Positions 1 to 38,570 of a stretch of DNA of 38,570 nucleotides are shown here, in pieces (the stretch's first letter is position 1; each line of letters starts with the position of its first letter). The stretch covers positions 1 to 38,570 of IMG/VR virus record IMGVR_UViG_3300025585_001602. One strand, written 5' to 3'. Made by a program: the position numbers and the translations under genes. The stretch comes from a virus. The notes beneath the pieces are model-generated. The model searched no databases, had not been told where the DNA came from, and saw nothing but the letters and a program-made list of their open reading frames with translations.

Positions 1-471
1 CAGTTCTCCCCATCGTATCAGGCGGGAGTAGACCGACGACACGATACTGCAAATCGAGTTGACGTAGCTCGGCTTGCGGTCCTCGGCGAGCATTGCCTTC
101 TGGAAGCGCGCGATGTCTACCGGCTGGACGGACGCCAGTGTTGGGCACCCTGTCACGCGCCAGAAGCACTCCCAGGCGCTTTTGTTGTGGTAAATGGTAC
201 GCTCAGAGGAAGATGTCTGGTGCTCCAGGTAGAAATCCCAAGCGTCATCGGGGGTGAAGTCCTTGACTGCCAAGTCGAGCGAGAACCGCGAGCGTAGCAG
301 CTCTACCGCGAGGGCGTCGCGAATTTCCTTGGCCAGCTTCGGGTCGGAAGTCTGTGTCGAGCGCATGATCTGCTTGCCGTCAACCCCGCGCCATTTCATT
401 GTCCAGAATTGACTACCCTTGCGCTTGAATAATGACACGCCGCGCTCTGCAATCTGCTTCTTTATCGCCAT
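1..471 (-). CDS. int: Tyrosine-type site-specific integrase, N-terminal part (C-terminus beyond the left edge)
   Basis: The visible 157 residues begin MAIKKQIAERGVSLFKRKG and continue with a short basic beta-strand region (FWTMKWRGVDGKQIMRSTQT), then a helical region from about residue 70 to 150. This is the layout of the arm-binding N-terminus plus SAM-like core-binding domain of phage tyrosine recombinases. The catalytic domain (R-H-R-Y) would lie outside the window, so catalytic competence cannot be judged. The ATG is supported by a GGAGGA ribosome binding site 6-8 nt upstream and a sigma-70 promoter at 497-526. The gene is transcribed away from the late operon end. Its presence implies a temperate phage that integrates by site-specific recombination. 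Call by fold pattern; no homology search was possible. Confidence 0.82.
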   Translation of the reverse strand, partial: MAIKKQIAERGVSLFKRKGSQFWTMKWRGVDGKQIMRSTQTSDPKLAKEIRDALAVELLRSRFSLDLAVKDFTPDDAWDFYLEHQTSSSERTIYHNKSAWECFWRVTGCPTLASVQPVDIARFQKAMLAEDRKPSYVNSICSIVSSVYSRLIRWGEL

Positions 472-496
472 GAATCGTCCTCCGCTTAGTCGATTC

Positions 497-526
497 ATGG
501 TAGCTTTGTGGTAGCAGGTCTGTCAA
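497..526 (-). promoter_or_regulatory. Sigma-70-type promoter of the integrase gene
   Basis: On the minus strand a perfect -35 TTGACA (526-521) is followed by an 18-nt spacer and TACCAT (502-497) as -10. The predicted start near 490 gives a leader of about 20 nt that contains the GGAGGA ribosome binding site of the integrase. The same -35, spacer length and -10 hexamer recur in front of the putative small terminase gene at 33548-33577. Confidence 0.6.
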
Positions 527-649
527 TTCAAATCGTTAAGTGTTGCGCAGCAACGACTTACATTGGTAAACACGGGAAACCTATTGTTGACGCAGTATAC
601 TTTACCCTATGTAAACACTGGATTTACATTTCAAATCGTACCTGATTTG
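527..649. promoter_or_regulatory. Palindrome-rich intergenic region between the integrase and the giant virion gene (operator or recombination-site candidate)
   Basis: The space from 472 to 674 holds no gene. It contains three inverted repeats: 537-560 (TAAGT/ACTTA arms with GTTGC/GCAAC inside and a one-base bulge), 609-629 (ATGTAAA, 7-nt spacer, TTTACAT, perfect) and 632-649 (CAAATC, 6-nt spacer, GATTTG, perfect). The 10-mer TTCAAATCGT occurs twice (527-536 and 630-639), and GTAAACAC occurs near 566 and 611. The first copy abuts the integrase -35 box. None of the palindromes is followed by a U-tract in either direction, so protein-binding sites (repressor, excisionase or integrase arm sites) fit better than terminators. 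Confidence 0.5.
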
Positions 650-674
650 AGTGCCATTTGGTAGCATATTGGTA

Positions 675-3600
675 TCAGTCGTTCGCCTTCATCTCCCTGA
701 TGATTGCCCTCGGAGTGGTCGCTTTTAGCTTCTCCTCGGGCGTACCGTAGGTCATGATCCAAATGTCCTTAAATCGCCTAAGTGCGTCCTCTATGCCGTA
801 TGTCTGTGTCAGCAGCTTTTCCTCTCTAAGCACAGGCGCCAGCTTGCGCCACACGGTTATTTTGTTAGCATCCTTCCCGGCAGACTCTACAGCATCCCGC
901 AAGACGCTTCCTAGACGCTCTGAGCGTGCAGCCTCGTCAGCCATCAGAGTAGACTTCTCCCTACGCAAACGCTGCTCCACACCCTTGTCAGAAGCTCTGA
1001 CATACCGACGCATGATCGGCCCAATGACCGGGACGCGCCCAATCTCATTGATCATGTCATCCTTCGTTTCGTCGCTAGAGAAGTTTATGACTGTACTGAA
1101 ATACTTGCGAGCCTCGTACTCCACTGCCTGCTTTACAGCCTCTGGCACTTCCCCGCGCATTGCTGGTGCGACCACGCCTGCGGCCATCGCTCCACGATCA
1201 ATGGCGGGCATGCCTCGGTAGGTATCATAGGGGCTCACGCCACTCGCAAGCAGCATCAAGTCCAGCATCATTGCTGGTAGTGGTGCCAGGCTATCAGGCT
1301 TTGCAGGTGCTTGGTTAATGGCGGTCCTGCCGATCTCGTCAATGTCGATTCGCTCGCCAAGAAGCGGGCGCGTGGTAGCCCATGCCAGCCCGCCAAAGAA
1401 GATGCCAGTGTGGTCAGAAGGTAGCGGGATGTAGGTTGGGGTGCCATCCTTAGTGAAACCGAGCGGGATGACAGTGTAATTCATCAGGTCGCTGTCAGGG
1501 ACGGTGTTGTAGAAGCGCTTCAACCAGTCCTCTTCCTCATCCAGCCCGAGCAAGTATCCAAGCATGCCCAACTGTAACCCGCGCATTAGCAGCTTGGGTG
1601 CAATGTCCACTGCGGCAACCTTGAACATGTAGGCTAGCTTCTGCTCCTTGGCCGCCTTGTAGGTAGACCGCAAACCTTGAATATTGATGTTAGAAAACAG
1701 GAACAGCCCGTTCATTGGCCTGCGCCAACGTCCACCGGCCAGCGCATCAGGTGTGCCAGCCATAGTGCGCACGCGCTCCGACACCCTCATGACGCCCTCG
1801 CGCTCAATGTAGCCCTCATTGATCATGCGGTAAGCGTTCGCCGCCTTGCTCCACCGCTCGAAAAACAGGTTCCACGTCTCGACGCCATCCTTTGCTTTCG
1901 TCAGCACGCGCAACAGTACATTCTTGTTGATGTTCTTCTCCCCTGCTAGTCCATGAATGTGGGCCATGCGCTCGACTTCCGTTTCGTAGTCGGCCTGATT
2001 GGCTGCGTCATAGGCAAGGTTGGGGATGAGCATGTTGTTCTTGTAGGCAAACTTGGTGAGCATAGTGGACTCACCTTTCACCGCGTCGATGTAGGCATCC
2101 TGCCACGTCCTGCGCAGGCTGTTGATGACCGGGATTGGGTTTACCCCTGGCGTGTTCTTGTAACCGGTCGCTACATCCTTCATGAAGGCAACCGGCCCAA
2201 AGCCGGGATTCCACGTCGTAAGCGACCTCCTGAACCACCCTGACACCCACATGTTTTGGACGATCTTGGTAAAGTTGTTCATCTCGACAAGGTTCGTCTC
2301 GTATGCCAGCGCGATGGCGCGGTCGATGATTACTGCTTGTAACTTCCCGTCGAGTGAGTACTTCATGAGTTGCTTTGTTGGGTCAGTTGGCTCCTTGTAG
2401 ACAATCTCCCCGCCACTCCTGCGCGACATCGGCGCGTCCTCTACTTCACCCAATTCCTTGCCCACATCAATGACAGTCATCTTTGCCTTGTTCTTCACCG
2501 CTTGCCGAATCAAGGCCATGTCCTTGAGCATAGTGGCGGTAAAAACGTTCTCGACCTCCTCGAACGTGCCGGTCTGCTGAAAGATTCTGCTGTTATCGGC
2601 ATTGGACTTTGTGGAGTAGAATTCCTCGATGTACTTGATCACATTGAACGTGGCGTAGTTCTCATTGTCCTCGATCATCTTCAACAGTTCAGGTGACAAC
2701 AATCGCGAACCGCGCAACTCGGGGAAGATGTACTCCTTGCGCAGATCGTAATACTCGTCTGCTGCCTTCTTGAGTGCTGCCATAGCCTCGGGACCATACT
2801 TTGCCTCCATATCCTTCATGCCCGTCTCTGCTTCTGGCTCAGTGACGCCCAACGGGTTGAAGAAGTACTTGCGCTCGGTTGACGTGCGCCGGAAGAACAT
2901 GTACAAGCCCAACTGATTCCCGTCCATTCCAAATTTTTTAAGGGGGTTCAGGACCATCTTGTGAATATCACGCTGAAACTGATGCTGTGTCGAGTTGATG
3001 TGCTTCATGTCGCGCAGCCACAAGTATGGGTCGAGTATTTCACTACCAGTACGATAGACAGCAGCCTGCTCGTCGATGAGTGTGATCTTCATGTCGCGCC
3101 AGAATTTCTGTACCTGTTCCCATAGGGGTGGGTTCTCGCGCTTGTTTTTGGCTTTGCGCTTTGCATCGCCAAGACGCTGCATCTCTTCGACACGATCCAC
3201 CACAGACTCGCTGTATTTTCCGTCGTGCAGTTCGGTCTGAATCTGCTCGTAGAGCGCCTTTACCTCGGGGTTGCGTTCGAGGTAGGCGAAGAATCCACGC
3301 GAGAATTCGGGTGCCTTCATCTTGAACGCCTGCGGATTATTCAGCAGGACAGACATCGCCTCGGCGTAGAGTTCTTTTGCAGAGTAGCGATACTGCGTGT
3401 ACTTCTCGTTATCGTTGGCGTCGAAGGGATTCCACCAATGCGTGAGCGCCTTGAGTTCGTCGCGCACGCCGGGGTAACTGACATCCCATGCGTCCATCAG
3501 CTTGGACTTGATTTTGTTCTCCAGCAAGAGGCCGCGATTCTCCGCTTCCTCGATGAGACGGTAGCGATAGTACGCAGAGGTGTAGAATCCCTTGCGGTCG

Positions 3601-6600
3601 TCGCCCTTCTCGAAGGGGCCATAGTCACGGGCGGCGTCGATGGCTGCTTCCTTGCGCCACTTCGCCCGCTCTTCTTTGGTGAACGGCTGCTCCAGCGATT
3701 CAGGCTCGGGCGCCATTGATGTCTTGAAGTGCCGTTGCAACTTTGCAATCCTGCCCAGCACGTTGCCGCGCGACATGGTTTCGTCTGGCAGGTAATCAAT
3801 GAGATGCCCTAGCTCGTGCGCCATAACGCGGCCAGCATAGTCTGGGTCGCGCAGGTAGGCGTTCATGACGTGTATGGTGCGATTGCCGGAGCGTTCGCGG
3901 TCAGTCGTGACAACCACCTGCTCAGGGTCAACGCCAAGCTCCTCGGCGACTGCATCGAGGAAGTCCGACTTCTCCTGCTCGTCGAACGGGGACTTGCTCG
4001 TCTGTTCTGCAACGCGCTCGCCGATGGCTAGATCTGCGCGAAGGCGAATCGTAGTGTCACCGACGCCGTGCATGAACACGCCCAGGCGCTCAGGCTTGCG
4101 TGGGAATCTCTTGACGACTTCGGGGTTCCTGCCGAGCAGCTTCTGAATCATACGGACCATGGCTGTCTGTGGGACGCGGTATGGGGTATCTCCCTCGTCA
4201 TCCGTGACTTGCTCGCGCGTTGGGCCGGAAGCGGGGTACTCGCTCCTATTGGCGTCAACCTTACCTGCGGCGCCGAAGGGGTTGATGGCTGCGCCACTGT
4301 TGCCGAGACGGCGGTATTCGATGGCGAACCGCTTGGCGTAGGCGCGCGCGTGCTCGCCGATGTCGCGGACTACTTTCGCGATGAAGTCTGTGGCGTTCTT
4401 TGCCGATTCATAGATGACTCGCAGGTGCGGCTTGGCGCGGTCGTAGGCGTCCTTGGAGAGCTTGGATCCCGCAGTGATGATTGCGCGCAATGCCTCCACG
4501 GGGTCAATGCTTGTTTCGGCTTTTTGTGGCCCTTGCCCCTTTTGGCGCCGAATGTCCGCGACCTGCTCCTCGATAGTTACAGGGCTACCATCGTTCATGG
4601 TTTGGACTGAGTTTGCCGGGAATCCAGATTCTACTCTCAGCTTTGAAGATTCGCTCTTCGCCCTTGCTCCGAGAGGGGCGAGAGGGGCGATCCCTTCTAT
4701 CGGTTTGCCTGTCAGCCTTTGATGGACAGCGCTTGCTGCTTCCGGGGAAACAACAGTCACCGATCCGTCTTGTGGAACAACGATCTTGATCGGGCGTTCC
4801 GGTGTCGCCTCTTCTGCGTGCTCACGCAACTGCTGCGCCACGTACTGTTCTTGGCTTGGCTTAAACCCGGTGGCCTCTTTGACCTTCTTCTTGTCTGCTG
4901 CGACAAAAGCCTCTTCTTCTGGCGTTGCGGTGACTACGACAGGTCGTGGCTTGCGGGACTCGCGAGCCTTTTGCAACGCTATATCAGCCCTCATTAGTTC
5001 GGCTCGCGCATCATCAACAGCTTTCTCAGCCTTGGCACGCGCTGCCTTGGACTTGCTGCGATAACGATTCGACTCGGCTTCTTTGACTTTTTGGCGCGCT
5101 TTGGTGCCCAGATCGAATAGGCGAGACACTTCCTCTTCTGTGGCAATGGGAGACTCAATCGCCTGTTCTGCTGGCTGTTGCATCTCTGTACCAGCCTGCT
5201 TCGCTACAGGGGTTGGTGAGGCGTCTTTCTCAGCAGGGAAGGTCTGTGTCACTTCTCGCTTCGTTACGCCAGCAGACTCTTTGGGGTCCGTGACCTGATC
5301 CACAACCGCTACCTTCATCCCATTATCGGTGGCAAACTTAACGTAATCCTCCAGCTTGCGCACAGGAAAGCCTGCCATGAGTGCTTCGCCGCGACGAGTC
5401 AAAGGGAGTCCCATGACATCTGCTGCTGTCTGAGCGTCCTCATAAAACAACTCATAAAAGTCGCCCATACGAAACATCAAAAGCGCGTCGCTTGCCTGCT
5501 CTTTCGCTTCGATGAATTGGCGAATAACCGGGGATGCTTTGGACTTGTCAATGTCGCGCCATGACGGAGTTGCCTCCTTGCCTGCGAAACTTTTCGGCTT
5601 GCCCTTGGCCTGCTGCTCGACCGGAATCGGAGATACCTCGGGCTTTCGATCTACCTTCGGGGCAAACCTTTTTCCCGAGAGCTGCTTGACTTGTCCCTTC
5701 AACTCCATGAGCGTTAGCGTAGTCAGGGCGTCTCGAACTGAGATCTTGTTAGCAAGAGCTACCTCATCAACAAAAGACCCCTCACTGGACAGCGACTTTA
5801 GAACACGAGCTTCTTTGTCGGTGACACTTTCAGATTCAGGCGCCCCCTCCGCCGCCTTCATCGCCTTCGTCGCCGCCGCCTTGGTCTTGTGCCCGAGTGA
5901 GAGCGTCTCGCCGTCGCGCTGAACCATCCACGTGCCGTCGTTGTCCTTGACGGTGGTCAGGGTGGGAGTAGTGACGGGCTGCTCGGTAGGTTTCGCATCC
6001 TTCCCCACCAGCCTGTCGAACGCCTTGTTCTGCCCCTCGGAGACCACAGGCTCGGCCTTGCCCTCGATGGCGGCGAGGTTCTGCGCGGCGGTCTGGAGCG
6101 TCTGGGTGCGGGATAAAGGTTGAGTGCTATTCTCAAGCCTTGCAGCTTGGTCTCTCATATCATGGATGCTTTGAGATAATGTGTCGCCTTTGTAGGCTAT
6201 CCACTCCCCACCAGATTCTTTCTGATATATAGTGAATCGATCTACAGGGGTCCCATCTTTGCGCCTAGCAACGTACTCTTTTGAACGCACCCCCATAGAT
6301 GGTTTGTCTTTGCCTTTAACGCCGCTCTTATCAGATACAGTGTCTAATGAGACTGGTACTCCTTTGTAAGACAATCCTCGCCTATCCTGTCCAGTCTGCT
6401 CGGAGGGTTGCGCGGCGGTCTGTAGCGCGGACTGGCGGGCGTCGGAGGCTTCCCTAAAGAACGCCATGTCCGAGACCTTGACGTATCCATCAGGCAGCTT
6501 CATGCCGAACTTCTCAAGATCGCGAACAGGTATATTCGCTCTTGCCTCTATGGCAGAAGTCAGTTTGGCAAACTCTCTTGCAGCCAAAGCTCCTTGCGAC

Positions 6601-9600
6601 ATTCCATCCCGTAGTGCCCCATTATAGGCTTGATCTTTTGGTGAAAGACCGCTTGGTAAATCCGGGAATGGTCCATCCGGTTTGCTTACACCAGACTCAA
6701 AACCTTTCTGAAACGCATTTCGCAAGACGTTTGTTTTGAAGCTGATTCTCGGTTTCCCAGTACCTTTTTGTGGAGCACCGGTCAGGAAAGCTATTGCGTT
6801 GCCAATGTGCTCAGGAGTCATTTGTGACTGCGCTGCTGTTGGTGAATCCTTCTCCCCGTACTTCGCCGCGAGGTCGGGGTAGTCGGCGAGGACGGCGGGC
6901 GGGACGGGCTGGCCGTCGCGGAGGGCTTGATTAACAAGTTCACGATGATATGGTTTGGCTATTTTTGCGTTGGCTCTTGCGGCAAACCCTCCTGACGCAG
7001 GAATGGCCGCAGACTGCTTAACAAACTCCTCCCTCGTCATCTCCCACGGCTGCTTCTGCGGAGCGGGTTCACTTCCCTCCGTGAGCCTGTCGAACGCCTT
7101 GTCCGGCTTGGCCTGCGCCGTGCCCGCGTCGATGTCCGCCATCTGCTTGCCAATGGTGTTCAGCAGGCCAGGGGTCTTGGATGGGGGCTGTGGTTGTTCA
7201 GCCGGGAACATCTCATTGAACGCATCCGAGATTTTCTGATTCCCCCCCATTTCCACGGCACGCCTGATAAGGTCTGGTGAAACTCCTTCCCTCTTTAGTG
7301 CGCGTAGCCACATTTCTGCGGCTGCATTTCGACCGTCACGGGCTTTCGTCACAAGATATTGAAGCATCTTCTTCGGTGTTACGTCACGAAAACCCTTTTC
7401 GCGTTGCCTCGCATCAAGCCCCTTAACTAGCAGCCGGTTCTTGGTTTCGCGGGTTGTGCCAAAGAAGGTGGGGAACACCTTGCGATCGGCCACGAGGTTT
7501 TTGTCCTTTTCAACGGACTCTAGCAGCGCAGTCAGTTTCGGTGCTATTTGGCGCGCCTTCTCAGGATTCGTGATACGGTCAACGTTGAATTCAGCGATGA
7601 TCTCATCGGCGGAAAGCAGGTAATTAAAGAAGCGCACATCAGCATTTTTTGTTGAACTGACAGTCTCGCGCAAACCGGGATAAAGGGACTGCTCAATAGC
7701 CTGCAATTCCGCAAGCACAACGGGGTCGCTGTTGACCTTATCCCCAAGCAGCGAGTGTGAAGCATGACCTAGTTCATGCGCGAGCACGCGCCCCCGATCT
7801 ACACCCTTCACGCTACTACTGATCGCCACCCCGCCGTGAAAGTGTGCGCCAAGCCACGATGGAGACCACAGCGACTTCACGTTGGATATGGACGCACCGT
7901 AGGCATTCGATACCCGCTCGTTCATATCCTCGGGCAAATCTATTTCCTGCCTCTGATAGCCGATAGCCTCAAATCTCTTTTTCGACCGATCTTTGTCGAG
8001 AATGTTCCCTTCTTCTTTCCCTCCAGAAACCGAGTTGAACCCACCTTTCTTTACCACCAAGTCTGGTACGCTGCGAGCGTTCTGCAAGCTGGGCTGCGAC
8101 GGTGGAGAGAATTCAACCTGCTTCTCAAGAGTCTCGTTGAACTTGTCCGTTTGTTCGATTACGGGCAAGGAATCTGCTTTGTTGCCCTGCGGTTTAGGAA
8201 GGACACCGGGCGTGGGGGCGGGCAACTGTCCAGCATTGCTGGACAGTTCAGGTGCGGCAGTCTTGGAGGGGGGGGATGGTTGTTCATCTCGGTTGAGTTC
8301 AAAGACACGACGCGCTCTGGTGGCCCTATCTCTTGCTTGGTTAGCCTTTTCGCGAAGGGTTTCAAGAATCGACTGATACTTCGGGTGATCTTGTTCAACC
8401 CCAGGCACCTGCCGTTCGGCACTTGCGGCATCTGCTTCAATTTGCTCCACCAACACTGTAGCTACATCTTCGCGTCCCATATCCAACGCTGTTTTTATTC
8501 CAAGGAATCCTGCTGTCTCCCCACCGTCAACACTGGTCCCCCCGGAAATTCCAACCAGACCTAACAATATTTCTAAGGGTGACGCTTCACTTCCAAGAAT
8601 TTCACCTCTACCAAAACGCTCATCTTGAATTGCCTCCTTCTCATCAAGAATCGCATCACGACGCTGTTTCAGCGTGGGTGCCCCCTGCGGTTCAGGAAGG
8701 GCACCGGGCGTGGGGGTAGTGAAGGGTGAAGAACCTTCGGGCGAACGAAGATCTGGGTAAAGTACATCGACCGAATCACCGGGTTCCCTTGTTCCATACG
8801 AGAAACCGTCCACCCGAGAAGTGTCGAACTCAGAATCCATCCGTTGTCGCGCTACCGTGCTCGCGTCCATCGCTTCTTGGTGCGTATAGAACGGGCCAGC
8901 AACAGGGCGCATGGCATTATCAGGGTTAGCCGAACGGGCGAACACATAGATGTCCTTGCCCCGCGCTTCTGCTGGGGTATTAACTCTGCCCTGCTTCCTG
9001 TTTGCGATCTTTTCGATACGCGCCTTTGCTGCACGGGCCTTCTCGTTTAGCGGCTCCCAATAAGTCTTGTTTTGAGCATTCGAGTAGGCATTGCTACCAT
9101 AAATGACATTACCTTCGGGGTCAGACCAAGCAGCTTCCCCTGTATTGAATCTTGCTTTACGAATCCTATCCCTTGTGGCGTACAGGTCATCCGTAGACAT
9201 GCGCGAGTATCTGGCAATCGCGTTGTCTCGATACTGCTGCGGAGTGTCAGCGATCATCTCCAGAACAACGTCTGGCACATCTTTGCGGCCAACGACATTG
9301 CCATCGCGAAGGAACTCGATCCTTAGACCGCTCTCGCTCGAATCTGCTTCCCATATCCTGAACGACTCATTTGCTGTTGCCTGAGAATTGGACGGCGTAG
9401 CTTCCTGCCCAGTAGTCAAGTCATCCTTGACAACTGCCTGCTCGGGCTGCGGTGCTGGCATCTTCCAACTGTCTTGTGCAGCCTTTAAGGATTCATTGCC
9501 ATCCTGAAATTCTTTAGTCTGAGCAAGGCGATCCATTGCCCCCTTGTCGGGAGTGCGATAGCCTTGGTCGGCCATTTCTCTTAGCGCATCTTCCGCTGAG

Positions 9601-11876
9601 TTATAGGTCTGGTGTCCAGACAACCCACGCCTGTCGAAAATCTGCAATCGGAATTGTCCAGGTTTCCCACTCATTTCAGGGACCAATACCGCCCACCGTG
9701 TACCATCACTGTTGGACGCCTCGACGCCCACATGCTTGCCACCATTTGATTCCAGCAGGCGCTCTTGAGTGAGGGCTTTCCGCTTGCTGTAGAGCTTCGA
9801 CGCACCAACCAGGTCTTGTTGATTAAGTGCTGACTCGATTGCGCGATTTAGTTCTTTATCTTCGGCGTCGAAATCTCTTGCAGTAGGCTCAACCGGCTGC
9901 GGCCTGCGCATCATCTGCTGTCCCGGCTGCGCTTGCCCGGTAAACGTCTTGATCGGAATTGGATCACGTTTGGTACCCGATTCCGGCGCGGGTTGGATCG
10001 CTTCTGGCTGGGTTTCCCGCTTCGCCATCTCGCGCTCAATCGCCGTGCGCACGGGCTTCGTCATGCCACCCTGCTCCAGCATCGACTGCAACTGCTCGGT
10101 GGGCATGTCGGCGTAGACTAGCTTGACCTTGCCCTTGGGCTGCTCAGGCTGGACCGGCTGCTGCTCTGGCGCAACTACCTCGGGGTTGGCCTCGGCTACC
10201 ACGGGCTGCTCCTGCATCGGCGAGGCAATCGGCTGCTCGGCGGCGGGGACAGGGCTCACACCTGCCACCGTGCTCCAACTCGGCGCGTCCTGCATCTCGC
10301 GACCAGCTTCGCGAATTCCCTGCGCGGCTGCATCGCCGAAGTCCGATACAACAGAGTCGCGCACGCCTCGGCCAATATCCGGCGCTCGCGATGCACCAAT
10401 GCTCAGGCTGGTTTCCAGCGCCAGGTTAAGCCACTGCTTCACGTAGTCGCCGGTCGTCATCTTCTCGCCGACGTTGCTCATCTGCGCGTCAGCAGTCTGC
10501 AAGGCCCACGTGATCGTCTCTTCGGGCAGTTCCTCGCCATACGCGAGCAAGGTGCGCTTCAACGCGGGCGCTAGGCTCGTCTTTACCGTCTTCACTGCTT
10601 CTGGCGAGATAGCCGTGAAGGGGAGTTTCTCAAGGCCGGGGAGTCCTGCTGCTTGGAAAGCACCCATGACGGCGCCCTCATAGAGCGACTGACGGCGGGC
10701 GTAGTTCACCAGTTCCTCGCCCTGCAATCCAGATGCCTGACCTTGACGCAAGCCGTCGTCGTAGGTCGTCGTCATCATTTGCGCCATGATGGCCGGGAAA
10801 CCGCCAACGGCGCCAGAGACGCCCGACTGGATGAGGGTAGACGCGGCATTCTGTGCGGCGGGGCGCAATACCTGCCCGATAGGTCCAAGGTTCTGCTTGT
10901 CTGTCTCGGTGGATACTTCGGAGAGTAGCGACTTGTCGGCTGCAATCTGGTCGGCAGTCTTGCGGTCGCTCATGGCCGTGGCCAGTGTCGTCCCGAAAGC
11001 CATGCCAGCATCGAGGGCACCACCAGCGACAACGCGCTTGGCTGCATTCCCTTCGGTGGCTGCGCTTGTCACCGCCTGATTGAATCCTCGCTCCAGTCCA
11101 CTCGGGGGAGTCGTGGGGTTCATCGTGTCGAGCGTTACTTGCGCTGCATCTCCCAGCACGTTGAACGGCGGGATTTGCGTGATGCCCTTCGTCATCGTCT
11201 GCACTGCTGCGACAGGGAATGCTGCCGCCTCACTCATCGCATTGCCAAGTTCGGCGGGCGTAGCGAGACGTTCTTGCGCTTTGGCGTCCCCGATGGCCGC
11301 GAACATGCCGCGCTCCTGCGGGGCGAACGCTGCGGGGTTGGGCGCCTGGTCGAGCGTGATGGGCTTCTGTTGCCCGATGCCCATGTATTCCTTGACGCGC
11401 TGCTTGTACTGGACTGTCTCGTTGGGCAGGGGCTTGCCTGCATCCACGTTGCCCATGCCGAAGTTGTAATACTCCAGCGCCTTGTCAATGTCGTTACCAG
11501 AGCGCTCCAAGAGGCTCTTGATGTAGCGCACGCCGCCGTCGATGTTCTGGTCAGCATCGAAGGGGTTTACGCCGAGTTCCTTCGCCGTGGCCGGCATAAG
11601 CTGCATGACACCGACAGCGCCTGCCGGGGAGACGGCCTGCGGGTTATTGTTGGACTCAGCGCGCGCCATGGCCATCGCCAGCGAGGGGTTGACGTTGTGG
11701 CGCTTCGCGGCCTCGTAGACCTTCAAAGGCACTTCGCCATGCTGCTGCGCGAACTGGGCGCGCGTCATGCGCACGGGCTGCTGTGTCGGCGCTGCTGGAG
11801 CGGCTGTGGGCGCTGGGGGCTCTTGCCCGAATTGCTGACGGTACTGCTCGCGCGTCATGCGGATAGGCTCTGCCAT
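675..11876 (-). CDS. Giant 3,733-residue polyvalent virion (ejected) protein: lytic transglycosylase, two zincin-like domains, DprA-like winged helix, MutS domain I-like, LPD38-like C-terminus
   Basis: Residues about 50-165 form an SLT-type lytic transglycosylase (ARAESNNNP with likely catalytic E74; GAVGVMQLMPATA; ALEYYNFG), which would open peptidoglycan during DNA entry. HELGH motifs at 1367-1371 and 2687-2691, each with a later Glu-containing helix, mark two zincin-like metallopeptidase domains. Residues about 2018-2072 resemble the DprA winged helix (ELKGQVKQLSGKRF). Residues about 2115-2210 match MutS domain I, including the Phe-X-Glu in RMGDFYELFYEDA (F2140, E2142). The C-terminal ~800 residues, with TTWNPGFGPVAFMKD, resemble large polyvalent protein-associated domains (LPD38 type). 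RMTR-type motifs recur at 6-9, 36-39 and about 1610. Long Pro/Glu/Gln-rich linkers join the parts. The start ATG shares one base with the preceding TGA. It is the last gene of the late operon, after three putative ejection proteins. Domain names rest on motif recognition only. Confidence 0.85.
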   Translation of the reverse strand: MAEPIRMTREQYRQQFGQEPPAPTAAPAAPTQQPVRMTRAQFAQQHGEVPLKVYEAAKRHNVNPSLAMAMARAESNNNPQAVSPAGAVGVMQLMPATAKELGVNPFDADQNIDGGVRYIKSLLERSGNDIDKALEYYNFGMGNVDAGKPLPNETVQYKQRVKEYMGIGQQKPITLDQAPNPAAFAPQERGMFAAIGDAKAQERLATPAELGNAMSEAAAFPVAAVQTMTKGITQIPPFNVLGDAAQVTLDTMNPTTPPSGLERGFNQAVTSAATEGNAAKRVVAGGALDAGMAFGTTLATAMSDRKTADQIAADKSLLSEVSTETDKQNLGPIGQVLRPAAQNAASTLIQSGVSGAVGGFPAIMAQMMTTTYDDGLRQGQASGLQGEELVNYARRQSLYEGAVMGAFQAAGLPGLEKLPFTAISPEAVKTVKTSLAPALKRTLLAYGEELPEETITWALQTADAQMSNVGEKMTTGDYVKQWLNLALETSLSIGASRAPDIGRGVRDSVVSDFGDAAAQGIREAGREMQDAPSWSTVAGVSPVPAAEQPIASPMQEQPVVAEANPEVVAPEQQPVQPEQPKGKVKLVYADMPTEQLQSMLEQGGMTKPVRTAIEREMAKRETQPEAIQPAPESGTKRDPIPIKTFTGQAQPGQQMMRRPQPVEPTARDFDAEDKELNRAIESALNQQDLVGASKLYSKRKALTQERLLESNGGKHVGVEASNSDGTRWAVLVPEMSGKPGQFRLQIFDRRGLSGHQTYNSAEDALREMADQGYRTPDKGAMDRLAQTKEFQDGNESLKAAQDSWKMPAPQPEQAVVKDDLTTGQEATPSNSQATANESFRIWEADSSESGLRIEFLRDGNVVGRKDVPDVVLEMIADTPQQYRDNAIARYSRMSTDDLYATRDRIRKARFNTGEAAWSDPEGNVIYGSNAYSNAQNKTYWEPLNEKARAAKARIEKIANRKQGRVNTPAEARGKDIYVFARSANPDNAMRPVAGPFYTHQEAMDASTVARQRMDSEFDTSRVDGFSYGTREPGDSVDVLYPDLRSPEGSSPFTTPTPGALPEPQGAPTLKQRRDAILDEKEAIQDERFGRGEILGSEASPLEILLGLVGISGGTSVDGGETAGFLGIKTALDMGREDVATVLVEQIEADAASAERQVPGVEQDHPKYQSILETLREKANQARDRATRARRVFELNRDEQPSPPSKTAAPELSSNAGQLPAPTPGVLPKPQGNKADSLPVIEQTDKFNETLEKQVEFSPPSQPSLQNARSVPDLVVKKGGFNSVSGGKEEGNILDKDRSKKRFEAIGYQRQEIDLPEDMNERVSNAYGASISNVKSLWSPSWLGAHFHGGVAISSSVKGVDRGRVLAHELGHASHSLLGDKVNSDPVVLAELQAIEQSLYPGLRETVSSTKNADVRFFNYLLSADEIIAEFNVDRITNPEKARQIAPKLTALLESVEKDKNLVADRKVFPTFFGTTRETKNRLLVKGLDARQREKGFRDVTPKKMLQYLVTKARDGRNAAAEMWLRALKREGVSPDLIRRAVEMGGNQKISDAFNEMFPAEQPQPPSKTPGLLNTIGKQMADIDAGTAQAKPDKAFDRLTEGSEPAPQKQPWEMTREEFVKQSAAIPASGGFAARANAKIAKPYHRELVNQALRDGQPVPPAVLADYPDLAAKYGEKDSPTAAQSQMTPEHIGNAIAFLTGAPQKGTGKPRISFKTNVLRNAFQKGFESGVSKPDGPFPDLPSGLSPKDQAYNGALRDGMSQGALAAREFAKLTSAIEARANIPVRDLEKFGMKLPDGYVKVSDMAFFREASDARQSALQTAAQPSEQTGQDRRGLSYKGVPVSLDTVSDKSGVKGKDKPSMGVRSKEYVARRKDGTPVDRFTIYQKESGGEWIAYKGDTLSQSIHDMRDQAARLENSTQPLSRTQTLQTAAQNLAAIEGKAEPVVSEGQNKAFDRLVGKDAKPTEQPVTTPTLTTVKDNDGTWMVQRDGETLSLGHKTKAAATKAMKAAEGAPESESVTDKEARVLKSLSSEGSFVDEVALANKISVRDALTTLTLMELKGQVKQLSGKRFAPKVDRKPEVSPIPVEQQAKGKPKSFAGKEATPSWRDIDKSKASPVIRQFIEAKEQASDALLMFRMGDFYELFYEDAQTAADVMGLPLTRRGEALMAGFPVRKLEDYVKFATDNGMKVAVVDQVTDPKESAGVTKREVTQTFPAEKDASPTPVAKQAGTEMQQPAEQAIESPIATEEEVSRLFDLGTKARQKVKEAESNRYRSKSKAARAKAEKAVDDARAELMRADIALQKARESRKPRPVVVTATPEEEAFVAADKKKVKEATGFKPSQEQYVAQQLREHAEEATPERPIKIVVPQDGSVTVVSPEAASAVHQRLTGKPIEGIAPLAPLGARAKSESSKLRVESGFPANSVQTMNDGSPVTIEEQVADIRRQKGQGPQKAETSIDPVEALRAIITAGSKLSKDAYDRAKPHLRVIYESAKNATDFIAKVVRDIGEHARAYAKRFAIEYRRLGNSGAAINPFGAAGKVDANRSEYPASGPTREQVTDDEGDTPYRVPQTAMVRMIQKLLGRNPEVVKRFPRKPERLGVFMHGVGDTTIRLRADLAIGERVAEQTSKSPFDEQEKSDFLDAVAEELGVDPEQVVVTTDRERSGNRTIHVMNAYLRDPDYAGRVMAHELGHLIDYLPDETMSRGNVLGRIAKLQRHFKTSMAPEPESLEQPFTKEERAKWRKEAAIDAARDYGPFEKGDDRKGFYTSAYYRYRLIEEAENRGLLLENKIKSKLMDAWDVSYPGVRDELKALTHWWNPFDANDNEKYTQYRYSAKELYAEAMSVLLNNPQAFKMKAPEFSRGFFAYLERNPEVKALYEQIQTELHDGKYSESVVDRVEEMQRLGDAKRKAKNKRENPPLWEQVQKFWRDMKITLIDEQAAVYRTGSEILDPYLWLRDMKHINSTQHQFQRDIHKMVLNPLKKFGMDGNQLGLYMFFRRTSTERKYFFNPLGVTEPEAETGMKDMEAKYGPEAMAALKKAADEYYDLRKEYIFPELRGSRLLSPELLKMIEDNENYATFNVIKYIEEFYSTKSNADNSRIFQQTGTFEEVENVFTATMLKDMALIRQAVKNKAKMTVIDVGKELGEVEDAPMSRRSGGEIVYKEPTDPTKQLMKYSLDGKLQAVIIDRAIALAYETNLVEMNNFTKIVQNMWVSGWFRRSLTTWNPGFGPVAFMKDVATGYKNTPGVNPIPVINSLRRTWQDAYIDAVKGESTMLTKFAYKNNMLIPNLAYDAANQADYETEVERMAHIHGLAGEKNINKNVLLRVLTKAKDGVETWNLFFERWSKAANAYRMINEGYIEREGVMRVSERVRTMAGTPDALAGGRWRRPMNGLFLFSNINIQGLRSTYKAAKEQKLAYMFKVAAVDIAPKLLMRGLQLGMLGYLLGLDEEEDWLKRFYNTVPDSDLMNYTVIPLGFTKDGTPTYIPLPSDHTGIFFGGLAWATTRPLLGERIDIDEIGRTAINQAPAKPDSLAPLPAMMLDLMLLASGVSPYDTYRGMPAIDRGAMAAGVVAPAMRGEVPEAVKQAVEYEARKYFSTVINFSSDETKDDMINEIGRVPVIGPIMRRYVRASDKGVEQRLRREKSTLMADEAARSERLGSVLRDAVESAGKDANKITVWRKLAPVLREEKLLTQTYGIEDALRRFKDIWIMTYGTPEEKLKATTPRAIIREMKAND

Positions 11877-13006
11877 CAGTCAATGATCTCCACTAATTGC
11901 CCGTTCGGTGCTTTGATGATGTTCGATGTGGTGGCGGCGCCGGGGGGAGTGCCCAGCGGTGCGTTCATGTTTGCGGTGCCAGACTGGACGGTGCGAAGGC
12001 GTTCCATGGCGCGCTGAACGACGGCGGGAAACTCTGCGGGATCCATCATTCCACCGAGTTCCTGATTGACGACGTTGTTGATCTCGCGGTTCAAGTCGGC
12101 AGGCTTGATGCCGGAATTCTCGATCTCCTTTGTGGAGAAACCGGGAGGCAGGGTGAAGGGCACCAACTGATTGTTCTCGACGTAGTGCGGGCGCCCTTGC
12201 TCGTCGGTGATGACCTGACGGCGCTGCGAGTTCTGCGCAGGCTTGGGAAGCTCCATCGTCTCTACCTGTCTCGTGCTGGGGTTGATGACGTTCTGCACGT
12301 AGCGCCCATCGGCTGTCTGGTACGGGCTGCCCACCTGCTGCCAGTTCACCTTGTCACCGTCACCCTGAATGATGGTCTGCGGCTGGCCAAGCATCTTGCC
12401 GGTGGGGTCCACCTGCACCTGCATGATGGAACCGTCTGGCCCGGTGATCTTTTCCCACGTGTTAGAACCGGCCTTTGAGACGCTGATGACTGGCTCGCCC
12501 GTGTTCGGGTCTGGGCGTGTCCAGATCCAGTCGCCGGTTTTCGGGTCTTGCTTGACGGTCCCTTCGAGCTTGTTCTGCTTGTCCTTCGCGTCCTGCCGTG
12601 CGTTCTCCGCTTCCTGCTGCTGTACCTGAAACTGCTGCTGCTGCCCTTGCTGTGACATGGCGAATTCTCGTGCCGCCTGAGTTTCCTTCGCGCGCGCTGC
12701 ACGCTCCACCTGCGCCTGATACGCCTGCTGGTTCACCTCGTTGGTGCGCTGCACGCGGTCCAGTAGCGCTGTCGTCTGGTCGGGCGCGAGGCCAATGACG
12801 CTGGAACCGCTCACACTCGCGGGCGTCGGCGCAGTCGGCTGACTCGTGACGTGCTCGGCAAGCCCCATGATGGCCGTGATCGGGTTCGTGGCGAAGTTCT
12901 TGCGGTACTGACGGCGCTGGAAATCGTCGTGAATATCCTGCTCCGTCACCCCGTCATCGTAGGTGGCTGTCTCGCCGAGCGAACGGAAATTGACAGTGAT
13001 GGCCAT
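11876..13006 (-). CDS. Putative internal virion/ejection protein with Gln-rich coiled coil
   Basis: This 376-residue protein has no recognised catalytic motif. Residues about 75-155 are rich in Gln, Ala, Arg and Glu (QQGQQQQFQVQQQEAENAR), which predicts a long helix or coiled coil. The middle has repeated beta-type WxxxxGPDGS and DPTGKMLGQPQ segments, and the C-terminal 90 residues are helical. A strong ribosome binding site (AAGGGGGTGAT) precedes the ATG, and the TGA overlaps the giant gene's ATG by one base. Its place between other internal proteins and the giant transglycosylase protein is that of podovirus core/ejection proteins. Role inferred from position. Confidence 0.65.
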   Translation of the reverse strand: MAITVNFRSLGETATYDDGVTEQDIHDDFQRRQYRKNFATNPITAIMGLAEHVTSQPTAPTPASVSGSSVIGLAPDQTTALLDRVQRTNEVNQQAYQAQVERAARAKETQAAREFAMSQQGQQQQFQVQQQEAENARQDAKDKQNKLEGTVKQDPKTGDWIWTRPDPNTGEPVISVSKAGSNTWEKITGPDGSIMQVQVDPTGKMLGQPQTIIQGDGDKVNWQQVGSPYQTADGRYVQNVINPSTRQVETMELPKPAQNSQRRQVITDEQGRPHYVENNQLVPFTLPPGFSTKEIENSGIKPADLNREINNVVNQELGGMMDPAEFPAVVQRAMERLRTVQSGTANMNAPLGTPPGAATTSNIIKAPNGQLVEIID

Positions 13007-13015
13007 ATCACCCCC

Positions 13016-14098
13016 TTATTGGTAGTCGAACGTGCCCGCGCCGGTCGGGAGTAGCTTGCCCATACCGCCACCACCTGCAACAGACTGTACGCCCGAGCCG
13101 ATTGCGAGCCCCATCAGCGCTTTCTGCAATCGCGACTTGAGCATGTCACCACGTTGCGGCATGCCTTCGTAGCCCTGCCCGCGCATCACCTTCTTCATGT
13201 CACGAGGAAGTGCTGCGGCCTGCTCTGGCGTGAGCGAACCGCCCTCGCTCATGTACTTGTAGAGAAGTTGCTTGTCTGTATCCGAGAGCTTCTTCGCCTC
13301 TTCGGGCGTCATCGTGGAGAAATTCTTCGAGCGTAGTGCGTTGCGCTGGCCGTCTGCGCCCGGTGCGCCCATGGTCTGCCCTGGGCGCTTTGGAGACGAC
13401 ACGTCACCCGTGTAGGCGTCTTTGCCACCCGTGACAAATCCGCCCGCCGCGCCGATGAGCGGGGCGTACTTCATCAGGTCCGCCATGCCGTTACCGCCAG
13501 CCATGAGAGACTGCGCGTCGGCTACTGCCGGGGCTGCAACACTGGACGCCATGGGAGACGGTACGTTGGCCGTGGCCTGCGTCGAGAGGTCGCCGATGGT
13601 GAACGGTGCGCCGTCTGCGGGCGAGGGGCCAGACGCCATGGGAGAGATGGTGGGTTTCGCATTGGGGGCTGTCGGATTGATTGGCAACTGATTGGGTACT
13701 GTGCCTTGTGCGGGGTTAAAACCTTCCACGCCGTCTGCCTTCGCCTGCCCCATGTACCCAGATACACCAGCAGTAGCCACCGCGCCGGGATCCACGCCGC
13801 CGCCGTCCACTGCGCCACCTGCCGCCGTGCCTGCCATGCCGCCAAGCGAAGCACCCACAGGCCCGCCGAACATGCCGCCAACCACCGTGCCAGCCATCGG
13901 GAGAATCTTGCTGGCAAGGCCGTTCTTTTTCTTGGCGTCCTTCTCGGCTTTCTTCTGCGCCTCTGCCTGTGTGGCAGACTGGCCAGAGCCGATCAGCGAC
14001 TGCATGTAGGCGTTCATGCCAGGATTGAATGCCGTGCCTTGTTGCCCTTGCTGGGCGAGCAACGTTGAAAGCTGCGCCAGTTTGAGTACATCAGCCAT
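13016..14098 (-). CDS. Putative internal virion/ejection protein with Gly/Ala-rich membrane-active segment
   Basis: 360 residues. A charged Lys/Ala helix (about 45-60) is followed by a Gly/Ala-rich hydrophobic stretch (about 63-110; TVVGGMFGGPVGASLGG) with glycine-zipper spacing. Such segments often insert in membranes, as expected of a protein that helps form an ejection channel. The centre is Pro/Ala-rich and probably disordered, and the C-terminus ends with a second Gly-rich segment (VAGGGGMGKLLP). The ATG has a good AAGGAGAC site 6 nt upstream. It lies between two other predicted internal proteins. No sequence family was recognised beyond this composition. Confidence 0.65.
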   Translation of the reverse strand: MADVLKLAQLSTLLAQQGQQGTAFNPGMNAYMQSLIGSGQSATQAEAQKKAEKDAKKKNGLASKILPMAGTVVGGMFGGPVGASLGGMAGTAAGGAVDGGGVDPGAVATAGVSGYMGQAKADGVEGFNPAQGTVPNQLPINPTAPNAKPTISPMASGPSPADGAPFTIGDLSTQATANVPSPMASSVAAPAVADAQSLMAGGNGMADLMKYAPLIGAAGGFVTGGKDAYTGDVSSPKRPGQTMGAPGADGQRNALRSKNFSTMTPEEAKKLSDTDKQLLYKYMSEGGSLTPEQAAALPRDMKKVMRGQGYEGMPQRGDMLKSRLQKALMGLAIGSGVQSVAGGGGMGKLLPTGAGTFDYQ

Positions 14099-14110
14099 GT
14101 TAAGTCTCCT

Positions 14111-15109
14111 TTACAGCAGCAGTGCGCCGCCGATTGCTTGAAGTGCGCCAAGTCCGATGCCAGCCTCGGCGCTACCCATGGCCATGCCGCCCTGAATGCC
14201 TGCTGAGGCTGAACCTGTGATGAGCGACATCAGGCGTTCACCCTTGGTCTGCGAGCGATTTACCACCTGCGCGCCGTAGAGTGCGCCGATGCTGGAGAAG
14301 CCATACTCTTGCAGGATGTTCATGTCCCACGTGATGTGCTTGATGAGGTACTCCAGATCCTTTTCCTTCTGGTCCTGCTTCGCTGTGACGTGGATCTTGG
14401 CGCGGTCGAGAGACATCGCAACGAATGCGCGGTTGGCGTCCAGCTTCGCGCCGGATGCCTGCACTGCCGCCTGAACAAGCTGGGCCTGCGCAGTAAGTTG
14501 CTCGTTGCGCCACTGGAATCGGAGCTTGGCGTCATACTCGCGGTCGGCCAGAAGGCGCGCGCGCCCGAGCAATGCCAGCTTGCCGATGGTCTGCGTCGAG
14601 AGGATTGCGCCCGCCGTCCACAGCCCCGTCAGCGTGTCCGTGACTGCCTTCTGGTATTCGATCTTGGTGCGCTCCTGATAGGCCGTGACGGCTGCGGAGA
14701 TGTTCTCTTCGGGAATGAGTGAGTCGATGTTGGCACGCGCCTGGGTGACAGCCTCGCGCACAACCTCGGCCGCGTCGTAGTTGCGAACGGCGTCTTGAAA
14801 TTCCTGAATGGCGACGGTGACATCGGCGAGCAGCGTGTCGGGGTCGTAGGCCGTCATGTTCTCGTAGGGCGAACCACCAACCTCGGAGCCTGCCGCATAC
14901 AGCAGGTCCATCATGTTGAAGTTGCCCGACACAAGATCACCCGTGCCGCTTTCGTCGTTGCCAAAGAAGTTGTCCACATTGGACCACGTGGTAACAGATG
15001 CTGGGTCGATGTTAAACGCAAGCGACGCCCAAGCATTCATCACGTGAACTTCGTATCCGCTAGGCGGGGTTCCCGCTGCCTGAGATGCCCATTCTTTGAG
15101 TCCACCCAT
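14111..15109 (-). CDS. Putative helical internal virion/ejection protein
   Basis: 332 residues when started at MGGLKEWASQ, whose ATG lies 2 nt after the TAA of the upstream gene with GGAG about 11 nt upstream; a longer in-frame opening exists but would overlap that gene. Residues about 95-280 are almost entirely helical and rich in Ala, Gln, Arg and Glu. The last 45 residues are Gly/Ala-rich and hydrophobic (SAGIQGGMAMGSAEAGIG), like membrane-active tails. It is the first of four consecutive predicted internal proteins ending with the giant transglycosylase protein, a grouping typical of podovirus core proteins. No specific family recognised. Confidence 0.65.
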   Translation of the reverse strand: MGGLKEWASQAAGTPPSGYEVHVMNAWASLAFNIDPASVTTWSNVDNFFGNDESGTGDLVSGNFNMMDLLYAAGSEVGGSPYENMTAYDPDTLLADVTVAIQEFQDAVRNYDAAEVVREAVTQARANIDSLIPEENISAAVTAYQERTKIEYQKAVTDTLTGLWTAGAILSTQTIGKLALLGRARLLADREYDAKLRFQWRNEQLTAQAQLVQAAVQASGAKLDANRAFVAMSLDRAKIHVTAKQDQKEKDLEYLIKHITWDMNILQEYGFSSIGALYGAQVVNRSQTKGERLMSLITGSASAGIQGGMAMGSAEAGIGLGALQAIGGALLL

Positions 15110-15111
15110 GA

Positions 15112-15654
15112 TTACAACTCCACTGTGTAGCGGAACGTGCAGGACGCTCCAAGCATTTTGGCGATGGCGTTGATGGCCTTGTTGTCGGGAGTTGAGTCGA
15201 ACTGGAGATGCGTGCAGCCAAGCGACTTCGCGTGAGGAATCAGGTATCCCTGCGCTGCCTTTGCCCACGCTTCCGGTGTGACATTGTTCGCCATCAGGAG
15301 CGCGTTGATGTAAAAGAGCTTTTCCGCGCCAGCCGTGGTCAACTGTGCAGTAGCCACCCCGGCTTTCTGTCCGTTCGGTGCAAGCAACCAGTAGGCACGG
15401 AGCGCGCCAGTCTTTAGCGCTGTTGCTAGATGCGAAAGCACGGTGCCGCTAATCTGCGAATCGGGGATGACTTGGGAGAGCATGGACAGCAGGATGCGCT
15501 GCGTTACCTCGCGGCCACACTCCTCGGGGGTAATGAGTCGAACGTCGAGATGCTCAAGCCCCTTCTGCGGGGGCTGTTGCCCCTCGACGATAGGCTCGGT
15601 GCTCGGCGTTGTATCGGACGAAAACTCCTTGGAGAGAGTAGCCTGTTCCAACAT
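15112..15654 (-). CDS. GNAT-like phage protein in the tail cluster
   Basis: About 180 residues starting MLEQATLSKEF, with AAGGGGA upstream of the ATG. After a disordered 30-residue N-terminus, the alternation of strands and helices (GALRAYWLLAPNGQKAGVATAQL; LFYINALLMA; LIPHAKSLGCTHLQFDS; NKAINAIAKMLGASCTFRYTVEL) resembles a Gcn5-type acetyltransferase core, including the terminal beta-bulge region. A clear acetyl-CoA pyrophosphate loop (Q/RxxGxG/A) is not evident, so it may be a structural GNAT-fold protein. The start overlaps the end of the upstream tail gene by 101 nt in another frame, which is unusual here. No better start with a ribosome binding site was found. Confidence 0.55.
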   Translation of the reverse strand: MLEQATLSKEFSSDTTPSTEPIVEGQQPPQKGLEHLDVRLITPEECGREVTQRILLSMLSQVIPDSQISGTVLSHLATALKTGALRAYWLLAPNGQKAGVATAQLTTAGAEKLFYINALLMANNVTPEAWAKAAQGYLIPHAKSLGCTHLQFDSTPDNKAINAIAKMLGASCTFRYTVEL

Positions 15655-17107
15655 TTCCCGTCCCCTTGATGGTTGGCCGGAAGTCGTTCGAGCTTCGCTT
15701 GGGGAAAGCAACGCCATCCGAGTTAATGGATTCCGCCGCTGGGAATAACGAGTAAGCCTCGGTGGCGCCATCACGGGCGTACATCTCGACTTGCACGTCA
15801 TCCAATGACTCATAACTGACCTCGACGACTGTAGTGGCTTTGGTGCCTCGATGGTTCATATCGTTCTGGTGAAGCTGGAATTCGACGTTTACTTCGTCTT
15901 GACTGTCAAGCCCAATCCCAGTTCCTCGCAGGACACCATTATACCGGAAAACTCCTGTTGGGCATACAGTCATCGGACCACCAAGTCGATTCTGTTGCGT
16001 CAAGACAAAACATGTATCTGCGTCGGAGATCCAGTAGTCGCCAACTTCGGGGTCGTGACTGATGACCGGCGAGGAAAGACCGCTCAGTTTGTGGCGCCAT
16101 CCGAGCGGGTCGCCGATGCCTTGCCCCAGCACCCAGCGATACAGGTCGCCAGTTTTCGATAGCCATACCGTGTCGCGTTCAACGCCACATGCGGCACCCC
16201 GGCTGGCGACTTGCGTCTCGCGAACGAGACTTCCGACATAGCCTGGGCCACCTTGCTCGGGAGTGAACTCGTAGAGTGCGCGGTCGCCGAACGCGAGGAT
16301 GCGATTGCCCTGAGAGACTATGACCTGTGGCGTACCACCACGGCGCATGCTGGCAAAGCCGATAGCGCCTGCCTCCACCAACCCGCGAAGAACGCCTTCC
16401 ACCTTGTCGAATGCAGTGTTGCCATAGCAGCCGAGGGCCGTGAGCAGAAGCTGATACGGGGCCGAAACGTCGCCACCGATAGGCTCGCCATACACGATCC
16501 AGCGGTCGCTCCACGTCTGCAAGTCGTGCGTGAAATGCTTCTTGCGCGCGCGGAAGGTGTTGAACAGCGACTGGAATCGCGTACCACTGAACCATGAACC
16601 ACCAAGCCCGCCAAGCACGAGGCGGTCGTAGTGCATGCCGATGGTCTTGCACGTGATGGGCGTCATGATCTGCGTGTTCTTCGTGCCGTTGGTGTTGCGC
16701 GGGAGATTGCCCACGAGGTTAAGGCCATCGCAGGCGAACCACACGTCTTCTGCCGATGCTACCTGCCAGTAGTCGCCACCAGAGGCGAGCGATGTCGCCG
16801 TCGCGTTGTCGGCGCTGTCGTACAGCGTCAGGGCCGTCTTGGCGTTGTTGGCGGGGTTTACCGTGCTGATGCCGCTGCTTTCGAGTAGCAACATGGTCTG
16901 GTCGCCATAGAACAGGCGCGTGCGCGGCCATGTGGCCGTGACAGAGACTCCCTCAGTGATGTGCTCAGGGTTGGTTGCACAGCCTGCCAGTGCGCGAGGT
17001 ACGAGATTCGCCATGGTCTGCGCAAACGGTGCGCCTGCGGGCACGTGCTCATGCGGCACAATCCCGTTCGTCAGCGCTTCCTGAATCTCGAAGGCGTACT
17101 CACGCAT
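15554..17107 (-). CDS. Tail protein, third of three tandem paralogues
   Basis: 517 residues, mostly beta-rich, with repeated short hydrophobic strands and many Gly, Asp and Trp (DVWFACDGLN, RWIVYGEPIGG, GDLYRWVLGQG, VGDYWISDADTCFVLTQQ). It shares with the two genes upstream an opening of the form AP(F/Y)-x-Q-x-M-x-N-L and the motif Y-W-x-x-D-x-D-x-x-F-x-L near residue 360. The pattern suits a beta-propeller-like tail nozzle or tail-tube protein of a short-tailed phage. The ATG overlaps the previous stop by 8 nt. Function inferred from gene order (adaptor, then tail proteins) and fold pattern. Confidence 0.65.
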   Translation of the reverse strand: MREYAFEIQEALTNGIVPHEHVPAGAPFAQTMANLVPRALAGCATNPEHITEGVSVTATWPRTRLFYGDQTMLLLESSGISTVNPANNAKTALTLYDSADNATATSLASGGDYWQVASAEDVWFACDGLNLVGNLPRNTNGTKNTQIMTPITCKTIGMHYDRLVLGGLGGSWFSGTRFQSLFNTFRARKKHFTHDLQTWSDRWIVYGEPIGGDVSAPYQLLLTALGCYGNTAFDKVEGVLRGLVEAGAIGFASMRRGGTPQVIVSQGNRILAFGDRALYEFTPEQGGPGYVGSLVRETQVASRGAACGVERDTVWLSKTGDLYRWVLGQGIGDPLGWRHKLSGLSSPVISHDPEVGDYWISDADTCFVLTQQNRLGGPMTVCPTGVFRYNGVLRGTGIGLDSQDEVNVEFQLHQNDMNHRGTKATTVVEVSYESLDDVQVEMYARDGATEAYSLFPAAESINSDGVAFPKRSSNDFRPTIKGTGNVGTGYSLQGVFVRYNAEHRAYRRGATAPAEGA

Positions 17108-19034
17108 CGATCCACATCCTCATCGAAGGCGCTGCACCCTCTTCGCTGATAACTGCCTCCAGTCCGTCGCAGTCCACTTTGGTCCTGTCTGCCGCCGTGA
17201 ACTTGTGCGCATGCTCAATGCCCGTGGTGGATACCTCGGCGCGCCCGCGAACGTCGAACAGCTTCGCGTAGCTGGTAAACGTAGTGAAGTCATTGTGCTT
17301 GTGCAGCTTCGCCACCGGGGTCGCCTTCCAGCGATCAGCAGCACTCGATGCCGTGTCGGTGGTCTTCATGTTCCACCACAGCACTTCAAATGCCTCGCGG
17401 CGTCCGCTGCTGATGGGGTGCGTCTGCATCTCCACATCGTCGGCGCCGGAAGATATGCTGGATCCCACCATGCCGTTGTACCCTGGCGTGCGAATCACAC
17501 TGACCGGGAAAAGCCCGTTCGGGTTGGACAGTCCCGTGCGCGAGAGCATGAATGCCTCGTCGGAGTCGCAAACCCAGAAGTAGCGCTCGGTGGGGTCGAA
17601 CGTCATGCGGGCCGCAGTGAGCGTCAATGTGCTCAAGTACTCCGCGTAGCCCAGCCGGTACAGTCCGCCGCCCATGGGCTTTGCCTCGGGGAAGCTGGCG
17701 CCGCGCTCGCCAAGGAAATACATCTCGTTGTGCTTCGAGACGAATACCTGCTCCTTGTTGTCGCCAGCGTAGCACCCGTTGAACGGAATGCCCGTGGCCA
17801 GCAGGCGCTGCTCAATCGGGCCTGCTTCCGTCGCGGAGACGACGGAGACGCCCTCAGTGCCGTAGACCACAAGGTCGTTGCCGAACTGACGGGCAGAAAG
17901 CCCTGCGCCCGTGTGACGCAAGGGAAGGAAGTCCACCAGCCCCTGCTCAATCCACTTGAGGATGATGGGCTCGTACTTCTCGTAGTAGAACGTCTCGCTT
18001 GGGTAGCCGAGCAGCGCCATCATGCCGGAAGCGGGCACGTCGCTTTCGCCTAGCACCGGGGGACCAATGATGAGCCAGGTCGTGTCGAAGTTGTCGTCCT
18101 CGGAGGTGACGACGTTGACCTTCTGCTTCTTCTTCCACTTGTTGACCGCCGCAGTAAAGCTGTCGCTCTGCGTGCCTGTTCCAGACGCGCCGATAAGCAC
18201 GAGGCGATTGTTCCAGTTGGCCACGCCGTTGCAGACGGTCGTCGTGCTGCCCAGGGTGCGGTTATCGGTGGAGCCGGGAATCCGCCACATGAACGACGTG
18301 CCGTTCGTGGCAAACCAAATGTCGAGGAAGCTGGCGAACTGCCACGCCCCGCTGCCGGTCGCTGCGAATACGGGCACGGCGGTCACGGTGTCCAGCGTGC
18401 AGGTCAGGGACGATGCAGCCGTGAAAACAAGCCCGTCCGAGTGCGAGTCGGCCAGCACAAGGCGCGTGTAGGTGCCGTTGGTGCTTACTGCGCTGCCCCC
18501 CTGCGATGCCGTGGTGTTCGTGCCAACAGTCAGCGTGCCGCTGCCAGAGTAGCTCGCCACGGTGAATGTCACGAGGTATGTCACCCCGCTTGTCCACTGC
18601 GTTGTCATGCTGGCCTTGGGCTGCTTTGCCGTTGCCGATGCTGCGGTGAATGCGATGGCGTTCGAGGAGTAGGCAATGCCCGAGCCCAACGTCCAACCCG
18701 TAGCATTGCCGGTAAACGTGCCATTGGAGAGCACGTTGCCCTCTGGACCGTAGGCAGTGATGGCCGTGGTCGTCAGGGCCGAAGGGTCGATCGTGTAGAG
18801 CGTGTTGTTGATTGCCGCCATCGCAGTGCGGTCGTCAGAGTAAAGCTCCGCGTGCGGGAAGCTCGCGTGTTGCGCTTGGAAGCCTGCGGGCCAGTTGAAT
18901 GTCGGGAGCTGCTTGGCACGCCGCTCGGTGGCCATCAGGTTGCGCATCTTCTGCATGTAGGGGGCATCCACAGGCAGGTCGGAGTAGGGGCGCAATCCGT
19001 TGATGAGATGCTGGTCAAGGGTGATCGTTTGCAT
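17100..19034 (-). CDS. Tail protein with inserted carbohydrate-binding-like beta-sandwich, second of three paralogues
   Basis: 644 residues from MQTITLDQHLINGLRPYSD; a GGAG site about 10 nt upstream supports this ATG over a longer opening. Residues 1-98 and 223-644 match the neighbouring tail proteins (motifs APYMQKMRNLM; RYFWVCDSDEAFMLS; SNPNGLFPVSV). Residues about 100-222 are a separate Ser/Thr/Gly-rich module starting VLSNGTFTGNATGW, similar to carbohydrate-binding jelly-roll modules. Related modules lie in the head-tail adaptor gene and in the decoration-type gene at 29997-30881. Likely a tail nozzle or tubular protein that has gained a surface module. It starts 4 nt after the previous stop. 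Confidence 0.65.
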   Translation of the reverse strand: MQTITLDQHLINGLRPYSDLPVDAPYMQKMRNLMATERRAKQLPTFNWPAGFQAQHASFPHAELYSDDRTAMAAINNTLYTIDPSALTTTAITAYGPEGNVLSNGTFTGNATGWTLGSGIAYSSNAIAFTAASATAKQPKASMTTQWTSGVTYLVTFTVASYSGSGTLTVGTNTTASQGGSAVSTNGTYTRLVLADSHSDGLVFTAASSLTCTLDTVTAVPVFAATGSGAWQFASFLDIWFATNGTSFMWRIPGSTDNRTLGSTTTVCNGVANWNNRLVLIGASGTGTQSDSFTAAVNKWKKKQKVNVVTSEDDNFDTTWLIIGPPVLGESDVPASGMMALLGYPSETFYYEKYEPIILKWIEQGLVDFLPLRHTGAGLSARQFGNDLVVYGTEGVSVVSATEAGPIEQRLLATGIPFNGCYAGDNKEQVFVSKHNEMYFLGERGASFPEAKPMGGGLYRLGYAEYLSTLTLTAARMTFDPTERYFWVCDSDEAFMLSRTGLSNPNGLFPVSVIRTPGYNGMVGSSISSGADDVEMQTHPISSGRREAFEVLWWNMKTTDTASSAADRWKATPVAKLHKHNDFTTFTSYAKLFDVRGRAEVSTTGIEHAHKFTAADRTKVDCDGLEAVISEEGAAPSMRMWIDA

Positions 19035-19038
19035 GGGT

Positions 19039-20628
19039 CTACTCCGTTGCTGCACCCGGCGCGGCTGCACGAATCCAGTGCGCCATGGCCGGGTTGTTCA
19101 TGGGTTCAGTGAGGACGCGAATGTCTTCGAGGGTGACTGCCTCGCGGTCGTTCGCGCGCAATGCAATCTCTGCTTCGAGGTAGGGAATGCCGAAATCAAC
19201 GCCACCCTCGCCGTCCAGTTCATACCAGTCGGTTTGCGTGAAGTCGTCCTGCGGGCGCAGGCGATACTTGATGCTTGCCTCCCAGCCGTTAGTCGAGGAA
19301 TTCATTCCCACCACGAGTATTCTGGAAAGTGTCTCGACACTGCCGGATGGGCCGCGAAACTTTTCTGTCACGTAGGACGCTGCATCATCGAGATAGAACA
19401 CAGCGCCATAAAGCTCGCCGGGGCCAAGTCCTGCGACTCTGGACGGCATCCACGGCGCCCGCGTCAGCCCGTTCTTGTTGAGCAGGAACGCATCTCCGCT
19501 GCCATCCCCGATGTAGAACTCATCGTGGTAGGGCTCGTGAATTACCATGAGCGTCGCGAGGTCAAGCGATGAGATGGGCGCCTTGTAGCCCAGTCGCTCG
19601 GCGCGATAGGTGTTGTCAATCTGCCAAAGCTCTCCGCTGGCTGAGACAAGGATGTGTCGGCGCTCGTCGCCAGCAACGCACGTGCGCGTTGAGCCGATCG
19701 GAAGGCTCATCTGCTGCGGCATGTTTACCGGCGTCACGACGGCATAGGTGTCGGCGTAAGGGTCAAGCACACTCGAACCGCCATCGCCATAGATCGCCAC
19801 CCCGTTGCCGAGGGGGATAGCGTTGGTGATAGCGCCGCGCCAGGGGAGCGGGCGAAGGCCGGACTGGTTCATCTGCTCCAGTTCCAGCACGAACGGGTCG
19901 GTGGCGCTGTAGCCCGTGTCGCTCGCGCTCAGGGACTGGTGAATCAGGATGTCCTGCCAGAACAGGTGCAGCATGTCTGGGGCGAAGTAGCTCGACCACC
20001 ACACCCAGTTGCTGTCCGCGCCTGCCGAGTCGAGCAGTTGCGCCTGCTCTGGCCGGTCGGAAGCGTACGTTTCCCAGAACGTTGCCCAGTCCACCATGGA
20101 AGCGAAGTTCGAGGGTTCAAACCCGCCAAGGATGACGCGCCCTTCTTTGTGCGCGCAGCCCGTGAATACACTCACGGAATCCTGCACAAAAACGTGCTCG
20201 CTCCACTTCGTCTTGAAGACCACGCACTGCACATTGAATAGCATCCAGCAGTCGTAGAGATCGACGAAGTGCCAGTCGTAGCCAGAAGTAATCGCCTTGG
20301 ATGTCGTGCCGGTCGTGTCAGTCGCGTCTTTGGTATTGATGAGCGTATAGGTGCTTGTGCTCAAGTCGAGGCTATAGATAGCGTCGGCGAAGCACATCAG
20401 CGTCACTGCCTTGCCGTAGAATATCTGCGGAAAAGGCCACGCCTTTGACTCGCCAAGCTCAGTGAGCTTGGCGGTGTCAGGGATGTCATAAAGGGCATGG
20501 AAGGGCTTCATGCCGTACTCAGTAGCACGGTGCCCCTTCGCGTCGATGAAGACCTGCGCATTGCGTCCAGTGAACGCCTCGCGCCTAATCCCCGTCTGGC
20601 AAGCTGTGCTGAACGTCAATAAGCTCAA
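19039..20628 (-). CDS. Tail protein, first of three tandem paralogues (TTG start proposed)
   Basis: About 529 residues. The proposed start is TTG at 20628 because it has a strong GGGAGG ribosome binding site 5 nt upstream; another TTG at 20661 would add 11 residues. The protein is beta-rich (RVILGGFEPSNF; NGVAIYGDGGSSV; HDEFYIGDGSGDAFLLNKNGLTRAPW) and lines up with the two genes downstream around the Y-x-x-D-x-x-x-x-F-x-L motif. It overlaps the small coiled-coil gene upstream by 44 nt. Probably part of the short tail, above or within the nozzle. Role inferred from context. Confidence 0.65.
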   Translation of the reverse strand: MSLLTFSTACQTGIRREAFTGRNAQVFIDAKGHRATEYGMKPFHALYDIPDTAKLTELGESKAWPFPQIFYGKAVTLMCFADAIYSLDLSTSTYTLINTKDATDTTGTTSKAITSGYDWHFVDLYDCWMLFNVQCVVFKTKWSEHVFVQDSVSVFTGCAHKEGRVILGGFEPSNFASMVDWATFWETYASDRPEQAQLLDSAGADSNWVWWSSYFAPDMLHLFWQDILIHQSLSASDTGYSATDPFVLELEQMNQSGLRPLPWRGAITNAIPLGNGVAIYGDGGSSVLDPYADTYAVVTPVNMPQQMSLPIGSTRTCVAGDERRHILVSASGELWQIDNTYRAERLGYKAPISSLDLATLMVIHEPYHDEFYIGDGSGDAFLLNKNGLTRAPWMPSRVAGLGPGELYGAVFYLDDAASYVTEKFRGPSGSVETLSRILVVGMNSSTNGWEASIKYRLRPQDDFTQTDWYELDGEGGVDFGIPYLEAEIALRANDREAVTLEDIRVLTEPMNNPAMAHWIRAAAPGAATE

Positions 20629-20794
20629 TGTCGCCTCCCAGCTGCTCTTTGAGTGCCGCAACCTCTTCGCGCAAAACCTCGACCTCGCGCTTCTCCTGTT
20701 CCTTGCGGCGTTGTGCGCGCCGAAGGTGGCGCTCGCGCAATTCCTCTTTCGAGATGCGCGCTATCGGTTTGGGGACGCTGCCGTGCATCTTCAT
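20585..20794 (-). CDS. Small basic coiled-coil protein between adaptor and tail genes
   Basis: 69 residues. Residues about 17-55 are an unbroken charged helix (EELRERHLRRAQRRKEQEKR, then EVEVLREEVAALKEQLGG) with heptad-like spacing, so a coiled coil is likely. The ATG overlaps the TGA of the adaptor gene (ATGA) and the stop lies inside the start region of the first tail gene. This suggests translational coupling. Possible roles are an assembly chaperone or a small virion component; nothing in the sequence settles this. Confidence 0.6.
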   Translation of the reverse strand: MKMHGSVPKPIARISKEELRERHLRRAQRRKEQEKREVEVLREEVAALKEQLGGDIELIDVQHSLPDGD

Positions 20795-21891
20795 AGTCCG
20801 AGCCTCAAGTCTTGGTTGGAGCCAAAGCCTTCTTCCCAGTGCAGGTCAGATTGGATTTGCCGCACCTGCATCATGAGACGGGTGTATTCCTGATTCTCGC
20901 CCTCCTGATTGCGGTGCAATCGCCCTTCGAGGGAAAGCCGGAAGGCGTCTACGACACACTCCTCTTCCTTCTCCATCCACCACGAGTACTCAGAAGGAAG
21001 TGTGATTCTGGCCGGGTAATACCCGCCGTAGATGCGCACCGTGTACTCTTGGTCCGCCATAGGGCCGATGATGATGTCGTTGGCGTACCCGGTGTCCTGC
21101 GCCACTTCCTCTTCGGTAACAAGCACAATGGAGTTGATGGTCGCTGTGCTCGTGCCCGCACTCGTGTAGAGCAAAACGATCGTATCCCATGATCCGCCCG
21201 TTCCTGCGTCAAACGTATGCGATCCAGCGGTGCTCAGTGACTCCTGATGCGTAACGGTGTACGCCTGCTCCTCCTCATTGAACAGCGCAAACACGACGCG
21301 GACATTGCCGTCTGGGACCGTCGCGATATTGATGGTGACTTCCTGCGTCTCGGCATAGATCTGCGGGAGTCGTTGATAGATGGCGGGAGAGGGGGATCCG
21401 CTGTCCACGAGCGACAGAACGCCGCTGGCGACAGAATAGCTGCCACCGCTGTCTACTCCTTGCGTCCAGCCGGTCAAGCCACTGGCGAAAGACCCGTTGA
21501 TGATGCCCGGTGTGGTTCCGCCATGTGCGCTGATATTGCGAGCCCAGTAAAGTGGGCGTTCAGTTTGAATCGTTGGGCCTGCGTAGCACAGCTTCCGCAG
21601 AGCGTGGTAGTCAAGGCGTTCGAGGTAAGTTTCACCCTCGGCAGTATCTTCGATGGAAATGTTGTTGATGAAACGAAGGTTCGGAGCGACAAAGCCCCGC
21701 GCGCTGGATGCCAGCGTCGTCTTGTAGATCTGGTCCTTGCCCTGCGACGGTGTGTAGCGAGACAAGAACTTGATGGCCGCATTCAGGTGCCAGTAAGCGT
21801 CGCGAGAAAGATCTGTGCCTGCCTCGTTGAGCAGGTTCTTCTTTCCCGTGCTGGCTCTGACTTGGGTAGTGATGTCGAGTGCTGTTGCCAT
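20791..21891 (-). CDS. Head-tail adaptor (podovirus type) with inserted beta-sandwich module
   Basis: 366 residues. Residues 1-115 (DAYWHLNAAIKFLSRYTPSQ, then a strand-rich part) and 270-366 (WMEKEEECVVDAFRLSLEGR and a C-terminal helix) form the split helical core expected of connector/adaptor proteins that dock below the portal. Residues about 129-260 are a separate module beginning GIINGSFASGLTGWTQG and ending in alternating strands (TSTATINSIVLV). It resembles carbohydrate-binding jelly rolls and related segments in two other virion genes here. The ATG follows GGGGG by 4 nt. Position directly after the capsid gene supports the adaptor role. The insertion makes it longer than an adaptor core needs to be. 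Confidence 0.65.
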   Translation of the reverse strand: MATALDITTQVRASTGKKNLLNEAGTDLSRDAYWHLNAAIKFLSRYTPSQGKDQIYKTTLASSARGFVAPNLRFINNISIEDTAEGETYLERLDYHALRKLCYAGPTIQTERPLYWARNISAHGGTTPGIINGSFASGLTGWTQGVDSGGSYSVASGVLSLVDSGSPSPAIYQRLPQIYAETQEVTINIATVPDGNVRVVFALFNEEEQAYTVTHQESLSTAGSHTFDAGTGGSWDTIVLLYTSAGTSTATINSIVLVTEEEVAQDTGYANDIIIGPMADQEYTVRIYGGYYPARITLPSEYSWWMEKEEECVVDAFRLSLEGRLHRNQEGENQEYTRLMMQVRQIQSDLHWEEGFGSNQDLRLGL

Positions 21892-21904
21892 GATGCCCCC
21901 TCGT

Positions 21905-21938
21905 ATTGGGGGGAGCGACCGCAGCCGCTCCCCCCAAT
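21905..21938 (-). promoter_or_regulatory. Perfect 13-bp stem hairpin between capsid and adaptor genes
   Basis: Arms ATTGGGGGGAGCG and CGCTCCCCCCAAT are perfectly complementary with an 8-nt loop. It fills most of the gap between the capsid stop (21948) and the adaptor start (21891). There is no U-tract after it, so it is not a classical terminator. An RNA-stability or processing element that protects the capsid message, or a partial block between capsid and adaptor expression, is more likely. Confidence 0.7.
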
Positions 21939-21947
21939 CGGGTTAGG

Positions 21948-23276
21948 TTAGGACTTGTCTTCGCCGAGGTTGCGAATCCAGAACATCGAGTCGAGATGGT
22001 GGAACTCGTAAGTCTCGATCACGCGATGTCCGCCCTTGATCGAGGTCTTGAAGTTGTCGCCATCGCGCTGCGCGGGCATCGTGCTCCACGGAATGTTCGT
22101 CAGACCGCCACCTTTGAACGGGCAGACCTTGATGAACTTCGTCGGGAAGAGCGGCGTGGCTTGGGCGAGAATCGGGTTCGTGTTGAACTCGGCTTCCACC
22201 ATGAGTTCGATCTTCGGGCCGACACCCAAAAGGTAGTCAACCTCCATGCCGAACTCGTTCGTCTCCTTGGAGATGGTGTAGTGCCCGCTGTTCAGCACGC
22301 AGTTGGCCAGCACGTTCTTCTTGGTCTGGCTCATCAGCATGGTGAGCGTTTCCGTGGGGTCGATGTACTTCGACGCATTGATGGCAATCTCGCGCAGGAA
22401 GGGGATGGTGCCGCTCGACACGCGATCGGTGGACGCCGAGTAGGTCGTGTCTGTCTTCCAGTTCACGAAGTTGCCAGACTCGTACTGGCCCAGGAACCAG
22501 TACAGTCCGCCCGCGTAGAAGCGTCCGCTGCCCGCGTTGAGGCGCTGGCCGAGAAGCAGGGTGCGGAAGCGCTTCTGCATCAGGCGCACCAGCGACTCGC
22601 GGGCGCGGTCGGCCTTGAGGTTCTCGTTGAGTTCGCTCTTCAAATTCAACTCGCGCTCGGAGATTTCGTGAGCCTCGCTCATCTCCTGCACGTAGTTGGT
22701 GTAGGGCGTCTCGTGCTCGGAGACGGCATCTCCAAGCTCGTAGATCTCGCGTTCCGCGCGCTGCGTCACGCACCAGGTCAGCGAGGCGCTGGCCAAGATG
22801 CTGCCGGAATCTGCGGTAAGCAGCGTCACCGAAACGTAGGTGTTGCTGTCACCACCGAATACCGGGGCGCCGGTCACGCGCGCAAAGACCTCGGTGCCCG
22901 TAACGGCGTCGAAGATCGCGACGGCATCGTTCTGCTGAATGTTGCGGAAGGCAGGGATGGACGCCGTGGCGCACTTGAGGATGAGTACGGTGCCTACGAC
23001 GCCACCGGAAGTGTAGGCGGTGCCGCCGACTTCCGTGAGGATGTCGCCGACCGTGCCGGTCAGGCCGTTGTACGCAGCCTGATACCAGATGCGCTCATTG
23101 GCATCCACCGTCGCCTTCGTGGCCTTGGCAATCTTGTCCATGCGCCACAAGGTCGGGTGCGACTTCGAGAACGGGGTGTAACGAGTCACATTGGGATTGC
23201 GGGACGGCTGATGGATTCCGTCGATGCGGTCGGTGCTTACAAGCGCACCAGAGGTGGTGATAAGTGACGGGGGCAT
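21948..23276 (-). CDS. Major capsid protein, HK97-fold (SU10/DUF5309-like)
   Basis: 442 residues, no signal peptide, starting MPPSLITTSGALVSTDRIDG. A central acidic helix (SEAHEISERELNLKSELNEN, then KADRARESLVRLMQKRF) has the spine-helix character of HK97-fold capsids. The C-terminal part carries beta strands (GMEVDYLLGVGPKIELMVEA; FIKVCPFKGGGLTNIPW) and ends in a short helix-strand segment. Size, position after scaffold and decoration genes and before the adaptor, and a strong AAGGAGGG ribosome binding site all support the major capsid protein. I recall the closest family as DUF5309/SU10-type capsid proteins. A terminator-containing element just upstream (23301-23359) may set its expression. 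Confidence 0.8.
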   Translation of the reverse strand: MPPSLITTSGALVSTDRIDGIHQPSRNPNVTRYTPFSKSHPTLWRMDKIAKATKATVDANERIWYQAAYNGLTGTVGDILTEVGGTAYTSGGVVGTVLILKCATASIPAFRNIQQNDAVAIFDAVTGTEVFARVTGAPVFGGDSNTYVSVTLLTADSGSILASASLTWCVTQRAEREIYELGDAVSEHETPYTNYVQEMSEAHEISERELNLKSELNENLKADRARESLVRLMQKRFRTLLLGQRLNAGSGRFYAGGLYWFLGQYESGNFVNWKTDTTYSASTDRVSSGTIPFLREIAINASKYIDPTETLTMLMSQTKKNVLANCVLNSGHYTISKETNEFGMEVDYLLGVGPKIELMVEAEFNTNPILAQATPLFPTKFIKVCPFKGGGLTNIPWSTMPAQRDGDNFKTSIKGGHRVIETYEFHHLDSMFWIRNLGEDKS

Positions 23277-23300
23277 GTTTGCCCTCCTTTCTTCAAGCCC

Positions 23301-23359
23301 TGAAAAACAGAAACGGCCCGCTCGCTAGGAGCAGGCCGCGACGGTTTCCCGTGGGGGCT
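23301..23359 (-). terminator. Rho-independent terminator with upstream GAAA-loop hairpin, ahead of the capsid gene
   Basis: Read on the minus strand: a run CCCCC, a small hairpin ACGG-GAAA-CCGT, then a 10-bp stem (arms at 23314-23323 and 23329-23338, 5-nt loop) followed by TTTCTGTTTTT. This is a good intrinsic terminator. It lies directly upstream of the ribosome binding site of the capsid gene, not at the end of a transcription unit. The same two-hairpin arrangement stands before the large terminase gene. The rest of the space to 23375 holds nothing I recognise. Confidence 0.75.
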
Positions 23360-23375
23360 ATATGTGGTTGTTTCC

Positions 23376-24113
23376 TTAGTTGACTTGGACGACGAAAGAC
23401 TGGAGCGTGGTCTTGTTGGCCGCGTTCCCGAAGGCTGCTTTCACAACCAGATCCATTGCCGCTGCACTCGCAAGGGAACCAATTGCGCCGTGATAGACAT
23501 CGCCGGTAAACGCGGCGGCGCCGATCTGGCCCGACATGGTTCCAAAGGTGTACGCGGTGCCGGTCGAGGCATGCACCGTGCGAATGACCGCAGTCACATC
23601 GAACGCGATGTGATCGTTCAAGATCGCGTCAGCAACGGCGGTGGTATCCAGAATGGTCTGGCCTCCGAGCGTGACGGTGATCTGGAGCGTGTCATTGGTG
23701 CTGGTGGCGCTGCCCAGTGTGGTGACGCTGACGAGTCCGCTTGCGCGAACCACATCGCCAGCAGCCAGCACAGGCAACGTCTTGGTGCCGTTGGAGAATG
23801 CGGTCAGCGACGTGGCGGCGTTCTCGGTTGATGCAGCCGTGTTCGAGTGAACCATGCGGCTGATAAAGCCGCCATCCACCTTCTTGTTTGCATCGACGAT
23901 GACGGGCTTCGACGCCGTGATGGTGCCTGCCGTTGCCGGGGCTCCACCGCCCAGGGCTGTGTTAAGCTCGTCGTTCGTGTAGTCGGAGCTACCGATCTTC
24001 AAGCCGTTAAGCAGTCCAGGCTTCGGCGCCGCGTCAGTGCCTGCCGCCTCGATTCCGATCGCATCCACCAAGTCTTCGGTGTTGCTGATCTTGTGTGCCA
24101 TGGGTACAGACAT
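23376..24113 (-). CDS. Putative capsid decoration or head-fibre protein
   Basis: 245 residues, low in charge and rich in Ala, Thr, Gly and Val. The N-terminal 80 residues hold a short helix and DGGFISRMVHSNTAAST. The rest alternates beta strands typical of virion surface proteins (LPVLAAGDVVRASGLVSV; DTLQITVTLGGQTILDTTA; AFDVTAVIRTVHASTG). The start has an AAGGAGAG ribosome binding site. Its place between scaffold/decoration and capsid genes suggests a head component. No family recognised with certainty. Confidence 0.6.
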   Translation of the reverse strand: MSVPMAHKISNTEDLVDAIGIEAAGTDAAPKPGLLNGLKIGSSDYTNDELNTALGGGAPATAGTITASKPVIVDANKKVDGGFISRMVHSNTAASTENAATSLTAFSNGTKTLPVLAAGDVVRASGLVSVTTLGSATSTNDTLQITVTLGGQTILDTTAVADAILNDHIAFDVTAVIRTVHASTGTAYTFGTMSGQIGAAAFTGDVYHGAIGSLASAAAMDLVVKAAFGNAANKTTLQSFVVQVN

Positions 24114-24125
24114 GATGTTCTCTCC

Positions 24126-24494
24126 TTACGCGGTAAGGTCGCTGGAGATCACCGACCAGCACTGGCCATTGCACAGGACCGCAGCGTTGTCGCCAACGTC
24201 CTTGAACACCAATGCGATGTCCTGACCGGAGTGAATCGCGTCGTCCTTGTCCTGCACGGTGAACTGCGCGCTGCTGCCGCCATCGACGGTGCAGACGAAC
24301 ATGTACGGCAGGCCGATAATGGCTTCCGCCACCGGGGGCAGGGTCAGGGTGAGCGTTTCGCCAGCGGCCATGGACAGGTGATACAGCAGCTTGCCACGGT
24401 CAGCATGGGCGATCGTGGTGCTGGTGCTGACCACCTGTGGGGTGTAGTCAACGGTTTCAAGCGTGCGATTTTTCGCGTCGCGGTATTCGGACAT
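24126..24494 (-). CDS. Putative small capsid decoration protein
   Basis: 122 residues, beta-rich and compact (KLLYHLSMAAGETLTLTLPP; GLPYMFVCTVDGGSSAQFTV; AVLCNGQCWSVIS). It has a strong AAGGAGGA ribosome binding site and lies between the scaffold gene and the 245-residue head protein. Size, fold pattern and position match decoration proteins that trim the capsid surface, and the same fold pattern is seen in the small protein at 29608-29994. Function inferred. Confidence 0.6.
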   Translation of the reverse strand: MSEYRDAKNRTLETVDYTPQVVSTSTTIAHADRGKLLYHLSMAAGETLTLTLPPVAEAIIGLPYMFVCTVDGGSSAQFTVQDKDDAIHSGQDIALVFKDVGDNAAVLCNGQCWSVISSDLTA

Positions 24495-24512
24495 GGAACT
24501 GTCCTCCTTCTT

Positions 24513-25322
24513 TTAGTCGTCGAGGTTGTAGCCGATGGCTGCCAAGCTCGAAGCGTTGTTGGTTCGTTGTGCTGGGGCACGCCGCGCTTGCGGGGTGGTC
24601 CCCAATGCCGTCGATCCTGCATTTCGTGTCGTGAGGTTGTGTCGCTGGCCACCATGCTTGGCGATTTCCTTCGCCTTCGCAATGACTTGGCTGAGACGTT
24701 TCTCCGTTGCACGCAGGAGTTGCACGCTCGTCTGCTTGGGGTTTTGTGCCCACACAGCATCGAACGTGCGCGAGACGATCTCCTCGCCTTTCGGCCCGCT
24801 AAGTTCTGGGTAGCGCTCGTAGAAGTTGTTGGTCGCAACCGCCAACGGCAAGCGCCCCTCCAGCATGCGAGCCACGAGGTTCACAGTCTCAATCTTAGAG
24901 TTGTGCTGGATCACCTGAGCTTGGCGCTCAAGCAGGCCAACAAGGGTTTCTCCGTTCCCTTCCGTAAGGATGTCGTCGAGTTCGTCATCCGTGTAGGTGA
25001 ATTGCTTGGGAGTGAATGCGTCCTCGATGCTCGTTACGGCATTGTCCGCCACGGCGGGCGCCGCCTCTTCCTCGGGGTTCGTCACCTTCTCCCAATCGAC
25101 CAGGCTCTCGGCGAGTTCCAGGCGCTGTCGAAGCTCCTCGACCATCTCCGGCGTGTACTGGCCGTCTTCAAGTGCTTCTAGCGCATCAGGGTCAACCTGC
25201 GACTCTTCCGGCTCATCGAACGAGTCAATGTCACCAGAAGTTTCCAGAGATGCCGCGTAGTCATCAGGGTCAACAGCCTGCGGCTCGCTATTTTCCGGTT
25301 GCGTCTGTGGCATGTCTGCCAT
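24513..25322 (-). CDS. Scaffold protein
   Basis: 269 residues. The first 110 residues are very acidic (DPDDYAASLETSGDIDSFDE; PEESQVDPDALEALEDGQYT) and probably disordered. The middle is helical (GETLVGLLERQAQVIQHNSK; LLRATEKRLSQVIAKAKEIA) and the C-terminus is basic (RHNLTTRNAGS; QARRAPAQRTNN). An acidic front, helical centre and basic capsid-binding tail are typical of podovirus scaffolding proteins. The gene lies two genes downstream of the portal and ahead of the capsid gene. GGAG 7 nt upstream supports the ATG, which overlaps the previous gene's end by 35 nt. Confidence 0.8.
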   Translation of the reverse strand: MADMPQTQPENSEPQAVDPDDYAASLETSGDIDSFDEPEESQVDPDALEALEDGQYTPEMVEELRQRLELAESLVDWEKVTNPEEEAAPAVADNAVTSIEDAFTPKQFTYTDDELDDILTEGNGETLVGLLERQAQVIQHNSKIETVNLVARMLEGRLPLAVATNNFYERYPELSGPKGEEIVSRTFDAVWAQNPKQTSVQLLRATEKRLSQVIAKAKEIAKHGGQRHNLTTRNAGSTALGTTPQARRAPAQRTNNASSLAAIGYNLDD

Positions 25323-25677
25323 AGAACTTCTCCTTGATGTAGTTCAGCAGCTCTTCGCGCTGCTCTTGTGGGGGGGTTGCTTTATCACTAACCAGCGCAC
25401 GCGCCGGGAAATCGGCAATCAGCGTCAGTACTTCGAGTTTCGCCTTGATGCGCATGACTTCCAGTGGGTCGTTTGTCTGGAACAGTTGCGACGAATACCT
25501 GTCCAAGAGTTCCAGTACGCCCATGATTTGCTGGAGGTAGAATGGGTTGTGGATGTAGGCCAGAAGCTCTTCATCCGTGCCCGCAACGACTCCCGGCTGG
25601 ATGCCGCCAAGCAGGATGTGCAGGCGCAGCGGGTTCACTGGCGTTGTCGAGTCTTTGGGCTTTGGTGTCGGTTTCAT
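25288..25677 (-). CDS. Small virion-assembly protein of unknown function between portal and scaffold
   Basis: 129 residues: a Pro/Lys-rich N-terminus, then mostly helices (ELLAYIHNPFYLQQIMGVLE; DPLEVMRIKAKLEVLTLIA; QREELLNYIKEKFYG). The ATG overlaps the portal stop (ATGA) and the end overlaps the scaffold start by 35 nt, so it is embedded in the head operon. I do not recognise a family. Likely an assembly factor or minor head protein by position only. Confidence 0.6.
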   Translation of the reverse strand: MKPTPKPKDSTTPVNPLRLHILLGGIQPGVVAGTDEELLAYIHNPFYLQQIMGVLELLDRYSSQLFQTNDPLEVMRIKAKLEVLTLIADFPARALVSDKATPPQEQREELLNYIKEKFYGRHATDATGK

Positions 25678-27713
25678 GCTGGCACTCCCTGTGGGGCTTG
25701 CTGCATGCCAGCAGCCTGCGCATTCGGGCCTTGGAGTCCCATGGGCGCCAGTTGGCCAGACTGCGCCATGGCGGCGACAGATGCGTCATCGGCAAAGCGA
25801 ATGCGGTAGTTGCTCAGTTCTCCCAGCCCGATTTCTTTCCAGAACTTGTCGAGCACTGCGTCGAGGTTGTAGCGGGAGAGGAACATCGGCATCACCCCCT
25901 CCTGCGCCATGACGGTCTTGGCGAACTCCACTAGCGCAGCCGTATTCATGCCGCCGTCTGCGCCGGTCATCACTGGCTGCACGTCGAGGTTGGGGTCGAT
26001 GTCCCAAGCCGTGACGGAGAGCGTTTCTTCGTGCGGAAGCAGGCCGAATTGCTCGCGGATAAGCATCTCTTGCTCACCCATGATGTCGATCATCACTTCG
26101 CCCTGCATGAACTGGGTCGTGTTGCAGAGCATCTGGTAGCCCTGGCGCTGGAACGACTGCTCGTCGATGCGCATGGCGGTCAAGGCAAGGATGCCCGCAG
26201 GGGTTTCCTGCAACGCCTGAATGCCGGTGGCTGTCACGCGCTCAGGGAGGCTTTGCGCGTCCTGCACGCCGTCGTTCTCGCGCGTCATGGCAATCATCTG
26301 CGCCACGTCGTTCCACATGTTTGCGCTGGAATCGGGCGTCGGGATGGCCATGTAGGCATCTTTGATGCTGCGGTCGAGCGGGCGGTCCTTCTGGAGCGGG
26401 ATGATGAAAGGTCCGCCAGCAGAGGACATTTCGCGGAAGCGGCGCAGGTCTACGATGTCGGGGTCGATAAGGTGCTTCCCGTTCTTCTCCGTCCACAGGT
26501 GCTGCATCCGGCTCTTGATGATGTAGTTGATGGTCTGATGGGGTCCAAGCAGGCGCGAGGCGTGAGAGACAGGCGCAGTCTGGTGTCCACGGGCATTCGG
26601 TGCGGTGCAAACCACAGGGAATTCCCCGTGGCGGTGCCGCAATTGGTGCGCCATCAGAATCACTTGGTCTGCGCCGAGGGCGAACATCCAAAGCTGCGAT
26701 GTCTTGCCGTCACTCAGTCCAAAGTCACGAGGAATGAGGCGTACAATCATATACATCACGTGGACTTCGGTGCTGTCGCCCTGATGATTCATGGCCTTGT
26801 CGGGATCGACGCCTGCACGCTCTTCGCGGTCGCTCTGGCTGCGCCAGAACCGGCTCAGTCCGCCCTCTTCCTTAACGTAGGCATGAAGGGCTTGGCAGTT
26901 GAACAGGTTTTCTTCGGGGTCTGCCTCGGAGTTCAGAAGGATCTGGCTGTCGGTGGTCGTCATCCAGCCAAAGAAGCCCGACTCATGGAATTGGTCAGGC
27001 GCCTTGCTCTGGTCTAGCAGCACTTGGTAGTTGTCAAGAGGGATCCATTCGGTGCCCTCGCAGATGACTTCCGTTTCGTCGCTCATGTGGCGAACAAGAT
27101 CGCCAGCCTTGTAGCCGTCCTCGCCATACTGGCTCAGGACGACTTCCATGATTTTGTCTACCTGGGTGATGGTGTAGGCTGGAGCGGTTTTCTTGCTCCA
27201 CTTACCCCACATGTAGGCGCGGCCATGGTCGTGCGCCTGCCCCCAGTGAATGTCGTTGGCACGGCGTTCCTTGAACCGCATGCTCTGGTAGCCGTTGACC
27301 AAGGCTGCAACCTCGGCTGCTGCCGCGCGCTTGCGCCCCCCCGGTCCCTTGTAGCGGTGCAGGAGTTCCTTCGTGTTGAAGGTGCGGTGCATGGCCGTCA
27401 GAAAGCGATTGTTGCCAGCAGCAGCCATCGGGAACACGATGGTCATTGGTCGGCGTGGGTCTTTGGCAAGCATTTGCTTGTCGAACCAGTCGGTTTCCAT
27501 GTAGCCATCGATTTGCCGGTCCACGTTGCGCAGTTCTGGCACGATCTCTTCGTTGGCCGCATACCCGCGTTCGGCGCACTTCTCCAGCATGCGCAACAGG
27601 TCGTCATGCGTCTTGGATCCCACACGGAGATCGACACCCTTCGGGTAGTTGCCGCTGGCCTTGTCGCGCATCTTGCGCACCAGCTCTTGAGATAGCTTCT
27701 TGTCGGAGATCAT
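25674..27713 (-). CDS. Portal protein
   Basis: About 679 residues from MISDKKLSQEL; the ATG overlaps the large terminase stop (ATGA), which favours it over upstream TTG or GTG codons in the same frame. The protein is mixed alpha/beta with a long helical C-terminal third and a Gln/Ala/Met-rich tail (GPNAQAAGMQQAPQGVPA). Features such as LLGPHQTINYIIKSRMQHLW, followed by a long segment with MIAMTRENDGVQDAQSLPER, fit the stem and wing layout of large podovirus portals, and the size matches. It follows the large terminase directly, the standard order for packaging genes. It would form the dodecameric DNA channel at the capsid vertex. Confidence 0.8.
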   Translation of the reverse strand: MISDKKLSQELVRKMRDKASGNYPKGVDLRVGSKTHDDLLRMLEKCAERGYAANEEIVPELRNVDRQIDGYMETDWFDKQMLAKDPRRPMTIVFPMAAAGNNRFLTAMHRTFNTKELLHRYKGPGGRKRAAAAEVAALVNGYQSMRFKERRANDIHWGQAHDHGRAYMWGKWSKKTAPAYTITQVDKIMEVVLSQYGEDGYKAGDLVRHMSDETEVICEGTEWIPLDNYQVLLDQSKAPDQFHESGFFGWMTTTDSQILLNSEADPEENLFNCQALHAYVKEEGGLSRFWRSQSDREERAGVDPDKAMNHQGDSTEVHVMYMIVRLIPRDFGLSDGKTSQLWMFALGADQVILMAHQLRHRHGEFPVVCTAPNARGHQTAPVSHASRLLGPHQTINYIIKSRMQHLWTEKNGKHLIDPDIVDLRRFREMSSAGGPFIIPLQKDRPLDRSIKDAYMAIPTPDSSANMWNDVAQMIAMTRENDGVQDAQSLPERVTATGIQALQETPAGILALTAMRIDEQSFQRQGYQMLCNTTQFMQGEVMIDIMGEQEMLIREQFGLLPHEETLSVTAWDIDPNLDVQPVMTGADGGMNTAALVEFAKTVMAQEGVMPMFLSRYNLDAVLDKFWKEIGLGELSNYRIRFADDASVAAMAQSGQLAPMGLQGPNAQAAGMQQAPQGVPA

Positions 27714-29434
27714 GTCATGCACCAATCAAGGCTGGAGAGGTAGCTTTCCAGCTCCTTGTCGGCGTGCAAGTCTTCATCCGTGTCGAAGGAGAGAATCTTC
27801 TTCGGGTCGGGGTGAAGGAGGACTCCAAGCTCTTTCATCACGGCAAGCGAATGGCCAGCCGTGTCGGGAGCGTCCCAAAACTTGCAGGACGGAAAAGATT
27901 TCAGGGCGCGCTCAAGCGGCCCGTTCTTCATGCTTTCGTCGTGCTCGATCAGCCCATCCTCGTAATAGGGGATGAGCATCGCCGCGCGCTGTTCCTTGAT
28001 GCCCTCGTCGCCGTCGTACTCGGTGCGGTTGGACTTCAACCAGATCCAGCGAATCTGACCACCAAGCCCGCGTGCCTTTGCCGCCTGCTCGAAGGTGTAC
28101 TGGAGCAGCTTGCTGCCGCCCGTGATTTCCACGGCAATCGTGCGCGTCTTGAGCGCCAGCGCCATGTCGAACAGGCTGCGGAACATCTCCTCGGGGTACA
28201 TCTTCTTGACCACGTTGTCGCGGAAACGAATCTTGCGCTCGTAGGGATTCACTGAGCACCCCAGAATCGACGTGCAGGCGCTCTGCTTGCCCTTCGTGCA
28301 GGCAGGGTCAACGACGATGAAGCGCTTTGCTTCCTCGCCCCACTTCTTTTCTTCGCGACGGTCGTTGTAGTGCTTGAACCAGTCGGGGCTGAAACCTCGC
28401 GTCTCGGAGGAACGTGGCTTGCACAGGTATTCGCGAGCAAACAGGTCCATGCGCGAGCGGAAACGTGCCGCCAGCGCGCGCACCGCTTTGTCAGTCACGG
28501 TGCTTTCGAGGCTCTTGTAACAACCTGGCGACGTTTCTACCGCAATGGGGTAGATGCGACTGTGCCACTCAGGGTCAGCGAGCGCATTCATCATCAGGGC
28601 GTCGATGTGCTTGCAGGTGTCGGAGAGGATCACGCGCCACGGTGCAGTCCAGACGCCCGTGTCGGGGGCATCCCAGCGATGGTCTTTCGCGGTTGGCTGC
28701 TCGTCGTTATCCACCGTCTGCAAGAGTTCGGCGTAGAACCATTCCTCGTAGCGCGCGCGAACAGTCTCATTCTCGATGTTGGCGCGAGGCTGGGAGTCGT
28801 CCGCCCAAATTAGCGAGACACGGTGCATGCCGTTGTCGAGCGGCGCCAGAGAGCCGTTGCAGGTCTGCAAGGCGCCCTTGGGGGAGACGCAAGCGAACGG
28901 GACATTGGTGCCAGGGTCAACGAGGAACCACGTGTCTTTGCTGAACGCAGGCGAACGCCCCTGATACCGCTCTGGGTTAAGGTTGCCGTACACCGATCCG
29001 ATCTGCGGCGACAACAACATGCCCTTCAATGCTTCCGTTCGCTGGGCCGCGATGTCATAGATCGCGCTGTGATACAGCACAAACTTCTGCAAACGGTTGG
29101 CGAGGCACCGCGTCAGGTAGCCAAGTCCGATGGTCGTCTTGGCAAAGCGACGGCGGGCAAGCACTGCAAGGAAGGGGATGGTGTCGTCGTCGATGAGTTT
29201 CAGGTACTCGTACTGCTGCGCCGTGTAAGGTTTCTTGTACACGTCAGGGAAGAACGTCTTGTTGAAGAATTCGGTGCCGGTGGACTCTAATTCTCCCCGC
29301 GCGCCTGTGGGCTCAATGCTGCGCACAACCGTCTCCTGAATAATGGAGTCGTTCGTGTATTCGAGGCCGTACTGGCGGGATACTTGCTCGTAATCCCACG
29401 CATGCACTCGGGCATCTCGTTTTGCTCGCGGCAT
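27710..29434 (-). CDS. terL: Terminase large subunit (DNA-packaging ATPase and nuclease)
   Basis: 574 residues. The ATPase part shows a Walker A-like LARRRFAKTTIG (about 92-103) and a Walker B VSLIWADD (206-213; Asp in place of the usual Glu at its end). The nuclease part has RFIVVDPACTKGK (D376), TIAVEITGG (E436) and DAPDTAGH (D521/D524), the acidic residues expected of the RNase H-like terminase nuclease. A GGAGA site precedes the ATG, and a terminator-containing element lies 12 nt further upstream. It pumps DNA into the procapsid through the adjacent portal and cuts concatemers. The deviant Walker A (R-R-F-A-K-T-T) is known in several terminases. Confidence 0.9.
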   Translation of the reverse strand: MPRAKRDARVHAWDYEQVSRQYGLEYTNDSIIQETVVRSIEPTGARGELESTGTEFFNKTFFPDVYKKPYTAQQYEYLKLIDDDTIPFLAVLARRRFAKTTIGLGYLTRCLANRLQKFVLYHSAIYDIAAQRTEALKGMLLSPQIGSVYGNLNPERYQGRSPAFSKDTWFLVDPGTNVPFACVSPKGALQTCNGSLAPLDNGMHRVSLIWADDSQPRANIENETVRARYEEWFYAELLQTVDNDEQPTAKDHRWDAPDTGVWTAPWRVILSDTCKHIDALMMNALADPEWHSRIYPIAVETSPGCYKSLESTVTDKAVRALAARFRSRMDLFAREYLCKPRSSETRGFSPDWFKHYNDRREEKKWGEEAKRFIVVDPACTKGKQSACTSILGCSVNPYERKIRFRDNVVKKMYPEEMFRSLFDMALALKTRTIAVEITGGSKLLQYTFEQAAKARGLGGQIRWIWLKSNRTEYDGDEGIKEQRAAMLIPYYEDGLIEHDESMKNGPLERALKSFPSCKFWDAPDTAGHSLAVMKELGVLLHPDPKKILSFDTDEDLHADKELESYLSSLDWCMT

Positions 29435-29445
29435 TCATTCTCCAA

Positions 29446-29502
29446 ACAAAAACGGCGCACCATCTCCGAAGAGTGGTACGCCGCGAGGTTTCCCTGGGGG
29501 CT
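29446..29502 (-). terminator. Rho-independent terminator with upstream GAAA-loop hairpin, ahead of the large terminase gene
   Basis: Read on the minus strand: CCCCC, a small hairpin AGG-GAAA-CCT, then a long stem closed by a TTCG tetraloop (29453-29483, loop 29467-29470; one mismatch and one bulge), followed by TTTTTGTTT. The stem-loop and U-tract form a strong intrinsic terminator. It ends the lysis/decoration gene block and stands just before the large terminase ribosome binding site. It shares its leading motif with the element at 23301-23359. Confidence 0.82.
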
Positions 29503-29515
29503 GTCTGTCGGTCGT

Positions 29516-29608
29516 CTAAGCCGTCTTTATCCCGAACCGTTTCTCGATGGCGCCTGATACCATCAGTATCGCCCGTCGAATGGTAAGCCAGAATTCACGA
29601 TCGTCCAT
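29516..29608 (-). CDS. Very small conserved-looking phage protein (30 residues)
   Basis: The ATG shares its A with the TGA of the gene upstream (TGATG), indicating translational coupling. The product begins MDDREFWLTIRRAIL and continues with a hydrophobic/amphipathic helix to a basic end (AIEKRFGIKTA). Short proteins opening with a similar D-R-x-F/L-W motif occur next to packaging genes in other phages, as far as I recall. Function unknown. It ends 14 bases before the terminator element. Confidence 0.55.
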   Translation of the reverse strand: MDDREFWLTIRRAILMVSGAIEKRFGIKTA

Positions 29609-29994
29609 CAGTTCATGCCGCCTCGGACGGTAAGGCTTCCCGTGCCGGAACCCACCGCCGCGCGGAACTGAATCGCGTCGATCGGGCCGGTGCGAAGGAT
29701 AAGCACGCTCGATGTTTGCGCTGCCAGCGTGTCTGCCGCAACCGTGCAGGTCAACATCACGCTGTCTTCGGTGGAGAAGTCGTCCACGAGCTTGATGAAA
29801 TCGCTTGCCGCGTGGGGCTTTACCCAGACCTCGAAGTTCGTCAGCGCCTTGCTGGCGTGCGTGTTCTTGACCTCAATCGTGCAGATCTCGATGCCCTTGT
29901 TGGTGCGCACACTGCCGATAACGGTGTCCGTATTGGTCGGCGCGCCATCCATCGTGAAGTACTGCGGGGCGTTGTCGAACCCGTGGCTGATCAT
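29608..29994 (-). CDS. Small beta-rich virion protein, possible decoration protein
   Basis: 128 residues with regular strands (EICTIEVKNTHASKALTNFE; VMLTCTVAADTLAAQ; IDAIQFRAAVGSGTG, then SLTVRGG). It has a strong GAGGAGCG ribosome binding site overlapping the previous stop region, 2 nt downstream of that stop. The fold pattern suggests a compact jelly roll or Ig-like protein on the virion surface, and it follows a module-bearing protein. No catalytic motif and no family recognised. Confidence 0.6.
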   Translation of the reverse strand: MISHGFDNAPQYFTMDGAPTNTDTVIGSVRTNKGIEICTIEVKNTHASKALTNFEVWVKPHAASDFIKLVDDFSTEDSVMLTCTVAADTLAAQTSSVLILRTGPIDAIQFRAAVGSGTGSLTVRGGMN

Positions 29995-29996
29995 GC

Positions 29997-30881
29997 TTAT
30001 CGCTCCTCAAGCGTCACAACGCAGGTCGTGTCTGCGCTGTTCGTTACGGAAATGGCAGATGCAAGGGAAATACCCAGCACCCGCTTCAAAGAAAGTGCGT
30101 CTACCGAGCCGGTGAAGCCCGAGGTCGGTGCAATCGAAATGCCAATGCCATCGCTCTTCAACAGGAAGGTGTACGTGCCGTTGGCAGTGATGGTCATGTC
30201 AGTCATGCCCGTACCGCATTCGATCGTTACGCCGTTGCTGGCATTCACGCTCGATACGGTAATCGTGGCGATGTAGGGGGCGCCACTGACGTAGGTTCCC
30301 CCTACCATGTCGGCAGTCAGCACGGCGAGTGCCTGCACCGCGCCGCCCGTGTGCGTAGCCTTGCCACCAGAGATGGCCCAGTTTGTCCCCACCGTCCACC
30401 CCGTCGAGGCGTCGAGTAGGGGCTGCTGAATCAGTTCTGCCTGGCTGCTTCCGCTGCCAGCGAGCGCCACCTGATAGATGCCGTCATTGCCGGCATCCTC
30501 GCAGTTGGTAAGCGCCACCACGTCAGAGTCAGCGAAGGCTGTCGCCCAGTTGCTCGCGTCCAACGGCTGAATGACGCTGTACCCGTTGTCGCACTTGATG
30601 AGTTGCAGCGCTGAGTTAAGTGGGGGCATCCCGGCAGTAACATGCGCCCGATGAACCGTGCTCAAGCCCGAAAGCTGTGTGCCGATGCTCGTAATCGTGG
30701 CGTCCAACTGCGTGAGAAAACCCTGCATTGCCGTGTTGATTGTGCTCAACGACTGCTGCTCAAGGATCATGCTCGCTTCAAGGCGACCGAGATTGTCCGA
30801 CTGTCGCACACACGAGTCAATCAGCCCGCGAATGTCGCGCAGGCGATTGCTACGTTCCGCGTGTGTAATCACAACAGCCAT
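29997..30881 (-). CDS. Virion fibre-like protein: N-terminal coiled coil plus carbohydrate-binding-like module
   Basis: 294 residues. Residues about 5-75 are a long helix likely to trimerise (RLRDIRGLIDSCVRQSDNLG; LSTINTAMQGFLTQLDATIT). Residues about 85-145 are a short beta domain with three Cys. Residues about 148-268 are a jelly-roll-like module with the Gly-Trp signature (LLDASTGWTVGTNWAISGGK) and ending in SGFTGSVDALSLKRV. Related modules occur in the adaptor and in one tail protein. The ATG overlaps the stop of the previous gene by one base. Likely a head or tail fibre that binds host surface sugars; inferred. Confidence 0.6.
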   Translation of the reverse strand: MAVVITHAERSNRLRDIRGLIDSCVRQSDNLGRLEASMILEQQSLSTINTAMQGFLTQLDATITSIGTQLSGLSTVHRAHVTAGMPPLNSALQLIKCDNGYSVIQPLDASNWATAFADSDVVALTNCEDAGNDGIYQVALAGSGSSQAELIQQPLLDASTGWTVGTNWAISGGKATHTGGAVQALAVLTADMVGGTYVSGAPYIATITVSSVNASNGVTIECGTGMTDMTITANGTYTFLLKSDGIGISIAPTSGFTGSVDALSLKRVLGISLASAISVTNSADTTCVVTLEER

Positions 30882-31135
30882 CAGTGATGCGTCCTCTCGG
30901 CTGAACGGCGCTCAATTTCCTGCACCTTCTCCACTGCCGTGAGTCGATTGCCGTGCTCTTCCGTCTTGTTAAACAAGGCTTCGGTGAGGCGCTCCAGCTT
31001 TCCCAGCCCAATGTCTAGCCTGTCAATCACCGTCTTGAAGCTGCCCCATGCTTTCGCCACCATCACAAGATGCGTCAGCAGCACTGCAAGTAATGACAGC
31101 ACTGCAAGGATGATCCCGATCTGCTCCCCCGTCAT
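30881..31135 (-). CDS. Small membrane protein with coiled-coil tail (lysis cassette candidate)
   Basis: 84 residues. Residues 6-30 form one hydrophobic helix (GIILAVLSLLAVLLTHLVMV) after a very short N-terminus. The rest is a charged helix (KTVIDRLDIGLGKLERLTEA, then a run ending in VEKVQEIERRSAERTHH). One membrane anchor followed by a coiled coil resembles an inner-membrane spanin or a holin partner. No outer-membrane spanin lipobox was found nearby. The ATG overlaps the previous stop by 4 nt and the TGA overlaps the next ATG. Confidence 0.6.
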   Translation of the reverse strand: MTGEQIGIILAVLSLLAVLLTHLVMVAKAWGSFKTVIDRLDIGLGKLERLTEALFNKTEEHGNRLTAVEKVQEIERRSAERTHH

Positions 31136-31554
31136 GAGAAGCCCTTGCCTGGGCCGAGGGGCTTGCGGCCTTTTCTCGCCTGCACCACGCGCTCAATTAC
31201 GGGCTCAAGTTTTGACAAGTCCTTAGCAATCTTCGGGGCGATCGCTGGCTTGTACCATGACTTGTTGGCGTCGATTTGTTTGGCGATACTTAGCGTTTCG
31301 TTCTTCGCTTCGCCCATCACCATGCGTGCTTGGTCTGGAAGCAGGTCGTAGCGACGAATGTCAGGCGACTCGCTGTTCTCCAGCTTCAAGGGGTGAACGC
31401 GCTCAGATGCCACCTTCGATACCGCCATCGTCACCACGAGGTCAATGCCCTTGCGAATGAGCCAGCGCTGCGTTGCGTACCATGCTGTGCCAGGGATTGC
31501 CGTGAGTCCTGCAACCAGTACAGGGATGAGTAGGGTGTCAAACAACTCGTTCAT
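31132..31554 (-). CDS. Small membrane-associated protein, lysis or virion role unknown
   Basis: 140 residues. The first 40 contain a hydrophobic segment (LLIPVLVAGLTAIPGTAWYA) and a second amphipathic one (GIDLVVTMAVSKVA). The rest is soluble, charged and ends in a Lys/Arg/Gly-rich tail (RKGRKPLGPGKGF). It lies between the 39-residue hydrophobic protein and the anchor-plus-coil protein, with ATGA overlaps on both sides, so the three form a coupled cassette. Holin or anti-holin is possible; not proven. Confidence 0.55.
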   Translation of the reverse strand: MNELFDTLLIPVLVAGLTAIPGTAWYATQRWLIRKGIDLVVTMAVSKVASERVHPLKLENSESPDIRRYDLLPDQARMVMGEAKNETLSIAKQIDANKSWYKPAIAPKIAKDLSKLEPVIERVVQARKGRKPLGPGKGFS

Positions 31555-31670
31555 GCCGCGACTCCTGAGAACCACAACAGAAGCGCTTGCCACAGTCCAG
31601 CACCGCCATACTGAAACGCCAAAGCGAACAGCGCACGTGCCAGGTCGAATAGGATGTCTGCAATGTCCAT
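31551..31670 (-). CDS. 39-residue hydrophobic protein, holin-like
   Basis: The product begins MDIADILFDLARALFALAFQ and continues through a second hydrophobic stretch (GLWQALLLWFSGVAA). That is one or two short membrane helices with acidic residues only at the front. A GGAGAA site stands 4 nt upstream of the ATG, and the stop overlaps the next ATG (ATGA). Size and composition suit a very small holin or pinholin-type protein. It is the first gene of the small membrane-protein cassette, just after the endolysin-tRNA block. Confidence 0.55.
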   Translation of the reverse strand: MDIADILFDLARALFALAFQYGGAGLWQALLLWFSGVAA

Positions 31671-31684
31671 TGTGTTCTCCATAG

Positions 31685-31726
31685 GTGCCGTGGTAGACCT
31701 GAAAACAGTTCAGGCCACCACGGCAC
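31685..31726 (-). promoter_or_regulatory. Long hairpin between tRNA and the holin-like gene
   Basis: Ten bp (GTGCCGTGGT with ACCACGGCAC) plus six more bp (CCTGAA with TTCAGG), separated by a small bulge or mismatch, close a loop of about 6 nt. There is no U-tract on the minus strand; the 39-residue gene's ribosome binding site follows 9 nt later. A processing, stability or regulatory RNA structure is more likely than a terminator. It could define the 5' end of the lysis message after tRNA excision. Confidence 0.65.
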
Positions 31727-31763
31727 GAGCAGGATCTCAACTACGCGGAGGGTTGAGTGATTT

Positions 31764-31839
31764 TGGTAGCGGGAATCGGACTTGAACCGATGGCCTGCGG
31801 ATTATGAGTCCACTGCTCTGCCAACTGAGCTATCCCGCG
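31764..31839 (-). tRNA. tRNA with CAU anticodon (Met or lysidine-modified Ile2)
   Basis: 76 nt including an encoded CCA. D arm GCTC/GAGC, anticodon stem GTGGA/TCCGC with loop CTCATAA (anticodon CAT), T arm ATCGG-TTCAAGT-CCGAT, acceptor pairs 2-7 GCGGGA/TCCCGC, discriminator A. Position 1 is C opposite T at 72, a mismatch. The anticodon stem lacks the three G-C pairs of initiator tRNA. The GACTCATAATC context and the variable/T region look closer to Ile2 (AUA-reading after lysidine modification) than to elongator Met, but this needs TilS-determinant analysis. It is encoded within the late operon. Confidence 0.88.
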
Positions 31840-31853
31840 AGATTCAACTATGT

Positions 31854-32055
31854 GCCGGGTAAGTCTCAGGGTTGCGTCCTGCTTCCCATCGAACGGGGCA
31901 TGTAGCCCCTTGTCCCCGGCGTGGCTTTGCGCTACGCACTCGGCCTAACTTGCCGGACGGGTAGTCCCATCCCTAAGCAAGATTGGTGGCGGTGGTCGGG
32001 CTTGATACCGGCTCTGGCATTAGGAAAGGCTCCGATTCCTTTAACCCTGCCAGCC
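31854..32055 (-). ncRNA. Candidate structured RNA beside the tRNA (strand uncertain)
   Basis: The 312-bp space from 31840 to 32151 has no convincing gene but tiles with stem-loops. These are: 31854-31920 (outer GCCGGG/CCCGGC enclosing GGGGC/GCCCC); 31923-31945 (TGCG/CGCA within GGC/GCC); 31949-31981 (CTTGC/GCAAG enclosing a 7-bp stem GGACGGG/CCCATCC with one G-U pair); and 32010-32055 (GGCT, 2-nt bulge, GGCA with TGCC, AGCC; inner AAAGG/CCTTT). Flanking genes are on the minus strand, so a minus transcript leading into the tRNA is likeliest. A T7 tract at 32066-32072 would instead end a plus-strand RNA. It does not match tmRNA, RNase P RNA, 6S or SRP RNA as I know them. Confidence 0.45.
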
Positions 32056-32151
32056 TACAAGTGGCTTTTTTTATCGCTAGCCGCCACTACGGGCGTGTCC
32101 GTCCACGCCGCACCGCCGAAGTCATTCAACTTGCAAAAATTACTTGCGAGT

Positions 32152-32373
32152 TCACTCGCCCTGAGCCGCAAGCCACGCCGCCGTCTGCGCTTCGCATTCC
32201 AGCGCAAACGACTCTTCCGAGCAGACCGCGTAGGTCGAGTAGAAGGCGACAGCGGCGCCATCAATCACAAACACCAGACCGCCCGTGCTCGTCGTATGAA
32301 CCTCGTCGGCGCAAATTACCTTCACGCCCGTCGCGCCACCTTCGCCGTTGTGTTGCAGGATGAATTTCTTCAA
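32152..32373 (-). CDS. Small phage protein of unknown function (TTG start)
   Basis: 73 residues beginning KKFILQHNGEGGATGVKVIC, with alternating strands and helices. The proposed TTG start has AAGGG about 11 nt upstream and lies 14 nt after the endolysin stop, in the same direction. No signal peptide or membrane segment is present and no family is recognised. Its place between endolysin and tRNA suggests co-expression with the lysis genes. Confidence 0.55.
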   Translation of the reverse strand: MKKFILQHNGEGGATGVKVICADEVHTTSTGGLVFVIDGAAVAFYSTYAVCSEESFALECEAQTAAWLAAQGE

Positions 32374-32387
32374 GATCGTGCCCTTCC

Positions 32388-32930
32388 CTAGTTCGTAAAG
32401 TACGTCGTGGCGTGCAGGCGAAGGCCACGTTCAAGACAAAGTTGCACCTTCTCCGTCGCCTCACCCTTCGTGATCTTGCCGTTGCGATCCAGGTCCAAAC
32501 CCGCGTTCTGAACGTAGCGTTTCGGGAAGCGCGCGTCGCGCTTGTCGAACAGCACGAAGTCCTCGGGCTTCCCTACCGCAGCAGGCCACAAGATCGCCAT
32601 GTAGACATCGCTAAGGCTCTTCAACTTCCCACGACGAGGCCAGAAGTACGACTCCACAACCGACAACTGATCGACCGCAGACATCTTGCTCAAAGCCTCT
32701 GTGCTCGTCCCCAACGCCGCCGCCGTCTGAGGCATGAATTGAATCAGGCCCGTCGCACCACTCCCCGCAAAATTGCGAATCGAGGGCGAGAATCGTCCCC
32801 CCGTCTCGAATGCCATGCACGCCATCAGGTGACTCGCATCACAACCAAGCCGCGTCGCCATCAACAGCACGCGAGCACGAAATGCCTCGTCAACCTTGGC
32901 TCCCCATGCAAGAAGGCGCTGCTTGCTCAT
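32388..32930 (-). CDS. Lytic transglycosylase-type endolysin (SLT fold)
   Basis: About 180 residues from the ATG at 32930 (the GTG just before it is an alternative). The pattern CMAFETGGRFSPS (catalytic E42), SGATGLIQFMPQTAAALG (about 57-74) and MAILWPAAVGKPEDFVLFDK matches phage transglycosylases of the SLT/lysozyme-like superfamily. No signal peptide or membrane anchor, so a holin would be needed for export, in line with the membrane-protein genes downstream. A DLDRNGKITKGEA stretch resembles an EF-hand-like calcium loop. It overlaps the putative small terminase stop by one base. It cleaves cell-wall glycan at lysis. Confidence 0.8.
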   Translation of the reverse strand: MSKQRLLAWGAKVDEAFRARVLLMATRLGCDASHLMACMAFETGGRFSPSIRNFAGSGATGLIQFMPQTAAALGTSTEALSKMSAVDQLSVVESYFWPRRGKLKSLSDVYMAILWPAAVGKPEDFVLFDKRDARFPKRYVQNAGLDLDRNGKITKGEATEKVQLCLERGLRLHATTYFTN

Positions 32931-33541
32931 CACAGAACACCCTGGCTGGCAAGTGACGCCTCGATCGCGTTCATCCCAGACTCCGAAAAGTCCTCCAAAA
33001 CGTCCTCGTCAGAGACATCCACAATCTGCTCGAAGCTCGCACTCACATCGCTCACCGTCGCCGAAATCTGCTTGCGGGAGAAGTTCTCAAACGCACGCGC
33101 TTTCAGCCCGTCAAGGGCATGCTCGCGTATCGTGTGCTCCACCAAGGTCTTCTGCTCGCGCTGCTCGACCTTCTGGAAACGGCGGTCAGGATGGTGCTCG
33201 AAAAGCAACTGCGTCACGCGCGTCAACGCCGACAGGGGAATGTCCTTCGCGTCCGCAAGGTGGTCCTTGATGCCCTTGATCGCCAAGCTGCGCGCTTCCG
33301 TCAGGGTGTTCACTTCGCTGCCAAGTCGAAGCGAAATCTCGGCCTTGAGATGCTCCACGTGCTCGGCTACCAGCGGGTGCGCAAGGATGGTTTCAATCTC
33401 CTTCTTCGGGCGCTTGAAGTACCCGGCAAGCGTCGCTACGTCCACCAGCGGAACCGTCCCCGCAAGGCTCGCTACCTCGCCCCACAGTGGCGGCAGGTCG
33501 AGGATGCTCGTGGCGTGCGATGTGTCGAGTGTCTTGGCCAT
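32930..33541 (-). CDS. Putative terminase small subunit (first gene of the late operon, leaderless)
   Basis: 203 residues from MAKTLDTSHATSILDLP. Residues about 30-55 read as a helix-turn-helix (VDVATLAGYFKRPKKEIETI). The middle is helical (LTEARSLAIKGIKDHLADA; LTRVTQLLFEHHPDRRF) and the C-terminus acidic (VDVSDEDVLEDFSESGM), the layout of small terminases that bind pac/cos DNA and contact the large subunit. It is separated from the large subunit gene by the lysis genes, so the call is tentative. There is no ribosome binding site. The promoter at 33548-33577 puts the transcript start at about the A of the ATG. Confidence 0.55.
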   Translation of the reverse strand: MAKTLDTSHATSILDLPPLWGEVASLAGTVPLVDVATLAGYFKRPKKEIETILAHPLVAEHVEHLKAEISLRLGSEVNTLTEARSLAIKGIKDHLADAKDIPLSALTRVTQLLFEHHPDRRFQKVEQREQKTLVEHTIREHALDGLKARAFENFSRKQISATVSDVSASFEQIVDVSDEDVLEDFSESGMNAIEASLASQGVL

Positions 33542-33547
33542 GCCGGA

Positions 33548-33577
33548 ATGGTAAACCCAACGTCGCGTCGATGTCAA
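33548..33577 (-). promoter_or_regulatory. Sigma-70-type promoter of the late operon, predicted leaderless start
   Basis: Perfect -35 TTGACA (33577-33572), 18-nt spacer, TACCAT -10 (33553-33548). Six nt separate the -10 from the ATG at 33541, so the predicted +1 falls on the start codon. The hexamers and spacer length are identical to those of the integrase promoter. The open space from 33578 to 33953 contains no convincing gene; GC-rich open frames there have no ribosome binding sites. Confidence 0.55.
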
Positions 33578-33896
33578 GACGTTTGTCGCGAGGTACAAAA
33601 ATTTGGAGGGGGTGGGATGTACTGAGGTGTGAGTGGCCGCGTCCCCCCTGCCCCCGGTCGCGGGTCGGGCGCGGGCGGGTGGCGAGGGCGCCGCAGTGGG
33701 TCGCGCCTTCGGTGGTCGTCGCAGGTGGGGTTGGTCATCGCTCCGAAGCGGGCGCAGGGTTGCCGGCGAACTGGCGCAGTGCTGGCCGTGGGCATCCTTC
33801 GGCCTTCGATGCTGGCCAGGGATGGGCGCTCGGGGCGCGTTTTGTGCGTCATTGGTAGCGGTTGGTCGTTTTGCCCAATGAATACGGGCTAGCTTG

Positions 33897-33913
33897 TTAT
33901 CATCTGCTGATAA
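33897..33913. promoter_or_regulatory. Perfect palindrome TTATCA-N5-TGATAA, operator-like
   Basis: Six-bp arms with a 5-nt spacer in the space downstream of the 121-residue gene and upstream of the late promoter. The half-site GTTATCA recurs inside the direct repeats at 34336-34347. No U-tract follows, so a protein-binding site is more likely than a terminator. It lies about 320 bp from the late promoter. Confidence 0.45.
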
Positions 33914-33953
33914 TAGGCGTCTGTGAGGGGCTGCGCGGGGCTGACTGAGGGCG

Positions 33954-34319
33954 TCAGCGGTCCTTGATGGCGCGCCACAGGTCGAGCCATGGCACCGAAG
34001 CACCAAGGGCCACGCGGGCCGCGTCCACCTCGGCACGGTGGGCGGCGTAGTGTGCCTTCGCTGCCGGGGATTCGCTCAGGGCGCGCTGGTGCTCCAGCGG
34101 GACGCCGGTGTCCTCGGCGATGCGCCAGGGGTTCACACCTTCGGCCCAGAGTTCGATAGCTCGACGGGTGGCGGGTTCAGCGTCCTCGATGCTGCCGAGG
34201 GCACGCAGGGCATGCACGCGGCCCGGTACATGCCGGAGCCGGGTATGCGCCATCCTTCGACGCTCTTCCGCCGTGAGCGCCTCGTTGGTTGGGTTGATTC
34301 GTATGCGCGGTCTTGGCAT
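33954..34319 (-). CDS. Small basic protein with possible helix-turn-helix, leaderless, candidate regulator
   Basis: 121 residues: an N-terminal basic segment (MPRPRIRINPTNEALTAEER), helices, and a possible helix-turn-helix at about 59-80 (AEGVNPWRIAEDTGVPLEHQ). No ribosome binding site precedes the ATG. Instead a promoter at 34326-34354 places +1 on the ATG itself, as in lambda cI made from PRM. Two direct repeats overlap that promoter, which suggests autoregulation. Its place between the late and early promoters suits a regulator. It could equally be an unrelated small phage protein; no family recognised. Confidence 0.5.
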   Translation of the reverse strand: MPRPRIRINPTNEALTAEERRRMAHTRLRHVPGRVHALRALGSIEDAEPATRRAIELWAEGVNPWRIAEDTGVPLEHQRALSESPAAKAHYAAHRAEVDAARVALGASVPWLDLWRAIKDR

Positions 34320-34321
34320 GT

Positions 34322-34354
34322 GTTAATAATATCGCGTTATCAATATCAATTCAA
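34322..34354 (-). promoter_or_regulatory. Promoter of the 121-residue gene overlapped by tandem 12-bp direct repeats
   Basis: Minus-strand -35 TTGAAT (34354-34349), 17-nt spacer, -10 TATTAT (34331-34326), then 6 nt to the ATG. On the plus strand the repeats GTTAATAATATC (34322-34333) and GTTATCAATATC (34336-34347) match at 10 of 12 positions with a 14-bp period. One covers the -10 and one the spacer, the usual position for a repressor operator. Confidence 0.55.
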
Positions 34355-34476
34355 GCCCTTCCTGACCCTCTCCGAGCGCCGTCGAGCGCTGGTCGCTGAC
34401 GACCTCGGCGGGCGCGTAGCGTGGCCCGCAGGAGGGCGGCGGCGGCTCGCGCGATTACCCTAAACTACCCCATATA

Positions 34477-34509
34477 CTCTTTCTTATATCTTTAGAATAA
34501 GAGTAAGAG
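34477..34509. repeat. AT-rich inverted repeat next to the iteron array (possible unwinding element)
   Basis: A perfect core TCTTAT (34482-34487) and ATAAGA (34497-34502) with 9-nt spacer extends imperfectly to CTCTT/AAGAG outer arms. The surrounding 34455-34515 is clearly AT-richer than the rest of the window. It borders the direct-repeat array directly, the arrangement seen at many replication origins. Confidence 0.45.
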
Positions 34510-34519
34510 GGTGGTTGAC

Positions 34520-34747
34520 AGGTGGTTTTTGCGCGGGAGATTGTCGACAAAGTTGCGCGGAGATTGTCGCCAACGTTGCGCGCGCGGATTGTTGATTTTG
34601 TTGCACTTACGGCGCGTTTTGTGTCGCTGGCGTGTCGCTGGCGTGTCGCTTTCAAGTGGTTAGCGTGTCGCTGGCGTGTGGTTAGCAGGTGGTTTTTGCG
34701 CGCGAGATGACGCGGAGATGACGCGGAGATGGCGCGGAGATGACGCG
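34520..34747. repeat. Nested direct-repeat (iteron-like) array, candidate replication origin
   Basis: Four repeat sets lie together. (1) A 22-bp unit at 34520-34541 and 34687-34708 with one mismatch. (2) A 23-24-bp unit in tandem at 34531-34554 and 34555-34577, with a third degraded copy. (3) Six contiguous 11-bp units at 34621-34686, three of them exactly GTGTCGCTGGC. (4) Four tandem 11-bp units at 34704-34747 (GAGATGACGCG, one with a G for A). The 11-bp step is close to one helical turn. Open frames run through the array on both strands but code for low-complexity Arg-rich peptides without ribosome binding sites, so I call it non-coding. The space 34355-34871 has no other gene. Confidence 0.6.
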
Positions 34748-34871
34748 CCTTTTTCGCGCGAGTAGTACGGAATGGGTTGCTACTCGTCGCCCTTCCAAGC
34801 CCAAACTTGGCCACCCTGGAGCAATGAGAGGGCGAAGAAAAGCACCCGCGCAACTTTATACGTTAAGTGTC

Positions 34872-34900
34872 TTGACAGGTACGCGTTATGCGGCTATAAT
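34872..34900 (+). promoter_or_regulatory. Perfect consensus sigma-70 promoter of the plus-strand operon
   Basis: TTGACA (34872-34877), 17-nt spacer and TATAAT (34895-34900) match the consensus exactly. Start is predicted near 34907, giving a leader of about 70 nt before the ATG at 34979. It should be strong and active with host RNA polymerase alone, as expected for an early phage promoter. Confidence 0.85.
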
Positions 34901-34916
34901 GACACTAGAAACACGA

Positions 34917-34947
34917 GCCCCGCGCAGCATGCGACGCCACGCGGGGC
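34917..34947 (+). promoter_or_regulatory. Leader hairpin of the plus-strand operon
   Basis: An 8-bp stem GCCCCGCG/CGCGGGGC with a 15-nt loop containing the palindrome GCATGC lies about 10 nt after the predicted start and 19 nt before the ribosome binding site. No U-tract follows. It may protect the 5' end or act in regulation. Confidence 0.55.
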
Positions 34948-34978
34948 AGCTCACCCAAACAAACTAGGAGATCGAGAG

Positions 34979-35776
34979 ATGAGCAACGCAGATTCTACCA
35001 GAAACTACACCATCGAAGAAATCACGGACGCGGGACACGATGAGGATAACGCGGGGCGCGTGCGCGCGCTGTGCGCACACCTTGATTGCAGCCCTGACGC
35101 CCTGAGCGAAGGGTACAACAGCAAGACCTTTGTGCTGAATCGTCGCAAGGTCAAGCGCGGCACGTCGCCCGAGGAAGCGCGCAAGCTGGCAGCGTTCGTG
35201 CGGGAAACGCTGGGGAAGTTGGAATTCTTTGAACCTCACCCCGAGAGCAACGCACACAACAATCTCCCCGGGCGCACGTTCATGATTGCGGCGGAAGATT
35301 GGACGCGCGCAGAGATTAACAGAATCGGATACCACACCATAGAGCGAGTGGCGCGGGCACAGCAGCCGGAGGCAGTCAATCGCGGTATTCACGACTTCGT
35401 GAACGCGCTTTACTTCATTAGCGACGAAGCCAACAAATACAAGACCTCGACGCCCCATGAGGAAACTTTGTGCGAAGCGTTTGATGGTGGCGACATCACC
35501 GACCGCAGAACAACGGAATGGACCGACAGCGGCGAGTATATGGTCCTGGATGACGACGAAGCCGATCGCGCCTGGGATGATTCGCTCGAAAATTACCTCG
35601 ACGACTGCGTAGAAGGCGCGGACGGGCCATACTTCGACCGTGAAGCCTGGAAGCGTGACGCGCGCAGCGACGGGCGCGGGCATAGCTTGAGTTCCTACGA
35701 CGGCTGCGAAACCGAGCAGGAAGGCAAAGATACCGAAGGCGACATCATCACCTATTACATTTACCGCATCAACTAA
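34979..35776 (+). CDS. Conserved phage early protein of unknown function (acidic, YYIYR-type C-terminus)
   Basis: 265 residues; AGGAG 8 nt before the ATG. The N-terminal part has a compact alpha/beta segment (VRALCAHLDCSPDALSEGYN). The C-terminal third is very acidic (YMVLDDDEADRAWDDSLENY) and then reads YFDREAWKRDARSDGRGHSL and DIITYYIYRIN. This C-terminal pattern (LDxxEADxAW...YFDxEAW...DGRGHSLSSYDG...YYIYRxN) is one I recall from many phage hypothetical proteins of unknown role. Net charge and position directly after a strong early promoter would fit a DNA-mimic or host-takeover protein, but nothing proves it. Confidence 0.75.
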   Translation: MSNADSTRNYTIEEITDAGHDEDNAGRVRALCAHLDCSPDALSEGYNSKTFVLNRRKVKRGTSPEEARKLAAFVRETLGKLEFFEPHPESNAHNNLPGRTFMIAAEDWTRAEINRIGYHTIERVARAQQPEAVNRGIHDFVNALYFISDEANKYKTSTPHEETLCEAFDGGDITDRRTTEWTDSGEYMVLDDDEADRAWDDSLENYLDDCVEGADGPYFDREAWKRDARSDGRGHSLSSYDGCETEQEGKDTEGDIITYYIYRIN

Positions 35777-35786
35777 GGGGCGCAGC

Positions 35787-35987
35787 ATGAAACCGATCAC
35801 CATGCGCGACATTTACACAGCGCCCACCCTTTACGGCTCCGGCATCCTGGCAGCGCGCGCCGGGGTGTCCTTGGATTTGGTGCAATTCCGCGACGGGATT
35901 ACCGGCGAGGTTATGACACATGACCACCCGTTCATGCTGGAAGTTGCGGCAGGATACCAAAACGAACTAGAAAGGCTCGCAATATGA
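35787..35987 (+). CDS. Small early phage protein, unknown
   Basis: 66 residues, starting MKPITMRDIYTAPTLYGSG. GGGGCG precedes the ATG, which lies 10 nt after the previous stop, and its TGA overlaps the next ATG (ATGA). No motif recognised; a soluble mixed alpha/beta protein is expected. Second gene of the early plus-strand operon. Confidence 0.6.
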   Translation: MKPITMRDIYTAPTLYGSGILAARAGVSLDLVQFRDGITGEVMTHDHPFMLEVAAGYQNELERLAI

Positions 35988-36190
35988 ATCCCCACCTATA
36001 CACAAACGAGGAGACATTGGCGCCTCATCTCATGCAATGGTTCACTCGTGGTGCTATGTGGTGCCGCGAGGGCGATGATTACGCCCCGCCCTTATCATTC
36101 CCTTCCGCCGCCGCCCGCGAAGCGTTTTATGATGGTTTTTCGCACGAGGATCGGTATGGATGCCCAACAGGTGAGGAGTTCGCAATATGA
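35984..36190 (+). CDS. Small early phage protein, unknown
   Basis: 68 residues, starting MNPHLYTNEETLAPHLMQWF and ending GEEFAI. The start overlaps the previous stop and the stop overlaps the next start, both as ATGA. The bases around its start are an exact copy of those around the start of the next gene, suggesting a local duplication. Rich in aromatic and acidic residues; no motif recognised. Confidence 0.6.
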   Translation: MNPHLYTNEETLAPHLMQWFTRGAMWCREGDDYAPPLSFPSAAAREAFYDGFSHEDRYGCPTGEEFAI

Positions 36191-36633
36191 ATCCCCACCT
36201 CTTCACCGACCTCGCCGCGAGCGAAGAATCCAGCGGCTTCCCCGACAACGCGCGCGCCTTGCGTGCAGTTCCCGCGATAGTGGAAGCGTTGCGCGCTGCT
36301 GTAGTGCATGTTGGCGCGTGGCAGTCAAACAAGGCGCACGATCCAGATGTATTCATGGCAGCAGCCCGAGCCGCCCTCGCGGCCATGGACGCCACCACAA
36401 CAAATGGAGATGAGACGATGAAAGCCTACACTGTAACCCTTAGCGATGTCCGCCACACCACCCGCCCCGAGATTCACCGCGTCATAGAAGCGGACTGTGC
36501 AAGGGACGCACTCCGCGAGGCTGGAATGCCTTCCCACTTCACCACAAACGACGGGACCGCGTATACGTCCAGCGTTGCGCCATATTCGGTTTGGACCGTA
36601 TCCCCGGCCACCACCGAGGAGCCCACCGAATGA
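36187..36633 (+). CDS. Early phage protein that looks like a fusion of two small proteins
   Basis: 148 residues. The first half (MNPHLFTDLAASEESSGFPD, then a helical part with VEALRAAVVHVGAWQ) is a small helical protein of a kind common in phage early regions. The second half begins at MKAYTVTLSDVRHTTRPEIH, whose ATG (36418) is in frame and has GGAG at good spacing (GGAGATGAGACG). The second half could therefore also be made alone, as a 72-residue protein. No function recognised. Confidence 0.6.
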   Translation: MNPHLFTDLAASEESSGFPDNARALRAVPAIVEALRAAVVHVGAWQSNKAHDPDVFMAAARAALAAMDATTTNGDETMKAYTVTLSDVRHTTRPEIHRVIEADCARDALREAGMPSHFTTNDGTAYTSSVAPYSVWTVSPATTEEPTE

Positions 36634-36803
36634 GCACCTTATACAAGTTCAAGACGCCCGACATTCACGAGGAGAACGATCGCTTCTTGTTCGTTGAGGA
36701 CCGGGGCGATCGCGTGCTGGTGGCAGACGCCTCGCCGATCTGGAATGACTGTATCCGCCCTGCTTTTGTGTATCTCAAATCAGACCTGGAGCCCGTACAA
36801 TGA
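36630..36803 (+). CDS. Small early phage protein, unknown
   Basis: 57 residues starting MSTLYKFKTPDIHEENDRFL, compact and strand-rich (FVEDRGDRVLVADASPIW). GAGGAG stands 8 nt before the ATG, which overlaps the previous TGA. Part of the chain of ATGA-coupled early genes. No family recognised. Confidence 0.6.
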   Translation: MSTLYKFKTPDIHEENDRFLFVEDRGDRVLVADASPIWNDCIRPAFVYLKSDLEPVQ

Positions 36804-36988
36804 GCACAGACCGCCCGACATCGACCACGCGCAGCAAGGGATTACTCTCCCAGTTCCACCTAACCGAAGAGGAGCGCGCCATCCTGCGCCAATACGACCC
36901 GCTCAAGCGCGGCGTGATGAGCAACGGACTATGTGTCATCCTCGACGCGGTGAAGGCTCACGGCTTACCGACGAGTAAGAAACCCTAG
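36800..36988 (+). CDS. Small early phage protein, convergent with the helicase gene
   Basis: 62 residues starting MSTDRPTSTTRSKGLLSQFH, with a helical centre (TEEERAILRQYDPL; GLCVILDAVKAHGL). The ATG overlaps the previous stop, with GGAG about 10 nt upstream. The last 24 nt overlap the 3' end of the minus-strand helicase gene, so the two transcripts are antisense at their ends. Function unknown. Confidence 0.55.
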   Translation: MSTDRPTSTTRSKGLLSQFHLTEEERAILRQYDPLKRGVMSNGLCVILDAVKAHGLPTSKKP

Positions 36989-38458
36989 ATCGAAATCTAT
37001 ATCGTCCTCATCATATGAGGGCGCGCAAGCCACCGAGGGCGGCGATACTGGCAACAGGTCGCCGTCCTCTCTGTATGTGTCGCCGTCGAAGTCATTCGCC
37101 ACCTGGATGCGCCGAGGGAGCGCTTCGGGCTCCTCGCGTTGTACCTGGCCGTTGACCACATCGAAGATACGCTGTGTGGCGCGGTCGAAGTGAAGAATTA
37201 CCGGGTCGCCGTCGCTGGTCGTCGCGCCGTTGCGGTGCTTCTTGACGTGCAGCTTTAGCGTTGCCTCTTCGCGCGCGAGCATCAGCACGACATCGGCGTC
37301 TTGCTCCAGCGCACCAGACTCGCGCAGCATGGACATGCGCGGCGCGCCGTCGCCGTCCGCCTCGCGGGTTAACTGGGAGAGCACCAACACCGGGACGCCA
37401 AGCTCGCGCGCAATCCCTTTAATCTCCCTGCTTATGCCGGCGACGGCCACCTGTCGATTTTCCGCGCGCCGGTCGCCCTGCATGAGTTGCAAATAGTCGA
37501 TCGCTATCAGGTCCAATCCCTGAGCAGCAGCACGGCGGGCGGCAGAGCGCAGCTCACTAACGCCCAGCACTGGAGAATCATCTATCAGCAGCTTTAAGAC
37601 CGCGAGACGATCGCGCGCGGCCTCGATGACGGGGATGTAGTGCAACCCATTCCCGACCAGATCGCGCGCGGGTATCTGGCCCTCGGCGCAGATGAGGCGC
37701 CCCCCAAGACTTTCCTTGGACATCTCCAGCGAGAAAACGACACATCGTTTCTTGCTATGTGCAGCGTTGAGCAGGAAGTTGAGCATGACCGCCGTCTTGC
37801 CCACCGAGGGACGCGCGGCGAGGATGATGTAGTCCCCCGGCTGAAAGCCCCCCAGGATGGCGTCGAGGCGCTTGTAGCCTGTCGCGACTCCGGTGATGGT
37901 ACTGTGGTGGCGCGCGCTCTCGATGAGGCGCGAGGCGGCATCGGCTGCGATGTGATCCATACCCCACAGCGAGGAGGAACTGGTGATGCGCGAGAGGCGC
38001 AGCATTTCACGCTCTGCATTGTCGAGCAGGGTTTCTGCCGGCATCTCCCCGGCGTAAGCCTGACTGACCAGGCGCGTGCCAGTCTGAATCACGTCGCGCA
38101 GGGTGGCACAGTCTCTTACTATCTGCGCATAGGATTCGACGTTGGCCGAGGTAGGGACGGCGCGCGTGAGTTCTGCGAGGTAGCTGGCGCCCCCTGCTGC
38201 GTCCAAGGTGCCTGCCTGCTGTAGTTGCCCGATCAGGATGACGGCATCACAGGGCTTGTTTGCCGCGTAGAGCGTGGCTATCGCGTTGTAGATGTGCTGG
38301 TGCGGCTCCAGGTAAAAGACATCGCCTCCCTTGTCACGCAAGACCTCGATTGCGGTGCTTACTGCGTCGGGGTTGAGCAGCATGGCGCCCAGGGTAGAGC
38401 GTTCAGCCTCGATGTTCTGCGGCGGCGTGCGGTCGAATTTCGGCGGTGATGCGCTCAC
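36965..38458 (-). CDS. dnaB: DnaB-family replicative DNA helicase
   Basis: 497 residues, near the usual DnaB length. The N-terminal helical domain (IEAERSTLGAMLLNPDAVST) covers about 15-130. The RecA-like domain shows Walker A LAARPSVGKT (213-222), the strand VVFSLEMSKE (about 240-249), Walker B LIAIDYLQLM (317-326) and LSQLTREADG (360-369). These are the DnaB H1-H3 motifs. It opens duplex DNA at the replication fork as a hexamer. The start is GTG, overlapping the previous gene's TGA (GTGA), with AAGGGAAAG upstream. A phage-encoded loader was not found in the window. The candidate origin lies about 2.2 kb beyond its 3' end. Confidence 0.92.
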   Translation of the reverse strand: MSASPPKFDRTPPQNIEAERSTLGAMLLNPDAVSTAIEVLRDKGGDVFYLEPHQHIYNAIATLYAANKPCDAVILIGQLQQAGTLDAAGGASYLAELTRAVPTSANVESYAQIVRDCATLRDVIQTGTRLVSQAYAGEMPAETLLDNAEREMLRLSRITSSSSLWGMDHIAADAASRLIESARHHSTITGVATGYKRLDAILGGFQPGDYIILAARPSVGKTAVMLNFLLNAAHSKKRCVVFSLEMSKESLGGRLICAEGQIPARDLVGNGLHYIPVIEAARDRLAVLKLLIDDSPVLGVSELRSAARRAAAQGLDLIAIDYLQLMQGDRRAENRQVAVAGISREIKGIARELGVPVLVLSQLTREADGDGAPRMSMLRESGALEQDADVVLMLAREEATLKLHVKKHRNGATTSDGDPVILHFDRATQRIFDVVNGQVQREEPEALPRRIQVANDFDGDTYREDGDLLPVSPPSVACAPSYDEDDIDFDLGFLTRR

Positions 38459-38570
38459 TGCTTTCCCTTCAAATCGCTGTTAACGTTCAGCACGCGGTTC
38501 AACTCTGCCATCCGCCTATCCCGCTCGCACTTTGGGCAGTCCACCGGCTCGTGGACGTTGCGCGTTGGGT
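38455..38570 (-). CDS. C-terminal end of a small zinc-binding-like protein (start beyond the right edge)
   Basis: The visible 37 residues include HEPVDCPKCERDRRMAELNR, with a Cys-x-x-Cys pair, and end DLKGKQ. The TGA overlaps the helicase GTG by 4 nt, so both belong to one minus-strand replication operon. A single CxxC suggests half of a zinc site. The protein cannot be identified from this fragment. Confidence 0.5.
   Translation of the reverse strand, partial: PTRNVHEPVDCPKCERDRRMAELNRVLNVNSDLKGKQ

Follow-up and report, generated by a model that had tools for sequence, protein, structure and literature searches.

The best explanation for the giant gene of the virus record analysed here (38,570 bases, hereafter the window) is that it encodes an ejected polyvalent protein composed of a conserved delivery frame and an exchangeable early-infection cargo, whose MutS-I domain and winged helix would act on the incoming DNA, a reading that we hold with moderate confidence. 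It derives from the comparison with a relative that has the same protein ends and synteny but a different middle, from the step in GC3 at the borders of the middle, from the recurrence of the C-terminal frame in other phages, from the absence of cysteine, from the presence of the comparable protein gp69 of Burkholderia phage JC1 in virions, and from the retention of the F-x-E motif in orphan MutS-I domains.

The original prediction, made from the letters of the window, described a single gene of 11.2 kb occupying 29% of it, and this is borne out by one uninterrupted ORF (11,202 of the 38,570 bases) that begins with ATG, contains no internal stop, and overlaps with its ATG the stop codon of the upstream gene by 1 base. 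The position of the gene, its homology and its lack of cysteine suggest that it is a virion gene. The predicted N-terminal transglycosylase, winged helix and MutS-I domain were each recovered in the HMM search above the curated Pfam cut-offs, and the two predicted zincin-like domains were found by motif scan as HELGH at residues 1367 and 2687, each followed by a glutamate motif that is invariant in the aligned relatives. Both zincins thus conform, at the motif level, to zincin-like metallopeptidases (HExxH plus a later Glu), and no Pfam family exceeded its cut-off for either; sub-threshold hits around HExxH (M27, M3, M64) were mere motif matches and were left unused. The features of the giant gene are the following:

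675-11876, minus strand: giant ORF, 3,733 aa, 411.6 kDa, 0 cysteines
9990-11876, minus strand: N-terminal frame, residues 1-629, homologous to the syntenic relative from residue 29
11442-11714, minus strand: SLT lytic transglycosylase domain, residues 55-145 (Pfam PF01464, E 1.3e-20)
4575-9989, minus strand: exchangeable cargo region, residues 630-2434, no homology to the middle of the relative except short linkers
7185-8222, minus strand: mobile zincin-1 module, residues 1219-1564, with HELGH at 1367 and an E1425/E1429 motif
6819-6947, minus strand: short linker common to the giant of the relative, residues 1644-1686 (63% over 43 aa)
6000-6068, minus strand: short linker common to the giant of the relative, residues 1937-1959 (74% over 23 aa)
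5670-5843, minus strand: DprA-type winged helix (DprA_WH), residues 2012-2069 (PF17782, E 8.8e-7)
5241-5531, minus strand: MutS domain I (MutS_I), residues 2116-2212 (PF01624, E 1.3e-25)
5451-5459, minus strand: Phe2140-Tyr-Glu2142, aligned with Phe36 and Glu38 of Escherichia coli MutS
5301-5303, minus strand: Val2192, in a column that is Cys in 9/9 cellular MutS compared
678-4574, minus strand: C-terminal frame, residues 2435-3733, homologous to the syntenic relative and to Pelagibacter phage Baldr
3804-3818, minus strand: HELGH of zincin-2, residues 2687-2691, with the partner E2835/E2839 (alignment A8)

The syntenic relative is an IMG/VR contig of 50,261 bases (IMGVR_UViG_3300037508_000928, G001), which has an uninterrupted ORF of 4,687 aa at the position corresponding to the giant of the window. 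The two proteins are 57% identical over residues 29-629 and 64% identical over residues 2435-3733 of the window's giant, and most of the surrounding virion genes are 47-86% identical with gene order kept; the few exceptions include 13016-14098 and 23376-24113, which match only over parts, and gene 29997-30881, which reaches only 24% identity. Outside the short linkers, for which a linker peptide had no match in phages, the middles of the two giants share only weak stretches of 24-27% in an unfiltered search, and the slot that holds zincin-1, the winged helix and MutS-I in the window is occupied in the relative by a DarB-like methylase-helicase, 33-36% identical to DarB-like antirestriction proteins over about 1,400 aa among the matches listed and matched by 117 of 50,697 phage records. 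The methylase-helicase dyad is absent from the window in Pfam and NCBIfam scans, which places its giant outside the DarB-like proteins proper. This was the only relative found to be conserved at both ends of the giant, which counts against the best explanation.

The middle of the window's giant is foreign in codon composition, with a GC3 of 0.555 for residues 630-2434 against 0.724 for both ends (0.754 in the N-terminal frame) and 0.68-0.84 for eight other genes of the window. None of 20,000 block permutations reached the difference between middle and ends, and among 74 circular shifts it was reached by the true position alone. The giant of the relative has GC3 values of 0.742 and 0.723 at its ends and of 0.565-0.666 in its middle.

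Several new domains had also been anticipated between the recognised ones, and for residues 1219-1564 this proved right, in the form of a mobile zincin module that occurs in other phages; for residues 640-1200 and 1565-2010, which in part resemble linker sequence, the searches of IMG/VR gave no relative apart from short linkers. The zincin-1 module is 53% identical over about 350 aa to parts of otherwise different giants (L019-L021), 45% identical to a further locus (L022), and 30% identical (E 9e-7) to the morphogenesis protein of Xanthomonas phage Elanor. In Elanor (L024), the protein bearing the zincin-1-like domain lies at 1648-5241 and adjoins the portal gene. The HExxH and the later E..AE-type motif are invariant in the five rows of alignment A7, and three giants carrying the module gave no Pfam match when scanned. 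A structure model of zincin-1 (pLDDT 58.5) had no match in the PDB at E<=0.001; its first five ranks, at E 0.06-0.63, are zincins, including anthrax lethal factor, PprI and PPEP-3, which is no more than consistent with a zincin fold.

The C-terminal frame recurs in further phages. An alignment search with it retrieved nine IMG/VR loci (the syntenic relative and eight further records), and by tblastn it was found in Pelagibacter phage Baldr (25% over residues 2683-3490, E 1e-30); two scans of genome contigs gave no match to this part. In the ten rows of alignment A8 the zincin-2 motif HE[LI]GH and the later EL[YM]AE are invariant, the conservation of the latter being partly due to selection since the search patterns for these loci included the later E..AE motif. 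When four giants with this frame were scanned against Pfam, two had no match at all, one (L027) had a sub-threshold LPD38 (E 0.0068), and one (L028) had PBECR3 at E 5.4e-18. The latter is a phage protein of 2,783 aa (L028:4321-12669) with the same C-terminal frame and the PBECR3 RNase domain in its middle.

An LPD38-like C-terminus had been proposed, and this is supported only distantly: PF18857 has no match at E<=10 in the window's giant, which is therefore not assigned to LPD38, yet a profile comparison of the frame with the C-termini of phages JC1, VvAW1 and a Desulfofustis phage, the three of nine comparison records that PF18857 does match, gave 96.8% and E 3e-10 over 475 columns. A plain HMM search with the frame was weak (Desulfofustis E 1e-4, JC1 E 0.008, VvAW1 0.17, the best shuffle reaching 0.02), and a two-row profile did not link the frame to a further set of DarB-like C-termini, those of PEp14, SopranoGao and POI1126 (3.4%). 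Homology of the frame to N4 virion RNA polymerase (vRNAP; residues 1951-3008 compared) or to T7 gp16 was considered and none was detected, which counts against the best explanation. A structure model of the frame had a mean pLDDT of 44 and was left unused. Both zincins had been expected to act on host proteins; zincin-2, however, sits in the conserved frame of every aligned relative, and a part in packaging or in processing of the giant itself is no less likely for it than host targets.

Phe36 and Glu38 of E. coli MutS read mismatches, and the MutS-I domain of the window, which finds the solved E. coli protein with a phmmer E of 1.1e-17, has both residues in place. Matches to MutS-I occur in 27 phage records, of which eight hand-chosen ones comprise three full MutS and five orphan domains, and in 55 plasmid records, of which eight were examined (H53, H34, H43, H45, H48, H33, H54, H32); H53, an Acinetobacter plasmid in which the match lies next to an IS1 transposase and no MutS is annotated, was left out of the count. 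The F-Y-E motif is kept in all seven orphan MutS-I rows (six distinct sequences, window included), and the cysteine of the V2192 column in five of the seven, the exceptions being the window and L040. Domains II-V and the ATPase of MutS are absent from the giant, where PF01624 alone matches; the protein is thus no MutS, and the isolation of domain I from clamp, ATPase and connector counts against the best explanation, as does its lack of the five-residue loop of the E. coli domain. ArdC-N is likewise absent, which separates the window from the ArdC-N type of MutS-I protein. In a tree the window's domain falls, with weak support, closest to two MutS of Alphaproteobacteria; the orphan labels need three changes, and a single origin appeared in 0 of 200 bootstrap trees. 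Given the weak support and the long branch of the window's domain (1.62), independent capture is likely though not proven. Two residue changes considered as a signature of shared orphan ancestry were discarded, as a Bacteroides MutS has both too. No relative of the MutS-I region of the giant was found in IMG/VR, and a search of the literature for phage proteins with MutS-I turned up no paper besides PMC5512222.

The complete absence of cysteine points to ejection. The 21 other genes of the window contain 77 cysteines in 7,668 aa, from which 37.5 would be expected in the giant. The three genes directly before it (11876-15268) are free of cysteine throughout their 1,121 aa (hypergeometric 5e-6, for a set chosen after the counts) and are likely partners of an ejection complex. 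Genes at the same position before the giant are likewise cysteine-free in JC1 (gp67/gp68), PEp14 (24-26) and SopranoGao (7-9). The neighbouring genes needed here and below are:

11876-13006, minus strand: candidate co-ejected protein, 376 aa, no cysteine, directly upstream of the giant and 52% identical to that of the relative
13016-14098, minus strand: candidate co-ejected protein, 360 aa, no cysteine
14111-15268, minus strand: candidate co-ejected protein, 385 aa, no cysteine
25674-27725, minus strand: portal protein (PHROG 156, E 7.8e-6)
27710-29434, minus strand: large terminase (PHROG 38, E 4.5e-38)
1-498, minus strand: integrase fragment (PHROG 1, E 3e-12)

Among 23 giants and fragments, which are kin and not independent, 15 lack cysteine and the total is 12 in 65,985 aa. 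The ejected proteins T7 gp15 (747 aa), T7 gp16 (1,318) and N4 vRNAP (first 3,008) have none, and T7 gp14 and gp6.7 have one each, in 196 and 88 aa. T7 gp9 (0/307), N4 gp56 (0/401) and N4 gp57 (0/405) are also cysteine-free virion proteins and are not known to be ejected, so that the signature is not exclusive to ejected proteins, a point that counts against the best explanation. For N4-like vRNAPs, passages of PMC3715699 and PMC3915230 explain the lack of cysteine by passage through the tail or periplasm. An extension of this signature to DarB-like giants was not found in the literature, as judged mostly from listings, and PMC5512222 nowhere contains the word 'cysteine'; so extended, the signature would offer a cheap marker of ejected proteins in raw genomes.

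Compared with known systems, the giant finds its best place among the polyvalent proteins, a class described by Iyer et al. 2017 (PMC5512222), and has the anatomy of the DarB-like podophage giants. Transfer into the host together with the DNA, a further trait of the class, is suggested only indirectly, by the lack of cysteine and by the likeness to the virion protein JC1 gp69. Disparate domains in one polypeptide (SLT, MutS_I, DprA_WH and two HExxH zincins) and a phage late-gene location (portal, terminase, syntenic virion block) are both present, and lysozyme-type, zincin and MutS-I domains also occur in polyvalent proteins in such a context. Their MutS-I domains are described in that paper from Bacteroidetes and Firmicutes lineages, about 80% with ArdC-N, in which the window differs, as it does in its weak affinity to alphaproteobacterial MutS. 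With the DarB-like giants (JC1 gp69, VvAW1, PEp14) it shares the very large last virion gene, HExxH, the absence of cysteine and a distant C-terminal homology, as well as an SLT-type N-terminus, described for JC1 gp69 (PMC9144972) and indicated for PEp14 by local similarity; it differs in carrying zincin-1, winged helix and MutS-I instead of the methylase-helicase and in having no detected LPD38. JC1 gp69 (SLT, methylase-helicase, LPD38) was identified by mass spectrometry in CsCl-purified virions, according to the same source. N4 vRNAP, of similar size and also cysteine-free, has a comparable three-part anatomy, with an N-terminal injection part, a middle cargo and a C-terminal HExxH part needed for encapsidation (PMC5512222), whereas the window has no T7-like RNA polymerase domain and the frames have no detectable homology. 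T7 gp16 shares the N-terminal lytic transglycosylase (profile match 81%, E 1.2e-5) and the lack of cysteine, but has 1,318 aa and a C-terminal part unrelated at this sensitivity; MutS shares domain I with its Phe-x-Glu, domains II-V and the ATPase being found only in MutS.

In the best explanation, the giant would be packaged in the head and ejected with the DNA, its N-terminal 630 residues opening the peptidoglycan locally through the SLT domain, for which homology is clear and activity presumed. The earlier proposal of peptidoglycan cutting followed by cytoplasmic action agrees with how polyvalent and DarB-like proteins are known to work and with the lack of cysteine. For the last 1,300 residues, which include zincin-2, roles in packaging, transfer and self-processing would be the most likely; the need of the HExxH-bearing part of N4 vRNAP for encapsidation suggests a similar role here, by analogy only. 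The middle (zincin-1, winged helix, MutS-I) would be foreign cargo. Since the relative has a DarB-like methylase-helicase in the same slot, the module of MutS-I and winged helix most likely binds the phage DNA as it enters, or host proteins that work on this DNA, within minutes of the start of infection. More tentatively, a cysteine-purged MutS-I, captured separately from the Bacteroidetes cases, may replace the DarB-type module and shield distorted or single-stranded entering DNA, or host repair intermediates, from host nucleases and repair.

Alternatively, the cargo may act on the host, competing with MutS or marking mismatched or recombining DNA, and so loosen mismatch repair and favour phage recombination or mutation; the clear derivation of the domain from MutS and its retained mismatch wedge agree with this, but nothing of MutS past domain I is present, a genetic link to repair is lacking and the molecules per virion would be few against host MutS, and we regard it as unlikely. 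Less likely again is a mainly structural function as packaging aid, in which winged helix and MutS-I, both of them DNA-binding folds, would hold the giant, itself probably packaged in the head along with the DNA, on that DNA and have no role in the cell. In relatives the frame is combined with very different middles that bear enzymes, so that holding DNA is not what the middles have in common. The giant might instead be a tail protein, or resemble a tape-measure protein, and bear a cell-wall enzyme without being an ejected effector, but this seems improbable: such proteins often contain SLT domains and the best PHROG hits of the giant are tail and lysis proteins, whereas the protein is cysteine-free, its conserved ends enclose DarB-like, PBECR3 or MutS-I middles, and its gene is the last of the virion block, as in JC1.

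Polyvalent proteins, and MutS-I within them, are already known from PMC5512222. New, as far as seen, are a MutS-I in an SLT-zincin frame without ArdC-N, its direct replacement by a methylase-helicase in a closely syntenic phage, and the loss of a cysteine kept by all nine cellular MutS compared. The two phages form a natural cargo-swap pair, in which the same virion block and protein ends carry an antirestriction enzyme or a MutS-derived DNA reader; such a pair allows the delivery frame to be told apart from its cargo and opens the role of orphan MutS-I domains to testing. PLxRFG is absent from the giants of both the window and its relative.

The window as a whole, with its terminase, portal, DnaB-like helicase and integrase fragment, probably belongs to a temperate phage of the short-tailed type, and its positions 1-20000 had no near DNA match among phages. 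A second IMG/VR contig of 20.5 kb (L003), in which the giant gene region is absent, has a 100% identical terminase and seems to represent this phage species in a different sample. Upstream of the giant, genes 15554-17107 and 17100-19070 look like tandem paralogues, each matching both copies of the relative (25-29% across), and the ORF at 15112-15813 is 62% identical in the relative, yet overlaps each neighbour by >150 bases. A tRNA-Met gene lies at 31764-31839 on the minus strand.

What the first reader, a model, noticed from the sequence alone, without database searches (positions are those of the whole stretch)
5220..5535. MutS mismatch-recognition domain embedded in a giant phage virion protein
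Residues about 2115-2210 of the 3,733-residue protein read like MutS domain I, including the Phe-X-Glu motif (F2140/E2142 in RMGDFYELFYEDA) that MutS uses to stack on a mismatch. The LTRRG and KESAGVTKREV parts also fit. The MutS clamp and ATPase domains are absent. A DNA-structure-reading module without its motor, carried in a protein likely to enter the host with the DNA, could shield incoming phage DNA from host surveillance or sense host DNA. Known background: MutS-type modules are reported in polyvalent proteins of phages and conjugative elements. The role here is inference.
Basis: partly seen in the sequence, partly recalled or inferred. Interest (0 to 1): 0.75.

Follow-up and report, generated by a model that had tools for sequence, protein, structure and literature searches.

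The report
MutS mismatch-reading domain in phage protein
A giant protein that a bacterial virus probably injects along with its DNA carries the piece of the DNA-repair protein MutS that recognises mispaired DNA, without MutS's motor; it sits in a swappable slot where a sister virus carries anti-restriction-type parts, so it most likely helps protect the incoming viral DNA.

Summary
Residues 2116-2212 of the 3,733-aa protein (window 5241-5531, minus strand) match Pfam MutS_I at E=1.3e-25. They match E. coli MutS at about 1e-18 and fold like MutS domain I. F2140 and E2142 align exactly with Phe36 and Glu38, and no other MutS domain is present. The protein is a phage polyvalent protein: N-terminal lytic transglycosylase as in T7-type internal virion proteins, a zinc-peptidase motif, and a conserved C-terminus whose Pelagibacter-phage homologue lies between tail-tube and tail-fibre genes. 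A sister phage shares the N-terminus (59%) and C-terminus (64%), but has DarB-like methylase motifs plus SNF2 helicase where this phage has DprA-winged-helix plus MutS_I. Domain I without the rest of MutS also occurs in about 50 other viral loci (small genes, ParB fusions, giant proteins); Phe is kept in 98% and Glu in 100%. In all 10 of 43 records checked that carry ArdC-N, it lies within 3.5 kb. MutS-I in polyvalent proteins was published in 2017 for Bacteroidetes and Firmicutes, so this is a new variant of a known kind. Most likely role: DNA-distortion binding that protects entering phage DNA (inferred). Rivals: mismatch-repair antagonist, plain DNA tether.

The parts
675..11876 (-). giant polyvalent, gp16-like protein of 3,733 aa that carries the MutS domain I
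   Evidence: gene order
5241..5531 (-). MutS domain I, residues 2116-2212
   Evidence: Pfam PF01624 E=1.3e-25; PDB MutS ~1e-18; fold
5451..5459 (-). Phe-X-Glu mismatch motif F2140-Y2141-E2142, equivalent to F36-Y37-E38 of E. coli MutS
5670..5843 (-). DprA-type winged helix, residues 2012-2069, just upstream of MutS_I
   Evidence: Pfam PF17782 E=8.8e-7, 29.3 bits vs cut-off 22.9
4575..9989 (-). variable middle cassette, residues 630-2434; mostly not homologous to the sister phage, GC3 0.56 against 0.75 and 0.71 in the flanks
9990..11723 (-). conserved N-terminal part, residues 52-629, 59% identical in the sister phage
11442..11714 (-). SLT lytic transglycosylase domain, residues 55-145
   Evidence: Pfam PF01464 E=1.3e-20; PHROG lytic tail protein
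678..4574 (-). conserved C-terminal part, residues 2435-3733, 64% identical in the sister phage; homologue in Pelagibacter phage Baldr
   Evidence: weak LPD38 link
3804..3818 (-). HELGH zincin motif in the constant part (residues 2687-2691), conserved in the sister phage
7764..7778 (-). second HELGH zincin motif in the variable cassette (residues 1367-1371)

Best explanation
The gene encodes a polyvalent ejection protein of a tailed, probably short-tailed, phage. Its N-terminal transglycosylase opens the cell wall and its conserved C-terminus belongs to the internal, ejected protein. The middle is an exchangeable counter-defence cassette. In this phage the cassette holds a DprA-type winged helix followed by MutS domain I. 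I propose that these two modules enter the cell with, or bound to, the phage genome. The winged helix would give duplex affinity, and domain I would insert Phe2140 at unstacked or distorted sites (mismatches, nicks, gaps, single-/double-strand junctions, genome ends) with Glu2142 contacting the base. This would occupy sites that host restriction or recombination nucleases would otherwise attack, without calling MutL because the ATPase is absent. A zincin in the same polypeptide may release the module. Shown: domain identity, motif, absence of motor, module swap, gene context. Inferred: injection, DNA binding, protection, proteolytic release.
For: Domain, fold and motif. Phe is kept in 98% and Glu in 100% of 50 isolated domains. 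Among sequences matching a search pattern that does not cover the motif, 15 of 16 keep Phe and 16 of 16 keep Glu. MutS work shows that F36A abolishes mismatch binding (PMC3437207) and that Glu38 is needed for discrimination (PMC3848065). Module swap: the sister phage (MCP 84%, terminase 77% identical) shares both ends of the protein, but has SNF2/ResIII helicase and adenine-methylase motifs in the middle and no MutS_I in its 50-kb record. DarB, the archetype of that dyad, protects phage DNA in cis from type I restriction (PMC5512222). ArdC-N lies within 3.5 kb of MutS_I in all 10 of 43 viral records that have it, against about 2e-8 for random placement; ArdC is an antirestriction ssDNA binder (PMC7213743). 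Other giants combine MutS_I with methylase/SNF2, ADP-ribosyltransferase, Zeta-toxin or LPD modules. Ejection: SLT; similarity to an 'internal virion protein with endolysin domain'; Baldr homologue between tail-tube and tail-fibre genes.
Against: I know of no experiment showing DNA binding by an isolated MutS domain I; in MutS, binding also involves the clamp and the dimer. The window domain is divergent (branch 1.73) and lacks some near-invariant residues (R2173 for His74, A2182 for Leu83). This phage has no Pfam-detectable ArdC-N in the genes scanned. Presence in virions is not shown. The ArdC linkage comes mainly from the Bacteroidetes-type group, includes related records and two same-ORF cases, so 2e-8 overstates independence.
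Confidence: 0.45

Rival explanations
1. Host mismatch-repair antagonist: the injected domain I occupies mismatches or heteroduplexes (or competes with host MutS) so that MutS cannot trigger repair or block recombination between diverged phage genomes.
For: Phe-X-Glu intact and ATPase absent, as in a dominant-negative reader.
Against: Partners and neighbours are mostly antirestriction or conflict genes rather than recombination genes, apart from one RecT neighbour; few copies per virion would have to compete with host MutS (inference).
Confidence: 0.15
2. Structural DNA tether: the winged helix and domain I simply hold the ejection protein on the leading DNA end during packaging and ejection, with no counter-defence role.
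For: gp16-like position and SLT domain; two adjacent DNA-binding-type domains.
Against: The sister phage manages without it and has methylase/helicase parts in the same slot; MutS_I also occurs as free-standing genes.
Confidence: 0.2
3. Recently captured passenger that is drifting, with no present function.
For: Long branch, low-GC3 cassette, loss of some conserved residues.
Against: GDFYE core fully intact, open frame, confident fold, and the same motif retained across many lineages.
Confidence: 0.12
4. Chance resemblance, not a MutS domain.
For: None.
Against: E=1.3e-25, a motif-exact alignment and a confident fold match.
Confidence: 0.01

Closest known systems
Polyvalent proteins with MutS-I (Iyer et al. 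2017, PMC5512222)
   Same: Isolated MutS domain I inside a multidomain mobile-element protein; zincin motifs; antirestriction-type modules in relatives; predicted transfer with the DNA.
   Different: Reported from Bacteroidetes and Firmicutes and about 80% with ArdC-N; here an SLT-bearing, gp16-like protein of a tailed phage with a DprA_WH neighbour and no detected ArdC-N.
E. coli MutS domain I (PF01624, PDB 1e3m/1wb9)
   Same: Fold, Phe36/Glu38 motif and surrounding GDFYE core.
   Different: No connector, lever, clamp or ATPase; E. coli residues 61-65 of one loop are missing; His74 is Arg.
T7 gp16-type internal virion proteins
   Same: N-terminal lytic transglycosylase, very long chain, gene position in the Baldr homologue.
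   Different: Carries an exchangeable 1,800-aa cassette with DprA_WH, MutS_I and a zincin motif.
Phage P1 DarB and plasmid ArdC antirestriction proteins
   Same: Occupy the same slot (DarB-like module in the sister phage) or neighbour lone MutS_I genes (ArdC-N).
   Different: Not homologous to MutS_I; DarB has methylase plus SNF2 helicase, ArdC an ssDNA-binding fold.

Membership tests
MutS_I domain family (PF01624) | Score above Pfam gathering cut-off | tested here: met
   90.2 vs 20.6 bits
MutS_I domain family (PF01624) | Phe-X-Glu mismatch motif at the structural position of F36/E38 | tested here: met
   F2140/E2142
MutS_I domain family (PF01624) | Domain I fold | tested here: met
   pLDDT 85; Foldseek 1e-9, TM 0.75 to MutS
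MutS mismatch-repair protein | Connector, lever, clamp and ATPase domains | tested here: not met
   Only domain I matched; NCBIfam covers positions 2-104 of 793
MutS mismatch-repair protein | Asymmetric dimer with MutL signalling | not testable with these tools
   needs protein
Polyvalent proteins (Iyer 2017) | Several unrelated domains in one chain, with phage packaging/late genes nearby | tested here: met
   SLT, DprA_WH, MutS_I; terminase, portal-like and capsid-like neighbours
Polyvalent proteins (Iyer 2017) | Exchangeable effector cassette with a constant part | tested here: met
   59% and 64% identical ends, largely unrelated middle in the sister phage
Polyvalent proteins (Iyer 2017) | MPTase-type zincin domain | tested here: inconclusive
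   Two HELGH motifs, one conserved, but no Pfam MPTase-PolyVal match
Polyvalent proteins (Iyer 2017) | LPD domain | tested here: inconclusive
   hhalign to the LPD38-bearing end of L020, probability 85%; no direct Pfam hit
Polyvalent proteins with MutS-I | ArdC-N in the same protein (about 80% of published cases) | tested here: not met
   No ArdC-N in P0001 or in the neighbouring genes scanned
T7 gp16-like ejection proteins | N-terminal lytic transglycosylase | tested here: met
   SLT E=1.3e-20
T7 gp16-like ejection proteins | Gene between tail-tube and tail-fibre genes | tested here: inconclusive
   True for the Baldr homologue; the window's own tail genes could not be named
T7 gp16-like ejection proteins | Packaged and ejected into the host | not testable with these tools
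   needs virion proteomics or an ejection assay

The most novel reading that the evidence does not exclude
MutS domain I without MutS is a widespread phage DNA-distortion binder in its own right, used as lone genes, ParB fusions and ejected cassettes. It reads non-B or mismatched sites on entering or replicating phage DNA to block restriction or recombination nucleases, making it a class of counter-defence proteins hidden under 'DNA mismatch repair protein MutS' annotations.
Probability: 0.3. Interest if true: 0.75.

Novelty: new variant of a known kind. Interest (0 to 1): 0.5.

Why it matters
It shows a mismatch-reading module carried in the exchangeable slot of an ejection-type phage protein, where a close relative carries DarB-like antirestriction parts. 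That makes a long-standing guess about polyvalent proteins (that MutS-I protects entering DNA) testable with a roughly 220-residue fragment and point mutants whose effect is known from MutS. It also shows that MutS_I outside MutS is not confined to polyvalent proteins of Bacteroidetes and Firmicutes: many phages carry it as a small gene or a ParB fusion, which automatic annotation tends to call 'MutS'.

Tried and rejected
Chance match: rejected. Truncated or degraded host MutS: rejected, since the domain lies inside a 3,733-aa open frame with no trace of domains II-V. Single origin of all isolated domains: the tree is unresolved; forcing one clade gave AU p=0.07, and forcing the window into the Bacteroidetes-type set gave p=0.155, so I claim neither single nor multiple origin. 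A link to alphaproteobacterial MutS (shared 'PV' after the MAG/MCG motif) was considered, but the tree does not support it. Composition: the whole cassette, not only the domain, has low GC3. Single-sequence folding of DprA_WH plus MutS_I failed (pLDDT 43). Searches for relatives of the cassette and of the capsid protein, and a megablast of window 1-25000 in phage records, found nothing. The genome-contig scan with the C-terminus gave only a distant MAG fragment. The genome search by phylum or relatives was not possible for a virus record.

Full report
OBSERVATION. The frame at 675-11876 (minus) is open for 3,733 codons. Residues 2116-2212 match Pfam MutS_I at E=1.3e-25, 90.2 bits against a cut-off of 20.6, and solved MutS proteins at about 1e-18. 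In an alignment with 29 full-length MutS proteins and 50 isolated domains, F2140, Y2141 and E2142 fall on Phe36, Tyr37 and Glu38 of E. coli MutS. No MutS II-V is found. The AlphaFold2 model (46 sequences, pLDDT 85, at least 92 over most of the core) finds MutS structures as its best PDB matches. The model rests on homologues, so it confirms rather than proves independently.

THE PROTEIN AND ITS PHAGE. The window is a 38.6-kb virus record with a terminase large subunit, a portal-like protein, a weak SU10-like capsid match and DnaB. The giant protein starts with an SLT transglycosylase that resembles, among others, an 'internal virion protein with endolysin domain' of an Aeromonas phage. Its C-terminal 1,300 residues have a homologue in Pelagibacter phage Baldr (24% identity, E=2e-36). 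That homologue's gene lies after the tail tubular proteins and before the tail fibre, which is the place of T7 gp16 (T7 order from general knowledge). I therefore read it as an ejection protein; packaging is not shown.

MODULE SWAP. One sister phage was found (record of 50,261 bp; capsid protein 84% identical, terminase 77%). Its giant protein of 4,704 aa is 59% identical over window residues 52-629 and 64% identical over residues 2435-3733. The middle is largely unrelated apart from a few short islands. The sister's middle carries SNF2/ResIII helicase matches and adenine-methylase motifs VLEPGAGVGNF and NVPF, the composition of the DarB-type methylase-helicase dyad. No MutS_I occurs anywhere in that record. 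The window's middle carries a second HELGH zincin motif, a DprA winged helix (29.3 vs 22.9 bits) and MutS_I, and has GC3 0.56 against 0.75 and 0.71 in the flanks. DarB protects phage DNA in cis against type I restriction (PMC5512222). Same slot does not mean same function, but it places MutS_I in the part of the protein that varies with conflict.

ISOLATED DOMAIN I ELSEWHERE. A profile search of viral contigs gave many loci in which domain I is not followed by the rest of MutS. Setting aside two hits that run off a contig end, the viral-contig loci comprised 21 reading frames under 200 aa, 22 of 200-399 aa, 10 of 400-999 aa and 3 giants of 2,400 aa or more (L018, L020, L086), beside 23 full-length or near full-length MutS. 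Some of these loci are near-copies of each other. Four of the mid-size ones are ParB_N/HTH_ParB fusions or near relatives (L046, L052 and L059 by Pfam; L083 by domain-sequence similarity). The giants combine it with ddrB-ParB, kinase, methylase, SNF2 helicase, ART, pyrophosphatase, Zeta toxin, GGDEF, LPD3 or LPD38. Across 50 isolated domains Phe is kept in 98% and Glu in 100%. Because one search pattern covered GDF, I recounted on sequences matching the other pattern: 15 of 16 Phe and 16 of 16 Glu. Of 43 viral records with isolated MutS_I, 10 have an ArdC-N domain, and in all 10 it lies 0.2-3.5 kb from MutS_I (two in the same frame). Random placement gives 2e-8, an overstatement because some records are related. 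Neighbouring genes also include ArdA (two members) and a polyvalent metallopeptidase.

ORIGIN. Most isolated domains group with Bacteroidetes-type MutS. The window lies outside that set on a long branch, weakly with L036 (87/56). Forced alternatives are not rejected, so whether this was a separate capture is open. The domain has lost a five-residue loop and several conserved residues (His74 to Arg, Leu83 to Ala), yet keeps the GDFYE core.

MECHANISM. From MutS work, Phe36 stacks on a mispaired base, F36A abolishes mismatch binding and E38Q abolishes discrimination (PMC3848065; PMC3437207). MutS also binds G4 DNA without needing Phe36. An isolated domain I would read distortions but could not form the sliding clamp or call MutL. 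With a winged helix beside it, and delivered together with the DNA, the most economical role is to occupy vulnerable or distorted sites on the incoming genome. This matches the 2017 proposal for MutS-I in polyvalent proteins and the linkage to ArdC, an antirestriction protein that prefers ssDNA and overhangs (PMC7213743). Rivals: anti-MMR competitor, structural tether, drifting passenger. Binding, delivery, release and protection are all inferred.

NOVELTY. MutS-I in polyvalent proteins is published; the abundance of lone phage MutS_I genes and ParB fusions, the ArdC-N linkage in phages, the pairing with DprA_WH and the swap against a DarB-like module were not found in the papers I could search. 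That library lacks most subscription journals, and structure databases already hold small phage proteins labelled 'MutS domain I'. Hence: new variant of a known kind.

Noticed in passing
L020:1-7260 (IMGVR_UViG_3300026069_000004): A phage giant protein carries a GGDEF diguanylate-cyclase domain with an intact GGDEF motif just before MutS_I, then a methylase and LPD38. A nucleotide-signalling enzyme in a likely injected protein is unusual.
   Followed up: partly
L046:9920-11983, L052:8616-10571, L059:5210-7216, L083:1264-3285: ParB_N/HTH_ParB plus MutS_I proteins (Pfam on L046, L052 and L059; L083 by similarity of its MutS_I domain and length), with MutS_I at either end of the protein.
   Followed up: partly
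L040, L042, L047, L066, L072, L090 and others: Very small phage genes (about 110-150 aa) that are little more than MutS domain I, beyond the polyvalent proteins that the 2017 paper named as the only place outside MutS.
   Followed up: partly
L110, L112 (sister record, both ends): The portal gene is split across the two ends of the 50,261-bp record, so that contig looks circularly permuted and near complete.
   Followed up: no
window 32391-32933: A second small SLT-like gene on the same strand matches PHROG 'baseplate hub' and a peptidase-type PHROG.
   Followed up: no
window 15554-20661: Three consecutive genes of 517, 656 and 540 aa resemble each other weakly in cross-comparisons with the sister phage (21-28% identity), suggesting duplicated structural genes.
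   Followed up: no
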